From Clostridiales bacterium (GTDB lineage: Bacteria; Bacillota; Clostridia; Christensenellales; Aristaeellaceae): a DNA stretch of 54,006 nt. Below, one piece after another: positions 1-54,006 of the stretch. Positions within the stretch are counted from its first letter, which is position 1. Every line of letters begins with the position of its first letter. The translations under genes and the position numbers were made by a program. The stretch is from positions 1 to 54,006 of the forward strand of contig SVHD01000009.1 of the NCBI GenBank assembly GCA_015056015.1, read 5' to 3'. The notes beneath the pieces are model-generated. The model worked only from the letters and a program-made list of their open reading frames with translations. It was not told the origin of the DNA and did no database searches.

Positions 1-1691
1 TCGAAGGCCTGGCTCTTGGCGAAGGACAGGGTGGAGCCCAGGAACTGACGGGCATAGTTGGTGTAGTTACCGGAAGCCTTTTCCCACAGTTCGGCGAAGG
101 TGGCGTCGGCAATCACGGGCATTTCGGTGCCGTTGAAGTTGAAGGTTACATAGGAGCCATCCGCATTGGTCTTGATGAAGGCGTCGGGGCCATAGCTCAT
201 CAGGATCTGGCCTTCAGCGCTGTAGGCATAGTCGATCAGGGCCAGCGCGGCCTGCAGCTTGGCTTCGTTGCCGGCAACGCCAGCCACGGAGATGCCCCAG
301 CCGTCGGTCTTCACAGAACGCCAGGATTCGGTAAAGCGCATGTAAACGCCGTTTTCATCGGTGCCGTCGAACCAGCGGGCAACGGGAACCATAACCGCCA
401 TGTACTTTTCGCCATCCTGCAGCTTGGTTTCGTTGTAAACGGTCTGGGTCTGGTTGTAGTCATAGTGCATGAAGCCCAGGTCATTTTCCAGATAGGTGGC
501 GGTGGATTCGGCAGCCATTTCCACGAAAGCCTTGGAAACCAGGCCTTCCTGCACCATGGCATTCATACGGGCCATAGCGTCATAGGCATCCAGTTCCTGA
601 CGGGCGTCACGGAGGAAGCCGTCTTCATCGATCCACAGGAAATCCTGACGGGATTCCAGGCCGCGCACGCCAAAGAGGGTGCCGGCGAAGCGGAACATAT
701 CCACACGGCGCTGGTTGTTGTTATCTTCACGGGAGAAGAGGCCCTGCACGGAATCGGTGCCATTCAGGGTCTGGGGGTTGGCCACCACGCAGCGCAGCAG
801 GGCAACCAGTTCATCGGCGTCCCAGGCAGCATTCTGGCCAACGAAGAGGTTGGAGCGCTGGGTGCCATAGTAGCCATTGTAAGCCACGTCGATGTAATCG
901 CGCAGCATGTTGACGGCGGCAACGCCATCCACGGGGCCGGCGGTCAGGGCGTCATTCATCTTGGCGACGATATTGCCGGCGGCGTCATAATTCTTGGTCA
1001 CCTGTTCCACGGCGGTGCCTTCCAGGTTGACAACGTCCACGGTCAGGGTGCCGGTGGTGGGCATATAGGGGGCATAAACGGCAGCGGCCAGTTCCTTGCT
1101 GGCTTCAGCAGTGAATTCGCCTTCGCCGTCCAGCAGCTTCTGCACCCAGTCCACACGCATCAGGGGCATACGTTCGATATCGTTTACGCCGTCAAAGTAG
1201 GGGGAGAAGTAGATGGCGCCGGTATCGGTGTTGCCGGTGATGGACAGACGGACGATGGGGTTGGCTTCCAGATACGCCTTGAAGTTGGGCATCTGATCCA
1301 GATATTCGGCGATGTTCACGATGGAGCCGGCTTCGCCGTATTCGGACAGCTTGGCAGCGGTGCCGCTGAGCATATCCACTTCATCCAGACGATCCTTCCA
1401 GAAATCGAATTCGTTGGAGGCGCTGTTGCCCTGATACAGGTTTTCGAATTTCACATTCAGCACTTCCTGCACCCGAACCCAGGTGGGCTTCAGATCGCCG
1501 GTATGATAGGTCTTGCCATCGGCCAGGGTGACGCCTTCGCCCGCGACGGATGCATCAAAGAACAGGCCGGTCTTGGCATTGTTGTAACCAGTGGCCATAC
1601 GAAGAACCACAGCATCTTCGGCCACAGCGCTGGCAGAGAAGAGGGACAGAACCATCATCAGTACCAGAACCAGAGAAAGGGTACGCTTCAT
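1..1691 (-). CDS. Extracellular solute-binding protein of a sugar ABC transporter (C-terminus cut by window edge)
   Basis: The reading frame is open from the ATG at 1691 to the left edge, giving at least 563 residues. An AGGAGG ribosome binding site lies 7 nt upstream of the ATG. Residues 1-24 form a signal peptide ending Ala-Val-Ala before Glu-Asp, with no lipobox cysteine. The rest has the length and pattern of large LipO/YtcQ-type family 1 solute-binding proteins that work with LplB/LplC permeases. It would capture an oligosaccharide outside the cell for the permeases encoded just upstream (1768-3719). It is the last visible gene of that minus-strand group, 77 nt after the second permease. 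No ATPase is nearby, so a shared MsmX-type ATPase elsewhere is likely. The substrate is unknown; closeness to uxaB-uxaA hints at hexuronate-containing sugars, which is inference. Confidence 0.9.
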   Translation of the reverse strand, partial: MKRTLSLVLVLMMVLSLFSASAVAEDAVVLRMATGYNNAKTGLFFDASVAGEGVTLADGKTYHTGDLKPTWVRVQEVLNVKFENLYQGNSASNEFDFWKDRLDEVDMLSGTAAKLSEYGEAGSIVNIAEYLDQMPNFKAYLEANPIVRLSITGNTDTGAIYFSPYFDGVNDIERMPLMRVDWVQKLLDGEGEFTAEASKELAAAVYAPYMPTTGTLTVDVVNLEGTAVEQVTKNYDAAGNIVAKMNDALTAGPVDGVAAVNMLRDYIDVAYNGYYGTQRSNLFVGQNAAWDADELVALLRCVVANPQTLNGTDSVQGLFSREDNNNQRRVDMFRFAGTLFGVRGLESRQDFLWIDEDGFLRDARQELDAYDAMARMNAMVQEGLVSKAFVEMAAESTATYLENDLGFMHYDYNQTQTVYNETKLQDGEKYMAVMVPVARWFDGTDENGVYMRFTESWRSVKTDGWGISVAGVAGNEAKLQAALALIDYAYSAEGQILMSYGPDAFIKTNADGSYVTFNFNGTEMPVIADATFAELWEKASGNYTNYARQFLGSTLSFAKSQAF

Positions 1692-1767
1692 AGAGATTAC
1701 CTCCTGAAAATATTTGTTCACCGGATCTCAAATCCGGAAAAACACGAATCAGTATTTGCCCGTTTCC

Positions 1768-2658
1768 TTATTCCTTCACGCCGCCCATATTCACGCCCTT
1801 GGCGAAATATTTCTGGATGAAGGGATAAATGATCAGAATGGGCACGATGGAGCATACGATCAGGGCATAGATCACGGAATCGGCGGAATAGATTTCATTC
1901 CAGCCCGCCATGGCTTCCGGATCGGTGAATTCCTCCAGCCGCAGACGGATGAAAACCTGCAGGGGATGCTCATTGGAATTGGAAATCATCTGCCGGGCCC
2001 AGAAATAGCCGTTCCAGCGGGAAATGGCAAAGAACAAAGTGACGGTGGCGATGGTGGATTTGCACATGGGGATATATACCTTTTTGAGCACCTGGAATTC
2101 CGTGGCGCCATCCACGATGGCCGCCTCTTCAATTTCGCTGGGCACGCCCTCAAAGGCATTGCGCAGAAGAATGATATTCATGGCCGCCATACCCATGGCG
2201 ATGACCACCAGCCATTTATCATCCGTGATGCCGATGGAATTGAAAATATCCTTGGTATCCAGATAATTCAGATACTGGGGCACCAGACCGGCGGAAAAGA
2301 GCATGGTAAACACCAGGAAAAAATTGAAAAACCGGCGGAAGAGCAGCCGCTTCTTGGAAAGGGCATAGCCGCCCAGAATGGCCACCAGCAGCGCCCAGAC
2401 AGTGCCGTAGAAAGTAAGGAACAGGGTATTGGAATAGGCATTCCAGAACATATTATCGTGGAACATCCGGGCAAAGGCGTCAAACTGGATATCCTTGGGG
2501 AAAAGCACCACTTCGCCGTAATCCACCGCATGGGCCCCGCTGATGGAAGCGGAGATGGCATACAGGAAAGGATACAGGCAGGCCAGAGAAAAAATGCAAA
2601 GGAAGGTGTAGCTGATCACCTTAAAAATGCGTTCGGATATTTCAAGCTTTCTTTTCAT
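1768..2658 (-). CDS. Carbohydrate ABC transporter permease, LplC/YtcP (MalG-like) type
   Basis: This 296-residue integral membrane protein has about six hydrophobic helices, the first at residues 13-36. The EAA cytoplasmic loop that docks the ATPase is visible near residues 175-195 (EEAAIVDGA followed by a hydrophobic stretch and IP). The C-terminus ends KGVNMGGVKE, typical of LplC-like subunits. It forms the translocation channel with the permease encoded just upstream at 2673-3719, from which it is separated by 14 nt, so the two are co-transcribed and probably translationally coupled. The binding protein gene follows downstream. The family imports oligosaccharides; the exact substrate cannot be read from sequence. 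Confidence 0.95.
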   Translation of the reverse strand: MKRKLEISERIFKVISYTFLCIFSLACLYPFLYAISASISGAHAVDYGEVVLFPKDIQFDAFARMFHDNMFWNAYSNTLFLTFYGTVWALLVAILGGYALSKKRLLFRRFFNFFLVFTMLFSAGLVPQYLNYLDTKDIFNSIGITDDKWLVVIAMGMAAMNIILLRNAFEGVPSEIEEAAIVDGATEFQVLKKVYIPMCKSTIATVTLFFAISRWNGYFWARQMISNSNEHPLQVFIRLRLEEFTDPEAMAGWNEIYSADSVIYALIVCSIVPILIIYPFIQKYFAKGVNMGGVKE

Positions 2659-2672
2659 GCGTTTTCCCTCCT

Positions 2673-3719
2673 TTAATACAGCGAAGTGTCGGAGGCCTTG
2701 CGGGCAATGGTATTGGCGCTGATGACCAGCAGCATGCTGATCACATTATTCATCATTTCGGCGGCGGAGGCCAGGCCCTTCTGGCCGCCGATAATGCCCT
2801 TGCGCTGGGCGAAGGTGGATACCACGTCGGCGGTTACATAGGTATTGGTGTTATACAGCAGCAGCACCTTTTCATAGCCGATATTCAGCAGCGCGCCGAT
2901 ACGGGTGATAAGCATAATGACCACGGTGGAAAGAATCCCGGGCAGCACCACATAGCGCATCTGCGCCATTTTGCCCGCGCCGTCGATCTGGGCTGCCTCA
3001 TAGCTGGTGGGCGAAATGGCGATGATGGCCGCAAAATACACGATGCTGTCATAGCCGGCCCCTTCCCAAATCCCCGAGATCTGATAAATAGCACGGAAAT
3101 AATCCGGGTTATTGAGCAGACCGGCCTTGGCGGTTTCGGCGCTGATCAGGCCCAGGGCCTCCAGCGCCTGGCTGACAATGCCGTGGCCGGAGGTCAGCGC
3201 CCCCTGCTTGACCAGCATGGTAACCAGGGAGGTCATAACAACCGTGGACATAAATTTGGGTAGATAGGTGAGCACCTGGCAGGTAGAGCGCACCAGATTG
3301 CTGCGGATTTCATTGAAGAAAAGCGCCAGAATAATGGGCATGGGGAAACCAAAGCACAGCCCGTAGAAGCTGAGCAGGAAGGTATTGCGCAGGGCGCGCC
3401 AGAAATCCGCCGCATCTGCGCCAAAGAGCAGGCTCTTGAAATAGGAAAAGCCGGAAAAATACTGCTGCGCCACCGGTTTCACTTCATCCGGCACCTTAAA
3501 GCAGCCCAGCAATTCATACATGGGCAGATAACGCCAGAACAGGAAGACCAGCAGCATGGGCACCAGCATTAAATACAGCCGCCAATCCTTCAAAATGGTC
3601 TGGGCCACATGCCTCCAGGCATGCTTTTCCACATCGTCCCGTACGATCTGCTCCGGATTTTCACGGTAAACGCCCGCAGCCTGATCATAAACCAGGAAAT
3701 CCGCTGCTTTCGTCTGCAT
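2673..3719 (-). CDS. Carbohydrate ABC transporter permease, LplB/YteP type
   Basis: This 348-residue membrane protein starts at an ATG preceded by a GGGA-type ribosome binding site. A cytoplasmic N-terminal segment of about 45 residues precedes the first helix (LYLMLVPMLLVFLFW). Five further helices follow. The EAA loop lies near residues 243-265 (YEAAQIDGAGKM), and the C-terminus ends ARKASDTSLY, the usual ending of LplB-type subunits. It pairs with the LplC-type subunit at 1768-2658 to form the membrane channel of a sugar importer served by the binding protein at 1-1691. It follows the membrane protein gene at 3756-4334 by 36 nt on the same strand, so all four genes may be one transcript. 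Confidence 0.95.
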   Translation of the reverse strand: MQTKAADFLVYDQAAGVYRENPEQIVRDDVEKHAWRHVAQTILKDWRLYLMLVPMLLVFLFWRYLPMYELLGCFKVPDEVKPVAQQYFSGFSYFKSLLFGADAADFWRALRNTFLLSFYGLCFGFPMPIILALFFNEIRSNLVRSTCQVLTYLPKFMSTVVMTSLVTMLVKQGALTSGHGIVSQALEALGLISAETAKAGLLNNPDYFRAIYQISGIWEGAGYDSIVYFAAIIAISPTSYEAAQIDGAGKMAQMRYVVLPGILSTVVIMLITRIGALLNIGYEKVLLLYNTNTYVTADVVSTFAQRKGIIGGQKGLASAAEMMNNVISMLLVISANTIARKASDTSLY

Positions 3720-3755
3720 GAATCAATCCCTCCTGCTCTTTTTTGACTGGGGGCC

Positions 3756-4334
3756 TTACAGCCCCTGATTTTCCTTTTCCTTCTGAATCCGTTTCAGATA
3801 ATGGGTTTGCTCCTCCAGCATTCCATCCAGCCGCCTGCAAATCCATATCACCAGGGCGGCAAAGAAAGCGGATAGCACATCGGTGGTTACAAACCCCACG
3901 CATACCGGGAATGGATTTCCCAGCAGCAGGGCCAGCAGCAGCCTGCCCACTTGCATCAGCACCGCCGTTATAAAACCATATAACAGGGCAAGCAATACAT
4001 TTTCATGCATCTTCTGCCAGCCGTTTTTTCCCAGCAATGGCAAAAGCGAAAGGGCAAGCAGATTGCCGACGCCGTAAATCAGATAATGGGGCGCCCTGGC
4101 GCCGGAGGAAAGGCAAAATGCCATTCCGCCCAGCACAGCCGGGATCGCGGCCCATATTCCCCATCTTACCATCACCAGGGCGGTTACCGTCGCCGTCAGG
4201 GAGAGGGTATATAATTCGCCGGGAAACCAGCGATGGGCCGCCAGGGCAATCAAAGATTCGCATATGCACAGCAGCACCGTAAAAAAGAATACGTCCATGG
4301 CCCGGTACTGCCGGAAAGTCATTCCCCGCTGCAT
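3756..4334 (-). CDS. Five-helix membrane protein, possibly ECF-transporter S-component-like
   Basis: I chose the ATG at 4334, preceded by GGGAGGAAAATC, giving 192 residues; an upstream in-frame ATG would add 27 poorly fitting basic residues and has no ribosome binding site. About five transmembrane segments are visible (near residues 10-30, 35-58, 65-100, 110-135 and 140-165), with a charged cytoplasmic C-tail. A short RWG motif and Gly-rich helices recall S-components of energy-coupling-factor vitamin transporters or related MptA-like membrane proteins, but I cannot assign a family firmly. It sits first in a probable minus-strand operon with LplB/LplC permeases and a binding protein, an unusual partner for a canonical sugar ABC system. 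Confidence 0.7.
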   Translation of the reverse strand: MQRGMTFRQYRAMDVFFFTVLLCICESLIALAAHRWFPGELYTLSLTATVTALVMVRWGIWAAIPAVLGGMAFCLSSGARAPHYLIYGVGNLLALSLLPLLGKNGWQKMHENVLLALLYGFITAVLMQVGRLLLALLLGNPFPVCVGFVTTDVLSAFFAALVIWICRRLDGMLEEQTHYLKRIQKEKENQGL

Positions 4335-4585
4335 GATTTTCCTCCCGAAAATCAGCTTCCTGAATATTCTCGAACGGCAATTTCTGTTTCGTAATCCGTA
4401 AAAATGCCGAAACAAAGAAATCTTCAGATATTTTCAACCTTATTTTACATTTTTTTATAATTCGAGTATATAACCAAAACGATCTTCTTTATGTACATTC
4501 CCGACATTTTGGTGAATTAGGCGGGCCAAAAATCGCCCGCATTCCGCTGAAATCCGAATCCTGTTTATGGACAAAACAGGAATGT

Positions 4586-4619
4586 AAAAAGGATTCCCCG
4601 TTTTTTAAACGAAGAATCC
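4586..4619 (-). terminator. Intrinsic terminator of the uxaB-uxaA-TIM barrel operon
   Basis: Read on the minus strand, a GGATTC/GAATCC stem with an inner CGTTT/AAACG stem is followed by TTTTT. It lies 12 nt beyond the stop codon of the TIM-barrel gene that ends at 4632. Confidence 0.75.
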
Positions 4620-4631
4620 CATCGGAAACCT

Positions 4632-5489
4632 TCATACTTCCTGATACATTTTTTCTATCAGTTCTCTGGCGGCAACCACATTGGTATGATCGGTGTTTTC
4701 CAGCGTCGCCTGAATATAGGGCTTTTTCGCCTTCAGGAAACGAAGGATGGCCCGATAATCCATTTCCCCCGTTCCGGCGGCCACGCTCACCAGATCCTTT
4801 TCGCCCCGGACAAAATCCTTGATATGCACCATGGCAATATGATCGCAAAGGGCGTCCATGGCATTGCCGATGACCCGCTCCCGCTGATCCGCATTTTCCG
4901 GGGCCAAGAGATTCACCGGATCCAGAATGATGCGCAGATTGGGGCTCTGGATGCTGCGGATTACCTGCAGCGCCCGCTTTTCATCATAGACGATATGCTT
5001 CCACACCGGCTCAATGGCCAGGGTGACCCCATATTTTTCGGCACAGGATACCACATCGGCCAGATTGCGGATAAAGATCTGCAGTGCCTCTTCCGAATGG
5101 GTATTGCCATCGAATTTGTATTCGGTATTGGGCGCGCCCGTTTCGGTGCCCACCATGCCGATTCCGGCCGCAGCCGCTACCCGGATGGAGCCATAATAGC
5201 GCTGCTTGAAAATTTCCAGTTTTTCCTGATCCGGCGTAGCCAGATTCATATAGCAGCCAAGCACCGCCACATCCAGCTTGTTTTCCGCAAAAACCCGCCT
5301 GAAATAATGGCCCATGCCCTCGGTAAAGGCCGCCCCCTCAAAGGCCACCCCCTTGATAATTTTCTGGGGCGCCAGATGCACGCAGCAAAAGCCCTGCTCC
5401 CGGGCGGTTTTTGCCCGCGCTTCCAGGGATTGCATTTCCGGGGCACAATGGGTATTCACATCATGCAGGCGGATGCCAATCTGAAGCAT
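4632..5489 (-). CDS. Sugar phosphate isomerase/epimerase family protein (xylose isomerase-like TIM barrel)
   Basis: This 285-residue protein has the AP-endonuclease-2/xylose isomerase-like TIM-barrel pattern. The four metal ligands expected in this family are visible in order: Glu in AIEPVW, Asp in IILDPVN, His in MVHIKD and Glu in ATLENT. Such enzymes isomerise or epimerise ketoses and sugar acids using a divalent metal in the cytoplasm. An AGGAGG site lies before the ATG. It is the third gene after uxaB and uxaA (12 nt after the uxaA stop codon), so it probably handles a hexuronate or ketose related to tagaturonate. A tagaturonate/fructuronate epimerase-like step or entry of another sugar acid are possibilities; the exact substrate is inference. 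An intrinsic terminator follows. Confidence 0.85.
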   Translation of the reverse strand: MLQIGIRLHDVNTHCAPEMQSLEARAKTAREQGFCCVHLAPQKIIKGVAFEGAAFTEGMGHYFRRVFAENKLDVAVLGCYMNLATPDQEKLEIFKQRYYGSIRVAAAAGIGMVGTETGAPNTEYKFDGNTHSEEALQIFIRNLADVVSCAEKYGVTLAIEPVWKHIVYDEKRALQVIRSIQSPNLRIILDPVNLLAPENADQRERVIGNAMDALCDHIAMVHIKDFVRGEKDLVSVAAGTGEMDYRAILRFLKAKKPYIQATLENTDHTNVVAARELIEKMYQEV

Positions 5490-5501
5490 GGAAGCACCTC
5501 C

Positions 5502-6980
5502 TTACAGCGTAACGCCATCCTTAAAAATGGCGATGCCCCGGCAATTGCCGATTTCGCCCACGGTTTTTTTGCCGCTGGCGTATTCCATCACCGCTTCCAG
5601 CAGCCGCTTGCCCGCATCCTGCATGGGTTCGCCCTGGGCGATGCTGCCGGCGTTAAAATCAATCCAGCCGGGCTTATGCTGATACAGGCGGGTATTGGTG
5701 GAAATTTTCACCGTAGGGGCAGGCGCGCCAAAGGGCGTGCCCCGGCCGGTGGTAAAGAGAATCAGATGGGCGCCGGCTGCAGTAAGCGCCGTGGCGCTGA
5801 CCAGATCATTGCCCGGGCCATAGAGCAGATTCAGCCCCGGCGTGACCACCTGCTGCCCATAGCCGATCACATCGGCAACCGCTGCGCTGCCGCCCTTTTG
5901 CACGCAGCCCAGGGATTTATCTTCCAGCGTGGTGATGCCCCCCGCCTTATTGCCGGGAGAGGGATTTTCATAGACCGTCTGCCCATGGCTCATAAAATAC
6001 TGCTTGAAGCCATTGATCATGCCCACGGTTTTATCAAAAATTTCTTCGTTCACGCAGCGGTTCATCAGGATGGTTTCCGCGCCGAACATTTCAGGCACCT
6101 CGGTCAGGATGGTGCTGCCGCCCTGGGCGGTCAAAAGATCGCTGAATACGCCCACGGCAGGATTGGCGGTGATGCCGGAAAGGCCGTCGCTGCCGCCGCA
6201 TTTCATGCCGATGACCAGCTTGCTGGCGGGAAGCGTCTGCCGGGTGAATTTCCCCGCATAGGCGGCCAGCTCCTTCAGCAGCTTTCTGCCCTCGGCCATT
6301 TCGTCTTCAACTTCCTGGCAGATCAGGAATTTCACCCGGTTATCATCCCAGGCGCCCAATTCTTCCTTGAATTGATCCATGGTCAGGTTTTCGCAGCCCA
6401 GGCCCAGCACCAGCACCGCCCCCGCATTGGGGTGGCGGCAAAGGGCGGCCAGCAATTTCCGGGTGTTTTCGTGATCCTCGCCCAGCTGGCTGCAGCCGTA
6501 GGGATGGGTGAAGGTATGAAGCCCCTCCACGCTGCCCGAAACCAGATCCTGATTTTCCTTCACCATCGTTTCCGCGATGGAATTGACGCAGCCCACGGTG
6601 GGCAGAATCCAGATTTCATTGCGCACGGCGGCCCGGCCGTCCTCCCTGAGGAACCCCTGGAAGGTAACGGATTCCGCGGAAAGGGCGGGGATTTCCGTGG
6701 GCTGATAGCTGTATTCCAATTCCCCGGAAAGGCCGGTCTTTACATTATGGGTGTGCACCCACTGCCCCTTTTCAATATCGCAGGAGGCATGGCCGATGGG
6801 GAAGCCATATTTGATTACCGGATTCCCTTTTTGGATGGACTGCAGCGCCATCTTATGGCCCTGAGGAATATCCTGGGACGGGATATGAAGCTGACCGTTG
6901 ATTTCGATTTTTTCTCCCTGGGCGATGGGACAAAGCGCCACCGCCACATTATCCCCGGGATGAATCTGAATCATTTTCAT
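5502..6980 (-). CDS. uxaA: Altronate dehydratase (D-altronate hydro-lyase)
   Basis: This 492-residue protein matches UxaA in length and architecture. An N-terminal SAF-like domain occupies about residues 1-75 (IHPGDNVAVAL, then HTHNVKTGL). The large C-terminal lyase domain carries the conserved PYGCSQLG and KCGGSDGLSGI segments expected of the iron-dependent UxaA/GarD family. It dehydrates D-altronate to 2-keto-3-deoxygluconate in the Ashwell pathway of galacturonate breakdown. A GGAG site precedes the ATG at 6980. It lies 12 nt after uxaB on the same strand, so the product of UxaB is passed to the next enzyme encoded in the same transcript. The isomerase uxaC and the KDG kinase and aldolase are not in this window. 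Confidence 0.95.
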   Translation of the reverse strand: MKMIQIHPGDNVAVALCPIAQGEKIEINGQLHIPSQDIPQGHKMALQSIQKGNPVIKYGFPIGHASCDIEKGQWVHTHNVKTGLSGELEYSYQPTEIPALSAESVTFQGFLREDGRAAVRNEIWILPTVGCVNSIAETMVKENQDLVSGSVEGLHTFTHPYGCSQLGEDHENTRKLLAALCRHPNAGAVLVLGLGCENLTMDQFKEELGAWDDNRVKFLICQEVEDEMAEGRKLLKELAAYAGKFTRQTLPASKLVIGMKCGGSDGLSGITANPAVGVFSDLLTAQGGSTILTEVPEMFGAETILMNRCVNEEIFDKTVGMINGFKQYFMSHGQTVYENPSPGNKAGGITTLEDKSLGCVQKGGSAAVADVIGYGQQVVTPGLNLLYGPGNDLVSATALTAAGAHLILFTTGRGTPFGAPAPTVKISTNTRLYQHKPGWIDFNAGSIAQGEPMQDAGKRLLEAVMEYASGKKTVGEIGNCRGIAIFKDGVTL

Positions 6981-6992
6981 GAATTATGCTCC

Positions 6993-8480
6993 TTACAGCG
7001 TTTCTTTCATGGCCTCATACGCGCCCTTTTCCAGAATGCAGGCCAAATCCGCTTTCACGGTTTCTTCCAGGCCGGGAAGCAGGGTCAGGTTTTCGCCCCA
7101 GAAGCTTTCATTGGTCATTACTGCATGCACAAGCGCATCCGCGGCGTCATCCTTATGATCCAGGAAGAAGGCAAGCACGGCGGCGTCATCCTGAATGGCA
7201 TAGGCATTGCCGGCAGGCCGCTTGCCCATCAGCGCGCCATTTTCCATATGATCGCCGTGATAGAAGGCGATCAGGGAAGCCAGGCCCAGGGAAAGGCAGG
7301 CGGGGATTTTGCCAAAGCGATGCATATATTCCTTCAGGCTGGGCATGCAGCGGGCCTTCCACTTGCTGACGGAATTAAGGGAAATAGAAAGCAGCTGATG
7401 ATCGATAAAGGGATTGGCAAAGCGCTCTTCCACGGCGGCGGCAAAATCCTTCAGTTCCTGCTCGGGCAGATCCAGGGTGGGGATGATTTCCTCATAAATG
7501 GCCTTGTTCATATAGCCCTTGATCACATCATCCTGCATGCAATTGCGCACGATATCCTGGCCCGCCAGATAAGCCCCCAGCACCATGGTGGTATGGGCGC
7601 CATTCAAAATGCGCACCTTCCGCTGCTTATAGGGCTTATGATCGGGGGTAACGATCACGGGCAGTTTTCCATCCACAAAGGGCAGTTCCTTCGCCAGCCA
7701 TTCGGGGCCTTCGATCACCCAGGCGCCGAATACTTCGCCGGTATCGATCAGGTTGTCTTCATAGCCGTTTTCTTCATTCAGCTTTGCCGCTTCATTCCGG
7801 GGATAGCCGGTCACGATGCGATCCACCAGAGAAGAGCAGAAAAGGTTTTCCTTATCCAGCCAGGCCTTGAATGCATCGCCCAGATTCCACTGCTCAATAT
7901 ACTTTTCCACGCAGCGCTTGAGTTCCTTGCCGTTGTTATCAATCAATTCGCAGGAAAGGATCACCATGCCCTTGCCCTGCTCCTTGCCAAAATGCAGGAA
8001 GCGCTCGTAGAGGAAGCGGGTCAGCTTGGCAGGGAAGGTCACCGGGGGCGTCTGATCAAATTCGCTGCCGGCGTCGTAAACGATGCCCGCTTCCGTAGTA
8101 TTGGAAACAATATAGCGCAGATCGGGATTTTTCGCGCAGGCAAGGAAGGCGGCATAATCCTGATAGGGATTGATACAGCGAGATACGCAGGAAATCACCC
8201 GCTTGTCGTTGACGGTCCTGCCATCCTGGAAGCCACGCAGATACAGGGTATAGAGACCCTCCTGGGCATTGACCATATCGGTCAGGCCCTGGGCGATGGG
8301 CTGCACGACGGCCACCTTGCCGTTAAAGCCGTGGCGCTCATTGGCCAGATCGAAGAAATAATCCACAAAGGCACGCAAGAAGCCGCCTTCGCCGAACTGC
8401 AGCACCTTTTCCGGCGCATTTTCCAGCAGATATCCCTTGTAGCCTTGCTTTTTCAGGGCAGAATAGCTGATCTTTTCCAT
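6993..8480 (-). CDS. uxaB: Tagaturonate reductase (altronate oxidoreductase)
   Basis: This 495-residue protein belongs to the polyol-specific long-chain dehydrogenase family. The N-terminal Rossmann region contains FGEGGFLRAFVDYF near residues 28-41. The catalytic Lys-x4-Asn-x2-His signature is visible in KVRILNGAH near residue 290. UxaB reduces D-tagaturonate to D-altronate with NADH in the cytoplasm, the step before UxaA. Length is close to the usual 480-500. It is the first gene of a minus-strand operon with uxaA and a TIM-barrel protein. Its promoter (8537-8565) and a perfect 12-bp palindrome at 8510-8521 just downstream of it suggest control by a hexuronate-responsive repressor. Confidence 0.95.
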   Translation of the reverse strand: MEKISYSALKKQGYKGYLLENAPEKVLQFGEGGFLRAFVDYFFDLANERHGFNGKVAVVQPIAQGLTDMVNAQEGLYTLYLRGFQDGRTVNDKRVISCVSRCINPYQDYAAFLACAKNPDLRYIVSNTTEAGIVYDAGSEFDQTPPVTFPAKLTRFLYERFLHFGKEQGKGMVILSCELIDNNGKELKRCVEKYIEQWNLGDAFKAWLDKENLFCSSLVDRIVTGYPRNEAAKLNEENGYEDNLIDTGEVFGAWVIEGPEWLAKELPFVDGKLPVIVTPDHKPYKQRKVRILNGAHTTMVLGAYLAGQDIVRNCMQDDVIKGYMNKAIYEEIIPTLDLPEQELKDFAAAVEERFANPFIDHQLLSISLNSVSKWKARCMPSLKEYMHRFGKIPACLSLGLASLIAFYHGDHMENGALMGKRPAGNAYAIQDDAAVLAFFLDHKDDAADALVHAVMTNESFWGENLTLLPGLEETVKADLACILEKGAYEAMKETL

Positions 8481-8509
8481 GTTTTGTTTCCCTCACTTTA
8501 TCTATCGTT

Positions 8510-8521
8510 TGCCATATGGCA
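8510..8521. promoter_or_regulatory. Palindromic operator candidate upstream of uxaB
   Basis: TGCCATATGGCA is a perfect 12-bp palindrome placed about 9-20 nt downstream of the inferred uxaB transcription start. A repressor bound there would block early elongation. The regulator is unknown. Confidence 0.5.
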
Positions 8522-8536
8522 TATATTCCCATTTAT

Positions 8537-8565
8537 ACTTTATTCAAAAGCCGCATGATTGTCAA
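8537..8565 (-). promoter_or_regulatory. Sigma-A type promoter for uxaB-uxaA-TIM barrel operon
   Basis: On the minus strand TTGACA (8560-8565) is followed after 17 nt by TAAAGT (8537-8542), about 55 nt upstream of the uxaB start codon. Confidence 0.65.
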
Positions 8566-8728
8566 GAAAATTATCATAAAAGCGGAAAAGTCGGGCTTAT
8601 TTCCCTGTTTTTCTGCTTTCATCGCCGCCGTTTCGCCTGCGTTTCCAAATCTTCCCCCCACTTCCCTTCGCATAAAACTTTTTTCCATGGAAAACCTATG
8701 GCTGACACCAGGTAAGGAGGCGCTGAAT

Positions 8729-9283
8729 TTGAGAGCAACAGGTATCGTCAGAAGAATCGATGAATTGGGGCGGGTGGTGATTCCCAAGGAAATCCGCCGC
8801 ACCCTGCGCATCCGGGAGGGCGACCCGCTGGAAATTTACACCGACCGGGATGGGGAAGTGATTTTGAAAAAGTATTCCCCCATCGGGGAAATGTCATCCT
8901 TCGCCAAGGATTATACGGAATCCCTGTTCCGATCCCTGGGGCATATTGCCTGCATTGTGGACCGGGATCAGGTGGTGGCGGCCAGCGGGGTGAGCAAAAA
9001 GGAGCTTTGGGATAAGCCCATCAGCCCTGATCTGGAAAGCGCCATTCAGGCGCGGCAGACCGTTACCCTCAACCGAACCGTGGGCAGCAAAATTGTGCCC
9101 ATCACCAATGAAGAGGATGTATCCGGCTATACCGCCCAGGTGGTATCCCCCATTATTGCCGATGGCGAGGCCATTGGCGCGGTGCTGCTGCTTTCCCGGG
9201 AACAGGGGGCGCGCATGGGCGATACGGAGGTCAAGGTGGCCGAAACCGCCGCAGGCATCGTGGGCAGGCAGATGGAGCAGTAA
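8729..9283 (+). CDS. spoVT: Stage V sporulation protein T (AbrB-family transcription factor)
   Basis: I chose the TTG at 8729 because AAGGAGG lies 8 nt upstream and the protein then begins, as SpoVT does, with (M)RATGIVRRIDELGRVVIPKEI. This gives 184 residues against about 178 in Bacillus. Residues 1-50 are the SpoVT/AbrB swapped-hairpin DNA-binding domain; residues 55-180 are the GAF-like domain ending ETAAGIVGRQMEQ. SpoVT tunes late forespore (sigma-G) genes, so the organism is very likely an endospore former or descended from one. The frame is open upstream to 8516, but that extension shows no family resemblance. A strong terminator follows, and sigG is next on the same strand. Confidence 0.95.
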   Translation: MRATGIVRRIDELGRVVIPKEIRRTLRIREGDPLEIYTDRDGEVILKKYSPIGEMSSFAKDYTESLFRSLGHIACIVDRDQVVAASGVSKKELWDKPISPDLESAIQARQTVTLNRTVGSKIVPITNEEDVSGYTAQVVSPIIADGEAIGAVLLLSREQGARMGDTEVKVAETAAGIVGRQMEQ

Positions 9284-9294
9284 TTTTCGCATAG

Positions 9295-9333
9295 AATCGC
9301 CTCTGAATGAAGATTCGGAAGCGATTTTCTTTT
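9295..9333 (+). terminator. Intrinsic terminator after spoVT
   Basis: A long hairpin has outer arms AATCGC/GCGATT and inner arms TCTGAAT/ATTCGGA around GAAG, and is followed by TTCTTTT. It separates spoVT from sigG transcription. Confidence 0.85.
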
Positions 9334-9379
9334 GCAGTTTTTCAGGAAAAATGCAGAAAAGTTTTCCACTTTCATTCCT

Positions 9380-9409
9380 GCATAACCCATCTTTCCCGGT
9401 GCCATACTG
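9380..9409 (+). promoter_or_regulatory. Forespore-type (sigma-F/G) promoter candidate for sigG
   Basis: GCATA at 9380-9384 and CATACTG at 9403-9409 are separated by 18 nt. This resembles the forespore consensus (GHATR, 17-18 nt, CATNMTA) and lies 22 nt before the sigG start codon. It fits known autoregulation of sigG; assignment is by eye. Confidence 0.55.
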
Positions 9410-9431
9410 CTTTTGTAACGGAGGTGGCAGT

Positions 9432-10211
9432 ATGGCAAACAGCAAAGTGGAAATCTGCGGCGTGGATACCGCGACGCTGCCCGTGCTCACCAATGAACGC
9501 ATGCGCGAATTATTCCCCCTGGTTCACGGGGGTGACCGCGCGGCGAGAGAAGAATTTATCCGGGGAAATCTGCGGCTGGTTTTAAGCGTGGTGCAGCGCT
9601 TCAATAACCGGGGTGAAAATGTGGATGATTTATTCCAGGTAGGCTGCATTGGTCTGATCAAAGCCCTGGATAATTTTGATGTTACCCAGAATGTGCGCTT
9701 TTCCACCTATGCGGTGCCCATGATCATCGGGGAAATCCGCCGGTATTTGCGGGATAATAATCCCATCCGGGTGAGCCGCTCGCTCCGGGATACGGCCTAT
9801 AAAGCGCTGCAGGCCCGGGATCGGCTGGTGATATCCCTCAATCGGGAGCCCACCGTCGCCGAAATGGCCAAGGAACTGGGCGTTCCCCAGGAGGATGTGG
9901 TTTTCGCCCTGGAGGCCATTCAGGATCCCATTTCCCTGTTTGAGCCCGTTTACAATGACAGCGGCGACGCCCTATACATCATGGATCAGGTAAAGGATGA
10001 CAAACATCAGGATGAAAGCTGGCTGGAAAAGATCGCCATCAAGGAGGCCATGCGCCGGCTCAACGACCGGGAAAAGAAAATTCTGCGGCTGCGCTTCTTT
10101 GAAGGCCGCACCCAGATGGAGGTAGCCGGGGAAATCGGCATTTCCCAGGCGCAGGTTTCCCGGCTGGAAAAGAATGCGCTGCTGCATATGCGAAAATATG
10201 TGACCAGCTAA
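9432..10211 (+). CDS. sigG: RNA polymerase sporulation sigma factor SigG
   Basis: The ATG at 9432 is preceded by CGGAGGT. The 259-residue product begins ANSKVEICGVDTATLPVLTN, the N-terminus characteristic of sigma-G. Region 2 includes DDLFQVGCIGLIKA and FSTYAVPMIIGEIRRYLRD; region 4 carries the helix-turn-helix MEVAGEIGISQAQVSRLEK. Sigma-G directs late gene expression in the forespore after engulfment. In Bacillus and many clostridia sigG follows spoIIGA-sigE; here it follows spoVT, itself a member of the sigma-G regulon, with its own candidate forespore promoter between them. The frame is open upstream to 9093, but that part is an extension through the terminator and is not translated. Confidence 0.98.
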   Translation: MANSKVEICGVDTATLPVLTNERMRELFPLVHGGDRAAREEFIRGNLRLVLSVVQRFNNRGENVDDLFQVGCIGLIKALDNFDVTQNVRFSTYAVPMIIGEIRRYLRDNNPIRVSRSLRDTAYKALQARDRLVISLNREPTVAEMAKELGVPQEDVVFALEAIQDPISLFEPVYNDSGDALYIMDQVKDDKHQDESWLEKIAIKEAMRRLNDREKKILRLRFFEGRTQMEVAGEIGISQAQVSRLEKNALLHMRKYVTS

Positions 10212-10213
10212 AT

Positions 10214-10231
10214 CGAAATTACATAATTTCG
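10214..10231. repeat. Small inverted repeat after sigG
   Basis: CGAAATT and AATTTCG arms (7 bp) surround ACAT. It begins 3 nt after the sigG stop codon and 16 nt upstream of the next promoter. There is no T-tract, so it is either a weak processing or terminator hairpin or an operator. Confidence 0.4.
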
Positions 10232-10246
10232 GATATAAAACGCCCA

Positions 10247-10273
10247 TTGCTACGATCCGGGGAATGCTATAAT
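10247..10273 (+). promoter_or_regulatory. Promoter of the 10306-11991 gene
   Basis: A perfect TATAAT at 10268-10273 is preceded by an extended TGC element. A TTGCTA -35-like box lies at 10247-10252 with a short 15-nt spacer. Confidence 0.6.
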
Positions 10274-10305
10274 ACCATTGTAAAAATTTTCCCCGGAGGT
10301 ACGCC

Positions 10306-11991
10306 ATGCCCGAAAATCCATCCGTCCGCCAGCTGCTGGCCAATTTTTCCCATCCCATTCTGGAAGCTCTGATCGCGCTGATCGACCGGGAAGGGGAAAA
10401 GGCCATGTACGGCGGTTTTCCTGCCCTGGAAGATGATACCTTCATGGTACGGGGCGCCATCATGCAGGCAGTAGCCACCCTGGCCATTTATGATCAGAAA
10501 ACCGGCGACCTCCGGTTTGCGGATAACCTGCGCCGGATGAGCAGCTTTTCTTCCCTGTTTATCGGGCAGCCCACCAAAACCTGGGGCAAGCTGAAGCTGC
10601 TGATGGGCCTTTCCGATCTGATGGACGCCGGGCTGCTTGCTTCCGTTTCCCCCGAAGCCATTGCCATTTACCGGCAGGCCAGCGATTACAGCGATTTTCT
10701 GGATAAGGAAACCCTTTTCCTCCATGGCCTGCCCACCAATTATTATCATGTGGCCATGGCCTGCGCCGCCTACCGGGAAAAGCTGGGCTGGGAAAACGAG
10801 GGCATGGCCGACCGCATCCGGGATAAGATTCTTGGCGTCATGCAGGATCATTCCTCCGAAGGCTGGTCGGATGAGCAGCCGCCCCACGGTCGTTTTGATA
10901 CCTATTCCATCAATGTGCCCATGGAGCTGGTGCCGCCGCTGATGCAAACGGGGCATGAAGTGCCGCCCAGCGCCCTGGAAAATCTGCGCAAGGCGGCCCT
11001 GGTATGCCTCCAATTGCGCAATCCCCGGGGCGATGGTTTCCCCTACGGGCGCAGTCTGGCCGTTCACGGCGATCTTTCCCCGGTTGAAGTATTGAGCACC
11101 GCGCTGGAGCTGGGCCTGATAGATGAAAAGGAGCGCCCCCACGCCATAGCCTATATTGGCCAATGCATCCGGAAAATCCGGGAATTCTGGTATGATCCGG
11201 AATTGGGCTTTCTCAATATCTGGCTCAAGGGCCGGGCCACCAATGAATACCGCAATATCAGCCGCATTCTTTCCGTGAATGTGGAAACCCATGTAAAGCT
11301 CCTTGCCGCCCTGGCAACGGCGGAAAAGCTGGGCTATGCGGATCTGCCGCTGACCGAAGAAATGGGCGAAATGCCGAAAAAATGGGCCTGCGAAGAAATT
11401 ATTTTTGACCGGCAACGCGATAAAATGCGTGCCCTCTATCTGCTGCGCAAGGGCGATCTGCTTTTTGCCTTGCCGCTGATCGGGGGCGGGCGCCGTTTTC
11501 TGCACGCCGCCTATCTTCCCTTCCCCGCCATGCCCCGTTTGCTGGAAGCGCCTCAGGACAGCCCCATTCCCTTCCTGACGCCCCATTATACCCTGGCCGA
11601 CGGGCGCCTGGCGCTTCCTGCGGGCTTCTATGAAAACATTCAGGTGGAGCAGGGCGAGGACCGGGTGGTCATTACTGCCCGGGGACGGCTGAGCCTTTCC
11701 GATCCGCCGAGGCTTGGGGGAAATCCCGAAGCCAACGCGCCCTACACCGCCGTCTATACCTTTGCCGGTTCTTCCGTTTCTGCGCAATTTGATACGGAGG
11801 CCGAGGTCGCTTCTGTTAAGATGCTCTACGCCGGGGATGCATATGTGGAAGGCGCGGGCTTTGATACAGCTGAGCCCCTGGACGTATCGGAGCAAAAATA
11901 TCATACGCCCCACGGCGCGCCCGTCCGGGGCATGCAATGGACGGGAAAAAATGCCCGGGTGGGCTATACGGTTACGATTTCCGGTTTTTGA
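10306..11991 (+). CDS. Unknown 561-residue protein with alpha-toroid plus beta-domain look; possible glycan-active enzyme
   Basis: GGAGG lies 6 nt before the ATG. There is no signal peptide, so the protein is cytoplasmic. Residues 1-370 are helix-rich with repeated aromatic and Asn/His motifs (LHGLPTNYYHVAMACAAYRE, WSDEQPPHGRFDTYSINVPMEL, GFPYGRSLAVHGDL). They recall (alpha/alpha)-toroid polysaccharide lyases or DUF2264-like proteins. Residues 380-561 look like beta-strands, as in the C-terminal sandwich of such enzymes. I do not recognise a named family and assign no reaction. The gene has its own promoter, and a bidirectional terminator separates it from tpiA on the other strand. Confidence 0.8.
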   Translation: MPENPSVRQLLANFSHPILEALIALIDREGEKAMYGGFPALEDDTFMVRGAIMQAVATLAIYDQKTGDLRFADNLRRMSSFSSLFIGQPTKTWGKLKLLMGLSDLMDAGLLASVSPEAIAIYRQASDYSDFLDKETLFLHGLPTNYYHVAMACAAYREKLGWENEGMADRIRDKILGVMQDHSSEGWSDEQPPHGRFDTYSINVPMELVPPLMQTGHEVPPSALENLRKAALVCLQLRNPRGDGFPYGRSLAVHGDLSPVEVLSTALELGLIDEKERPHAIAYIGQCIRKIREFWYDPELGFLNIWLKGRATNEYRNISRILSVNVETHVKLLAALATAEKLGYADLPLTEEMGEMPKKWACEEIIFDRQRDKMRALYLLRKGDLLFALPLIGGGRRFLHAAYLPFPAMPRLLEAPQDSPIPFLTPHYTLADGRLALPAGFYENIQVEQGEDRVVITARGRLSLSDPPRLGGNPEANAPYTAVYTFAGSSVSAQFDTEAEVASVKMLYAGDAYVEGAGFDTAEPLDVSEQKYHTPHGAPVRGMQWTGKNARVGYTVTISGF

Positions 11992-12000
11992 TTTTTGCAT

Positions 12001-12036
12001 AAAAAAAGCGTTTTCCTTGCGGAAAACGCTTTTTGA
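12001..12036. terminator. Bidirectional terminator between the 10306 gene and tpiA
   Basis: AGCGTTTTCC and GGAAAACGCT arms surround TTGC, with an A-run on the left and a T-run on the right. It can therefore stop transcription from both convergent sides. Confidence 0.9.
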
Positions 12037-12045
12037 TTTCAGCCA

Positions 12046-12798
12046 TTACTTGTCGAAATTCACAACCAGGGAGAAATCGGGAGCCTTCAGGGACGCGCCG
12101 CCGATGAGGCCGCCGTCGATTTCGGGCTGAGCCATCAGGCCCTTCACATTCTTGGGATTCATGCTGCCGCCGTACTGGATGCGCACGGTATCGGCCACTT
12201 CCTTGCCATACTTGCGGCAGATGGCTTCGCGGATTACGCCGATGGTTTCGTTGGCCTGTTCATCGGTGGCGGTGAGGCCGGTGCCGATGGCCCAGACGGG
12301 TTCGTAAGCGATGACCACATTCTTGATTTCTTCTTCGGTCAGGCCGTTGAGGGCGATCAGGGTCTGATATTCAACCAGCGCGTTGGTATAGCCGGCTTCC
12401 CGTTCTTCCTTGCGTTCACCCACGCAAATGATGGGGGTGATGCCCGCCTTCACGGCAGCCAGGGTACGCAGGTTCACGGTGGCGTCGGTTTCGCCGAAAT
12501 ACTGACGGCGTTCGCTGTGGCCGATGATCACATATTCCACGCCCATTTCCTTGAGCATGGCGGCGGAGATTTCACCGGTGTAAGCGCCGGATTCCATGAA
12601 ATGCACGTTTTCAGCGCCCACATGGATGTTGGTGCCTTCGGTTTCCTTCAGCGCGGTGCACAGATCCACATAGGGAACGCAGATGACCACGGTGGCATTG
12701 GCCTGGGCTACCAGGGGCTTGAGCTCATTGATCAGGGCCTTGGCTTCGGCGGGGGTCTTATTCATTTTCCAGTTACCGGCAATGATAGGCGTACGCAT
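12046..12798 (-). CDS. tpiA: Triosephosphate isomerase
   Basis: The ATG at 12798 is preceded by AGGAGG and gives 250 residues, the normal size. The catalytic Lys is in NWKMNK (residues 9-14), the catalytic His in IIGHSERR and the catalytic Glu in AYEPVWAIGTG; the phosphate-binding IQYGGS and GLIGGASL loops are present. It interconverts dihydroxyacetone phosphate and glyceraldehyde 3-phosphate. It is the distal gene of the minus-strand cggR-pgk-tpiA group. About 350 nt of repeat-rich DNA (12799-13151) lies between pgk and tpiA, which is unusual for this operon. The frame is open a further 61 codons upstream into the repeat, which I do not consider coding. Confidence 0.98.
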   Translation of the reverse strand: MRTPIIAGNWKMNKTPAEAKALINELKPLVAQANATVVICVPYVDLCTALKETEGTNIHVGAENVHFMESGAYTGEISAAMLKEMGVEYVIIGHSERRQYFGETDATVNLRTLAAVKAGITPIICVGERKEEREAGYTNALVEYQTLIALNGLTEEEIKNVVIAYEPVWAIGTGLTATDEQANETIGVIREAICRKYGKEVADTVRIQYGGSMNPKNVKGLMAQPEIDGGLIGGASLKAPDFSLVVNFDK

Positions 12799-12820
12799 CT
12801 TTATTTCCTCCTGATAAATA

Positions 12821-13138
12821 TGCCGGGGGAACCGCTTTTGACGGCAAAAGCGGTTCCCCCGGCACCCCCTCCGAAAACCGGCTTGGGATGAATGGAAACT
12901 TCTTTTGCAATCAGCATCCCCATGCAGCAAAAAATGATTGATTTTCGCAGGGAAAGAAGCCATTCGGGACGCATTATACAATCACCCGAACGGCTTTCTT
13001 GGGGAGGGTGCGGGAGGGGGATCAGGAGCAAACCCGGAGGGTTTGTGACGTGGCAAGCACCAATATTGCAAGTGCAGAGAGTATCCCCGAGCGCAGCGAA
13101 GGGTATGCGATGCTACTACAAAGAATCCCCCTCCCGCA
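12821..13138. repeat. Palindrome-rich intergenic repeat, locus C (between pgk and tpiA)
   Basis: The left end is a perfect 20-bp stem (12821-12840 with 12845-12864, loop ACGG). The right end is a 130-bp module bounded by a 14-bp inverted repeat TGCGGGAGGGGGAT (13009-13022) and its complement (13125-13138). Words just inside both ends resemble each other in inverted orientation (CACCCCCTCC.. and CACCCTCCCC..). The left hairpin is the same type as the end hairpin of locus A (17920-17961). The right module is homologous to locus D (19866-20002). No credible coding sequence lies within. The element would be transcribed between pgk and tpiA. Confidence 0.8.
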
Positions 13139-13151
13139 ATAAATCTCCAAA

Positions 13152-14441
13152 TTACTTATCGTTCAGGGCAGCAACACCGGGAAGTTCCTTGCCTTCCAGG
13201 AATTCCAGGGAAGCGCCGCCGCCGGTGGACACATGGGTTACCTTGTCGGCATAGCCCAGCTTCTGGATAGCAGCCGCGCTGTCGCCGCCGCCGATGATGG
13301 TGATGCCGGGGTTATTGGCAACGGCTTCCGCCACAGCCTTGGTACCAACGGCGAAGGTGGGGAATTCGGAAACGCCCATGGGGCCGTTCCAGATGATGGT
13401 GCGGGCACGGTTGACTTCGTTGACGAACATTTCGCGGGTCACCGGGCCGATATCCAGGCCTTCGAAGCCTTCGGGAATTTCCTGAGAATGCACGGTGATA
13501 TGCAGGCAATCATTGCTGAAATCATCGCCGGCTTCGTTATCCACGGGCAGCACGATGCGCTTGCCCTTGTAAGCGGCCTTGGCCAGCAGTTCCTTCGCCA
13601 GTTCCAGCTTGTCATCTTCGCAAAGGCTGTTACCGATCTTACCGCCCATGGCCTTCTGGAAGGTGTAGGACATACCGCCGCCGATCACCAGAACGTCAAC
13701 CTTTTCCAGCAGGTTGTTGATCACGCCGATCTTATCGGAAACCTTGGCGCCGCCCAGGATGGCCAGGAAAGGACGCTGGGGAGCTTCCAGAGCGCCGCCC
13801 ATGATGCGCAGTTCCTTTTCAATCAGGTAACCGCAAACGGCGGGCAGATAATGGGTCACGCCTTCGGTGGAGGCATGAGCGCGGTGAGCGGTACCGAACG
13901 CATCGTTCACATACAGTTCAGCGAAAGAGGCCAGCTTTTCAGCGAAAGCGGGATCATTCTTTTCTTCTTCGCCATGGAAGCGCAGGTTTTCAAGCACAAC
14001 CACTTCGCCGTCCTTCAGAGCGGCAACCTTTTCCTGCGCATCGGGGCCGATGACATCCTTGGCCATCTTCACTTCCTGGCCCAGATGTTCGGACAGGCGG
14101 GCAGCCACGGGCGCCAGAGAGAACTTATCCACATCGCCCTTGGCCTTTTCCAGGGCAGCGGCGGTAGCGGCTTCCTGTTCTTCTTCAGGCAGCGCTTCGA
14201 TCTTGGCCTTTTCCTTCTTGTTCAGCTTCAGGGTTTCGTTAAATACGTTGTGGGGCTTGCCCATATGGCTGCACAGGATGACCTTGGCTTCGTTCTTGAT
14301 CAGATACTTAATGGTGGGCAGGGCGCCAACGATGCGGTTTTCATCGGTGATGGTCTTGCCATCCATGGGAACGTTGAAATCCACGCGAACCAATACGCGC
14401 TTGCCTTTTACGATGACGTCTTCAATGGTCTTCTTGTTCAT
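13152..14441 (-). CDS. pgk: Phosphoglycerate kinase
   Basis: This 429-residue protein has the PGK motifs RVDFNVPMD near residue 20, SHMGKP, the hinge-region [21 protein letters not shown] and the nucleotide loop GGGDSAAA. It transfers phosphate from 1,3-bisphosphoglycerate to ADP. It is about 35 residues longer than typical bacterial PGK. The excess is a Lys/Glu/Ala-rich, probably helical segment at about residues 68-108 ([20 protein letters not shown] onward), which matches an insertion seen in some Clostridia. It is the gene after cggR (72 nt downstream) and is likely driven by the CggR-controlled promoter at 15616-15644. No gapdh gene lies between cggR and pgk. Confidence 0.98.
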
Positions 14442-14513
14442 GATGGGCTCTCCTTTTTATCATTATTCTTTTGGGTTTCATATATGCCAAGGCCATACGG
14501 CCGTGGTATCCGT

Positions 14514-15554
14514 TCAATAGGCGGCGTCCAATCCGCTCAGCAGCGCCACGATTTTCCGGGCCGCCGCTTCATCGGTAATCAGGGAATCATGCTTTTCATG
14601 GCGGGTGGAGGCAATAATGGCTTCCGCCTTTTTATCCCCGGCGGCAACCGCCACCATCAGGCTGTCCTTATGATGCTTTCCCAGCCCCACGCTGACCGTA
14701 TTGGCCTGCAGCACCGTGCGCCCCTCGAAATCGAAGAAATCGCCGAATGCCTCGCCCACGGCCCGCTTCTTTTTCAGCAGATCCATGTTTTCCACCGTCA
14801 GATGACGGCGCTGGGCCATCACATCCGCCCGGCCAATGCCGTGCACCACCAGATCGGTGCGCTGCAAAAGCTCCAGCGTTTCCCGAACTTCGGCCAGCTT
14901 CATCATTTCCTGCAGGGCAGATGCATCCAGAGAATCGGGCAGATGCATCACCCGGTGATGCCCGCCGACCCGCCTGGCGATTTCTGCCGCCACCGTATTG
15001 GCCTGGGTTTCCACATTGGATCCCATGCCGCCGCGGGCAGGCACAACCATCACATTCATGGGCGTGGTGGATTGCATGCCATGGGCCATTTCGCTCATGG
15101 TTTTGCCCCCGGCCACTGCCAGCGTCATGCCGCTTTGCATCAGCTTGTGTACCCGATGGGCCGCCGCCCGGCCCACATCCCTGAGCACCTGGGCGTCTGC
15201 ATCCGCATTGCCGGCCACAACCACCACATGGGGCACATTCAGCAGCCGGGACAGGGCATGCTCCAGCTTGGTCAGGCCAAACATGGCGCGGCTCAGATCC
15301 CGGGCGCCGGGAAGCACCTCAAATGCCTGGGGAGTCAATTGCATGCCGGCAGCATCCATGGAAATGAGCCCCTGCTCTTTCAGGGCGGCAGCCGCAGCCC
15401 GCACTTCCCTTTCGGGCAGATTCAGCCGCGCCGCCAGGGCGCGCCGCCCCACCGGCTGCATGCTTTCGATGCTGGAAAGCACCTGGGCACGCCGGCCGAT
15501 ATCCGACATCAGATCAGGCGCAATCCGGCTTAACACCTTCAGATCCTCCTGCAT
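14514..15554 (-). CDS. cggR: Central glycolytic genes regulator (SorC/DeoR family repressor)
   Basis: This 346-residue protein has an N-terminal winged-helix segment (residues 15-85, with RRALAARLNLPEREVRAAAAALKEQGLI) and a C-terminal SorC-type sugar-phosphate-binding domain (AGGKTMSEMAHGM, VPARGGMGSN, VVHGIGRAD, VGEAFGDFFD). In Bacillus, CggR represses the gapA-pgk-tpiA operon and is released by fructose 1,6-bisphosphate. Here it heads a gap-less operon with pgk and tpiA. The start ATG is preceded by GGGAGG. A promoter and a dyad resembling the CggR operator lie immediately upstream, so autoregulation is likely. Confidence 0.95.
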   Translation of the reverse strand: MQEDLKVLSRIAPDLMSDIGRRAQVLSSIESMQPVGRRALAARLNLPEREVRAAAAALKEQGLISMDAAGMQLTPQAFEVLPGARDLSRAMFGLTKLEHALSRLLNVPHVVVVAGNADADAQVLRDVGRAAAHRVHKLMQSGMTLAVAGGKTMSEMAHGMQSTTPMNVMVVPARGGMGSNVETQANTVAAEIARRVGGHHRVMHLPDSLDASALQEMMKLAEVRETLELLQRTDLVVHGIGRADVMAQRRHLTVENMDLLKKKRAVGEAFGDFFDFEGRTVLQANTVSVGLGKHHKDSLMVAVAAGDKKAEAIIASTRHEKHDSLITDEAAARKIVALLSGLDAAY

Positions 15555-15572
15555 GCGCCCGCCTCCCTTTCT

Positions 15573-15609
15573 CGGTCGAACATTGCCCCAGTGGGCAAAT
15601 TTTGACCCG
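15573..15609. promoter_or_regulatory. CggR-type operator candidate
   Basis: Read on the minus strand: CGGGTC, 6 nt, TGCCC, 3 nt, GGGGCA, 5 nt, CGACC. This matches the geometry of the known CggR site (CGGGAC-N6-TGTCC repeated). It lies at about +1 to +35 of the inferred transcript, a roadblock position. Confidence 0.6.
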
Positions 15610-15615
15610 CTAAAT

Positions 15616-15644
15616 AGTATACCATATTGGCAGCGAATTGTAAA
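15616..15644 (-). promoter_or_regulatory. Promoter of the cggR-pgk-tpiA operon
   Basis: On the minus strand TTTACA (15639-15644), 17 nt and TATACT (15616-15621) form a near-consensus sigma-A promoter. Confidence 0.8.
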
Positions 15645-15748
15645 GCCAATCCTCGTTTATTTTTGATATTCTTTATAATTTTGAAACAGCCCGGCCGAAA
15701 AAATACACGTTTTTCCAGCCAGGCTGCCCTTTCTATTCTTTTTTCGGT

Positions 15749-16561
15749 TCAGATTGCATCAAATACCCGCACATAATCCACCACAAAGGTATCGCCCACG
15801 GCAGCCTTTGCTTCTTCCGTAGGGGCATGGGCTTCCGTGCGATAGCCATTGACCTCACTGGAAACAAGGATGAACTGGGGAATCTGGGAGGCGCGGCCTT
15901 CCCAGTGCCCATCCTCCACGCCGTCAATATAGAAGGTATAGCCATTTTCGGTCCAGAGCATGGCAAAGGTATGCCAGGCGTCCAGATCCAGATTTTCAGC
16001 GCCCTTGCCGCAGATAAAGTGCTCATGATCGGCGCCATAGCCGCCATGATGATTATAATGGGGGATGATTTTGCCCGGCTCAAAGGATTCCATAATATCA
16101 TTTTCAATGCCTGCCACGGCGGTATCCTTACAGCAGCCGATCACCGGGGATTGCACCCAGAAGGCGGTCCACCAGCCCGGCTTTTTCTGCAATTTGCAGC
16201 GGCATTCATAGTAGCCGTAGCGATGAAGGAATTTATGCTCCTTCAGCTTGCCGATGGGCCAGAAAAGGCCGTCCTCCGCCTTATCGGGCACGGCGTCCAT
16301 ATAATTATAGCCCGTCTGCAGATGGGGGGAGCAGATTTCACCGTCCTTTTCAAATACGGTCAGCACCGCATGGGAATCGCCATCCAGGGTTACGCCGCCC
16401 TCCTGCCAGGTGGGATGATATTTGCCCATCATGGAAAGGCGGAAATCCCATTTGCTGCGATCCAGCTCCGTTCCGTCAAATTCATCGCTCCAGGCCAGTT
16501 TCCAATGGTAGCCCTCGGGCAAAAAGCTGGGTTCATGGCCCTTGACTTCATATTTCTGCAT
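15749..16561 (-). CDS. Glycoside hydrolase family 16-like enzyme without signal peptide
   Basis: I chose the ATG at 16561, preceded by GAGGAGG at good spacing, giving 270 residues. The jelly-roll start WSDEFDG is typical of GH16. The catalytic signature ENDIMES near residues 165-171 has the two acidic residues and central Asp expected (E-x-D-x-x-E). GH16 enzymes cleave beta-1,3/1,4-glucans and related galactans. No signal peptide is visible, so the enzyme should act on imported oligosaccharides or be released by other means. It is divergent from an AraC-family regulator gene at 16694, with a perfect 6-bp-armed inverted repeat (16598-16615) in the shared intergenic region, suggesting local control. 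Confidence 0.9.
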   Translation of the reverse strand: MQKYEVKGHEPSFLPEGYHWKLAWSDEFDGTELDRSKWDFRLSMMGKYHPTWQEGGVTLDGDSHAVLTVFEKDGEICSPHLQTGYNYMDAVPDKAEDGLFWPIGKLKEHKFLHRYGYYECRCKLQKKPGWWTAFWVQSPVIGCCKDTAVAGIENDIMESFEPGKIIPHYNHHGGYGADHEHFICGKGAENLDLDAWHTFAMLWTENGYTFYIDGVEDGHWEGRASQIPQFILVSSEVNGYRTEAHAPTEEAKAAVGDTFVVDYVRVFDAI

Positions 16562-16597
16562 TTTTTTATTCCTCCTCTTGTTTTTCCCGTTTTTCCC

Positions 16598-16615
16598 TGC
16601 TATATTAGAATAGCA
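16598..16615. promoter_or_regulatory. Inverted repeat in the GH16/AraC divergent region
   Basis: TGCTAT and ATAGCA arms surround a 6-nt spacer. A TATGCT -10-like hexamer for the GH16 gene overlaps its right side. A plausible operator for the neighbouring regulator. Confidence 0.4.
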
Positions 16616-16693
16616 TAGTAAAAATGCCGGAATATTTCGATTTTTCAAGCATTTTTTTAGAAATCCAACGCTTTTGCAGAAAGGGGGCGTGCC

Positions 16694-17473
16694 ATGCTGA
16701 AGCTATGCCAGTGCGGCTATTTCCGTTCCAAGAATGTATTCAGCGAAAATGTGACGCCCCTGCGGGAAGTGGAGCTTTTCGAAATGGAAATCATCCAGGT
16801 GGGCACGGGCTTTTCCTATATTGACGGCATCAGCTATCCCCATATTCCCAACCGGCTGATTCTGGCCCGGCCCGGCAATCAGCGCTTCACCATCGGCACC
16901 TTTGAAGCCCGGTTTGTGAAATTTTCCTGCGCCGATCCCCATGTGCTGCAGCTTTTGCAGGCCCTGCCGCCTACCACCATTTTATCTGATGGGCGCTTGA
17001 AAGCCCTGATGGCGGATATTGCCCACGGGGAGGAAACCCCCGGCGCCGCCCGCTATTTCGCCCAGCAAAGCGCCCTTTGCGCCCTGATTGCCGAGGCTGC
17101 CGCCCAATTGCAGCAGGAGCCCCTGACGGCGCCGGCACAGGAAATCTTATCTCCCGATATCCTGGGGGTCAAGGAATACATCGATCAGCACTTTGATGAA
17201 AAGCTGGATCTGGAAAAGCTGGCCGCCATCGCCCATCTGAGCCGGAATTTCTTCCGCTTGAAATTTCAGACTGTGCTGGGCATTTCGCCCCATGAATATC
17301 TGGCGCAGGTGCGCCTTACCTATGCGAAAAAGCTGCTGGCGTCCACCCAGTGCCCCCTGAGCGAAATCGCCATTTCCTGCGGCTATGAAAGCCAGGCGTA
17401 TATGAATTACGTTTTCAAGCGGCAGACCGGCCAAACGCCTCTTTCCTACCGCAAGAAAAAACAAAGCAGGTAA
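16694..17473 (+). CDS. AraC family transcriptional regulator
   Basis: This 259-residue protein starts at an ATG preceded by AAAGGGGG. Residues 1-150 are a sensory region with cupin-like beta pattern. Residues 158-255 are the double helix-turn-helix of AraC/XylS proteins (LDLEKLAAIAHLSRNFFRLKFQ, then SEIAISCGYESQAYMNYVFKRQTGQTPLSYRK). It probably activates the divergent GH16 gene or other glycan genes in response to a sugar; this is inference from position. It ends immediately before repeat locus A. Confidence 0.93.
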   Translation: MLKLCQCGYFRSKNVFSENVTPLREVELFEMEIIQVGTGFSYIDGISYPHIPNRLILARPGNQRFTIGTFEARFVKFSCADPHVLQLLQALPPTTILSDGRLKALMADIAHGEETPGAARYFAQQSALCALIAEAAAQLQQEPLTAPAQEILSPDILGVKEYIDQHFDEKLDLEKLAAIAHLSRNFFRLKFQTVLGISPHEYLAQVRLTYAKKLLASTQCPLSEIAISCGYESQAYMNYVFKRQTGQTPLSYRKKKQSR

Positions 17474-17966
17474 GCAGGGGCCTGCGCGGCCCCCGTACCC
17501 CCGCGCCAGAGGAGTTCCTCCTCTGGACTCCGGTTTGCGAATAAACAATACTATTAAATATTGATGTTTCCGCACGAAAAGTGAGGAAACGAAAAAACAT
17601 CGCCACGGGCGCAATGAAAACGAAAAACGCCGCGAGAGAAAGCAAGCTTTCTCCTCCGGCGTTTTTTTCGTTTTCCCGGATGCAATGCATCCGGCGGGCG
17701 GCATTCTGCCGCCCAGCCCGTGGCTATCCACATGTTCCCGACGCTTCAGCGGGAAACTGTTGTCAGAAAAGTTTGTTTGTTCCGCTACCGGGTCCAGGGT
17801 CAATGATCCTGGTTCGGGGTTTGGGGCTGAATAAGCCCCATAACGTCCCCATTGCCTCACTGGCACTCAAGGCGATTCAATGGCGACTGGTAAAATCCAG
17901 TACAGCTTTTCGGAAGGGGTGCGGGGGAACCACTTTTGGCTTCAAAAGTGGTTCCCCCGCATAACT
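17474..17966. repeat. Palindrome-rich intergenic repeat, locus A (~500 bp)
   Basis: This locus fills the space between two convergent genes. Hairpins in order include GGGGCC/GGCCCC near 17478-17494 and CCAGAGGAG/CTCCTCTGG near 17506-17525. A closing stem CCACGGGC (17603-17610) pairs with GCCCGTGG (17716-17723) and encloses three hairpins (17616-17675, 17676-17694, 17696-17714). Then come CCAGGGTC/GATCCTGG (about 17793-17811), GGGGCT/AGCCCC (17823-17839) and a 19-bp perfect end stem (17920-17961). The whole is homologous, in inverted orientation, to locus B (30225-30745). Short ORFs inside do not share a frame with the other copy. Confidence 0.85.
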
Positions 17967-17979
17967 TCTTCTATTCTCT

Positions 17980-18798
17980 TTAGCCCAGCAGCTGACGGAT
18001 GGCGTCATCCAGCCAATCGCCTTCGAAAAGCTCGATCAGGCCGGCGTCGCAGGCGGCAGCCAGCTTATGATTGATGGGCAGACGGCCGAGCACCTTGGTA
18101 TCAAAGCGCTGGGCGGTTTCTTCCACATGGCTTTCGCCGAATACTTCCACATGCTTGCCGCAATCGGGGCAGAGGGCATAGCTCATATTTTCCACCAGGC
18201 CCGCCACGGAAATATTCATCATATTGGCCATGTTCATGGCCTTTTCCACGATCATGCCCACCAGCGCCTGGGGAGTGGCCACCATGATGGCGGCATCAAC
18301 CGGCAGGGACTGGAACACGGTCAGGGGCACATCGCCCGTTCCGGGAGGCATATCGATAAACATCACATCGATATCGCCCCAGAGCACATCGGTCCAGAAT
18401 TGCTTGACGGTGCCGGCGATAACGGGGCCGCGCCAAACAACAGGGGTGTTTTCTTCTTCCAGGAGCAGATTGACGCTCATCATTTTGATGCCGGTCTTGC
18501 TCGTAACAGGAATAATCCCCTGATCATTGCCCATGGCCTTATCCTTGATACCGAAAGCCTTGGGGATGGAGGGGCCGGTAACATCGGCGTCCAGGATCGC
18601 GGTCTTATAGCCCGCGCGCTGGGCCAGCACGGCCAACATGGCGGTCACCATGGATTTGCCCACGCCGCCCTTGCCGCTCATAACGGCAATCACTTTTTTG
18701 ATATTCGCGCTTGCATGGGGCTTTTCCAGCAGGCTCTTGGGATCCCGGCTGGAGCAATTGGCGCTGCAGGAAGAGCAATCATGGGTGCATTCGCTCAT
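17980..18798 (-). CDS. Mrp/NBP35-type iron-sulfur carrier ATPase
   Basis: The ATG at 18798 gives 272 residues. The N-terminus has four clustered cysteines (CTHDCSSCSANC, residues 4-15), as in NBP35-type proteins. The deviant Walker A GKGGVGKS is at about residues 42-49, the switch motif DADVTGPS follows, and IDMPPGTGD is the Walker B-like motif. A CPDC pair near residue 213 is the bridging iron-sulfur site. Such P-loop dimers load [4Fe-4S] clusters onto target enzymes in the cytoplasm. The gene stands alone on the minus strand after the EamA gene, facing an AraC gene across repeat A. Confidence 0.95.
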   Translation of the reverse strand: MSECTHDCSSCSANCSSRDPKSLLEKPHASANIKKVIAVMSGKGGVGKSMVTAMLAVLAQRAGYKTAILDADVTGPSIPKAFGIKDKAMGNDQGIIPVTSKTGIKMMSVNLLLEEENTPVVWRGPVIAGTVKQFWTDVLWGDIDVMFIDMPPGTGDVPLTVFQSLPVDAAIMVATPQALVGMIVEKAMNMANMMNISVAGLVENMSYALCPDCGKHVEVFGESHVEETAQRFDTKVLGRLPINHKLAAACDAGLIELFEGDWLDDAIRQLLG

Positions 18799-18927
18799 TA
18801 TAGATTCCCTTCTTTCCTTCTTTTCGCATAAAAAACCGGAAGCCGAAACCGGCATCCCGGTATTTTATCGGATTTAAAATTCGCCGTAAAAAAGTCATTT
18901 CCTGCCGTCAGAAAAAATTCTTTTATT

Positions 18928-19785
18928 TTATATAACGGCAATCACAATCCCGGCCAGAATAATTCCGGCGCAGATCAGCTTATAGAGCGTATTCTTTTCA
19001 TGGAAGAAAATACGCCCGCCAATAATGGTCACGATGCAGCCCGATTGCTTGATCAGGGTCATCACCGTAATGCGGCTGCCCTCCATGCTGTTGGCAATGA
19101 AAAGCGCCCGATCCCCGATCACAAATAAAATGCTCAAAAGCCAGATCCAGGGATTTTTCAAGGATTCCTTCCAATGGAAGGGGATTTTCTTTACCAGCAT
19201 GAAAAGCCCATACCAGAGCACCAGGAAAAGCATATACCAGAATTGCAGCTGGGAGGAAAGCATATCCCGCATCAGGATTTTATCCATGGTGCCTGAAACC
19301 GAATTGAGCAGGCAGCAGGCCAGGGCCATGATCAGCAATTTTCCGCTGACGTTTTCCTCCTGCAAAGGGCTCTTTTTCTTTTTCGCCTTCAAAAGCACCA
19401 GCCCGCTGCTGACCAGAATCAGCCCGATGATCTGAGGCAGGGCCATGGTCTCCCCAACAAAAATCACGCCCAGCAGGGTGGAAAACAGCATCCGGGATAA
19501 ATCCAATACCCCATACAGGCTTACCGGCATTCTCTCCAGCGCATAAAAGCCGCACATCCAGGCAATGAAAATCACAAATGCCTTCAGCGCCGTCAGGGAT
19601 AATTGCACCGGCGTTAAGCCCATGGCATTTTTCGCGTCCGGTACTACCAGCAAAAAGGAAATCAGCGTATAGAAAAACAATACGTCCATCACGCTGCTTT
19701 TCTCAATCGCCTTTTTCTTCATCAGCTCCCGCACGCCGCGCAGCACGCCAAATACCAGCACCAGCCATACCCAGGCCACGTTCAT
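18928..19785 (-). CDS. EamA/DMT-family transporter
   Basis: This 285-residue protein has ten predicted hydrophobic helices in two similar halves, as in drug/metabolite exporters with two EamA domains. The first half contains FYALERMPVSLYGVLDLSRMLFSTLLGVIFVGE, which is the EamA signature region; the second contains ITVMTLIKQSGCIVTIIGGRIFFHEK. It moves small metabolites across the cytoplasmic membrane; substrate unknown. It is upstream of mrp on the same strand with 129 nt between them. A sigma-A promoter overlapped by a 13-bp direct repeat lies upstream. Confidence 0.9.
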   Translation of the reverse strand: MNVAWVWLVLVFGVLRGVRELMKKKAIEKSSVMDVLFFYTLISFLLVVPDAKNAMGLTPVQLSLTALKAFVIFIAWMCGFYALERMPVSLYGVLDLSRMLFSTLLGVIFVGETMALPQIIGLILVSSGLVLLKAKKKKSPLQEENVSGKLLIMALACCLLNSVSGTMDKILMRDMLSSQLQFWYMLFLVLWYGLFMLVKKIPFHWKESLKNPWIWLLSILFVIGDRALFIANSMEGSRITVMTLIKQSGCIVTIIGGRIFFHEKNTLYKLICAGIILAGIVIAVI

Positions 19786-19812
19786 CCCCCCGCTTTCTTT
19801 CCAACGAATGGC

Positions 19813-19842
19813 ATTATATCATAACAGCCGGGAAAATGTAAA
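19813..19842 (-). promoter_or_regulatory. Promoter of the EamA transporter gene
   Basis: On the minus strand TTTACA (19837-19842), 18 nt and TATAAT (19813-19818). The -35 lies within a direct repeat. Confidence 0.7.
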
Positions 19843-19867
19843 CACGGCAGAAAGATGTAAACACGGC
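19836..19867. repeat. 13-bp direct repeat over the EamA -35 region
   Basis: ATGTAAACACGGC occurs at 19836-19848 and again at 19855-19867, 19 nt apart (about two helical turns). It spans the -35 box and the region upstream of it, the arrangement expected of tandem regulator sites. The second copy abuts repeat locus D. Confidence 0.55.
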
Positions 19868-20002
19868 GGGAGGGTAATTCTTTGTAAAGGCATCGCATGC
19901 CCTGCGCTTTGCTTGCGCATGCTCTCTGCATTTGCAAAAGGGGCTTTTACCGCGTCACAAACCCACAAGGGGTTTGTTCCTGAGAATGTTTTTCCCCACA
20001 AT
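19866..20002. repeat. Intergenic repeat, locus D (related to the right module of locus C)
   Basis: This stretch between the EamA gene and htpG matches the complement of 13009-13138 over its length. It shares GCGGGAGGG..ATTCTTTG at the start, CATCGCAT, CTCTCTGCA, CGTCACAAACCC and GGTTTG..CCTGA. Its terminal inverted repeat is largely decayed on the right (TTTTTCCCCACA), so it looks like an older copy. Confidence 0.7.
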
Positions 20003-20025
20003 AACCCTTATATTTTATTCCCCCG

Positions 20026-21918
20026 TCAGGCCTTCCGGGCCAGCAGGGCAATCAATTCGTTGCTGCGGCTGATAAAGGCCTTGAGATCCTCGGCTTCCAG
20101 GGGCCGGGAGGACATGCGGGCCAGATCATACATCTGTTTGCACAGCAGGGCAGAAACCTCGCCCTCTTCCATGGCCGCCAGATCGCGGATAGCGGGACAG
20201 GCGCGATTGAGCACCAGGGTATATTTATCGGGGAAGGCAAAATCCTGGCCATACATGGCGCTCATTTCCTTGTAGCGGCGGATCTGCTCATCCTCTACCA
20301 GCATCAGGGGCAATTCCTTATCGGAAAGGGCCTCCATTTTCACTTCCAGTTCCGCATTTTCCAGGGCGTCCCGGAACAGCTTTTCCATTTGTGCCTGATC
20401 AATATCCTTGCCTTCTTCGCTGTCTTCGGTAAGGCCGGAAACATCGGCGTCCACCCGCACAAACTGCAGCCCTTCATTGCCGCCGCCAAATTCCATGAAG
20501 CTCATGAAATTCATATCGATCAGGGTATCCATAACAATGACGTCGATTCCCCGGTTCACATACAGGGAAACCGCCGCGGCCTGTCGATTCTGTTCGGTGG
20601 TATAATAGACCTTCTTTTCCGCCTTGCCTTCGTTGCGGGCCTTGTATTCCTCCAGGGTGAAATATTCCCCGGCGGTGGATTTGAGCAGCAGGCTGCCCTT
20701 CACCAGATCATAGAATTTGGCGTCCCGGACGCAGCCGTATTTCACGAAGGGATGAATATCATCCCAGTAGGTTTCATATTGCTTACGCTCGGTATTGAAC
20801 AGGCCGTTGAGCTTGTCCGCCACCTTCTTGGTAATATGGGCAGAAAGCTTTTTCACATAGCCGTCATTCTGCAGGAAGGAACGGGATACATTCAGGGGCA
20901 GATCGGGGCAATCAATGGCGCCCTTGAGCAGCATCAGGAATTCAGGAATGACTTCCTTAATATTATCCGCCACAAACACCTGCCGGTTGAAAAGCTTGAT
21001 CTGCCCTTCCTGGCCGCCGAAATCCTTCTTCAGCCGGGGGAAATACAAAATGCCCTTGAGATTGAAGGGATAATCCACATTCAGATGCACCCAGAACAGC
21101 GGATCCTCAAAGGTATGGAAAAGCTTGCGGTAGGTTTCCTTATATTCTTCCTCGGTGCAATCCTTGGGATTTTTCAGCCACAGGGGATGGGTATCATTGA
21201 TGGGCTTTTTCGCTTCTTCGGCTTCTTCCTCATCGGTGCCGTGCACATGAGGTTCCTTGCAATCCTCGCAATCGCAGTGCTCCTCATGATGGGGCTTTTC
21301 TTCCTTGGGGGAAAGATCCTCCAGATAGATGGGGGTAGCCATATAGCCGCAGTAGCGATCCAGCACCCCGCGCACCCGGAAGGCATCCAGGAATTCCTTT
21401 TCCTCTTCCATGATATGCAGAATAATGGTGGTGCCCCGTTCCTTACGGCCGCCATCCTGCATGGTGAAGGCCATGCCATCCTCGCTTTCCCAAAGCACGG
21501 GGGCGGCATTTTCCTGCCAGGACAGGGTATCGATGGTCACCTTATCGGCAGTCATGAAGGCAGAATAAAAGCCCAGGCCGAAATGGCCGATGATGCCGCT
21601 CTGATCATCGCTGGTATAATTCTTCAAAAATTCTTCCGCGCCGGAAAAAGCCACCTGATTGATGTATTTTTCCACTTCTTCACGGGTCATGCCGATGCCG
21701 TTATCGGTGAAGCGGATTTCCCCGGCTTCCGGATCCACGGTGACGGTAACCCGGAAATCTTCCCCGGTTTCGCCTTTGATCATCTTATACTTGGTAATGG
21801 CGTCGCAGCCGTTGGATACCAGCTCGCGGATAAAAATATCTTTGTCGGAATAGAGCCAGCGCTTGATCACCGGCATAATATTTTGCGCATGAATCGAAAT
21901 ATTGCCTTTCATTTCCAT
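20026..21918 (-). CDS. htpG: Molecular chaperone HtpG (Hsp90 family)
   Basis: The ATG at 21918 is preceded by GGAGG and gives 630 residues, the usual size. The GHKL ATPase domain shows ELVSNGCDAITK, DNGIGM and GHFGLGFYSAF. The middle domain begins after the linker (LFHTFEDPLFWVHLNVDYPFNLKGILYFP), and the C-terminal dimerisation domain follows. HtpG is an ATP-driven cytoplasmic chaperone. The N-terminal/middle linker (about residues 205-238) is unusually rich in His, Cys and Glu (KPHHEEHCDCEDC). A CIRCE operator at 22007-22033 next to a consensus promoter implies HrcA control. Confidence 0.97.
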   Translation of the reverse strand: MEMKGNISIHAQNIMPVIKRWLYSDKDIFIRELVSNGCDAITKYKMIKGETGEDFRVTVTVDPEAGEIRFTDNGIGMTREEVEKYINQVAFSGAEEFLKNYTSDDQSGIIGHFGLGFYSAFMTADKVTIDTLSWQENAAPVLWESEDGMAFTMQDGGRKERGTTIILHIMEEEKEFLDAFRVRGVLDRYCGYMATPIYLEDLSPKEEKPHHEEHCDCEDCKEPHVHGTDEEEAEEAKKPINDTHPLWLKNPKDCTEEEYKETYRKLFHTFEDPLFWVHLNVDYPFNLKGILYFPRLKKDFGGQEGQIKLFNRQVFVADNIKEVIPEFLMLLKGAIDCPDLPLNVSRSFLQNDGYVKKLSAHITKKVADKLNGLFNTERKQYETYWDDIHPFVKYGCVRDAKFYDLVKGSLLLKSTAGEYFTLEEYKARNEGKAEKKVYYTTEQNRQAAAVSLYVNRGIDVIVMDTLIDMNFMSFMEFGGGNEGLQFVRVDADVSGLTEDSEEGKDIDQAQMEKLFRDALENAELEVKMEALSDKELPLMLVEDEQIRRYKEMSAMYGQDFAFPDKYTLVLNRACPAIRDLAAMEEGEVSALLCKQMYDLARMSSRPLEAEDLKAFISRSNELIALLARKA

Positions 21919-21970
21919 AAAAAATACCTCCATTTCAGGGTTTTGCCAAGCAATTATTGGGCATGTTCGC

Positions 21971-21999
21971 ATTATAGCACGCGCCATAAAAAAATGCAA
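21971..21999 (-). promoter_or_regulatory. htpG promoter
   Basis: On the minus strand TTGCAT (21994-21999), 17 nt and a perfect TATAAT (21971-21976), 53 nt before the start codon. Confidence 0.8.
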
Positions 22000-22002
22000 C
22001 AG

Positions 22003-22037
22003 AAAATTAGCACTCTCGTGAAGAGAGTGCTAATTTT
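22003..22037. promoter_or_regulatory. CIRCE operator, also shaped as a terminator for the upstream gene
   Basis: TTAGCACTC-N9-GAGTGCTAA (22007-22033) is an exact CIRCE element, the HrcA binding site. It sits just upstream of the htpG -35 box. The palindrome extends to a 15-bp stem with AAAA on one flank and TTTT on the other. On the minus strand it therefore also forms a terminator-like hairpin 22 nt after the stop codon of the 22059-23702 gene. Confidence 0.9.
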
Positions 22038-22058
22038 GAATAAAAACTATTTTCCGGA

Positions 22059-23702
22059 TTATTTCTTTTCCATCCACGCCTTCACGCCGTTGGCGATATT
22101 CAGGTAATCATTGGTCAGGATGGTATCAATGCCCATTTCCAGATAGCGAATGGCTTCCTCCACTTCATCGGCGTAAAATACATTGCAGCGGATGCCATTG
22201 GCGTGGGCCTTATCCACCATTTCCTGATTGAAATAGGGCTTGAAGAGCTGCACCTTGCAGCAATCATATTGGATGGCCCGCTCTACAATATTCCATGCCG
22301 GGGCCAGATTATCTTTGCTATGCCCGGCACCGCAGCAGCGGCGGATATCGGGATACAATTTCTGGGCCAGCGCCAGGAAATGATCATTCCCGCACATGAA
22401 ATAGACATGCTTGCGGCAATCATAGCGATCAATCAGGGAAACAATCTTATGCAGGGTTTCTTCTTTATAATCCACATCGTTATCGACGGTTTTGATATGG
22501 ATATTCATGATGGCCTGCCCGGCGAATTTCTGCAGAATTTCTTCAAATTTTACGATCTTAAGTCCCCGATACTTTTCGGAGAATTTCACGCCGAAATCGC
22601 ATTGCAGCAATTCATCATAGGTTTTTTCATAAATCCGGCCCGTGCCGTCGCTGACCCGGTCCAGCTTCGCATCATGGCAGGAAACAATTTCCCCGTCTGC
22701 GGTTTCCCACAGGTCAAATTCGATTTCCTGCGCACCCAGGGCGATGGCCGCGCCAAAGGCCGGCATGGTATTTTCCGGGGCCACGGTGTTATACCCACGA
22801 TGGGCGCAGATGCGGGGATAAGCCATCACATCATCAAAGGGAACGATGGCGGCGCCGCCATTGCGATAGAGCCAGGGACGGCGGCCATCCTCGATGTATT
22901 CATAATGGGCCTTCATGGCGCCATTGAAGCCGGCGGGCTTGAAATATTTATCCTTAGGATCAAATTCCGCGATACCCAGGCCAATCCGGCTTTCCATATC
23001 CACCAGCACGGTGCCATCGGGCTTTACGATGGTACTGCCGCCGCAAATGGGGGAATCCTCGCCCAGAGAAACGCTGGCGCGCACCAGATAGGCATTGGTA
23101 TGATAGGAAAGGAAGCGATTGATGATAGAAAGGGCCTGATGGGTATCCGTCCGCTGATGGGAGCAGCCGATCACCACATCCACATTTTTCCGGGCCAGGG
23201 GCGCAAAGGCTTCATAAAAATAAAAATCATAGCAGGTCATAAAACCATAGCGGATGCCTTCGATTTCCACCACATAGGGTTCATTGAAGCGATAGCTGTA
23301 ATCCACCTGCAAGCCATTGCCATGCTGCGCTTCGGTTCTCACTTCGCTGGGAGCGGGATGCGCCTTGAAATACTGACCGACGATTTCGCCCTGGCGATTG
23401 ATGGCATGGGTGGTATTGATAAAGCCCTTGTCCCCCTTGGAAGCCGCATTGACAAAAACCACCGCATTGCAGCGGATGGCGGCCGCCTTGGCCCGGGCAA
23501 GAATATCTTCATTATAAAGAGCAATCGACGCCTCAAAATCCTTTTTGCATGTCTGATAGGCAGGCACATCGCAATATTCCGGCAGCACGATCAGATCCAT
23601 GCTTTCATCGCATTGATCCAGCAGGGCGATCATTTCTTCATAGCAGCGCTTGGTATCTTTGGCTTGTTTGGAATAATAGGGCTGAATTACGCAGGCTTTC
23701 AT
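22059..23702 (-). CDS. Nitrilase-superfamily hydrolase fused to glycerophosphodiester phosphodiesterase
   Basis: I chose the ATG at 23702 (GGAAAGGA 10 nt upstream), giving 547 residues. Residues 1-270 are a carbon-nitrogen hydrolase domain with the triad Glu42 (VLPEYCD), Lys113 (QYFKAHP) and Cys157 (MTCYDFYF). Residues about 297-545 are a GDPD TIM barrel: ICAHRGYNTVAPENT, IEFDLWETADGEIVSCHD, and a late TNDYLNIA. The first half would hydrolyse an amide or nitrile; the second would cleave a glycerophosphodiester to glycerol 3-phosphate and an alcohol. The two may act on successive bonds of an N-acyl-ethanolamine-like or other amide-bearing phospholipid head group, which is inference. No signal peptide is visible. 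The gene is monocistronic with its own promoter. Confidence 0.92.
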   Translation of the reverse strand: MKACVIQPYYSKQAKDTKRCYEEMIALLDQCDESMDLIVLPEYCDVPAYQTCKKDFEASIALYNEDILARAKAAAIRCNAVVFVNAASKGDKGFINTTHAINRQGEIVGQYFKAHPAPSEVRTEAQHGNGLQVDYSYRFNEPYVVEIEGIRYGFMTCYDFYFYEAFAPLARKNVDVVIGCSHQRTDTHQALSIINRFLSYHTNAYLVRASVSLGEDSPICGGSTIVKPDGTVLVDMESRIGLGIAEFDPKDKYFKPAGFNGAMKAHYEYIEDGRRPWLYRNGGAAIVPFDDVMAYPRICAHRGYNTVAPENTMPAFGAAIALGAQEIEFDLWETADGEIVSCHDAKLDRVSDGTGRIYEKTYDELLQCDFGVKFSEKYRGLKIVKFEEILQKFAGQAIMNIHIKTVDNDVDYKEETLHKIVSLIDRYDCRKHVYFMCGNDHFLALAQKLYPDIRRCCGAGHSKDNLAPAWNIVERAIQYDCCKVQLFKPYFNQEMVDKAHANGIRCNVFYADEVEEAIRYLEMGIDTILTNDYLNIANGVKAWMEKK

Positions 23703-23735
23703 GGCGATCAATCCTTTCCCATATATAATAACTAC

Positions 23736-23764
23736 ATTATACTGTATATTTTCTTCTCAAGCAA
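23736..23764 (-). promoter_or_regulatory. Promoter of the nitrilase-GDPD gene
   Basis: On the minus strand TTGCTT (23759-23764), 17 nt and a perfect TATAAT (23736-23741). Together with 23926-23986 this accounts for the divergent intergenic region 23703-24012; I see nothing else there. Confidence 0.7.
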
Positions 23765-23925
23765 GTAGCAAGCCGCCCGGATTCATCATATTTCATTTTT
23801 CCAATCGCTTGTTTTTTCTCCTGTTGAAAGGCGGGGAATTCTTTCTTTTCGCCCCAATCATGTACTTTCTGTTACCAATTCGCCCAAAATGCAAAAATTG
23901 TTTGCCCAAAATCATTTTTTGTTCG

Positions 23926-23955
23926 TTGACGCAGCGATTTTACTGATGCTATGAT
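23926..23955 (+). promoter_or_regulatory. Promoter of the second sugar ABC operon
   Basis: TTGACG (23926-23931), 18 nt and TATGAT (23950-23955), upstream of the binding protein gene at 24013. Confidence 0.65.
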
Positions 23956-23968
23956 TTCCTCAACAGAA

Positions 23969-23986
23969 GTTGCTCCAAGGGGCAAC
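23969..23986. promoter_or_regulatory. Operator-like palindrome in the 5' leader of the second ABC operon
   Basis: GTTGCTCC and GGGGCAAC are near-complementary arms separated by only AA. That is too tight for an RNA hairpin loop but suits a DNA operator at about +7 to +24. Confidence 0.45.
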
Positions 23987-24012
23987 AAAATCATCTGAAG
24001 GAGGAACCCAGC

Positions 24013-25599
24013 ATGAAAAAGGTATCCTTGTTTCTTGCCCTGATCCTGGCGCTGACCATGGCGCTGCCCGTATCCCTGGCAGAAGATTACACCCTGCCGC
24101 TGACCACCACCGGCGAAACCCTGAGCCTTTCCATTCAGGAAAATTTCTATGCTGCTGCCAGCTATGCCGATAACCTGATCGTCTATCAGGAATTGGAAAA
24201 GCGCACCGGCGTCCCCATTGAATGGGATGTTGTGCAGAATTATGACGAAGTCATGAATATCCGCTTTGCTTCCGGCGAAAAGCTGGCCGACATCGTGCAG
24301 CTGCCCGGCTGGAGCACCAACGACCCCGTGAAATTCGCGGAAGCCGGCAAGATCATCGCGCTGGATGAACTGATCGAGCAGTATGCCCCCAACATCAAGA
24401 AGCTGATGGAAGATCTGCCCGAACTGGCCGCTGAAATGACCAGCTATGACGGTCACATCTACTTCATCCCCCAGAATCTCTACGGCCTGAACTATCACGC
24501 CCCCTATTCCCTGGTCATCCGTCAGGACTGGCTGGATAAGCTGGAACTGGAAACCCCCAAGACCCTGGATGACTGGTACAATGTGCTCAAGGCCTTCAAA
24601 GAAAAGGATCCCAACGGCAATGGCGAAGCGGATGAAATCCCCTTCACCTCTGTTACCGCCGGCCTTTCCTGGACCAATGCCTACGGCTATTTTGCCTCCG
24701 GCTTCGGCCTGACCGCCCCCGTTACCGGCACTCGTTACTGGTATGATGAAAACGGCAAGCTGTATGATCAGTACCAGACGGAAGAATTCAAAGAATGGAT
24801 TTCCTGGATCAGCAAGCTCTATGACGAAGGCCTGATTGATCCTGCCTTCTCCCGTTCCAGCGGCGATCTGCAGGCCATGCATCTGGAAGACCGCATCGGC
24901 GCCACCGCTTTCTATGCGGATGATATCGCCTCCTGGCAGAGCGTATGTCATGCCAATGGTCACGATTATGTGCAGTTCACCATTCTGGAAACTCCCCCCA
25001 CGCCCGAAGGAAAGCCTGCAACGCACGTCATGCGTCAGCTGGCCGGCGGCCGTTATTCCATCTCCACCTGGTGCGAAAATCCCGTGCTGGCCATTCAGTG
25101 GATCGATTATCATTACGCCCATCCCGAAGGACAGGTTCTGATGATGTTCGGTATGGAAGGCACTCACTGGTACTGGGATGAAAACGGCGTTCGTCAGTGG
25201 ACCGAATACGTCAGCAACAACGCCGAAGGCCTGAGCCAGTTCAACGTGCTGCGCAAGGACGGCGCCAATCCCGCCCAGTTCACCAACCGCACCGAAGAAT
25301 TCGGCCGGATGTGCGTGCCGGATTGGATTTATGCCCAGTGCGCCCCCATCCAGGCCAACCTGGTCAATCCCATCCCCACCCTGCCCGCTACCCCTGATGA
25401 AATCGATGATATGAGCATCATCGATACCGACCTTGCCACCTACACCTCCGAAACCGTGCTGGCATTCCTCCAGGGCAACAGCGACGTGGAAGAGGAATGG
25501 GACAGCTATATTGCCACGATGAAGGGCATCGGCGCGGATGAACTGCTGGCTATGAAGCAGGTGCAGTATGACCGCATGAACGGCGTGGAAGCCGAATAA
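24013..25599 (+). CDS. Extracellular solute-binding protein of a sugar ABC transporter
   Basis: The ATG at 24013 follows GAAGGAGG. The 528-residue product has a signal peptide (residues 1-23, ending SLA before Glu-Asp) and no lipobox cysteine, so it is secreted or anchored by other means. The mature part has the large family 1 binding-protein pattern, including KDPNGNGEADEIPFT, a calcium-loop-like motif frequent in LipO/YtcQ proteins. It delivers an oligosaccharide to the permeases encoded downstream at 25685-27514. A strong hairpin between this gene and the permease genes probably raises the binding protein mRNA level relative to the permeases. No ATPase gene is present. Confidence 0.95.
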   Translation: MKKVSLFLALILALTMALPVSLAEDYTLPLTTTGETLSLSIQENFYAAASYADNLIVYQELEKRTGVPIEWDVVQNYDEVMNIRFASGEKLADIVQLPGWSTNDPVKFAEAGKIIALDELIEQYAPNIKKLMEDLPELAAEMTSYDGHIYFIPQNLYGLNYHAPYSLVIRQDWLDKLELETPKTLDDWYNVLKAFKEKDPNGNGEADEIPFTSVTAGLSWTNAYGYFASGFGLTAPVTGTRYWYDENGKLYDQYQTEEFKEWISWISKLYDEGLIDPAFSRSSGDLQAMHLEDRIGATAFYADDIASWQSVCHANGHDYVQFTILETPPTPEGKPATHVMRQLAGGRYSISTWCENPVLAIQWIDYHYAHPEGQVLMMFGMEGTHWYWDENGVRQWTEYVSNNAEGLSQFNVLRKDGANPAQFTNRTEEFGRMCVPDWIYAQCAPIQANLVNPIPTLPATPDEIDDMSIIDTDLATYTSETVLAFLQGNSDVEEEWDSYIATMKGIGADELLAMKQVQYDRMNGVEAE

Positions 25600-25613
25600 A
25601 CCTGCCACTTACC

Positions 25614-25641
25614 GGAGCGGAGAGCATTCGCTCTCCGCTCC
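25614..25641 (+). terminator. Hairpin between binding protein and permease genes
   Basis: An 11-bp perfect stem GGAGCGGAGAG/CTCTCCGCTCC with loop CATTCG is followed by CCTCTCTTTT. The weak T-tract suggests a partial terminator or mRNA stabiliser, as is common after binding protein genes. Confidence 0.7.
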
Positions 25642-25684
25642 CTCTCTTTTCTTCAAAGAATATCATTGATTGCGAGGGATGGCC

Positions 25685-26623
25685 ATGACCACAATGATTC
25701 AAAAAAACACCCGGAAGAAAAAAACATTTCTCCAAAGGTTATGGCAGGATAAGGCCTTTGTCCTCCTTGCACTGCCGGGCATTGCATTTTATATCATTTT
25801 CCATTATGTGCCCATGTATGGCGTTTGGATGGCATTTACGAATTACAATATGTCCAAGCCCATTATTCTCAGCGATTTTGTGGGGATCAAATGGTTTGAG
25901 CAATTCTTCAATTCTTACTTCTGCGGCCGCCTGATCCGAAATACCCTGACCATCAGCCTCAAGGGACTGTTTTTCAGCTTCCCCATTCCCATTCTTTTCG
26001 CCATCATCCTCAATGAAGTCCGCCACACGAAATTCAAGCGGACCGTGCAGACAGTCTCCTATCTTCCGCATTTCATTTCCACGGTGGTTGCCGTGGGGAT
26101 TCTCAAGGATATTTTCTCCGCCCCCGACGGCATCATCAATCAATTGATCGTCATGCTGGGCGGCAAAGAAATCCATTTCTTTAATAAGCCTCAGTATTTC
26201 CATGGCTTGTATATCGGTTCCGGCATCTGGAGCAGCTTTGGCTGGGGCTCCATCCTCTATATCGCCGCCATTGCCGGGATTGATCCTCAGCTCTACGAAG
26301 CTGCCACCATTGATGGCGCCAATCGTCCGCAGCAGATCTGGCATGTTACTATTCCGGGCATTCTGCCCACGGTCGTCATGATGCTGATTATGAACGTAGG
26401 CAGTATCATGAGCGTTGGTTACGAAAAAATTATCCTGATGTACGGCCCCTCCACCTATGAAACGGCAGACGTCATCAGCACCTATGTTTACCGTCGCGGT
26501 CTGGTCAGCGGCGATTACAGCTTCGGTGCCGCCATAGGCCTTTTCAATAATGTGATCAACCTGATTCTGCTTCTGCTCGTAAATAAAATCAGCCGCAAAG
26601 TGGCGGATATCGCATTGTGGTAA
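25685..26623 (+). CDS. Carbohydrate ABC transporter permease, LplB/YteP type
   Basis: I chose the ATG at 25685, with GAGGG at proper distance, giving 312 residues. Six hydrophobic helices are visible, starting with FVLLALPGIAFYIIF. The EAA loop is YEAATIDGANRPQQIWHVTIPGI near residues 208-230. The C-terminus ends SRKVADIALW as usual for LplB-type subunits. It forms a heterodimer with the permease at 26639 (15-nt gap) and imports the sugar bound by the 24013 protein. It is a paralogue of the permease at 2673-3719. Confidence 0.95.
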   Translation: MTTMIQKNTRKKKTFLQRLWQDKAFVLLALPGIAFYIIFHYVPMYGVWMAFTNYNMSKPIILSDFVGIKWFEQFFNSYFCGRLIRNTLTISLKGLFFSFPIPILFAIILNEVRHTKFKRTVQTVSYLPHFISTVVAVGILKDIFSAPDGIINQLIVMLGGKEIHFFNKPQYFHGLYIGSGIWSSFGWGSILYIAAIAGIDPQLYEAATIDGANRPQQIWHVTIPGILPTVVMMLIMNVGSIMSVGYEKIILMYGPSTYETADVISTYVYRRGLVSGDYSFGAAIGLFNNVINLILLLLVNKISRKVADIALW

Positions 26624-26638
26624 AGGAGGGATGCAGGA

Positions 26639-27514
26639 ATGAATAAAGATAAATTCTGGAAACTTCTGGGCGATCTTTTGGTATATGGTATCTGTATTAT
26701 CGCTGCCCTCATTACGCTCGTTCCCCTGCTGCATATTCTGGCCCTGTCTCTGGCAGATCAAAAACTGGTCATCGCCAAAGATGTATTCCTGATTCCCTGG
26801 GGGCTGAATTTTGAATCCTATAAGCTGGTCGTGAATAATCCCAGCTTTCTCACGGCCTACGGCAATACCATCTGGGTAACCGTGATTGGCACGCTGCTCA
26901 ATCTGCTGACCACATTCACCCTGGCCTATCCCCTTTCCCAGAAAAATTTCTGCCTGCGCCGGCCCATCATGCTGGCCATCACCTTCACTATGTTCTTTTC
27001 CGGCGGCCTGATTCCCAGCTATATTGTGGTATCCAAAATGGGGCTGATCGGCTCCCGCTGGGCGATGATCATTCCCTCCGCCATCAGCACCTGGAATCTG
27101 ATCATCACACGTACCTTCTTTGAAAATATCCCCGATTCGCTTTTCGAATCTGCCCGCCTGGATGGCGCCAGCGAAATGACCATCCTTTTCAAAATTGTGC
27201 TGCCCGTATCCACCACCATCATCGCGGTTATGACCCTGTATTACGCAGTCGCCCAATGGAATACCTATATGTCTGCCATTCTGTATGTCACCGATTCCAA
27301 GATGCATCCTTTGCAGGTATTCCTGCGCCGGGTATTGCTGCAGGGCTCGGAAGAAATGGCGGTGGGCATGCAGGTAGGCAGCGCCCGGGATATGGCCGTT
27401 CACCAGCTGAAGTATTCCGCCATTATCATGACCATCCTGCCGATCGTATGCATTTATCCTTTCCTGCAGAAATACTTCGTCAAGGGTGTTATGATCGGCG
27501 CCGTCAAGGGATAA
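26639..27514 (+). CDS. Carbohydrate ABC transporter permease, LplC/YtcP type
   Basis: This 291-residue protein starts at an ATG with AAGGAGG upstream. It has six helices, an EAA loop near residues 170-190 (FESARLDGASEMTILFKIVLP) and the C-terminal KGVMIGAVKG ending typical of LplC. It completes the channel of the second sugar importer in this window. The following gene encodes an AraC-type regulator and two esterase-like hydrolases, suggesting that the imported compound is an acylated glycan fragment; this is inference. Confidence 0.95.
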   Translation: MNKDKFWKLLGDLLVYGICIIAALITLVPLLHILALSLADQKLVIAKDVFLIPWGLNFESYKLVVNNPSFLTAYGNTIWVTVIGTLLNLLTTFTLAYPLSQKNFCLRRPIMLAITFTMFFSGGLIPSYIVVSKMGLIGSRWAMIIPSAISTWNLIITRTFFENIPDSLFESARLDGASEMTILFKIVLPVSTTIIAVMTLYYAVAQWNTYMSAILYVTDSKMHPLQVFLRRVLLQGSEEMAVGMQVGSARDMAVHQLKYSAIIMTILPIVCIYPFLQKYFVKGVMIGAVKG

Positions 27515-27640
27515 GGCACAAGCAAACGGTCAGCCATCAATCGATCTTATTTCGTCACAGATTTTCAAATGCGCTTGCTTTCCCTGTTTTCCCTTCAGGA
27601 AAGCAGGCGCATTGTTTTCGCAGAAAGGTACGTTTTCACC

Positions 27641-28060
27641 ATGTGCAACGAAAGCTGTTTTCATCCGATTTCTCCCGTTCCAGGCCCCGGAAACAAAATT
27701 GACAGCACTGCTGAAATGTTGTATGATTACATCGAAAAAAATCATGCTTCGCCCATCACCATCGCTTCCATGGCGCAAGCGCTGTGCATCTGCAAAACCA
27801 ATCTGTATCTGCTGTGCAAAACGAATTTTCATCAGCCGCCCATGCAGATTGTCAATCATTACCGGATTCAGGAAGCCAAAGCGCGCCTGCTTGCCGGGAA
27901 TGATCCTGTTTGCGTAATCGCCAGAGAAGTGGGAATTACGGACACCAACTATTTTTCCAAGCTTTTCAAGAAACAAACCAGGATGACCCCTTCCGAATTT
28001 CGGCGAAACGGAAGAACAAAAGACGGGAAGGCAGGAGGAGGAACGCATGAAGCCCATTGA
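27641..28060 (+). CDS. Short AraC-type regulator (DNA-binding domain only)
   Basis: I chose the ATG at 27641 with AGAAAGG upstream, giving 139 residues; an earlier in-frame ATG at 27569 has no ribosome binding site. Nearly the whole protein is the AraC double helix-turn-helix (ITIASMAQALCICKTNLYLLCKTNF and CVIAREVGITDTNYFSKLFKKQTRMTPSEFRR). The sensory domain found in the other AraC proteins here is missing. It lacks an effector domain, so it may act constitutively or with a partner. It overlaps the next gene by 14 nt, indicating translational coupling to the SGNH hydrolase genes it may control. Confidence 0.85.
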   Translation: MCNESCFHPISPVPGPGNKIDSTAEMLYDYIEKNHASPITIASMAQALCICKTNLYLLCKTNFHQPPMQIVNHYRIQEAKARLLAGNDPVCVIAREVGITDTNYFSKLFKKQTRMTPSEFRRNGRTKDGKAGGGTHEAH

Positions 28061-29117
28061 AGAAATTGACCGCAATTTTGCCCTGAATCAGAAAACAGAA
28101 GACGGCCTGATTTATTATGACGTATGGCAGCCGCCTTTTGGCGTTTGGGGGCTGATTCCCAATGCAAAAAACAGCTTCTGCCGTTTTCCTTTGGAAGTGT
28201 TGCCCAGGCTTCCCGAAACTGTGCAGTCCCTGGCCTGGCATACAGCAGGGGCATGCGTTCGTTTTTCCACGGACGCCCCGTCCATTGCCGTAAAATGGCG
28301 CTTGGCCGCCCAGCAGACCTCCGCGCATTTTACTCCCTGCGCTAAAAGCGGCCTGGAATTATTTGAAGAGAATGATACCGGCGTTTTTGCCGTCAAAAAT
28401 CTACTGCCCGCCATGGATAACGGAAGAGGCTGCCTTCTGGATCAGCAATTTCCGGTGGATTTGCCTGGTGGGATGCGGCATTATGCGCTGTATCTGCCCC
28501 TGTATAATGGGCTGGAATATCTGCATATCGGCTTCCCGGAGGGGGCACAGATCCTGCCCGGCCGCACTCCGAAAATTGAAAAGCCGCTGGTTTTCTACGG
28601 TTCTTCCATCACCCAGGGGGGCTGCGCCGCCAAGGTCGGCTCCTGCTATCCCACCATTCTGGCACGGCGGCTGGATGCCGCCCAAATCAATCTGGGCTTT
28701 TCCGGCAGCGCCCGGGGCGAAACCTCAGTAGCTGAATATATCGCCGGCCTTTCCATGAGCGTTTTTATTTACGATTACGACGCCAACGCTCCCGGATACC
28801 GGCATTTGCAGGAAACCCACGAGCCTTTTTTCAAAATCATCCGGGCCGCCCAGCCCGATCTGCCCATCGTGATGGTTACCCTGCCCTGCTTCCGGGGAAC
28901 GGATGATCATATCCGCCGCCGGGAAATCATCCGGCAAACCTACAAAAACGCCCGGAAAAGCGGGGATCAAAACGTCTACTTTGTGGATGGAGAAACCCTC
29001 TTTGGCCAGACCGACCGGGATATGTGCACCGTGGACGGCGTCCATCCCACCAGTCTGGGTTTCCTTCGCATGGCTGACGGGCTGGAGCCCGTGCTGCGCC
29101 AGGCCCTGAAACAATAA
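28047..29117 (+). CDS. SGNH/GDSL-type hydrolase, first of a tandem pair
   Basis: This 356-residue protein starts at an ATG after AGGAGGAGGAACGC. Residues 1-165 form a beta-rich N-terminal domain. The SGNH domain follows: block I FYGSSITQGG near residue 190 carries the nucleophile Ser, block II is GFSGSARGE, and block V DGVHPTSLG supplies Asp and His. Such proteins are esterases, frequently carbohydrate acetylesterases. No signal peptide is visible, so it should remove acyl groups from imported sugars. It overlaps the AraC gene and is followed after 22 nt by a close paralogue. Block I has Gly-Ser-Ser-Ile instead of GDSL, normal for this subfamily. Confidence 0.92.
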   Translation: MKPIEEIDRNFALNQKTEDGLIYYDVWQPPFGVWGLIPNAKNSFCRFPLEVLPRLPETVQSLAWHTAGACVRFSTDAPSIAVKWRLAAQQTSAHFTPCAKSGLELFEENDTGVFAVKNLLPAMDNGRGCLLDQQFPVDLPGGMRHYALYLPLYNGLEYLHIGFPEGAQILPGRTPKIEKPLVFYGSSITQGGCAAKVGSCYPTILARRLDAAQINLGFSGSARGETSVAEYIAGLSMSVFIYDYDANAPGYRHLQETHEPFFKIIRAAQPDLPIVMVTLPCFRGTDDHIRRREIIRQTYKNARKSGDQNVYFVDGETLFGQTDRDMCTVDGVHPTSLGFLRMADGLEPVLRQALKQ

Positions 29118-29139
29118 CAGGATTTAAGGAGAAAAAGCG

Positions 29140-30210
29140 ATGAAGCCCATTGAAGAAATTGACCGCAATTTTGCCCTGAATCAGAAAACAGAGGACGGCC
29201 TGATTTATTATGACGTATGGCAGCCCCCTTTCCAGGCCTATGGCATCGTGCCCAATGAGAAAAAAAGCTTCTGCCGTTTTCCCCTGGAAGTGCTGCCCAC
29301 TCTGCCCGAGGGCGTGCGTTCCCTTGCCTCCCATCTGGCCGGGGCATGCATCCGCTTTTCCACCGACGCCGCTTCCATTGCCGTCAAATGGCGTTTGCCC
29401 AACGGGCGGCATATGCCCCATTGCACGCCCTGCGCCAAGAGTGGCCTGGAATTATTCGAGGAAAGCGACCAGGGCATTTTTGCCGTCAAAAACCTGGTTC
29501 CTGCCCTGAATGAAGGCGCCGCCTGCCTGACGGAGCAGCAGACCACCGTCTCCCTGCCCCAGGGCCTGCGGCATTATGCCCTGTATCTGCCCTTGTATAA
29601 CGGCCTGGAGTATCTGTATATCGGCTTCCCGGAGGGGGCGCAGATTCTCCCCGGCCGTACGCCTGCCATTGAAAAGCCCCTGGTTTTCTACGGTTCCTCC
29701 ATCACCCAGGGGGGCTGCGCCGCCAAGGTGGGCTCCTGCTACACCACCATCCTGGCCCGGCGGCTGGACGCCGCCCAGATCAATCTGGGCTTTTCCGGCA
29801 ATGCCCGGGGTGAAACGGCGGTGGCCGAATATATTGCCAGCCTTTCCATGAGCGCTTTTATTTACGATTACGATCACAATGCCCCTTCCCCCGAACATTT
29901 GGAAAAGACCCACGAGCCTTTCTTCCAGATCATTCGAGCCGCCCAGCCCGATCTGCCCGTTATTATGGTATCCCGGCCCGATTTCAAAGGCGCAGAGCAG
30001 GATATCCGCCAGCGGGAAATCATCCGGAAAACCTACGAAAACGCCCGGAAAAACGGCGATGAAAACGTCTATTTCGTGGACGGGGAAACCTTCTTTGGCA
30101 CCCAGGATCGGGATATGTGCACCGTGGACGGCACCCATCCCACCAGCCTGGGCTTCCTTCGCATGGCCGACGGGCTGGAACCCGTGCTGCGCCAGGTGCT
30201 GAAGTTGTAA
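29140..30210 (+). CDS. SGNH/GDSL-type hydrolase, second of a tandem pair
   Basis: This 356-residue protein has the same length as the preceding gene product and is highly similar throughout, starting with an identical first 31 residues. Block I FYGSSITQGG, the GFSGNARGE block and block V DGTHPTSLG are intact. Differences are concentrated in residues 85-145 and 265-300, which probably border the active site, so the two enzymes may have different acyl or sugar preferences. AAGGAG lies before the ATG. No signal peptide. The pair is a recent tandem duplication. Repeat locus B begins 14 nt after the stop codon. Confidence 0.92.
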   Translation: MKPIEEIDRNFALNQKTEDGLIYYDVWQPPFQAYGIVPNEKKSFCRFPLEVLPTLPEGVRSLASHLAGACIRFSTDAASIAVKWRLPNGRHMPHCTPCAKSGLELFEESDQGIFAVKNLVPALNEGAACLTEQQTTVSLPQGLRHYALYLPLYNGLEYLYIGFPEGAQILPGRTPAIEKPLVFYGSSITQGGCAAKVGSCYTTILARRLDAAQINLGFSGNARGETAVAEYIASLSMSAFIYDYDHNAPSPEHLEKTHEPFFQIIRAAQPDLPVIMVSRPDFKGAEQDIRQREIIRKTYENARKNGDENVYFVDGETFFGTQDRDMCTVDGTHPTSLGFLRMADGLEPVLRQVLKL

Positions 30211-30224
30211 TCTGGAAGATTATG

Positions 30225-30745
30225 CGGGAGGGGTATTCTTTGTGGCCAAAGAATACCCCTCCCGTGCCCACCCCAAGAAAGCCGTACTGGATTTTACTGG
30301 CCGCCATTAAATCAACTGAATGCCAGTGGAGCGCGGGGAACAATATGGGGCTTATTCAGCCCCAAACCCCGAACCAGGGTCATCGACCCTGGACCCAGTA
30401 GCGGAATGGGAGTGGATTTTCTACAAACGCTTTCCCGCTGGGACTTGAGGATACGCTTGGTCGTCCCACGGGCCGGGCGGCATTGGCCGCCCAGCGGATG
30501 CAAAGCATCCGGGAAAACAAAAAGAACGGCAACGGAGAGAACTTGTTCTCTCCCGTGCCGTTTTTTGTTTTCGGTTGGCCCGTGGATTATTTTAATCGTA
30601 TTCTGAAGTTCTTATTTTCCCAAGTTTCATGCGGAAATAACCGTATTTTCCCACCCCAGTCGTTTCGCAAACCGGAGTCCAGAGGAGGAACTCCTCTGGC
30701 GCAGGGGTACGGGGGCCGCGGAGGCCCCTGCCCCGTTTCTCCCCC
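30225..30745. repeat. Palindrome-rich intergenic repeat, locus B (~500 bp)
   Basis: The left end is a perfect 18-bp stem (30225-30242 with 30247-30264). It is followed by GGGGCT/AGCCCC and CCAGGGTC/GACCCTGG hairpins near 30348-30393. A closing stem CCACGGGCC (30466-30474) pairs with GGCCCGTGG (30577-30585) around three hairpins (30475-30492, 30495-30511, 30513-30572). A CCAGAGGAGG/CTCCTCTGG hairpin follows near 30679-30699. Order and spacing mirror locus A in the opposite orientation. The region separates the SGNH gene pair from the next promoter and has no credible coding sequence. Confidence 0.85.
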
Positions 30746-30775
30746 GGCAATTTCATGAAATATTCTTTTCCGGGG

Positions 30776-30803
30776 TTTCATTTTTCAAAAAAGCGTGTAT
30801 AAT
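30776..30803 (+). promoter_or_regulatory. Promoter of the TM1266-like gene leader
   Basis: A perfect TATAAT lies at 30798-30803. The -35 region is weak (TTTCAT at 30776-30781, 16-nt spacer). Transcription would start near 30810. Confidence 0.6.
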
Positions 30804-30927
30804 AGGAATGTGCAAAGGCCACAAACCTGCGTGCCCATCGGGCATAAGGGGGAGCAGGCGGCGCAACAGAAAGGTTTCCCTTGAAGGCAGGAGTATTCCG
30901 GGCCTGAGAGCGAAAGGAGGCAGCAAT

Positions 30928-30954
30928 ATGCGTACATCACTGAGTGGGGCATGA
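30928..30954 (+). CDS. Eight-residue leader ORF (MRTSLSGA)
   Basis: ATG at 30928 is preceded by AAAGGAGG at 7-nt spacing, a stronger site than that of the downstream gene. The ORF ends at TGA (30952-30954), inside the 5' arm of the terminator hairpin. A ribosome on this ORF would cover the terminator stem and could favour read-through. This is inferred from layout only. Confidence 0.45.
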   Translation: MRTSLSGA

Positions 30955-30978
30955 CAGGGCTGTCGTGCTTATTTTTTT
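30949..30978 (+). terminator. Intrinsic terminator/attenuator in the leader
   Basis: GCATGACAG and CTGTCGTGC arms (9 bp, one G-T pair) with loop GG are followed by TTATTTTTTT. It lies directly upstream of the AAGGAG site of the regulator gene. Confidence 0.8.
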
Positions 30979-30993
30979 AAGGAGATGCGAAGC

Positions 30994-31275
30994 ATGGATG
31001 AAGAACGCATCGGATTTGTGGGAATCGTGATTGAAGATCTGGCCCAGACGGCCCGGGTCAATCAGGTGGTTTCCCAGTTTCAGGAAATGGTGACGGGCCG
31101 CATCGGTGTGCCCGATCACGAAAGAGGCATTGCCGTCATCGGATTGCTGATCCGGGGCAGCAGCGCAAGGGTAGGCGCCTTTACCGGCAAGCTGGGCAAT
31201 ATTCCCGGCGTTCAGGTAAAAAGTGCCATGACGAAGAGCGAAAGGAAGGAAATTCAAAATGAAAAAGATGGCTAA
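30994..31275 (+). CDS. TM1266-type iron-only hydrogenase system putative regulator (ACT-like)
   Basis: I chose ATG 30994 (AAGGAG 9 nt upstream) over ATG 30985, which abuts the ribosome binding site. The 93-residue product shows the ACT-like ferredoxin-fold pattern of the TM1266 family: RIGFVGIVIEDLAQTARVNQVVSQF, GRIGVPDHERGIAVIGLLIRG and LGNIPGVQVKSAMTK. Members usually sit beside the [FeFe]-hydrogenase maturation genes hydE, hydF and hydG; none are here. Its end overlaps the next gene by 17 nt, so the two are coupled. Function in regulation is suggested by the family name, not proven. Confidence 0.9.
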   Translation: MDEERIGFVGIVIEDLAQTARVNQVVSQFQEMVTGRIGVPDHERGIAVIGLLIRGSSARVGAFTGKLGNIPGVQVKSAMTKSERKEIQNEKDG

Positions 31276-32215
31276 AATTTTATTGGTTGCTATGCTGGTA
31301 TTCTCTCTGCTGATTCCCGCCTCCTTGGCGGAAAGCACCCCCGTTGTCCGGGTAGGCGGCCTGAACGGCCCCACCGGCATGGCCCTGGCCCATATCATGA
31401 CCGAAAATGACGGCACCTATGAATTCACCATGGCCGGCGCCCCCACCGAACTGACCGCCCAGATTATTGCGGGCAATGTGGATATCGCGGCTGTGCCCAT
31501 CAATCTGGGTTCCGTGCTGTATAACAAGACCCAGGGCGGCGTGAAGGGCCTGTCCCTGATCACCCGCGGCATGCTGTATGTGCTGGAACGGGGCGACAGC
31601 ATCAAGACCGTAGCCGATCTGGAAGGCAAGAATATCGTGGCTGCCGGCCAGGGCTCCACCCCTGAATATGTGACCAATTATATCCTGGAGGCCAACAATG
31701 TAAAGGCCAATGTGGAATTCAAGAGCGAGCATGCGGAAGTGACCACCCTGGCCCTCAACGGCATGGCGGATATCGTGCTGGTTCCCGAACCCCACGTCAC
31801 CAACCTGATGATGAAGGATCCCTCCTTCCGGGTAGCCCTGGATATCACCGAAGAATTCGCCGCCGCTGCCAAGAAGAATGGCTATGACAATGCCCAGCTT
31901 TCCATGAGCGTGGTGATCGTGCGCACCGAATTCTATAACGATCATCCCGAACTGGTGGCTGAATTCCTGAAGGATCTTTCCGCCTCCATCACCTTCGCCA
32001 ACGAAAATGTGGCTCAGGCCGCCCAGGAAATTGCCCAGCATGGCATCATCGCCAATGCCAAGGTTGCCGAAAAAGCGCTGCCCTCCTGCGCGCTGGTTTA
32101 TATCGCCGGGGAAGATATGCAGGCCCAGGCTGCGCCCCTGTATGAAATCCTCCATGCCGCCAACCCCGCCTCCGTGGGCGGCAAGGTGCCCGGCGAAGAT
32201 TTCTACGCCAAATAA
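31259..32215 (+). CDS. NMT1/SsuA-like ABC substrate-binding protein (orphan)
   Basis: This 318-residue protein starts at an ATG preceded by AGGAAGG, overlapping the regulator gene. Residues 1-25 are a signal peptide ending SLA before Glu, again with no lipobox cysteine. The mature protein has the NMT1/ThiY/SsuA type of periplasmic-binding fold: VRVGGLNGPTGMALAHIM, then DIAAVPINLGSVLYNK and LEGKNIVAAGQGSTPEYVTNYIL. Relatives bind pyrimidine precursors of thiamin, sulfonates, nitrate or aromatic acids. No permease or ATPase follows; a strong terminator closes the unit. Coupling to a hydrogenase-linked regulator is unusual. Confidence 0.92.
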   Translation: MKKMAKILLVAMLVFSLLIPASLAESTPVVRVGGLNGPTGMALAHIMTENDGTYEFTMAGAPTELTAQIIAGNVDIAAVPINLGSVLYNKTQGGVKGLSLITRGMLYVLERGDSIKTVADLEGKNIVAAGQGSTPEYVTNYILEANNVKANVEFKSEHAEVTTLALNGMADIVLVPEPHVTNLMMKDPSFRVALDITEEFAAAAKKNGYDNAQLSMSVVIVRTEFYNDHPELVAEFLKDLSASITFANENVAQAAQEIAQHGIIANAKVAEKALPSCALVYIAGEDMQAQAAPLYEILHAANPASVGGKVPGEDFYAK

Positions 32216-32237
32216 AATATCCGTAAAACAATTCCGG

Positions 32238-32270
32238 GGCTGCCATGCAATTGCATGGCAGCCTTTTTTT
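32238..32270 (+). terminator. Intrinsic terminator after the NMT1-like gene
   Basis: A perfect 13-bp palindromic stem beginning GGCTGCCATGCAA is followed by seven Ts. Confidence 0.9.
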
Positions 32271-32306
32271 CGCCCTTTTTCTGCCATATCTGTCAGCGCG
32301 CGGGGA

Positions 32307-32335
32307 TTGCAATTTTGCCCAATTTGTGGGATAAT
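32307..32335 (+). promoter_or_regulatory. Promoter of the GT4 gene
   Basis: TTGCAA (32307-32312), 17 nt and GATAAT (32330-32335). Confidence 0.65.
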
Positions 32336-32355
32336 ACCAATGAGGAGGTATTCAT

Positions 32356-33543
32356 ATGCTGCGAATTGGTCAATTTACTGATACTTTCCTGCCAGTTGTT
32401 GACGGTGTAGGGCGGGTCGCTTTGGCATACGCAGAAACACTTTGCCGCATGGGAAATCAGGTGACGGTGGTCACGCCCATGTACGATACAGGATACCGCG
32501 GGGGCTTCCCCTTTGAATTGGTGGATTTCCAGGGAATGAGCCTGCCGGGCATGAAGCAATATAAAACGGGCGAAGCGCCCATGGACGCCCATTATCGCCA
32601 GCGGATGCGCATGATTCCCCTGGATATTGTGCACGCGCACAGCCCCTTTATGTCCGGATCGGAAGCGCTGCGGCTGGCCGTGCAGCGGAAATTGCCCCTG
32701 GTCGCCACCTTCCATTCCAAATACTATGATGATTTCCTCAAAACCACCAAATCCGAAACCCTGGCCAAGGTGGGCGTAAAATTCGTGGTGGATTTTTACG
32801 AGCGCTGCGATGAAGTATGGGCCGTAGGCCAGGCCACGGCAGATGTATTGCATGAATATGGCTTTGAAGGGGAAATCCAGGTGATGCCCAACGGCGTTAC
32901 CCTGCGTACCGCAGAAAAATCCGCCATTGAAGAAGTGGAGCGCCGCTGGGGATTAAAGCATGATCCCATGGTGCTCTTCGTTGGGCAGATGAACTGGAAA
33001 AAGAATATTCTTTCCGTTCTGGAGGCCTGCGCCCAATTGCGCCGGGAAGGGCAGAAATTCCAGCTGGTGCTGGCAGGCCAGGGCCCCGATCTGCGGGAAA
33101 TTGAAAAGAAAATCTATGATCTGGATATTGCATCCTGCACCCATCTTGCCGGGCATATTACCGATGCCCATCTGCTGGACGCCCTCTACAGCCGGGCATC
33201 CGTCTTTGCTTTCCCTTCCCTTTATGATAACGCCCCCATGGTGGTGCGGGAAGCAGCGGTCATGGGCACGCCCTCCATTATGGTGCGGGGCAGCAGCGCG
33301 GCGGAAATCATTCAGGATAGGGTAAACGGCTATCTTTGCGAGAATGACGCCGCCGATATCGCCCGGATCATCAAGAATATCCTGGCCGATCCCGCCGCCA
33401 ACCGGATCATCGGCGAAAAGGCCCGGGAAACCATTCCGGTTCCCTGGGAAAAGATTCTGGAAAAGGCCGTGGAGCGCTATGAGCGCCTGATCATCCTGGG
33501 AAGAGAAGGCAAGCTGAACCGGAAATTCCTGCGCATGATTTAA
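32356..33543 (+). CDS. Glycosyltransferase family 4
   Basis: This 395-residue GT-B protein starts at an ATG after GAGGAGG. The N-terminal donor-independent half begins RIGQFTDTFLPVVDGVGRVA, the glycine-rich start typical of GT4, and contains DIVHAHSPF. The C-terminal half has VLFVGQMNWKKN, LVLAGQGPD and the EX7E-like region FPSLYDNAPMVVREAAVMGTPSI, where the first acidic residue is Asp. Relatives transfer glucose or other sugars to diacylglycerol or polysaccharide. No signal peptide or obvious membrane helix; it is probably a peripheral membrane enzyme. It is monocistronic with its own promoter and terminator. The acceptor is unknown. Confidence 0.93.
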   Translation: MLRIGQFTDTFLPVVDGVGRVALAYAETLCRMGNQVTVVTPMYDTGYRGGFPFELVDFQGMSLPGMKQYKTGEAPMDAHYRQRMRMIPLDIVHAHSPFMSGSEALRLAVQRKLPLVATFHSKYYDDFLKTTKSETLAKVGVKFVVDFYERCDEVWAVGQATADVLHEYGFEGEIQVMPNGVTLRTAEKSAIEEVERRWGLKHDPMVLFVGQMNWKKNILSVLEACAQLRREGQKFQLVLAGQGPDLREIEKKIYDLDIASCTHLAGHITDAHLLDALYSRASVFAFPSLYDNAPMVVREAAVMGTPSIMVRGSSAAEIIQDRVNGYLCENDAADIARIIKNILADPAANRIIGEKARETIPVPWEKILEKAVERYERLIILGREGKLNRKFLRMI

Positions 33544-33575
33544 TGAAAACGGCAGGCAATATCCTGCCAAATGAT

Positions 33576-33611
33576 AAACGCCAGACTGTATATACAGCCC
33601 GGCGTTTTTTG
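33576..33611 (+). terminator. Intrinsic terminator after the GT4 gene
   Basis: AACGCC/GGCGTT arms enclose an inner CTGT/ACAG hairpin and are followed by TTTT. A second hairpin GGCAGG/CCTGCC precedes it at 33551-33568. Confidence 0.75.
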
Positions 33612-33637
33612 TTCCCCTTTTTATCAATATTGCATAT

Positions 33638-34108
33638 TCAATTGATTTTAAACAGCTTCATGTAGTAATCATACGCCGCTGCGCATTCTTCTATTGGCAG
33701 ATTTGTTCCTTTCACCAAATAATCAACGGCCGCTTCTTTCGTTCCGCATTGCTTTAAGATTGTTGTCACCTCTGCTATTTTATTCAATGCATGATCAAAT
33801 TCCGCAAAAGAAATGCTTTTATCACTGAATTGATATAGCTTATACTTCAGCATTTTCATTAAGTTTTCGTCTGCAATTTTTTGATAATCTTCATTCTTAA
33901 TCTTTTGAGCTGCAAACAATTCGTTGATCGTTATCCCCAATATATCACATAAAGGCTCGTACAGAGATGCGTCAGGCAGGCAGATTCCATTTTCCCATTT
34001 TGAAACAGATTTGTTGGTTGTATTCAGCATTTCTGCCAGTTGATTCTGCGTCATATTTTTATTCTTCCGGCATGCTGCAATAAACTTTCCGATTTCTATT
34101 TGATTCAT
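33638..34108 (-). CDS. XRE-family helix-turn-helix regulator
   Basis: This 156-residue protein has a Cro/C1-type helix-turn-helix at residues 5-65 (IGKFIAACRKNKNMTQNQLAEMLNTTNKSVSKWENG). A C-terminal helical region (residues 70-156) of unknown role follows. Its codons are clearly more AT-rich than those of the flanking genes, suggesting acquisition. The ribosome binding site is weak (AAGGGA about 10 nt upstream). No target gene is adjacent; a GT4 gene converges on it and an AraC gene lies upstream on the same strand. Confidence 0.88.
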   Translation of the reverse strand: MNQIEIGKFIAACRKNKNMTQNQLAEMLNTTNKSVSKWENGICLPDASLYEPLCDILGITINELFAAQKIKNEDYQKIADENLMKMLKYKLYQFSDKSISFAEFDHALNKIAEVTTILKQCGTKEAAVDYLVKGTNLPIEECAAAYDYYMKLFKIN

Positions 34109-34187
34109 CCGATCACGTCCCTTCGGGATATAAGGATAACCCTATATCATGAGGAAATACACCCATCAAAAGTAGAATAGCGCCCTT

Positions 34188-34982
34188 CTATTTCCCCTGG
34201 TTGCTTTGGGCATAGGCCCGAGGGGATACGCCCTGGGCCTGCTTGAAAAAGCGGCTGAAGGCATAAATCGTTTCAAATCCCAGGGACTCGGCAATTTCGC
34301 CCACGCTGTTTTCCGTGGAGCGCAGCATATCGCAGGCTGCCTTCACCAGCAATTGATTTTTCATTTCCACCGGGGATTGGCCCATTTCTGCCTGGAAAAG
34401 CCGCCGCAGCTGGGATTGGCTCAGATAGCAGATTTCCGCCAGATGCGCGATGGAGATTTTCTCCCGGTAATGGCGGCGGATATAGGATACCGCCGGCTGG
34501 ATTTTCTTCCGGGCCGTATTGGCCGCAGGCTGTATCTGGTTATCCGCAAAAAAGGAAAGCAGATGAAACAGATGCCCCGTCACCAGAAAGGATGCGCCGC
34601 CGTGATGCAGCAGCATTTCCCGCAGGATTTTTTCCATTTGCTCTCCATCACCGTTCGTAATCGCCACGGGGCGATTTCCAAAGGCAACGGGCGTGCCGTC
34701 CCGGAAAAAATCCATTTCGCATTGCAGGCATTCTGCATCCGCAGACAGCACCTGATAGGTATACTCCGCATACCGGGGAAGATACACCAGGCTGCCCTCC
34801 CCCGCCAGCAGACTTTCATTCCCAAAGCGATAGCAGTATTGGCCCTTGAGAATATACAAAAAGGAGCTGTGCCGCCGATTCGTCACAGATAATTTATGAA
34901 TTCTGGGCACATAGGCCATGACCGTATGGCATACCGCCGTCAATTCACCGGCCCTGATTTCCTGGAATACGTTTTTTTCCAT
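34188..34982 (-). CDS. AraC family transcriptional regulator with cupin-like sensor
   Basis: The ATG at 34982 with GGAGG just upstream gives 264 residues; the frame is open further upstream through a terminator and into the neighbouring gene, which is not coding for this protein. Residues 1-150 have the AraC-type cupin pattern (YILKGQYCYRFGNESLLAGEGSLVYLPRYAEY). Residues 168-260 are the double helix-turn-helix (IAHLAEICYLSQSQLRRLFQAEMGQSP, VGEIAESLGFETIYAFSRFFKQAQGVSPRAYA). It likely senses a sugar and controls glycan genes elsewhere. Confidence 0.92.
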   Translation of the reverse strand: MEKNVFQEIRAGELTAVCHTVMAYVPRIHKLSVTNRRHSSFLYILKGQYCYRFGNESLLAGEGSLVYLPRYAEYTYQVLSADAECLQCEMDFFRDGTPVAFGNRPVAITNGDGEQMEKILREMLLHHGGASFLVTGHLFHLLSFFADNQIQPAANTARKKIQPAVSYIRRHYREKISIAHLAEICYLSQSQLRRLFQAEMGQSPVEMKNQLLVKAACDMLRSTENSVGEIAESLGFETIYAFSRFFKQAQGVSPRAYAQSNQGK

Positions 34983-34999
34983 ATTCCTCCGCCTTTCCG

Positions 35000-35032
35000 A
35001 AAAAGGCGGATGCTTTTTCCCAAGCATCCGCC
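35000..35032 (-). terminator. Terminator of the polysaccharide deacetylase gene
   Basis: On the minus strand GGCGGATGCTT and AAGCATCCGCC arms are followed by TTTTT. Confidence 0.85.
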
Positions 35033-35043
35033 GATATACGCAT

Positions 35044-36366
35044 TTATTTCCGTTTGGCCTCTTCTTCGCAGCTGATATAAACGGTATCGGGCAGCAATTC
35101 CACCCCATAATAATCGAATAATTCATCCACGGTGACGCACAGATAGCCTCTCGCCTCCAATTCAGGCAAAATGATCTGGGTATATTCCCAGGCACGGCTA
35201 TTCAGATCATGCATCAGCACCACGGCCCCATCCTGGGCATTATTGATCACCGCCGCCGCGATGGAATTGACCTTGCTGCTGCCGGCGTCCCCGGAAATCA
35301 CGCTCCACTGAATCAGGGGCAGGCCCACCTTGCTGTTGATAAAGCGCTGATATTTCCCGCCGGGGGCGCGCATATAGGTGGCCTTCGTGCCAATGATGGC
35401 ATTCAGATCCCGATCCATCTTCTGCCGCCAGGCGGCTACCTTTTCCACCGTATGCCCTTCATACACATGATCGTAATTATGGCTTTCCACGGCATAGCCC
35501 GCATCATGCTCCCGGCAGATTACGTCATGATTCTTGGCGTTATTCTTGCCCACGATGAAGAAGGTGGCATTGGCGCCGTAAAGACGCAATTGCTCCACCA
35601 CATTCATGGATGCGCCCCGGGCGCCGCCGTCATCATAGGTCAGGGCGATCAGCTTATAATCCCGGCAATCGGTGTTTTCCCGCGCTTCCTCCGTCATGTA
35701 TTCCCGAATTTTGGAATAATACAGTTTCACATGCATCAGCGTCTGCTTGCCGGGATACAGGCTGGCAGCAGGAAAATGCAGCGCCAGCTTGGCAGGGGTC
35801 AGGGTAAAGCCTGCTTTTTCCAGGGCTTCCCGGGTGCAAAGGGCATTCAGGGCCTCTTCGTCCGGGGCGATGCCGTCAAAATAGGCGGTGAGCTGCTCCC
35901 GGACGGCATTTTCAATCATTTCCCAGGCCGGGCTGTCCGCGGCAAACAGATCGGTCAGGGAAAGACGCCTGCCCGTTTCCATATCATAGCTGCGGGCGTC
36001 CATGGCCACATAAATCTGCTCCCGTTCATAGGCCACCCTGGCGATGGTCAGAAAGCTCATCCATTTTGATCCGGTGCGGAAAACGGTGGCGCCCACGTCC
36101 AGATAGGCAGGCATCAGATCAATTTTGCCCGTGGGCAGATGATTTCTTCCCTCCGCCGTCATCTGATCAATCAGGGCGCGCATTTCCTGATTCACCGTTT
36201 CATTCCGGGTGGTGGGATAGGTGGATTGCACATACACTTCATCCCGCACATATTCCCGGGAAGTGGGCTTCTGGGAAAATTTCAGCAGCTGGGGAATTTC
36301 TGCGGCCTGGGCGGCGGGCATCAGCATCAGAAAAATCAGAAGCAGCGCCAGCATTCTTTTCATCAT
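35044..36366 (-). CDS. Exported polysaccharide deacetylase with N-terminal DUF3298-like domain
   Basis: Start ATG 36366 (MMKRML; ATG 36363 is equally possible) gives 440 residues. A signal peptide occupies residues 1-21 (ending AQA). Residues 30-235 resemble the DUF3298/RsiV-like domain found beside NodB domains in clostridial proteins. The NodB domain has LTYDDGG (normally TFDDGP), the zinc-binding His pair SHNYDH, RAPGGKYQRF and LMHDL, so the metal site appears complete. The enzyme would deacetylate peptidoglycan or another N-acetylated glycan outside the membrane. No lipobox. Terminators flank both ends. Confidence 0.92.
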   Translation of the reverse strand: MMKRMLALLLIFLMLMPAAQAAEIPQLLKFSQKPTSREYVRDEVYVQSTYPTTRNETVNQEMRALIDQMTAEGRNHLPTGKIDLMPAYLDVGATVFRTGSKWMSFLTIARVAYEREQIYVAMDARSYDMETGRRLSLTDLFAADSPAWEMIENAVREQLTAYFDGIAPDEEALNALCTREALEKAGFTLTPAKLALHFPAASLYPGKQTLMHVKLYYSKIREYMTEEARENTDCRDYKLIALTYDDGGARGASMNVVEQLRLYGANATFFIVGKNNAKNHDVICREHDAGYAVESHNYDHVYEGHTVEKVAAWRQKMDRDLNAIIGTKATYMRAPGGKYQRFINSKVGLPLIQWSVISGDAGSSKVNSIAAAVINNAQDGAVVLMHDLNSRAWEYTQIILPELEARGYLCVTVDELFDYYGVELLPDTVYISCEEEAKRK

Positions 36367-36391
36367 TATTTTTTCCTCTCCGAATTTTATG

Positions 36392-36439
36392 AAAAACAGC
36401 CGCAAGGAAAGGCAACTGCCCGCCCAACGGCTGTTTTTT
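36392..36439 (-). terminator. Terminator of the lipoprotein gene (bidirectional look)
   Basis: AAAACAGCCG and CGGCTGTTTT arms enclose a 28-nt loop, with T-runs on both strands. It lies between the lipoprotein gene and the deacetylase gene. Confidence 0.7.
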
Positions 36440-36465
36440 GACCGCTGCCTGACGGCAGGGGAGAA

Positions 36466-37248
36466 TTATTGGATTTGCTGCAGGGTATCCCGGAAATGGG
36501 AAACCACATTCATATAGCTTTCGTTGAACCAGCCGGGGGCCGCCATATGCACGGTGATAATCTGGTTATTATCCAGCAGCGCCACCATCACCCGGCCGCG
36601 CACGATGGTGCCATCGTAATACTGGCCGCGGTAATTGGCATAATAGCCATCCTTCTTAAGCAGCGTTCTTTCCGCCAGATCGGTGGTGGTCCATTCGGTA
36701 TAATTATACTGGCCGATTTCCGCCAGCACGGCCTTGACCTCGGCCTTCACATCGGAAAGCTTGAAGCCGGAAGCCACGGGGGAAATCTTGATCGTCATGG
36801 TGGCATTGAAATTATCATAGGTCTGGGGATCGGTGAGCACCACGGTATCGGCGGCGGAGGTATCCACCACCCAGCCAACCGGCGCTTCAAAGCTGATCTT
36901 CAGGTTATCCACCGTGGCCAGGCCATAGCTGAAGGTCAGGCTGGGACGGGGCGTCGCCGTGGGCATATCGATAGGATCCAGAGGAATGGGGGTGGCGCCG
37001 GCATAGAGGGTATTGCCGTATTCATCATAGAGCGCGCCCGCCACATAGGTGTTTACATCCTCTTCCGCCATGGGATCATAATCCATTTCTTCCGTCTTGG
37101 CGGTAACCGGCACTTCGGTGGGCACCACCGTCAGGGGATCCTTCTGCACATTGGCGGATGCATTGGGGAAATTGGCCTCCTGCGCAGCGCAGCCCGCCAG
37201 AAGCATCGCCGCCAGCAGCAGGGATAAAAGCAGCATGGCTTTTTTCAT
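36466..37248 (-). CDS. Unknown lipoprotein
   Basis: This 260-residue protein starts at an ATG after AAGGAGG. The N-terminus MKKAMLLLSLLLAAMLLAGC is a clear lipoprotein signal with the acylated Cys at residue 20, so the organism uses the Lgt/LspA pathway. A Pro/Thr-rich linker (about residues 85-100, PTATPRPS) precedes a folded domain at residues 105-260. No family is recognised. The domain has a PsbP-like pattern (FEAPVGWVVDTS, then WFNESYMNVVSHFRDTLQ), a weak resemblance. The gene is monocistronic with its own promoter. Confidence 0.88.
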   Translation of the reverse strand: MKKAMLLLSLLLAAMLLAGCAAQEANFPNASANVQKDPLTVVPTEVPVTAKTEEMDYDPMAEEDVNTYVAGALYDEYGNTLYAGATPIPLDPIDMPTATPRPSLTFSYGLATVDNLKISFEAPVGWVVDTSAADTVVLTDPQTYDNFNATMTIKISPVASGFKLSDVKAEVKAVLAEIGQYNYTEWTTTDLAERTLLKKDGYYANYRGQYYDGTIVRGRVMVALLDNNQIITVHMAAPGWFNESYMNVVSHFRDTLQQIQ

Positions 37249-37321
37249 GGAAAGAAACCTCCTTGGCTGAATCGCATTTCCAGCAGGGGAAATGCGGAAA
37301 AATTCTCTGGGTGTTTATACT

Positions 37322-37350
37322 ATTGTAACAGTTTCTTCATCTATCGTCAA
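37322..37350 (-). promoter_or_regulatory. Promoter of the lipoprotein gene
   Basis: On the minus strand TTGACG (37345-37350), 17 nt and TACAAT (37322-37327). Confidence 0.65.
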
Positions 37351-37387
37351 GTATTTTAACACCGTTCCAGCCATGGAATGTATTTTT

Positions 37388-38392
37388 TTACAAAAGGCCG
37401 GAATACGCGCTGGTATCATCCAATTCCGCAGTGCCGTCGGCAATCTGCTGGGATCGGGTGCGGGGATGATAGAGCCGGCGATCCAGGGTCCAGATCTTTT
37501 CGCTGAAGGCGCCCACCGGCGTGCGGCGAAGCACGCCCTCCATTTCATTCATCTTGGCGTCCATATCATCCAGCAGATGCAGCATTTCCGCCTCGGCAAA
37601 CATGGGGGGCTTGGGGCTGCCATGATCGGCTTCCCCGTGATGGCTGATCACCATATGGCAAAGCAAAAGCACATATTCCCCTTCCACGCCTGCGCGCCTT
37701 GCCGCTTCCTTCACCTGGGAAACCCCATGCACCAGATGACCAAGCAGCTGGCCTTCCGCGGAATAATCCGCCACATTGCCCGCCTCATCGGAAAGGAATT
37801 CCATGGTTTTGCTCAGGTCATGGGCAATGCAGCCCGCCCGGAGCAAATCCCCATCCAGGAAGGGATACAGGGGCAGCAGCTTTTCCGCTGCGCGAAGCAC
37901 CCCCAGGGTATGATGCAAAAGGCCGCTGCGCTCCGCATGATGCACCCGCTGGGCCGCCGGATAATAGATCAGGCGATCGCCGCACATTTTGATCATTTCC
38001 CGCATAATTCCCTGCAGTTCCGGGGTCTTCATGCGGTCGATGGTGCGATTGATTTCCTGCAGCATGCTTTCCGGGCTTTCGGGGGCGCAGGGCATCAGCT
38101 GGGATACATCCACGTCATCCTCCGGGCCGGGATTGCGCAGCCGTTCAATGCGCATCTGCAGCCGGCCATTATATTCCTGCACCGTGCCGCGCACCTTGAT
38201 CACACTGCCCTGCCGGGGAGGCGGCACCGTGCCATCCCACATTTTGCAGTTGATATCCCCAGTGGTATCGCACAGGGTCATATCCAGATATTTTCCTCCG
38301 TTGGAGGAAGTGCGCTGCTCGCCGGAGCGCACCAATAAAAAGCCTTCAAATTTCGTGTCCCGGCTCAGGGACGCAACAGTCGGCTGCTGCAT
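37388..38392 (-). CDS. yhaM: 3'-5' exoribonuclease YhaM-type (OB fold plus HD domain)
   Basis: This 334-residue protein has an N-terminal OB-fold (residues 10-90, KYLDMTLCDTTGDINCKMWDG) and a C-terminal HD phosphohydrolase domain (residues 150-300). The metal ligands are visible: HHAERSGLLHHT, CIAHDLSKTMEF and CHMVISHHGE. YhaM trims RNA and single-stranded DNA from the 3' end in the cytoplasm. It is the last gene of a minus-strand group with a ferritin-like gene (15 nt upstream) and a DUF1858 gene, an unexpected combination that may reflect shared stress expression. Confidence 0.93.
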   Translation of the reverse strand: MQQPTVASLSRDTKFEGFLLVRSGEQRTSSNGGKYLDMTLCDTTGDINCKMWDGTVPPPRQGSVIKVRGTVQEYNGRLQMRIERLRNPGPEDDVDVSQLMPCAPESPESMLQEINRTIDRMKTPELQGIMREMIKMCGDRLIYYPAAQRVHHAERSGLLHHTLGVLRAAEKLLPLYPFLDGDLLRAGCIAHDLSKTMEFLSDEAGNVADYSAEGQLLGHLVHGVSQVKEAARRAGVEGEYVLLLCHMVISHHGEADHGSPKPPMFAEAEMLHLLDDMDAKMNEMEGVLRRTPVGAFSEKIWTLDRRLYHPRTRSQQIADGTAELDDTSAYSGLL

Positions 38393-38407
38393 GAATGATC
38401 CTCACTT

Positions 38408-38863
38408 TTATTGCTCTTCATTTTCCATGGTGCTGAATTTGGCGTAATGCTGCTTTTCCTCCAGCACGATGGCGGCAAACGCCTTGGAGGCGTCCCCATC
38501 CAGCTGGGCGGCAAAATCACCGTAGCGCTCAATGGCCGTTTTTTCCTCGGCCGCTGCATAGGCATACAGCGCCTTGGGCGATGCAAAAGCGCCCTTGCGC
38601 TGGGCCTCCATCAGCCCGCCGGAAAACAGCACCTCAGCCGCCTGGGCGGATAAAAGCTGCGCCTTTTCAAAGCCGGGGGCCTGAGCGCCCAGGGCCTCAA
38701 ACTGCTGCAGATGATTGCGCTCGTCGTGAAGAATAGCGCGGATGGCCTCCTGGCAGGGGCCATCCGCAAATACGACCAGCGCCCGTTCATACAGACGAAT
38801 GGCGCGCTTTTCCATTTCGCAGGCAATATACAGGGCTTCCCCTGCATTTTGAACATGCAGCAT
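38408..38863 (-). CDS. Ferritin-like domain protein (rubrerythrin-related)
   Basis: This 151-residue helical protein shows two repeated diiron-type helix pairs. The first half has EMEKRAIRLYERAL followed by ILHDERNHLQQFE; the second has AAAEEKTAIERYGDF followed by IVLEEKQHYAKF. These are the E...ExxH-like ligand patterns of the ferritin/rubrerythrin superfamily. There is no rubredoxin domain. It could reduce peroxide or bind iron in the cytoplasm. Its ATG overlaps the stop codon of the DUF1858 gene by one base (TAATG), so the two are translationally coupled. Confidence 0.85.
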   Translation of the reverse strand: MLHVQNAGEALYIACEMEKRAIRLYERALVVFADGPCQEAIRAILHDERNHLQQFEALGAQAPGFEKAQLLSAQAAEVLFSGGLMEAQRKGAFASPKALYAYAAAEEKTAIERYGDFAAQLDGDASKAFAAIVLEEKQHYAKFSTMENEEQ

Positions 38864-39072
38864 TATTCCGCAGTAGCCAGGAATTCGTTCAGCTGATGCA
38901 CCAGTTCATCCACATTGGCGCCATGCACGGCACAGGCGTCCGCCAGGGATTCAGCGGTGGCATGGGGGCAGCCCAGGCAATGCATACCAAATTCCATAAA
39001 GATGCGGGCGGTACCCCGATGAATGCGCAGCACTTCGCCGATGCTCATATCCTTGTTGACGGTATTTTCCAT
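38863..39072 (-). CDS. DUF1858 domain protein (small CxxC hybrid-cluster-associated type)
   Basis: This 69-residue protein is made of a single DUF1858 domain: MSIGEVLRIHRGTARIFMEFGMHCLGCPHATAESLADACAVHG. The CLGC pair is the family's conserved redox or metal site. Members occur alone or fused to ScdA/Ric iron-repair and hybrid-cluster proteins, so a role in redox or nitrosative stress is plausible. It is the first gene of the group with a ferritin-like protein and YhaM. The promoter at 39112-39140 is near consensus. Confidence 0.92.
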   Translation of the reverse strand: MENTVNKDMSIGEVLRIHRGTARIFMEFGMHCLGCPHATAESLADACAVHGANVDELVHQLNEFLATAE

Positions 39073-39111
39073 GATTCATAATCTCCTTTCAGGCATTCTC
39101 TGCCAAATATC

Positions 39112-39140
39112 ATCATACCTTTTTTCCCCCCGCTTGTCAA
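39112..39140 (-). promoter_or_regulatory. Promoter of the DUF1858-ferritin-yhaM operon
   Basis: On the minus strand a perfect TTGACA (39135-39140), 17 nt and TATGAT (39112-39117). Confidence 0.8.
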
Positions 39141-39181
39141 CGAGGAAATGTGGAAAATTCATCCTTCTTTTTCTCGGCTTT

Positions 39182-39215
39182 AAAAAAGCTCCCCCGGTTT
39201 TTATACCGGCGAAGC
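39182..39215 (-). terminator. Terminator of the GH127-type gene
   Basis: On the minus strand GCT/AGC outer and CCGGT/ACCGG inner arms are followed by TTTTTT. Confidence 0.65.
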
Positions 39216-39229
39216 CTGAAAATCCTGCG

Positions 39230-41134
39230 TTACACGAACATATTGAAATACCTGGGATCCTCCAGATCCAGATTGGCGGCGGAGGCCAGATCACACATAT
39301 TGTAATGATATTCCCTGTCTTCCGTTTTCAGGGTGATTTTGCAGGCCGCCAGCAGCCAGTCATGCTTGACCTGAACCGCCGTGCACCGGGCATTCCTGCC
39401 CCATACCGTTTCCCCGCTGAACATTTCCTCTTCGCTGCACTGCACCCGCTTGGACCGGGCCAGCATCACCGGACCCCGGCGAATCACGCTCATGGGATGC
39501 ATGACCATCATTTCCCTCGTGACCATCTTCCCCTGATCATAGCACCAGCGCTGCACATGATATTCATCATCGGGCAGCTGTTTGAATTCCCCGGCAAAAT
39601 CCATCACTTCGGGGGTCATATCAAACCAGATCACCGCCAGGCAATCCCCTTCCGGCAGCGGATATACGGCATATTCGCCGCGGCTGGCCGGGATTTCCGC
39701 GCCATTAACCTTCATCACCGTCTTTTGGCTCCAGGCAGGAACGCGCAGATGCAGCATTTTCCCCGCCCGGGCGCCCCGGATGGTAATGGTTACCCGGCCG
39801 GTATTGGTATAGCCCTCGCTGATCCTGAAGCTGGTCTTGCCAAAGCGCGCCCGGAGGGGCAAATACAGATTGATATAGTAGCCGTTTTCATCCTCTGTAA
39901 TGGCGGATTCGGCGGCATTGACGAAGCCCCTGGGCACATTATTCAGGCAGCAATGCTGATATTTGGTGCCCACCTGGCGCTCCGCCGCATGGCGGCCCGC
40001 GCTGCGCACAAAGAAGGCGCAGTTCTTTCCATCCTCGTAAACCCCCGCCAGGAAGGCGTTAAGGAAGGCGCGTTCAAAGGCTTCCATATATCTGGCTTCC
40101 CCGGTGAGGCAGAATAATTCATGGGAAAGGCGCATCCAGTGGATCACATCGCAGATTTCGGTGCAGGCGTCGGGATAATAAGCCCCGTTTTCATAGCGCT
40201 CGCAGTAGCCCACGCTGCCCAGCACATTGGATTCATGCTTCAGCAGCGTTTCCCAGAAGCGGCGGATGGCGGTGAAATAATGCGCATCCCCGCTGAGACG
40301 GTAAAGTTCGCACAGGCCGTCAAAGCAGGAGGTCATTTCATAGGCCTTGGAAATCCAGCCATCCTTTTCGTCATACCATTCCTTCGGCGCGACGCCAGAA
40401 AGGGCGTTGGCAATCAGGTTGGGGCGCTCGTTATCCGCCCGTTCCCATTCCCGGGCGATATCCAGGCAGAATTGATAGTATTCTTCCCTGCCGGTAAGCC
40501 GGTAGAGCAGCAGCATCGGCTTCATGATGGAGCAGGAGGGCATGCCATCCATGACACCGGAATCCTTGACGCGCACCTGCAGCCGCTCAAACTGGGAAAG
40601 GATATGGCTTCCCATCCGGTCTGCAGCGTTAAGAATCAGCTGATCATCCAGCAGCATGGCGCATTCCAGCAGGGCCCAGAGGGTATATTTCTGGCCCCAG
40701 ATATTCCAGTTATAGTAAAGCCCATTGCCCACCTGCTTTTCCGCTTCCGCAGGATCCACCCGGAAAATGCAATCCTTTTCCCGGTAGGTACTCAGATAGC
40801 CGTCCCCATCCTGGTATTGCAGCACCCGATACACGGAAGCGCGGATATCCTTTTGCAGCTGTTCATCCCTTTGCATCCGGCAGACCCGGGCGGCGGAGAG
40901 CATCAGCTTTCCCCAGAATTCGCTGCGCCACATGCCATACAAAAATTCATCATCGTATTGATCGGCGAAAAATTCCTCCGCTTCCCGAAGGATCATATCA
41001 ATGGCGAATTTGCCGGTAACCCGTTCGTAAATAAATCGTTCATAGCGAATGCCGATCAGCCCATCCAGAAATACATCCCCCACGTCGGGCAGCTGCATCA
41101 CATTCCTGATTTTGTAAGCAATCTGATAATCCAT
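39230..41134 (-). CDS. Glycoside hydrolase family 127-type protein (DUF1680; beta-L-arabinofuranosidase-like)
   Basis: I chose the ATG at 41134 with AGGGAGC upstream, giving 634 residues. The first ~430 residues are a helical toroid and the last ~200 form beta domains. The cysteine-containing active-site elements of GH127 are visible: CTEICDVIHWMRL (acid and Cys) and HCCLNNVPRG (Cys pair and Asn). Known members cleave beta-L-arabinofuranosides using a zinc-bound cysteine nucleophile. There is no signal peptide, so the substrate is imported. The gene is monocistronic. Substrate preference could differ from arabinofuranosides. Confidence 0.9.
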   Translation of the reverse strand: MDYQIAYKIRNVMQLPDVGDVFLDGLIGIRYERFIYERVTGKFAIDMILREAEEFFADQYDDEFLYGMWRSEFWGKLMLSAARVCRMQRDEQLQKDIRASVYRVLQYQDGDGYLSTYREKDCIFRVDPAEAEKQVGNGLYYNWNIWGQKYTLWALLECAMLLDDQLILNAADRMGSHILSQFERLQVRVKDSGVMDGMPSCSIMKPMLLLYRLTGREEYYQFCLDIAREWERADNERPNLIANALSGVAPKEWYDEKDGWISKAYEMTSCFDGLCELYRLSGDAHYFTAIRRFWETLLKHESNVLGSVGYCERYENGAYYPDACTEICDVIHWMRLSHELFCLTGEARYMEAFERAFLNAFLAGVYEDGKNCAFFVRSAGRHAAERQVGTKYQHCCLNNVPRGFVNAAESAITEDENGYYINLYLPLRARFGKTSFRISEGYTNTGRVTITIRGARAGKMLHLRVPAWSQKTVMKVNGAEIPASRGEYAVYPLPEGDCLAVIWFDMTPEVMDFAGEFKQLPDDEYHVQRWCYDQGKMVTREMMVMHPMSVIRRGPVMLARSKRVQCSEEEMFSGETVWGRNARCTAVQVKHDWLLAACKITLKTEDREYHYNMCDLASAANLDLEDPRYFNMFV

Positions 41135-41276
41135 ATATGCTCCCTTTCCTTTTCCAGAAATCATCCCTGTTTCCAGGGAATTTGGACGAAACTTTCACTT
41201 CTTTCTGAGTTTATCATATTTTGATGCCCATAACAATGCGAAACCGCTCAATAGCCATGCCATACCATACAAATAC

Positions 41277-41303
41277 AAAAAACCGCGTTCTTTCGAAAGC
41301 GGT
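41277..41303 (-). terminator. Terminator of the small exported protein gene
   Basis: On the minus strand a CCGC/GCGG-based hairpin with TTTC/GAAA interior is followed by TTTTTT. Confidence 0.6.
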
Positions 41304-41328
41304 CTCTTTGGATTCATGGACATACGAT

Positions 41329-41826
41329 TCACGTTTGATCGATCCGGATATCTATGGCGTGAATCTGCTTATTTTTTGCGTACTGATAGCCAGATGATCT
41401 TCGCGCATAATCAAAGAAATTCTCGGTCGTATCATCGCTCCATAAAGTATCATTCAGCTTACAATTTTCGTTGTCAGGCAGAAATGCCAGGCTAACGCGC
41501 AGTTGATAATATTCGCCTTCACCATCGGGATATTGTCTCACCATATCAAAATAAAACAGTTCCTGGCCAGTATAATTATATACTCCGCATTCCAGCAATA
41601 AAAGCTCATCCCGGATGGGCGTTTGACACATTTCCTCAAACACAGCCATGATTTCATCCACCGTATTATTGACCGAAATGCGATCATTCAAGAATTTCAA
41701 CAAATCCATTCCCGTTTCCTCACGCACCACGCTGTATTCCTGGGCGGCATAGCTATTAAGATGAAACGAAAAAAGCCCCGATATTACCATCAGCAAAATA
41801 ACAGCTGCTATTTTCTTCAAAGCCAT
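41329..41826 (-). CDS. Small exported protein of unknown function
   Basis: This 165-residue protein starts with a signal peptide (residues 1-28, KKIAAVILLMVISGLFSFHLNSYA before AQEY). The mature part is acidic with two cysteines (about residues 67 and 80) that could pair. No family is recognised. The gene is bounded by a terminator downstream and by the tRNA cluster upstream. Its composition is more AT-rich than that of the glycolytic and PPDK genes. Confidence 0.7.
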   Translation of the reverse strand: MALKKIAAVILLMVISGLFSFHLNSYAAQEYSVVREETGMDLLKFLNDRISVNNTVDEIMAVFEEMCQTPIRDELLLLECGVYNYTGQELFYFDMVRQYPDGEGEYYQLRVSLAFLPDNENCKLNDTLWSDDTTENFFDYARRSSGYQYAKNKQIHAIDIRIDQT

Positions 41827-41950
41827 ACCACCTTTCGCAAATTCATTAAAGCATGAATTACATAATTTGTCAATTGATTCCCATCAAGCGCAAGCGCGTT
41901 CATTCGTGGTTTTCTGCGCCATAACGATGGTACGGCGTAAAAACAAAATG

Positions 41951-41980
41951 AAAAAAGCCAAGTCTTTCGACTTGGCTTTT
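41951..41980 (-). terminator. Terminator of the tRNA operon
   Basis: AAAAGCCAAGTC and GACTTGGCTTTT arms surround a TTTC tetraloop, immediately after the last tRNA on the minus strand, and run into a T-tract. Confidence 0.9.
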
Positions 41981-41981
41981 C

Positions 41982-42057
41982 TGGTGCGCCATCAGGGACT
42001 CGAACCCGGGACACCCTGATTAAGAGTCAGGTGCTCTACCAACTGAGCTAATGGCGC
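41982..42057 (-). tRNA. tRNA-Lys (CTT)
   Basis: 76 nt with encoded CCA. The acceptor stem is GCGCCAT/ATGGCGC and the anticodon loop CTCTTAA. The T-stem has one C-T mismatch (positions 50-64). Confidence 0.95.
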
Positions 42058-42095
42058 ATAAGGGGCTTAGCCTGTGGCATACTCCCCTTTTAAGC

Positions 42096-42169
42096 TGGAG
42101 CGGGTGATGGGAATCGAACCCACGTAGCCAGCTTGGAAGGCTGGAGCTCTGCCATTGAGCTACACCCGC
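42096..42169 (-). tRNA. tRNA-Gly (TCC)
   Basis: 74 nt with encoded CCA. The acceptor stem is GCGGGTG/CACCCGC and the anticodon loop CTTCCAA. Confidence 0.97.
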
Positions 42170-42172
42170 AAA

Positions 42173-42248
42173 TGGAGCGGTAGACGAGGCTCGGACTCGC
42201 GACCTCCACCTTGGCAAGGTGGCGCTCTACCAACTGAGCTACTACCGC
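42173..42248 (-). tRNA. tRNA-Gly (GCC)
   Basis: 76 nt with encoded CCA. The acceptor stem is GCGGTAG/CTACCGC and the anticodon loop TTGCCAA. Confidence 0.97.
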
Positions 42249-42266
42249 ATATGAATGGGGTGTTTC

Positions 42267-42350
42267 TGGTGCGGACGAAGAGACTTGAACTCTTACGCCT
42301 CTCGGCACCAGATCCTAAGTCTGGCGCGTCTGCCATTCCGCCACGCCCGC
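42267..42350 (-). tRNA. tRNA-Leu (TAG)
   Basis: 84 nt with a long variable arm and encoded CCA. The acceptor stem is GCGGGCG/CGTCCGC and the anticodon loop CTTAGGA. Confidence 0.96.
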
Positions 42351-42366
42351 GGATACCCATAAAGGG

Positions 42367-42442
42367 TGGTGACCCATCGGGGACTCGAACCCCGGACACC
42401 TTGATTAAAAGTCAAGTGCTCTACCACCTGAGCTAATGGGTC
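42367..42442 (-). tRNA. tRNA-Lys (TTT)
   Basis: 76 nt with encoded CCA. The acceptor stem is GACCCAT/ATGGGTC and the anticodon loop CTTTTAA. Confidence 0.97.
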
Positions 42443-42447
42443 AAGGT

Positions 42448-42522
42448 TGGCTGGGGTGGCAGGGATCGAACCTACGAATGAGGGAGTCAAAGTCCCTTGC
42501 CTTACCGCTTGGCTACACCCCA
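42448..42522 (-). tRNA. tRNA-Gln (TTG)
   Basis: 75 nt with encoded CCA. The acceptor stem is TGGGGTG/CACCCCA and the anticodon loop CTTTGAC. Confidence 0.97.
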
Positions 42523-42550
42523 TTGGTGTCCGCCATCCGGATGAAGAAAG

Positions 42551-42628
<78 letters not shown>

Positions 42629-42638
42629 ACGAGCGGAT

Positions 42639-42715
<77 letters not shown>

Positions 42716-42775
42716 ATTTCGCCGCGAAGCAGTGTCGAGGCGGCTGCGAGCAGCCATCCCTGCTGACAAGGACAG

Positions 42776-42804
42776 ATTTTAGCACAGATTGATCCGTCTG
42801 TCAA
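42776..42804 (-). promoter_or_regulatory. Promoter of the eight-tRNA operon
   Basis: On the minus strand a perfect TTGACA (42799-42804), 17 nt and TAAAAT (42776-42781), about 55 nt upstream of tRNA-Arg. Confidence 0.85.
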
Positions 42805-42874
42805 GCCCTTTTGGCAGGATTTTTTTCTTTTTTTGAAATTTTTTTCTTCTCATGAAACAAAGCCCTAGCCTCCA

Positions 42875-42903
42875 TTGTCATTTATGATGAAAACCATTAT
42901 AAT
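42875..42903 (+). promoter_or_regulatory. Promoter of the exported SH3b protein gene
   Basis: TTGTCA (42875-42880), 17 nt and a perfect TATAAT (42898-42903). Confidence 0.75.
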
Positions 42904-42929
42904 CAATCCATAGCAAGGAGGAAAATATC

Positions 42930-44333
42930 ATGAAGAATCGCCGCCTGATATCGCTGCTTATACTTATTATAATATGCTTATCCTTTCTTCCGCCCGCCCA
43001 GGCCGGCTATAATCCCCTGCAGGTTTCCACCTACGGCCGGGGCATCCCCGTATACACCGGCAGCCGGAAAGGCAGCCAGGCAGGGCTTCTCTACAACGGC
43101 TATCACGCCAGCCTTTCCCTCTCCCCCACCAACGGATTGCATTCCCTGAATCTTGCCGCCGGCTATGAGGTGTGGGTAGATCAGGCGGCGGCGCAAAGCA
43201 GACCGCAGCAGAGCTGCAATGCCTTTCTGGCCGAAGTAACCCGGGAAAACGCACCCCTTTATACCACGCCGGATAAAGGCCGTCTCACCGCCAAACACGC
43301 CATGGGCACCCTGGTCACCGTCTGGGGCGAATTCGGAGATTACTATTACGTACAGGATTACAGCTATTTCATTCAGGGCTTTTTCCCCAAATCCAGCCTG
43401 CGAAAAATCAAAGATCTGAGCTATGATCAGGCCCATTCTATGAATATGGGCGTGGAAGACGTGCACAAAGCCATCGTCTATACCGATGGCCTGCCCCTTT
43501 TCCGCAGTCCTTCGGCCACGGGATATGCCGATGACGCCCTGCAGCAGCATCAGCTTACCGCCCTTCAGGACGGGCAGGAAATCAGCATTCTGGCCCGCCT
43601 GGGCAACTGGGTGCAGCTGGCGGACGGAGGCTTTATCGAAGCCCGCTTTCTGGATCCCAGCGGCGATCACGGCCATCGCTATGCCCGGGTCAAAAGCGAT
43701 CGGATTCTGGATCGGCTGAATGTGCGCTCCTACCCCAGCACGGAAGCCTGGGTGGAGGCCAAATTATGCGCCGGCACCCGGGTGGAGGTCATTTCCCAGA
43801 GCGATGAATGGGCCTGCATTCATGTGACCGGGGAGGGGGGCGGCGCATCCTATTCCGGCAGCGTGAAGCTGGAATTCCTTGCTTTAAATGAAAGCGAAAG
43901 CGTGCTGGACGGCAGCATTCCCGTCCGCCTGAAGCGCGCCATTTATCACGGCAATTACGGCGATCGTTACAGCCCCAACTGGGATGGCACAGCCCTGCCC
44001 GCCGGAACGAAGCTGACCATCATCGGCGTGGAAGGCAATTACAGCAGCGCATCGGATGATACGGATTGTTTTCTGGCGCTGACGGAAGCGGGAAAACTGA
44101 TCACCATCTACGATGAAGGCGGCATTTTTGAACCTCTGGAATCCAGCGGACAATTTGCCAAAACCAATTCTTCCTTAAAAATGCGCCAGGCCCCAGGCAA
44201 GGATGCCAAAGTATTGCGCACCCTCTCCAAAGGAACCAAAGTGGAAGTGCTCCTTCGGGGCGAAGGATGGACCATGATCCGCTGCAAGGATCAGACGGGC
44301 TATGTGATGAGCCGGTACCTGAATTTCCCTTAA
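42930..44333 (+). CDS. Exported multi-SH3b-domain protein
   Basis: This 467-residue protein starts after AAGGAGG. A signal peptide occupies residues 1-25 (LPPAQA). Several bacterial SH3-like repeats follow. Clear ones are near residues 100-160 (NAPLYTTPDKGRLTAKHAMGTLVTVWGEFGDYYYVQ), 185-240 (LPLFRSPSATGY to GNWVQLADGGFIEARFL), 255-320 (LNVRSYPSTEAWVEAKLCAGTRVEVI) and the C-terminus (LKMRQAPGKDAKVLRTLSKGTKVEVL to GYVMSRYLNF). SH3b domains usually bind peptidoglycan, so it probably sits on the cell wall. No catalytic domain is recognised. It is monocistronic. Confidence 0.9.
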   Translation: MKNRRLISLLILIIICLSFLPPAQAGYNPLQVSTYGRGIPVYTGSRKGSQAGLLYNGYHASLSLSPTNGLHSLNLAAGYEVWVDQAAAQSRPQQSCNAFLAEVTRENAPLYTTPDKGRLTAKHAMGTLVTVWGEFGDYYYVQDYSYFIQGFFPKSSLRKIKDLSYDQAHSMNMGVEDVHKAIVYTDGLPLFRSPSATGYADDALQQHQLTALQDGQEISILARLGNWVQLADGGFIEARFLDPSGDHGHRYARVKSDRILDRLNVRSYPSTEAWVEAKLCAGTRVEVISQSDEWACIHVTGEGGGASYSGSVKLEFLALNESESVLDGSIPVRLKRAIYHGNYGDRYSPNWDGTALPAGTKLTIIGVEGNYSSASDDTDCFLALTEAGKLITIYDEGGIFEPLESSGQFAKTNSSLKMRQAPGKDAKVLRTLSKGTKVEVLLRGEGWTMIRCKDQTGYVMSRYLNFP

Positions 44334-44351
44334 TTTTCCTTTATCCCGGTT

Positions 44352-44386
44352 GGGCGGCAGAAAAATTCCTCTGCCGCCCGTTTTTT
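44352..44386 (+). terminator. Terminator after the SH3b gene
   Basis: GGGCGGCAG and CTGCCGCCC arms are followed by G and six Ts. Confidence 0.9.
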
Positions 44387-44420
44387 ATAAAAAAAGTCAT
44401 CTTTCCCGCCGTTTCTGCCC

Positions 44421-44449
44421 TTGCCAAGAAAGGAAAAACGTAGTATAAT
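44421..44449 (+). promoter_or_regulatory. Promoter of ppdK
   Basis: TTGCCA (44421-44426), 17 nt and a perfect TATAAT (44444-44449). Confidence 0.8.
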
Positions 44450-44523
44450 CAATCGGATGTGCGGGGTCAACGCGCATCTACCCACAAATATGTTAATCCA
44501 ATTCCGAAAGGAGAACATAGGTA

Positions 44524-47154
44524 ATGGCAAAGAAGTATGTGTACCTGTTCAAAGAAGGCGACGCCTCCATGCGTGAACTGCTGGGCGGCAAGGGCGCTAA
44601 CCTGGCTGAAATGACCAAGATCGGCCTGCCCGTTCCCCAGGGCTTCACCATCTCCACCGAAGCCTGCACCCAGTATTATGAAGACGGCCGCAAGATCAAT
44701 GATGAAATCCAGGCCGAAATCATGGAAAACATCGCCAAGATGGAAGAAATCACCGGCAAGAAGTTCGGCGATCTCGAAAATCCCCTGCTGGTTTCCGTGC
44801 GCTCCGGCGCTCGTGCCTCCATGCCCGGTATGATGGATACCATCCTGAACCTGGGTCTGAATGAAGAAGTTGTTGAAGTTATGGCCAAGAAGAGCGGCAA
44901 CCCCCGCTGGGCTTATGACTGCTATCGTCGTTTCATCCAGATGTTCTCCGACGTGGTTATGGAAGTGGGCAAGAAGTACTTCGAAAAGCTCATCGACGCC
45001 ATGAAGGAAGAAAAGGGCGTTACTCAGGACGTGGAACTGACCGCCGAAGACCTGAAGGAACTGGCCAACCAGTTCAAGGCCGAATACAAGGCTCAGCTGG
45101 GTACCGATTTCCCCTCCGATCCCAAGGTTCAGCTGTTCGAAGCCATCAAGGCCGTGTTCCGTTCCTGGGACAACCCCCGCGCCAACATCTATCGTATGGA
45201 CCATGACATCCCCTATTCCTGGGGTACTGCCGTTAACGTGCAGATGATGGCCTTCGGTAACATGGGCGACAACTGCGGCACCGGCGTTGCCTTCACCCGC
45301 AACCCCGCCACCGGCGAAAAGGGCCTGATGGGCGAATTCCTGACCAATGCCCAGGGCGAAGACGTTGTTGCCGGCGTGCGCACTCCCATGCCCATCGCCA
45401 AGATGGCCGAAGTGTTCCCCGATGTGTACAAGCAGTTCCTGAACGTTTGCGATATTCTGGAAAACCACTATCGCGATATGCAGGATATGGAATTCACCGT
45501 TGAAAACGAAAAGCTCTACATGCTGCAGACCCGTAACGGCAAGCGCACCGCCGCCGCCGCCATCAAGATCGCCTGCGATCTGATCGACGAAGGCATGATC
45601 ACCGAAGAAGAAGCGCTCATGCAGATCGACGCCAAGTCCCTCGACATGCTGCTGCATCCCACCTTCGACGCCAAGGCCCTCAAGGCTGCTCAGCCCATCG
45701 GCAAGGGTATCGCTGCTTCCCCCGGCGCTGCTGCCGGCACCATCGTTTTCACCGCTGAAGACGCCGCTGAAAAGGGCAAGGCCGGTGAAAAGGTTGTTCT
45801 GGTTCGTCTGGAAACCAGCCCCGAAGATATCGAAGGCATGAAGTATGCCCAGGGTATCCTCACCGTGCGCGGCGGCCAGACTTCTCACGCTGCCGTTGTG
45901 GCCCGCGGCATGGGTACCTGCTGCGTTTCCGGTTGCGGCGACATCAAGATGAATGAAGAAGAAAAGTATTTCACCCTGGCCGGCAAGACCTATCGCGAAG
46001 GCGATGAGCTGTCCCTGGATGGCTCCACCGGCAATATCTACGGTGAACTGATCCCCACCGTGCCCGCCGATCCCAACAGCGGTTACTTCGGCCGCATCAT
46101 GGAACTGGCTGACAAGTATAAGACCATGGGCGTTCGCACCAATGCCGACTCCCCCGCCGACGCCAAGCAGGCTGTGGCCTTTGGCGCTCAGGGCATCGGC
46201 CTGTGCCGCACCGAGCATATGTTCTTCGATCCTTCCCGTATCGGCGCTTTCCGCGAAATGATCTGCGCTGAAACCGTGGAAGAACGCGAAGCCGCTCTGG
46301 CCAAGATCGAGCCCATGCAGCAGGCTGACTTTGAAGGCCTCTTCGAAGCTCTGGAAGGCCATCCCGTGACCATCCGCTTCCTGGATCCCCCGCTGCATGA
46401 ATTCGTGCCCACCGCTGAAGAAGATATCGAAGCGCTGGCCAAGGCCCAGGGCAAGACCGTTGCTTACATCAAGCAGGTTATCAACGATCTGCATGAATTC
46501 AACCCCATGATGGGTCACCGCGGCTGCCGCCTGACCGTCACCTATCCCGAAATTGCCGCCATGCAGACCCGCGCCATCATCAAGGCTGCGCTGGCCGTGA
46601 ATGCCCGCAATGAATGGAAGGTCGTTCCCGAAATCATGATCCCCCTCGTCGGCGAACTCAAGGAATACAAGTTCGTTAAGAAGATCGTTGTGGAAACCGC
46701 TGACGCCCTGATCAAGGAAGCCGGCGCTGAACTGCACTACGAAGTGGGCACCATGATCGAAATCCCCCGCGCTGCCCTGACCGCTGACGAAATCGCCAAG
46801 GAAGCTGACTTCTTCTGCTTCGGTACCAACGACCTGACCCAGATGACCTTCGGCTTCTCCCGTGACGACGCCGGCAAGTTCCTGCCCGCCTACTATTCCA
46901 ACAAGATCTACGAATCCGATCCCTTCGCCCGTCTGGATACCACCGGCGTTGGCAAGCTGATGGATATGGCCGTTACCCTGGGTAAGGGCGCCAATGGCAA
47001 GCTGCATTGCGGCATCTGCGGCGAACACGGCGGCGATCCCTCTTCCATCGAATTCTGCAACAAGATCGGCCTGAACTACGTTTCCTGCAGCCCCTTCCGC
47101 GTACCGATCGCCCGTCTGTCCGCTGCTCAGGCTGCCATCAAGGCCAAGAAGTAA
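44524..47154 (+). CDS. ppdK: Pyruvate, phosphate dikinase
   Basis: This 876-residue protein has the normal PPDK length. The ATP-grasp N-terminal domain shows GGKGANLAEM and VRSGARASMPGMMDTILNLG. The phospho-histidine domain has GGQTSHAAVVARGMG near residue 455, with the catalytic His. The C-terminal PEP-utilising TIM barrel has GLCRTEHMFF and the catalytic Cys in CGICGEHGGDP near residue 835. It reversibly makes PEP, AMP and PPi from pyruvate, ATP and phosphate, replacing or complementing pyruvate kinase in many anaerobes. Codon choice is more even, with many GCT, GGT, CGT and GTT codons compared with neighbours, as expected of a very highly expressed gene. Confidence 0.98.
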   Translation: MAKKYVYLFKEGDASMRELLGGKGANLAEMTKIGLPVPQGFTISTEACTQYYEDGRKINDEIQAEIMENIAKMEEITGKKFGDLENPLLVSVRSGARASMPGMMDTILNLGLNEEVVEVMAKKSGNPRWAYDCYRRFIQMFSDVVMEVGKKYFEKLIDAMKEEKGVTQDVELTAEDLKELANQFKAEYKAQLGTDFPSDPKVQLFEAIKAVFRSWDNPRANIYRMDHDIPYSWGTAVNVQMMAFGNMGDNCGTGVAFTRNPATGEKGLMGEFLTNAQGEDVVAGVRTPMPIAKMAEVFPDVYKQFLNVCDILENHYRDMQDMEFTVENEKLYMLQTRNGKRTAAAAIKIACDLIDEGMITEEEALMQIDAKSLDMLLHPTFDAKALKAAQPIGKGIAASPGAAAGTIVFTAEDAAEKGKAGEKVVLVRLETSPEDIEGMKYAQGILTVRGGQTSHAAVVARGMGTCCVSGCGDIKMNEEEKYFTLAGKTYREGDELSLDGSTGNIYGELIPTVPADPNSGYFGRIMELADKYKTMGVRTNADSPADAKQAVAFGAQGIGLCRTEHMFFDPSRIGAFREMICAETVEEREAALAKIEPMQQADFEGLFEALEGHPVTIRFLDPPLHEFVPTAEEDIEALAKAQGKTVAYIKQVINDLHEFNPMMGHRGCRLTVTYPEIAAMQTRAIIKAALAVNARNEWKVVPEIMIPLVGELKEYKFVKKIVVETADALIKEAGAELHYEVGTMIEIPRAALTADEIAKEADFFCFGTNDLTQMTFGFSRDDAGKFLPAYYSNKIYESDPFARLDTTGVGKLMDMAVTLGKGANGKLHCGICGEHGGDPSSIEFCNKIGLNYVSCSPFRVPIARLSAAQAAIKAKK

Positions 47155-47157
47155 TTT

Positions 47158-47439
47158 CTAAAGTTTTTGTCGCCAGGCAATCATCTTGATCCCCCTTGGG
47201 GCAAACAGGATGATCCCCGGCCATGACAAAAAAATCAGACCTTGGAGAAGAAATTCTCCAGGGTCTTTTTTATCCGCATAGAGTTCAAACCTTGATATTA
47301 CAAGGCTTTCAGCACTTAAAATTGTAATTTCAAGTGGTAAGTCGCCCTGAAAAATCTCCTGAAAATGAGGCCATTTATCATCCACAGGACGATAACGAAA
47401 ATCGCCCCAAACGCGATAATGAGCCTTGCACAATGACAT
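47158..47439 (-). pseudogene. Possible gene fragment overlapping the ppdK terminator
   Basis: An open frame of 93 codons has a natural-looking composition (HYRVWGDFRYRPVDDKWPHFQEIF..EITILSAESLVISRFELY). However, there is no ribosome binding site, it runs through the ppdK terminator on the other strand, and no family is recognised. It may be a remnant of an unrelated gene or chance. Confidence 0.2.
47237..47271 (+). terminator. Intrinsic terminator of ppdK
   Basis: GACCTTGGAGAA and TTCTCCAGGGTC arms around GAAA are followed by six Ts. Confidence 0.85.
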
Positions 47440-47794
47440 AGAGTATTCTTAAAGCCCTGTTTGGCGGGAAAATAATTTGGAAAAGTCTCTGGCTATAGTG
47501 TCTTTTCCCCTCTAAATTTCTAGTTTCTCCCCAATTTCAAACAAATCTGGGGCAATAGCTTTGTTTTTGGGGATTTTGGGATGGAATCTTTCAGGAGTAG
47601 TAGAAAGCCAGAAAGAAGGTTTTAAATGAGAAAAAAAGATTTCAAAGGACGATGCGAAAAACGGAGGATCAGCAAATGTGACGGGAATGCGTACAGCGAA
47701 AACTACTCATGAAGCCTATGACAGTGAGGTTGCTGGATGCATCAAAAACATATTGGCATCAGCGTGGCGTGAAGGATTTGGGGGCTAGTGATCG
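47440..47794. other. AT-rich region without an intact gene
   Basis: No supported gene. A stretch at about 47690-47788 on the plus strand reads as open codons ending in TAG at 47786, 6 nt before the start of the transposase remnant. It could be the tail of a companion gene (tnsA-like position), which I cannot confirm. Confidence 0.4.
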
Positions 47795-48480
47795 ATGAAG
47801 AAGAATAAACTACTGAAATGCGAAAATAGCATCGTCAAGGTTCTTGAAATCAAAGAGGATGACGTTTTGATCATCAATTGCTTTCATAAATCCATGCAAA
47901 AATGGATAAAGCTATTAAAAATTACATCCTTATAGATTGTACAGAGCAAAAGCTTGCTTCCACCTCCGACAGAATCATTTGTAATTATGCTTCGCTGAAC
48001 AATAAGGGCAAATGCTTTGCCCATGAGCATTTCATCATGATTGCCGGGATTCTCCTCTTCGTTGGAATTGAAAAGCAGCGTTGCTCCATAATCGCCAGCA
48101 TTGTAGCGGTAAAGGGAGTAAGTAAACAAACCATCAGGAATTATTTATGGTTGTATCTTGTACATCAAGAAATATTCGTCCTTGCTCTGAGGAAGAGACA
48201 GCAAAACAGACCTTTGGCCCAGGGCGGAAAAATATGCGATGGGCACTCAATAAGTTCTTCTATACCCGACACAAGAATAGCTTGTCCACCTCATATGCGC
48301 TGATGCTAAAGAAAAAAATACTGTGATGTTGCGGATCATTTAGAGAACAATCATCCTTCCATACATCAATTCAGATATCTATCGCAAGTACAACAAACTA
48401 CAAACCCATTACATAACCGGGGAAGGTATTTTCCTTTACGGACTAATACAGGAACGGATCCACGCGCGCCAAATCTTTCA
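47795..48480 (+). pseudogene. Remnant of a large Tn7/Mu-type (TnsB-like) transposase, N-terminal part, frameshifted
   Basis: Coding similarity continues across at least four frames. ATG 47795 begins KKNKLLKCENSIVKVLEIKEDDVLIINC. A shift leads to the 47902 frame with IAGILLFVGIEKQRCSIIASIVAVKGVSKQTIRNYLWLYL, a helix-turn-helix. Another shift near 48235 gives MRWALNKFFYTRHKNSLSTSYALMLKKK. Another gives HPSIHQFRYL, continuing in a further frame as YRKYNKLQTHYITGEG. This order matches, from memory, the N-terminal half of TnsB-like DDE transposases of clostridial Tn7-like elements. The catalytic core is absent, so it is a dead fragment. Confidence 0.6.
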
Positions 48481-49323
48481 CTTCTATTAGATATATTCTA
48501 TCATAAGGTAGCGCGTCTCTTGATTGAAGGCAAATAATATGATATAATAATGTGGAATGGTTGAACCGCGGAAGTCTATTACACTTGACACGTTGTCTTG
48601 TACATAGATCTATATCGTGGGCACAAAGCAACGCTTTGGTCTATTTCTGCAGATGCCATTCTACCCTTATTGTTAAAGGTACAAACGAAAGTACAAATTT
48701 ATTACGTAAAACACATTTGCCCAAAAAAGCTCTTGCTTTTCGATAATTGAACTGACGCTTGGTAATTAATTTATCGGCATCCAGTCATCCGTTCAAATGA
48801 CTATCCACACAATACAAAAAGTGCATCTTTATTCCGAAGCACGTTTTTCTCTTTACAACATAAAACACACTACGAATTATGAAACAAAAGCATTTGAACG
48901 GTCTACGAAAAATGCGAAATCAATATATCATCGAATTGGGTAATAAATAAAAGTTTTGTACCATAGAAGGACATTTTGTAAAAGTTTCCCCACTAAAACT
49001 ATTGAAGCAAACAGTGGTATACTTAAGCATTTTGAAAGTTTCGCTTGGAAACATTACTTGTATTTGTTACTACAACTATTGTTTGCGTAAAAAATCTTTT
49101 TATTCTCCTGTTCTCGCCGAAGAAACTTTTGATCTATAATTTTTCTTTGTGTATTGATGAAAACCACCCCCCCAGTTATACCCACATGTATGTGTCCTAG
49201 ATATTCTGCAATAATCCGTCGCGTACTATCCTGAAGCTCTCATTTCATGACTATAGAATACTGCGCAAAAAAAGTCCTCAAAGCTTTCGGTTATACATTA
49301 TCAAGTTAGGAGGTTTCCCATCT
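48481..49323. other. AT-rich intergenic region, nothing recognised
   Basis: No ORF with ribosome binding site, no RNA gene and no array is visible. Probably further decay of the mobile element. The last ~60 nt hold the leader of the next gene, with AGGAGG at about 49308-49313. Confidence 0.5.
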
Positions 49324-50994
49324 ATGAAGCGTTTCATACCATTTCTCACTTGTCTGCTGCTGATCACGTTCGCCCCCTTGGCTTCTCTCAGCGAAAATCT
49401 TGATTGGTCTTCCCCCGCCGTTTGGGTAAAATCCGCAGGAAATCGTGACTTTAAGCGCGCCACCCGAATTGATTCATCATTATTAGGAACGGTCCTTCAC
49501 GTTGAAGAAAGCGTTGGAGGATGGTTTTCGTTTGTAATTCCGAAGGATGGTGATTACCATTTTTCCATCAAAGCGCCAAATCTTTCTCAAATGTATTTCA
49601 CTATGGAGTTTTTTATCGGTGATGATAAGACATATCTGGATTCTCTTCTTTTTATCAAATCCAATACTATTCAAACGCGCGTTCTCAAAGATTTGAAAGC
49701 CGGATCAACAATTTATTGGTATGACAGTGATGCTTCCGGTAATGGTTATACGCAATTAGATCCTTATGAATTGCGAATTACCATCGAATCTTCTGATTAC
49801 AGTTCCCAGTACACTATTCCTGCCCAGCAAATGCCCCAGGCATCATCTGTAACTACGCAGAATAGCAATACTATAACTGATTCGAAACTTTCCGCCTCTC
49901 TTACTCAGCAGCTGATCACTCGTTCTGGTCCCGGAACAATGTATACTCAAGAATTGGGAACACAGCCTGCCGATACAGAAATCTTTGTTATTAGCCAAGT
50001 TGAAGCCAACGGCGCCGTCTGGTACCAAGTGGAATACACACTTGATCAAAAGATGTATCGCTGCTACACCGGTAAAAAACGCGTCAATGTGTATGGTGAC
50101 ATTCCTTTGGAGCGTAATAATTATGTTGAAGATACACTGATCAGTAATGCTGACGCTTACTACGGACCTGGTACCAACTACGCCAAACACAAAAACGGTG
50201 TCACCAAAGGAATGGTAGTTCGTGTTTTCACAGTAGAGGGATTATGGGCACAATGCGAATACAAAGTTGGAAACCAACTATGTCGTTGCTACATTTCTGT
50301 AGATAAGCTTGCCAACACAATTCCCAGTGCCACTCCCACTCCTACAGTAGTACCCACAACGCCAATGCCTGCCAATCATATTCCTTACAACGTCCTCGAT
50401 CCCGTTGCCAAACTGTGTATTGATTATTATGGTAATCTTTTCAACTATACAGGTCATAGTGAGGAATTTGCCGAAATAGCAGGCGTATTACCAGTAATGA
50501 ATTACGTTGATGGTGTTCCGTGTATTTACAGCCAAATCCCAGTATTTAGTGGTCCAGGTGAACACTATTGGTGCCTCCATGATAGCAGTTCCAACTATGC
50601 ATATATCGAAAAAAACGATACCACCTTACGCATTTACGGACGTGAAAACGATTGGATCATGATCCGTTGTTTTGATGATGCAAACGGAGGGTATCGTTAC
50701 GGCTGGATCACACTTAACGCAATCCCCAACATGTATCAAACCCATGTTCAAAATGTCGATTTTGCTGACATTACTCTATTGACAACAAGCAACGTTAATA
50801 TCACTGATGCCCCCGATCGCGCTCTCCAGAAAAATTCTCCCATCATTGCCGAACACATTTCCGCAAAAGTAAAAGGCTTGGCTTTCCTGGATGAAAAGCG
50901 TAACTGGGTTTACTGCGAATTCACGCTTTATCGTGACGGGAAAAATTATGTAGCTCGCGGTTTTATTCCTTCTGATAACCTTCGTTTAGAATAA
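49324..50994 (+). CDS. Exported multi-SH3b protein in an AT-rich island
   Basis: This 556-residue protein starts at an ATG with TTAGGAGG upstream. A signal peptide occupies residues 1-23. Residues 25-160 form a beta-rich domain (GGWFSFVIPKDGDYHFSIKAP) like carbohydrate-binding or pre-peptidase C-terminal domains. SH3b units follow at about residues 190-255 (LITRSGPGTMYTQELGT), 270-330 (ADAYYGPGTNYAKHKNGV), 395-470 (IPVFSGPGEHYW) and 485-555. A Thr/Pro linker (SATPTPTVVPTTPMP) lies near residue 340. It probably binds the cell wall. Codon use is much more AT-rich than in ppdK, suggesting foreign origin. It converges on the next gene across a shared terminator. Confidence 0.88.
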   Translation: MKRFIPFLTCLLLITFAPLASLSENLDWSSPAVWVKSAGNRDFKRATRIDSSLLGTVLHVEESVGGWFSFVIPKDGDYHFSIKAPNLSQMYFTMEFFIGDDKTYLDSLLFIKSNTIQTRVLKDLKAGSTIYWYDSDASGNGYTQLDPYELRITIESSDYSSQYTIPAQQMPQASSVTTQNSNTITDSKLSASLTQQLITRSGPGTMYTQELGTQPADTEIFVISQVEANGAVWYQVEYTLDQKMYRCYTGKKRVNVYGDIPLERNNYVEDTLISNADAYYGPGTNYAKHKNGVTKGMVVRVFTVEGLWAQCEYKVGNQLCRCYISVDKLANTIPSATPTPTVVPTTPMPANHIPYNVLDPVAKLCIDYYGNLFNYTGHSEEFAEIAGVLPVMNYVDGVPCIYSQIPVFSGPGEHYWCLHDSSSNYAYIEKNDTTLRIYGRENDWIMIRCFDDANGGYRYGWITLNAIPNMYQTHVQNVDFADITLLTTSNVNITDAPDRALQKNSPIIAEHISAKVKGLAFLDEKRNWVYCEFTLYRDGKNYVARGFIPSDNLRLE

Positions 50995-51041
50995 CCCTTG
51001 TCTGAAAAATTATTGCAAGAAATAATGTCCGTCAAAACATT

Positions 51042-51078
51042 AAACTCCTGCTGTAGTAATCTACAGCAGGAGTTTTTT
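51042..51078. terminator. Bidirectional terminator between the two SH3b genes
   Basis: AAACTCCTGCTGTAG and CTACAGCAGGAGTTT arms around TAAT; A-run on the left and T-run on the right. Confidence 0.9.
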
Positions 51079-51107
51079 AATCAGGGAATAAGTATGGGAA
51101 TGACATA

Positions 51108-54006
51108 TCAGTCCAATGTAACAACACCAGACGAGATCCATCCTGTTATGCCATTGCCGTTAATGAGATACCATACCTTGCCGTCCGAAGCCTTTTTGCT
51201 GTCAAGGATCGGAAAACGTTCGCCAGGCGAAACGAATGTAACAACAGAGTATTCAATGCCAGCTCCGGAACGAACATTCTTTCCCGATCCAGTCTTAACC
51301 GTGCAGTAACGTTTCTCCGTCCTCTTTTCCTGGGGTACATCGGTCTCTGTCTTCCTCGATGCCGCATTCTCCTGTAAAGAATTACCATAAAGAATATACA
51401 TGTATTCCTGGTTTGCAATACGGCTGTTTATACAACTGTTAATTGTATTGAGATACTGATTCAAATTGCCAATTCCGAAGTCAGAGACGGAAAGACCATT
51501 CCCATTTTCATAATCCTTCAGGAATTCTTTGGCTTGATTCAGTCCCTCGATCTGAAGCACATTATACAGTTCAGCAAAGTAGTACGCGGTATTAGGATCC
51601 AAGGCCATTGCCCGCTCAACCTTATCGCCAAGCAAGTTATCCATATCGCGGAGCAGCATCATTGTCTTGGCACTTTCGTAAGAATCCCCCCACTGTAGCG
51701 CAAAATCAACACCTTGACCAATCAGGCTAATGCCATTGAGAACAGGGGCGTAGTTACATAATTCTTCCAAAAGCATAGTTGTACCCGCTTTAAGCATTTG
51801 ATCTCCTGCTGCTAGTACTCGCTCCCCTTCCAATTCCTCCGCCGTCTTTCGCATTTGTGTATTCAAATTCATTTTAACACGCTGTGCAGCCACAACAATG
51901 TCACTGGCCCCCACAGTTTCAGCGGCAGCAATGATACTGTTAAGTTTTTCAATACTGGCATTATAATAGGTCCCCATCTGCCGATAAACATTCTGTGTAT
52001 CAGCAGCATTATTGTAAGCATTAATACCATCAAAGACAAATATAGCAGCATCTAACAACTCACCAGCGCCTTCACCTACCGCATTAAGATCACCGACGTT
52101 TCTGCGCTTATTAGTCATTTCCATGAATTGCTTGTCTAGGCTATTAAACATCTGAATTTGCACGTCAGTCGCTGTACCATTCTTAATCGCCGCTTCCAAA
52201 ATCGCCTTCTCATTGCGCATACTTTCCAATGCGCTATCGAAAATTTTCATCACATCTTCAGTTGAATGGATAAATCCGCTGTCAACAAGCCACTGATATT
52301 GAGAACGAACTTCGTCAACGTCAGAAAGAAAATTGCTGGCCCTAGCATCCAGACGAAGCTGATTTTGTTCATTTCCATAGCCATAATCAGGGTTGCGAAC
52401 TAACATTTGCGTAATCAGGTATTCCCAGTTCTTGAGCATTTGTTCGTCATAATCTTCTTGGTTGATAAGTTTTTCCCCTGCATCAACCATGGTGCCAGCC
52501 ATATCAGAAGTTGCATTGACCGTCTCATTTAAGTAAACATATGCACCATCTGTTAGTTTGTTAATGGCAGCAGCGCCAACTTTTGAGAATGGATCGACAT
52601 CGTGATAAGTATTTTCATAGGAAACAAATGTATCAGCGAGCTTTTGCTCGGCACTTACTTCAACTTGTTTACGCGTTGAACATCTGCTGCAATATACATA
52701 GTATACGCTACTGGATGCTACAGGGCTGCCCCAGCTATGATTTCCACACTTACAGCAATCAATGAAAGAACCATTTCTCGCCGAGACATTATAGGAAACT
52801 GCGCCACATTTGCATTTGGCACTAACCGGAGCATGCGGATGTTCCTTGGAATAAGAAATTTGTGTATAGGTATGTATACCAGTTACGGTACAATCTTTAT
52901 TCGGCGTTACAGTAGGACGTAGCGTTTCATTCTTGTTATCTGTATTGCCAATCACAATCGTTTCCGAACAGTTATTGCATTTTCGTTTCAGCAAGTTGCC
53001 ATCTGCATAGCTAGGACCAAACTGATGATTTCCGCAATAACAACAGACGCTCTTGTCCAAAGAGGTCATTGTTCCGCCTGTATACTCGGCATAGCCGCAC
53101 TTACAGCGGCGGAAGATTTTATGTGCCTTTGAAGCATATTCGGTTTCGTGTTTTGCTTCATATCCTTGATAATCCAAAACATGCGCATTGCCATAGACAG
53201 GACATACTTGTGCTTGTGTCTTTTTATAACCGCAATGCTTACACATATTATTTTCGAAAGTATGAGAAAAATATGCTTCTTCTTCATAATTTGCATCAAG
53301 CAAAATGCCACAATCAGTACATGTTACTCTATATTGACTAATCACCAGATGTTTTGTCGCATCTACGATTTCTGTTGTATTCCCCAAATATTCTTTCTGC
53401 CTATCTGCATGATCGCAACCATCACGGCGGACAAAGCCGCAAACTGTGCAGGTTTGACCACTATATCTGTGTGCTTCAGAAACAGTCGTTTCTCGTGTCA
53501 GATTCAGAGTCATACCACATTTTGTGCAAACATCTTTCCAAAGCGTAACAAGAAGATGAGAAGAATCAGAGTCAATATTGCGAACAGTTTGATTCTGTTC
53601 AATGCTTCTATATTCAGGATGAGAACAAGGAGAGGCATCTGCTGAGCCACAGTAGATACAATTACCATTTGCGTATGTATGATTTTCCGTTGCGTCTTTG
53701 TAGATGGTTGTTTGAATTTCTTGACAGCTTGTACATACAACATTATAGTAAGATCGAATCGTATGCTTGGAATCTGATAACTTGATATATTCGTCCCGAT
53801 TTTCCAATTTTACATTGGTAGTTCCAGGATGCATACATGCCGCTTGCGTTACTGTAATTGCACCCGAAGAGGCCGATGCTGTTTCGCCAGTAATACGATC
53901 TTCAATTCTAACACCAAAAGAATAGCTGCCAAAGCGGCTATCTTTCACATGATAAATCCCAAGTTGTTCATTGCAGCATCCTAAGAGATAGCTGCCGCTG
54001 GGAGAG
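51108..54006 (-). CDS. Large protein with repeated CxxC modules, helical region and C-terminal SH3b (N-terminus beyond window)
   Basis: The frame is open from the right edge to the stop codon at 51108, at least 965 residues; a GTG at 53948 is internal, as sense codons continue upstream to the edge. The first ~430 visible residues carry repeated modules of the form C-x2-H-P..., H..., CTxCG, H(T/R)Y...C-x2-CG (CTSC, CIYC, CTKC, CTVC, CTDC, CKHC, CCYC, CNNC, CSRC). Such pairs look like zinc-binding knuckles. Residues about 450-870 are helix-rich with coiled-coil-like stretches. The C-terminus (CTVKTGSGKNVRSGAGIEYSVVTF to GWISSGVV) is an SH3b domain. Probably surface-exposed, as implied by SH3b; the signal peptide is not in the window. 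AT-rich codons as in the neighbour. Confidence 0.85.
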   Translation of the reverse strand, partial: SPSGSYLLGCCNEQLGIYHVKDSRFGSYSFGVRIEDRITGETASASSGAITVTQAACMHPGTTNVKLENRDEYIKLSDSKHTIRSYYNVVCTSCQEIQTTIYKDATENHTYANGNCIYCGSADASPCSHPEYRSIEQNQTVRNIDSDSSHLLVTLWKDVCTKCGMTLNLTRETTVSEAHRYSGQTCTVCGFVRRDGCDHADRQKEYLGNTTEIVDATKHLVISQYRVTCTDCGILLDANYEEEAYFSHTFENNMCKHCGYKKTQAQVCPVYGNAHVLDYQGYEAKHETEYASKAHKIFRRCKCGYAEYTGGTMTSLDKSVCCYCGNHQFGPSYADGNLLKRKCNNCSETIVIGNTDNKNETLRPTVTPNKDCTVTGIHTYTQISYSKEHPHAPVSAKCKCGAVSYNVSARNGSFIDCCKCGNHSWGSPVASSSVYYVYCSRCSTRKQVEVSAEQKLADTFVSYENTYHDVDPFSKVGAAAINKLTDGAYVYLNETVNATSDMAGTMVDAGEKLINQEDYDEQMLKNWEYLITQMLVRNPDYGYGNEQNQLRLDARASNFLSDVDEVRSQYQWLVDSGFIHSTEDVMKIFDSALESMRNEKAILEAAIKNGTATDVQIQMFNSLDKQFMEMTNKRRNVGDLNAVGEGAGELLDAAIFVFDGINAYNNAADTQNVYRQMGTYYNASIEKLNSIIAAAETVGASDIVVAAQRVKMNLNTQMRKTAEELEGERVLAAGDQMLKAGTTMLLEELCNYAPVLNGISLIGQGVDFALQWGDSYESAKTMMLLRDMDNLLGDKVERAMALDPNTAYYFAELYNVLQIEGLNQAKEFLKDYENGNGLSVSDFGIGNLNQYLNTINSCINSRIANQEYMYILYGNSLQENAASRKTETDVPQEKRTEKRYCTVKTGSGKNVRSGAGIEYSVVTFVSPGERFPILDSKKASDGKVWYLINGNGITGWISSGVVTLD

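Follow-up and report, generated by a model that had tools for sequence, protein, structure and literature searches.

A mosaic intergenic repeat with a mirror-image linker: a candidate strand-switching intrastrand DNA triplex

Two intergenic regions of the window, by which we denote the whole analysed stretch of 54,006 nt, contain hairpins in the same order while their end stems differ in sequence, raising the question of which structure is preserved here and on which strand. The first-pass annotation had described them as two related elements, A and B, of ~500 bp, with a common hairpin order in opposite orientations; alignment and module profile searches confirm both order and orientation. B aligns with A end to end, with 74% identity over A positions 1-436, and folding z-scores are -12.8 for A and -10.1 for B (shuffles folding equally well, 0/100). 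Both belong, as copies, to a mosaic repeat composed of modules M1 to M5, which profile searches locate between genes in the window's genome and in the genomes of relatives. The proposed layout holds as a module order in A and B, not as a single unit, since the modules also occur singly, outside the full ~500-bp layout, and in nested and recombined arrangements. Because both end-hairpin subfamilies occur at other loci of the window's genome, A and B are two mosaics with end hairpins from different subfamilies and not two units drifting apart. Their modules, and the M5b copies of a third locus, C, are located as follows.

17474..17541, + strand: A, M1; two hairpins, GGGGCC..GGCCCC and CCAGAGGAG..CTCCTCTGG (profile search; compensatory pairs)
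17603..17723, + strand: A, M2; outer stem CCACGGGC/GCCCGTGG around three hairpins, the first flanked by an A-tract and a T-tract (profile search; covariance-model match; covariation)
17746..17813, + strand: A, M3 (profile search)
17794..17846, + strand: A, M4; hairpins CCAGGGTC..GATCCTGG and GGGGC..GCCCC, overlapping the M3 model (profile search)
17854..17909, + strand: A, M5a, CACTGGCA...ATCCAGTAC (profile search)
17906..17919, + strand: A, M5b linker, proposed third strand CTTTTCGGAAGGGG, mirror of arm 1 (sequence reading; mirror analysis)
17920..17961, + strand: A, M5b hairpin; perfect 19 bp, stem 17920-17938 / 17943-17961, loop GCTT (sequence reading)
30664..30731, - strand: B, M1 (profile search)
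30466..30585, - strand: B, M2 (profile search; covariance-model match)
30373..30441, - strand: B, M3 (profile search)
30340..30392, - strand: B, M4 (profile search)
30278..30332, - strand: B, M5a (profile search)
30267..30281, - strand: B, M5b linker, proposed third strand CTTTCTTGGGGTGGG (sequence reading; mirror analysis)
30225..30264, - strand: B, M5b hairpin; perfect 18 bp, stem 30225-30242 / 30247-30264, loop GCCA (sequence reading)
12865..12877, - strand: locus C, left M5b linker, TTTTCGGAGGGGG (sequence reading)
12821..12864, - strand: locus C, left M5b hairpin, third stem version (CCGCTTTTG), stem 12821-12840 / 12845-12864 (sequence reading)
12990..13137, + strand: locus C, right M5b variant with a ~100-nt insert inside the hairpin, arms 13010-13022 and 13125-13137 (sequence reading; profile match 12996-13032)

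Sequence reading bears out the claim that the end stems are perfect (19 bp in A, 18 bp in B) yet different in sequence, and locus C indeed contains a third version, in which CCGCTTTTG replaces the CCACTTTTG of A and the opposite arm carries the compensating base. The right M5b of locus C ends 14 nt from the stop codon of the phosphoglycerate kinase gene (13152-13154; gene by Pfam).

Selection on structure and repeated spread, between which the first-pass annotation had left the choice, both agree with the many copies in genome and genus and with compensating changes in excess of shuffles. M5b has at least 150 matches in the window's genome and is present in 27 of 28 genus relatives; model R1 contains linker columns and therefore favours copies with such a linker. 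Changes on both sides of a pair were found for 12 of 34 pairs in M2 and 5 of 14 in M1, counts reached by 0/500 shuffles in either module; the count of further pair types was not above shuffles (216 and 190 of 500, respectively). Alignment A3 leaves out 5 of 58 listed sequences. The M5b stems are perfect or nearly perfect hairpins of 17-20 bp, strictly perfect in only 45 of 98 distinct stems. Their mispairs, written in M5+ letters, comprise 35 G.T and 13 A.C (77 distinct stems), an excess that points to M5+ as the folding strand; 36 of these 48 are clustered 7-11 positions away from the loop. In M1 and M2 neither strand is favoured (G.T 11, A.C 9). Inverted loops and one inverted M2 hairpin, read by eye at L009, L022 and L023, indicate strand exchange at the palindromes.

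The most informative part of the element, a mirror-image linker, is absent from the first-pass annotation. The 13-20 nt directly 5' of the M5b hairpin are the mirror of arm 1, that is, arm 1 reversed and uncomplemented: among 98 copies, the linker words TTTCTT, TTTTC, TTTTCTTT, TTTCTC and TTTTTC pair with the arm words TTCTTT, CTTTT, TTTCTTTT, CTCTTT and CTTTTT. For 37 representatives, from which the wrong-strand hairpins L079+ and L014+ (at 4277) were dropped, the mirror reading scored 18.1, and the lower scores of the direct-repeat (11.7), reverse-complement (8.1) and complement (9.1) readings rule these out; a shuffled linker scored 9.3. The mirror was strictly top of the four readings in 44 of 48 representatives, in 6/6 loci initially left out (L170-L175) and in 18 of the 20 copies taken from five further genomes, where the mirror scored 18.8, the direct reading 12.5, the reverse complement 13.1 and a shuffled linker 8.1. 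Linkers match the arm of their own copy better than the arms of other copies: 0/5000 arm permutations reached the observed score for the 48 representatives, a test that ignores phylogeny and, the copies being related, overstates their independence. The same result was obtained among the 20 representatives outside the genus alone, and genomes from five families within the order show mirror covariation between linker and arm. To our knowledge, no copying process yields a reversed, uncomplemented sequence.

The underlying listing of linkers and hairpins covers matches with a well-formed, undisplaced hairpin sufficiently far from a contig end; L001-L008, L043-L046, L088, L118, L134 and L135 were omitted as duplicates or unrelated (L134 lacks a module), and L205 was not carried over since it overlaps L181 on the other strand. 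Of 167 copies, two that contain N or have too short a linker were excluded from the analyses of 48 representatives.

The M5b linker changing in step with its hairpin suggests, as far as sequences can tell, that evolution maintains a three-stranded fold. In this fold, a single strand would form the hairpin, and its 5' linker would lie in the major groove of the hairpin as third strand. Linker T, C or G would read arm-2 purines above a strand switch, and linker G, A or T would read arm-1 purines below it. The order, with the third strand 5', would be that of class I. Exceptions apart, the M5b sequences supply a third strand that hairpin purines could read in the right polarity. In many copies the linker passes over 1-2 nt at the strand switch, near which the clustered mispairs also lie. 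An arm with n C usually goes with a linker with n G, as expected of a third strand reading every purine: the linker G-run equals the arm C-run in 39 of 44 distinct copies, mostly of one class (n=2, 33/35; n=1, 5/8; n=3, 1/1), counting only copies with A before the arm C-run and A after the linker G-run, and assigning to the linker word any C next to it when that word ends in C. The linker base facing an arm-1 A is A in 113 cases, G in 24, T in 20 and C in 0; G in this position (24/157; 59/264 in another count) forms no triplet of the triplex code. When triplex-allowed pairs were credited as well, the mirror score rose from 18.1 to 22.9 for own pairings and similarly, from 9.1 to 14.1, for shuffled ones. 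We dropped this extended code: its z of 20.0 lay below the 34.5 of the mirror alone and was similar to the 19.3 of a control code. The case for a triplex beyond mirror symmetry thus depends on the count of C/G runs and on the A/T column. Exceptions to the linker rules are L025+, L036+, L066-, one L017 copy, L200, L238 and L234.

Such a fold would form in DNA on the M5+ strand when this is single, that is, during replication, transcription or under negative supercoiling, and selection probably keeps it. That M5b is a selected strand-switching intrastrand triplex within a mosaic intergenic repeat is, as an explanation of the whole, the reading we prefer, with moderate confidence. More tentative, a little short of an even chance, is the wider proposal that several bacterial families select for a strand-switching three-stranded DNA hairpin, with at least 100 copies in some genomes.

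The first competing explanation is a selfish, MITE- or REPIN-like palindrome, whose folds would be kept for single-strand recognition by a putative transposase and whose gene-end sites would be tolerated insertions. Near-identical copies at different loci (B and C5, 98% identity over 392 bases), nested and recombined modules, and inverted M5 pairs resembling REPINs speak for it, as does a comparison of sites in relatives. A adjoins an AraC gene, with Mrp on its other side, and a GDSL gene flanks B; the full A lay beside its corresponding gene at none of 29 further relative loci (two of these being partial or doubtful Mrp matches) and the full B at none of 23. The Mrp 3' end carries an M5 pair in G002 (L091) and a single M5b in G009 (L112). 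The other flanking gene (AraC, GDSL) was found at none of the compared relative loci, so that insertion and rearrangement are not distinguishable at the A and B sites. Against a selfish element, dependence on RAYT/REPIN machinery can be rejected: Y1 transposase had 0 matches in the window's genome (84.5% complete) and matches in 10 of 29 genus genomes only, and 17 of 18 relatives without a Y1 match have between 25 and at least 85 M5b matches. Carriage by phages, plasmids or viruses was rejected as well: B has no match in the phage and plasmid collections, and the viral contigs contained neither the exact M1 pattern nor the exact M5b pattern used as probes. The ends of the full element (M1, M5b) differ in sequence. 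Stretches from four close-species pairs were scanned for empty sites and target duplication; at the one site compared, the flanks were unrelated on one side, and no target-site duplication was established. Tolerance alone would moreover not be expected to give the polar, narrow stop-codon spacing described below. We regard a selfish element as unlikely, though as the strongest of the alternatives.

This spacing is an argument for a second alternative, an RNA-level 3'-UTR element. Here the upstream gene's transcript would bear the hairpin a few nucleotides past its stop, hindering 3' exonucleases or influencing translation termination, a role ascribed to REP hairpins, and the linker would have no triplex role. 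Of 70 M5b ends in the window's genome, 55 have their 3' side towards the 3' end of a gene, 43 of the 55 at most 25 nt from the stop; in genus relatives this holds for 36 of 46, with 34 of the 36 at most 28 nt from the stop. The bias is absent in G047 (5/16) and G051 (5/13). These counts are approximate, since the gene caller erred at least once, placing a plus-strand ORF across the phosphoglycerate kinase gene at locus C. At several convergent gene pairs, each gene has its own M5b, some with an ordinary terminator-like hairpin between them (by eye), an arrangement that fits an RNA element, as do the perfect or near-perfect stems with their compensatory differences. An RNA element leaves the mirror linker unexplained, the M5b mispairs (35 versus 13) favour folding of the strand opposite the gene transcript, and M1 and M2 have no strand preference; we consider it improbable.

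Still less probable is a purely mutational process, in which arm-to-arm template switching corrects the stems without selection on structure: few changes among variable pairs are one-sided, and the inversions noted above show strand exchange, but such a process cannot make or keep the mirror relation between linker and arm. An accident of low-complexity purine/pyrimidine runs is very improbable, since, although both linker and arm consist of plain runs of G and T and direct similarity also exceeds that of shuffled linkers (11.7 versus 9.3), direct scores are alike for own and other arms (11.7 and 11.2) whereas the mirror favours the own arm (0/5000) and recurs in genomes not used to notice it.

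If the triplex reading is true, coordinated change of third strand and duplex would be comparative evidence for an intrastrand DNA triplex working in living cells. Potential bacterial intrastrand triplex repeats have been described since about 2000 (PMC4666352). Linker and stem co-varying across subtypes and families provide a natural mutational test with exact, falsifiable base rules; if confirmed, third-strand covariation would offer a means of detecting genomic triplexes, much as covariation has served for RNA helices, and triplexes at gene ends would become candidates for a class of polymerase barrier. M5b might itself, with less support, be such a barrier at gene ends, beside the bidirectional terminator-like M2 hairpin. 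According to a citation in Holder et al. (PMC4666352), PIT elements have no promoter or terminator activity, which speaks against a barrier role, and in vivo footprinting in E. coli saw no stable triplex (Holder et al. 2015, PMC4666352).

Among known systems, M2 hairpin 1 resembles intrinsic terminators in its A-tract, GC stem and T-tract, and it covaries. M5b differs from them in that, on average, the sequence after arm 2 begins A-rich and not with a T-tract; a terminator was rejected as a full account of M5b, and a terminator consensus scan found A's M5b terminator-like with a weak tail and did not report B's. A G-quadruplex was considered for the GGGG.GGG..GGG.GGGG subtype only and dropped, other subtypes lacking four G-runs. 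Pneumococcal BOX elements are modular repeats with separable boxes, alone or combined; the present repeat shares this modularity and is set apart by host and layout only. REP, BIME and REPIN sequences are palindromic intergenic mosaics with inverted pairs, placed after stop codons. In this layout the present repeat resembles them, while it has longer modules, a mirror linker and no RAYT/Y1 transposase in its own genome. At the Rfam gathering score the window matched tRNAs only, and A and B at permissive thresholds gave sub-gathering matches only. The first-pass annotation knew of no named element with such a layout; for the end stem, published repeats of a comparable kind exist.

The closest known kind is the BoxC/PIT/TM intrastrand triplex repeats (Holder et al. 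2015, PMC4666352; also treated by Hoyne et al. 2000, as cited there). Like M5b, these are intergenic, GC-rich, palindromic multicopy repeats, some in inverted pairs, with a hairpin and third strand within one DNA strand and a ~3-nt turn between third strand and arm. The published ITxF/TM rule (a single strand with three domains, each 6-15 nt long, loops of 1-6 nt, a single triplex class and no more than one mismatch) was met by 0/147 M5b copies on either strand in our own script, which found two control strings from the TM pattern and was run without the 20 copies of the five further genomes. The TM consensus CCCTCNCCC N3-6 GGGNGAGGG N3 GGGNGAGGG had 0 exact matches in the window, and a search for E. 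coli relatives of one M5b copy found none. TM is class II and in E. coli more often lies upstream of ORFs (PMC4666352), whereas M5b lies at gene 3' ends in the genus and has its putative third strand on the 5' side, in class-I order. Unlike BoxC/PIT/TM, M5b is part of a larger mosaic element, and unlike TM it has a long stem whose purine tract switches arms, so that one linker would combine both binding modes.

Two hairpin-rich intergenic elements, A (17474-17966, plus strand) and B (30225-30745, minus strand), had been described in the first-pass annotation as sharing one hairpin order and as possible products of repeated spread; sequence reading and alignment bear out the common order, and searches of the source genome and its relatives bear out the spread. 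Sequence search of the source genome (2.9 Mb in 106 contigs, 84.5% complete) gave at least 76 matches to A and at least 100 to B, 40 candidates having been scored in each search, out of 125 and 143, respectively, and some matches representing one palindrome on both strands; a relative of B at another locus is 98% identical over 392 bases. We derived profiles of six segments from A and B (modules M1, M2, M3, M4, M5a and M5b, the last being the end hairpin with the linker directly 5′ of it) and ran them over the window and 46 further stretches of DNA (L-numbers denote fetched stretches throughout). The canonical order is M1-M2-M3-M4-M5a-M5b, and partial or rearranged forms are many, including a tandem doublet of M1, M3 lying within M2 (L022, L024, L034), replacement of most of M3 by M5 (L012, L016), and M5 units that are solitary or in outward-facing inverted pairs. 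Read by eye, junctions seem common to rearranged copies, so the composite arrangements have probably themselves been copied. Draft-genome contigs terminate within repeats in L013, L026, L027 and L028, and true copy numbers are therefore probably higher.

A covariance model of M5b, R1, gave at least 150 matches in the source genome, at least one being the reverse strand of another. By this model M5b is present in 27 of the 28 relatives in the genus and in 2 of another 31 genomes; a sample of 161 from the order, the source genome counted, yielded 14 carriers. The model of M2 gave 63 matches in the source genome at E ≤ 0.001, many of them the opposite strand of the same palindromes. One genus member, G018, has BLAST matches to A, yet no M5b by covariance model. 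M5b-like hairpins are patchy across several families of the order (genomes G162, G103, G122, G076, G047, G051 and G164), with tens of matches per genome in some and none in most sampled genomes of the order. The window further contains:
12990-13137: variant of M5b with the hairpin top swapped for an insert of about 100 nt
41982-42715, minus strand: array of eight tRNA genes
The same insert-type variant occurs in L009, L010, L012, L014, L016, L022, L036, L040 and L076; its insert bears a small hairpin of its own, CAAACCC..GGGTTTG, followed by GACGCGGC or a similar sequence. At 30800-30980, a structured-looking leader without an Rfam match at gathering score precedes a TM1266-like/NMT1-like gene pair.

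The end stems are perfect, as had been claimed, at 19 bp in A (17920-17938/17943-17961) and 18 bp in B (30225-30242/30247-30264), and the third version at locus C carries an A-T to G-C change on both sides. Folding z-scores are −12.8 for A and −10.1 for B, with 0 of 100 shuffles equally good. Compared with shuffles that take no account of kinship, and with structures derived from the tested alignments themselves (for which reason slid controls favour them), M2 (21 copies, 97.9% of cells pairing) has two-sided changes in 12 of 34 pairs versus a shuffled mean of 5.3 and a covariation score of 0.191 versus 0.087, both reached by 0 of 500 shuffles, and M1 (34 distinct copies) has two-sided changes in 5 of 14 pairs and a score of 0.180 versus 0.050 (0 of 500). 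The number of further pair types is not above shuffles (216/500 and 190/500). In M2 hairpin 1 (17616-17675 and 30513-30572) a covarying GC stem stands between an A-tract and a T-tract, and the whole looks like a bidirectional intrinsic terminator. Further terminator-like hairpins were seen by eye between or beside M5 units in L012, L015, L029 and L033. Also by eye, the M1 loop (L009, L022, L023) and M2 hairpin 1 (L009) appear flipped at their usual place when set beside other copies; an inversion of this kind takes place in DNA.

When the M5b hairpins are read with their flanks, the stretch directly 5′ of arm 1, the first side of the stem in the orientation that places the linker 5′ of it (M5+), proves to be arm 1 reversed and uncomplemented. 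In 98 parsed hairpins, pyrimidine words of linker and arm correspond as TTTCTT/TTCTTT, TTTTC/CTTTT, TTTTCTTT/TTTCTTTT, TTTCTC/CTCTTT and TTTTTC/CTTTTT, with exceptions in L025+, L066−, L036+ and one L017 copy; in L070 the linker carries a longer T-run. Two hits on the wrong strand were dropped, and the 96 kept plus 51 from covariance-model matches in relatives make 147 copies. For 37 representatives of these (<80% identity), mean local scores are 18.1 for the mirror, 11.7 for the direct reading, 8.1 for the reverse complement, 9.1 for the complement and 9.3 for shuffled linkers. Pairing linkers with other copies' arms lowers the mirror score to 14.2, and 0 of 5000 permutations reach the own-pair value; the direct reading hardly differs (11.7 vs. 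11.2). R1 includes linker columns and thereby favours copies with such a linker, but it does not favour copies in which the linker variant suits that of the arm. Twenty copies fetched later from G162, G103, G122, G076 (of the same genus as the previously seen G047) and G164 score 18.8 (mirror), 12.5 (direct), 13.1 (reverse complement), 12.5 (complement) and 8.1 (shuffled), the mirror being the top reading in 18, with L234 and L238 as exceptions. Once these are added, among 48 representatives (28 from the genus, 20 from outside), own pairing exceeds cross pairing with 0 of 5000 permutations in either group, and the mirror is strictly top in 44, tied in 1 and beaten in L036, L200 and L238.

No duplication or inversion known to us yields a reversed, uncomplemented copy. 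Such a linker is what a strand in the hairpin's major groove would require, and we propose that it is the third strand of an intrastrand triplex that switches strands. Strand-switching triplexes are known from chemistry. Under triplex rules taken from Holder et al. (PMC4666352), three details match a third strand more closely than symmetry alone. An arm 1 with n C is accompanied by a linker with n G in 39 of 44 distinct copies (n = 1, 5/8; n = 2, 33/35; n = 3, 1/1), as would be expected of G on arm-2 G, while a strict mirror would give C. At linker positions facing an A of arm 1, the counts are A 113, G 24, T 20 and C 0; A, T and the missing C would suit a third strand, G would not. The linker often omits 1-2 nt where the purine tract changes arms, and of 48 mispairs of the G.T or A.C type, 36 fall within positions 7-11 from the loop, close to this switch. 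In M5+ letters, 77 distinct stems contain 35 G.T and 13 A.C mispairs, which suggests M5+ as the folding strand; M1 and M2 mispairs have no strand preference (11 vs. 9). Against a third strand, a score allowing extra triplets is no sharper than the plain mirror (z 20.0 vs. 34.5) and hardly above one of two control codes (15.9, 19.3).

Gene ends were taken from our own codon-usage gene caller, which is imperfect. By these, the 3′ side of M5b is turned towards the 3′ end of a gene in 55 of the 70 copies from the source genome and in 36 of the 46 from genus relatives, within 25 nt of the stop codon in 43 of the 55 and within 28 nt in 34 of the 36. G047 (5/16) and G051 (5/13), with gene calls trained on few sequences, have no such bias. 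At locus C, where the caller is wrong, Pfam identifies the true neighbour as phosphoglycerate kinase on the minus strand, its stop codon 14 nt from the right-hand M5b. At none of the loci examined in relatives (29 further ones for A and 23 for B) does a full A or B adjoin the corresponding gene. In G002, however, the Mrp gene has an M5 pair at its 3′ end (L091), and in G009 a single M5b (L112). Upstream of Mrp, at a distance of ~100-300 nt, weak, diverged M1-M2(-M3) matches lie in L099 and L103, and inverted in L110 and L111; similarly placed in related species, these are possibly vertically kept copies.

Linker and arm of M5b covary, and in the genus M5b mostly lies at gene ends. We infer that, in DNA rather than RNA, the M5+ strand would fold there into a three-stranded hairpin that hinders polymerases crossing the boundary between genes, acting jointly with the terminator-like M2 hairpin, and that M5b may be kept for this fold. 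According to work cited by Holder et al. (PMC4666352), RNA does not form triplexes of the purine motif; PIT elements are said there to stop DNA polymerase in vitro but to lack terminator activity, and this lack disfavours a simple terminator role for M5b.

Neither Rfam nor the publications found contain a named element with the whole A/B layout, in agreement with the first-pass annotation. Among the publications listed on intrastrand or strand-switching triplexes in bacterial repeats, none is a report of a strand-switching triplex repeat. Of known kinds, M5b most resembles the BoxC/PIT/TM intrastrand-triplex repeat of Holder et al. (PMC4666352; Hoyne et al. as cited there). The definition published there, when scripted, matches 0 of 147 M5b copies, in our reading through the purine tract changing arms and the length of the loop that separates the lower arms.
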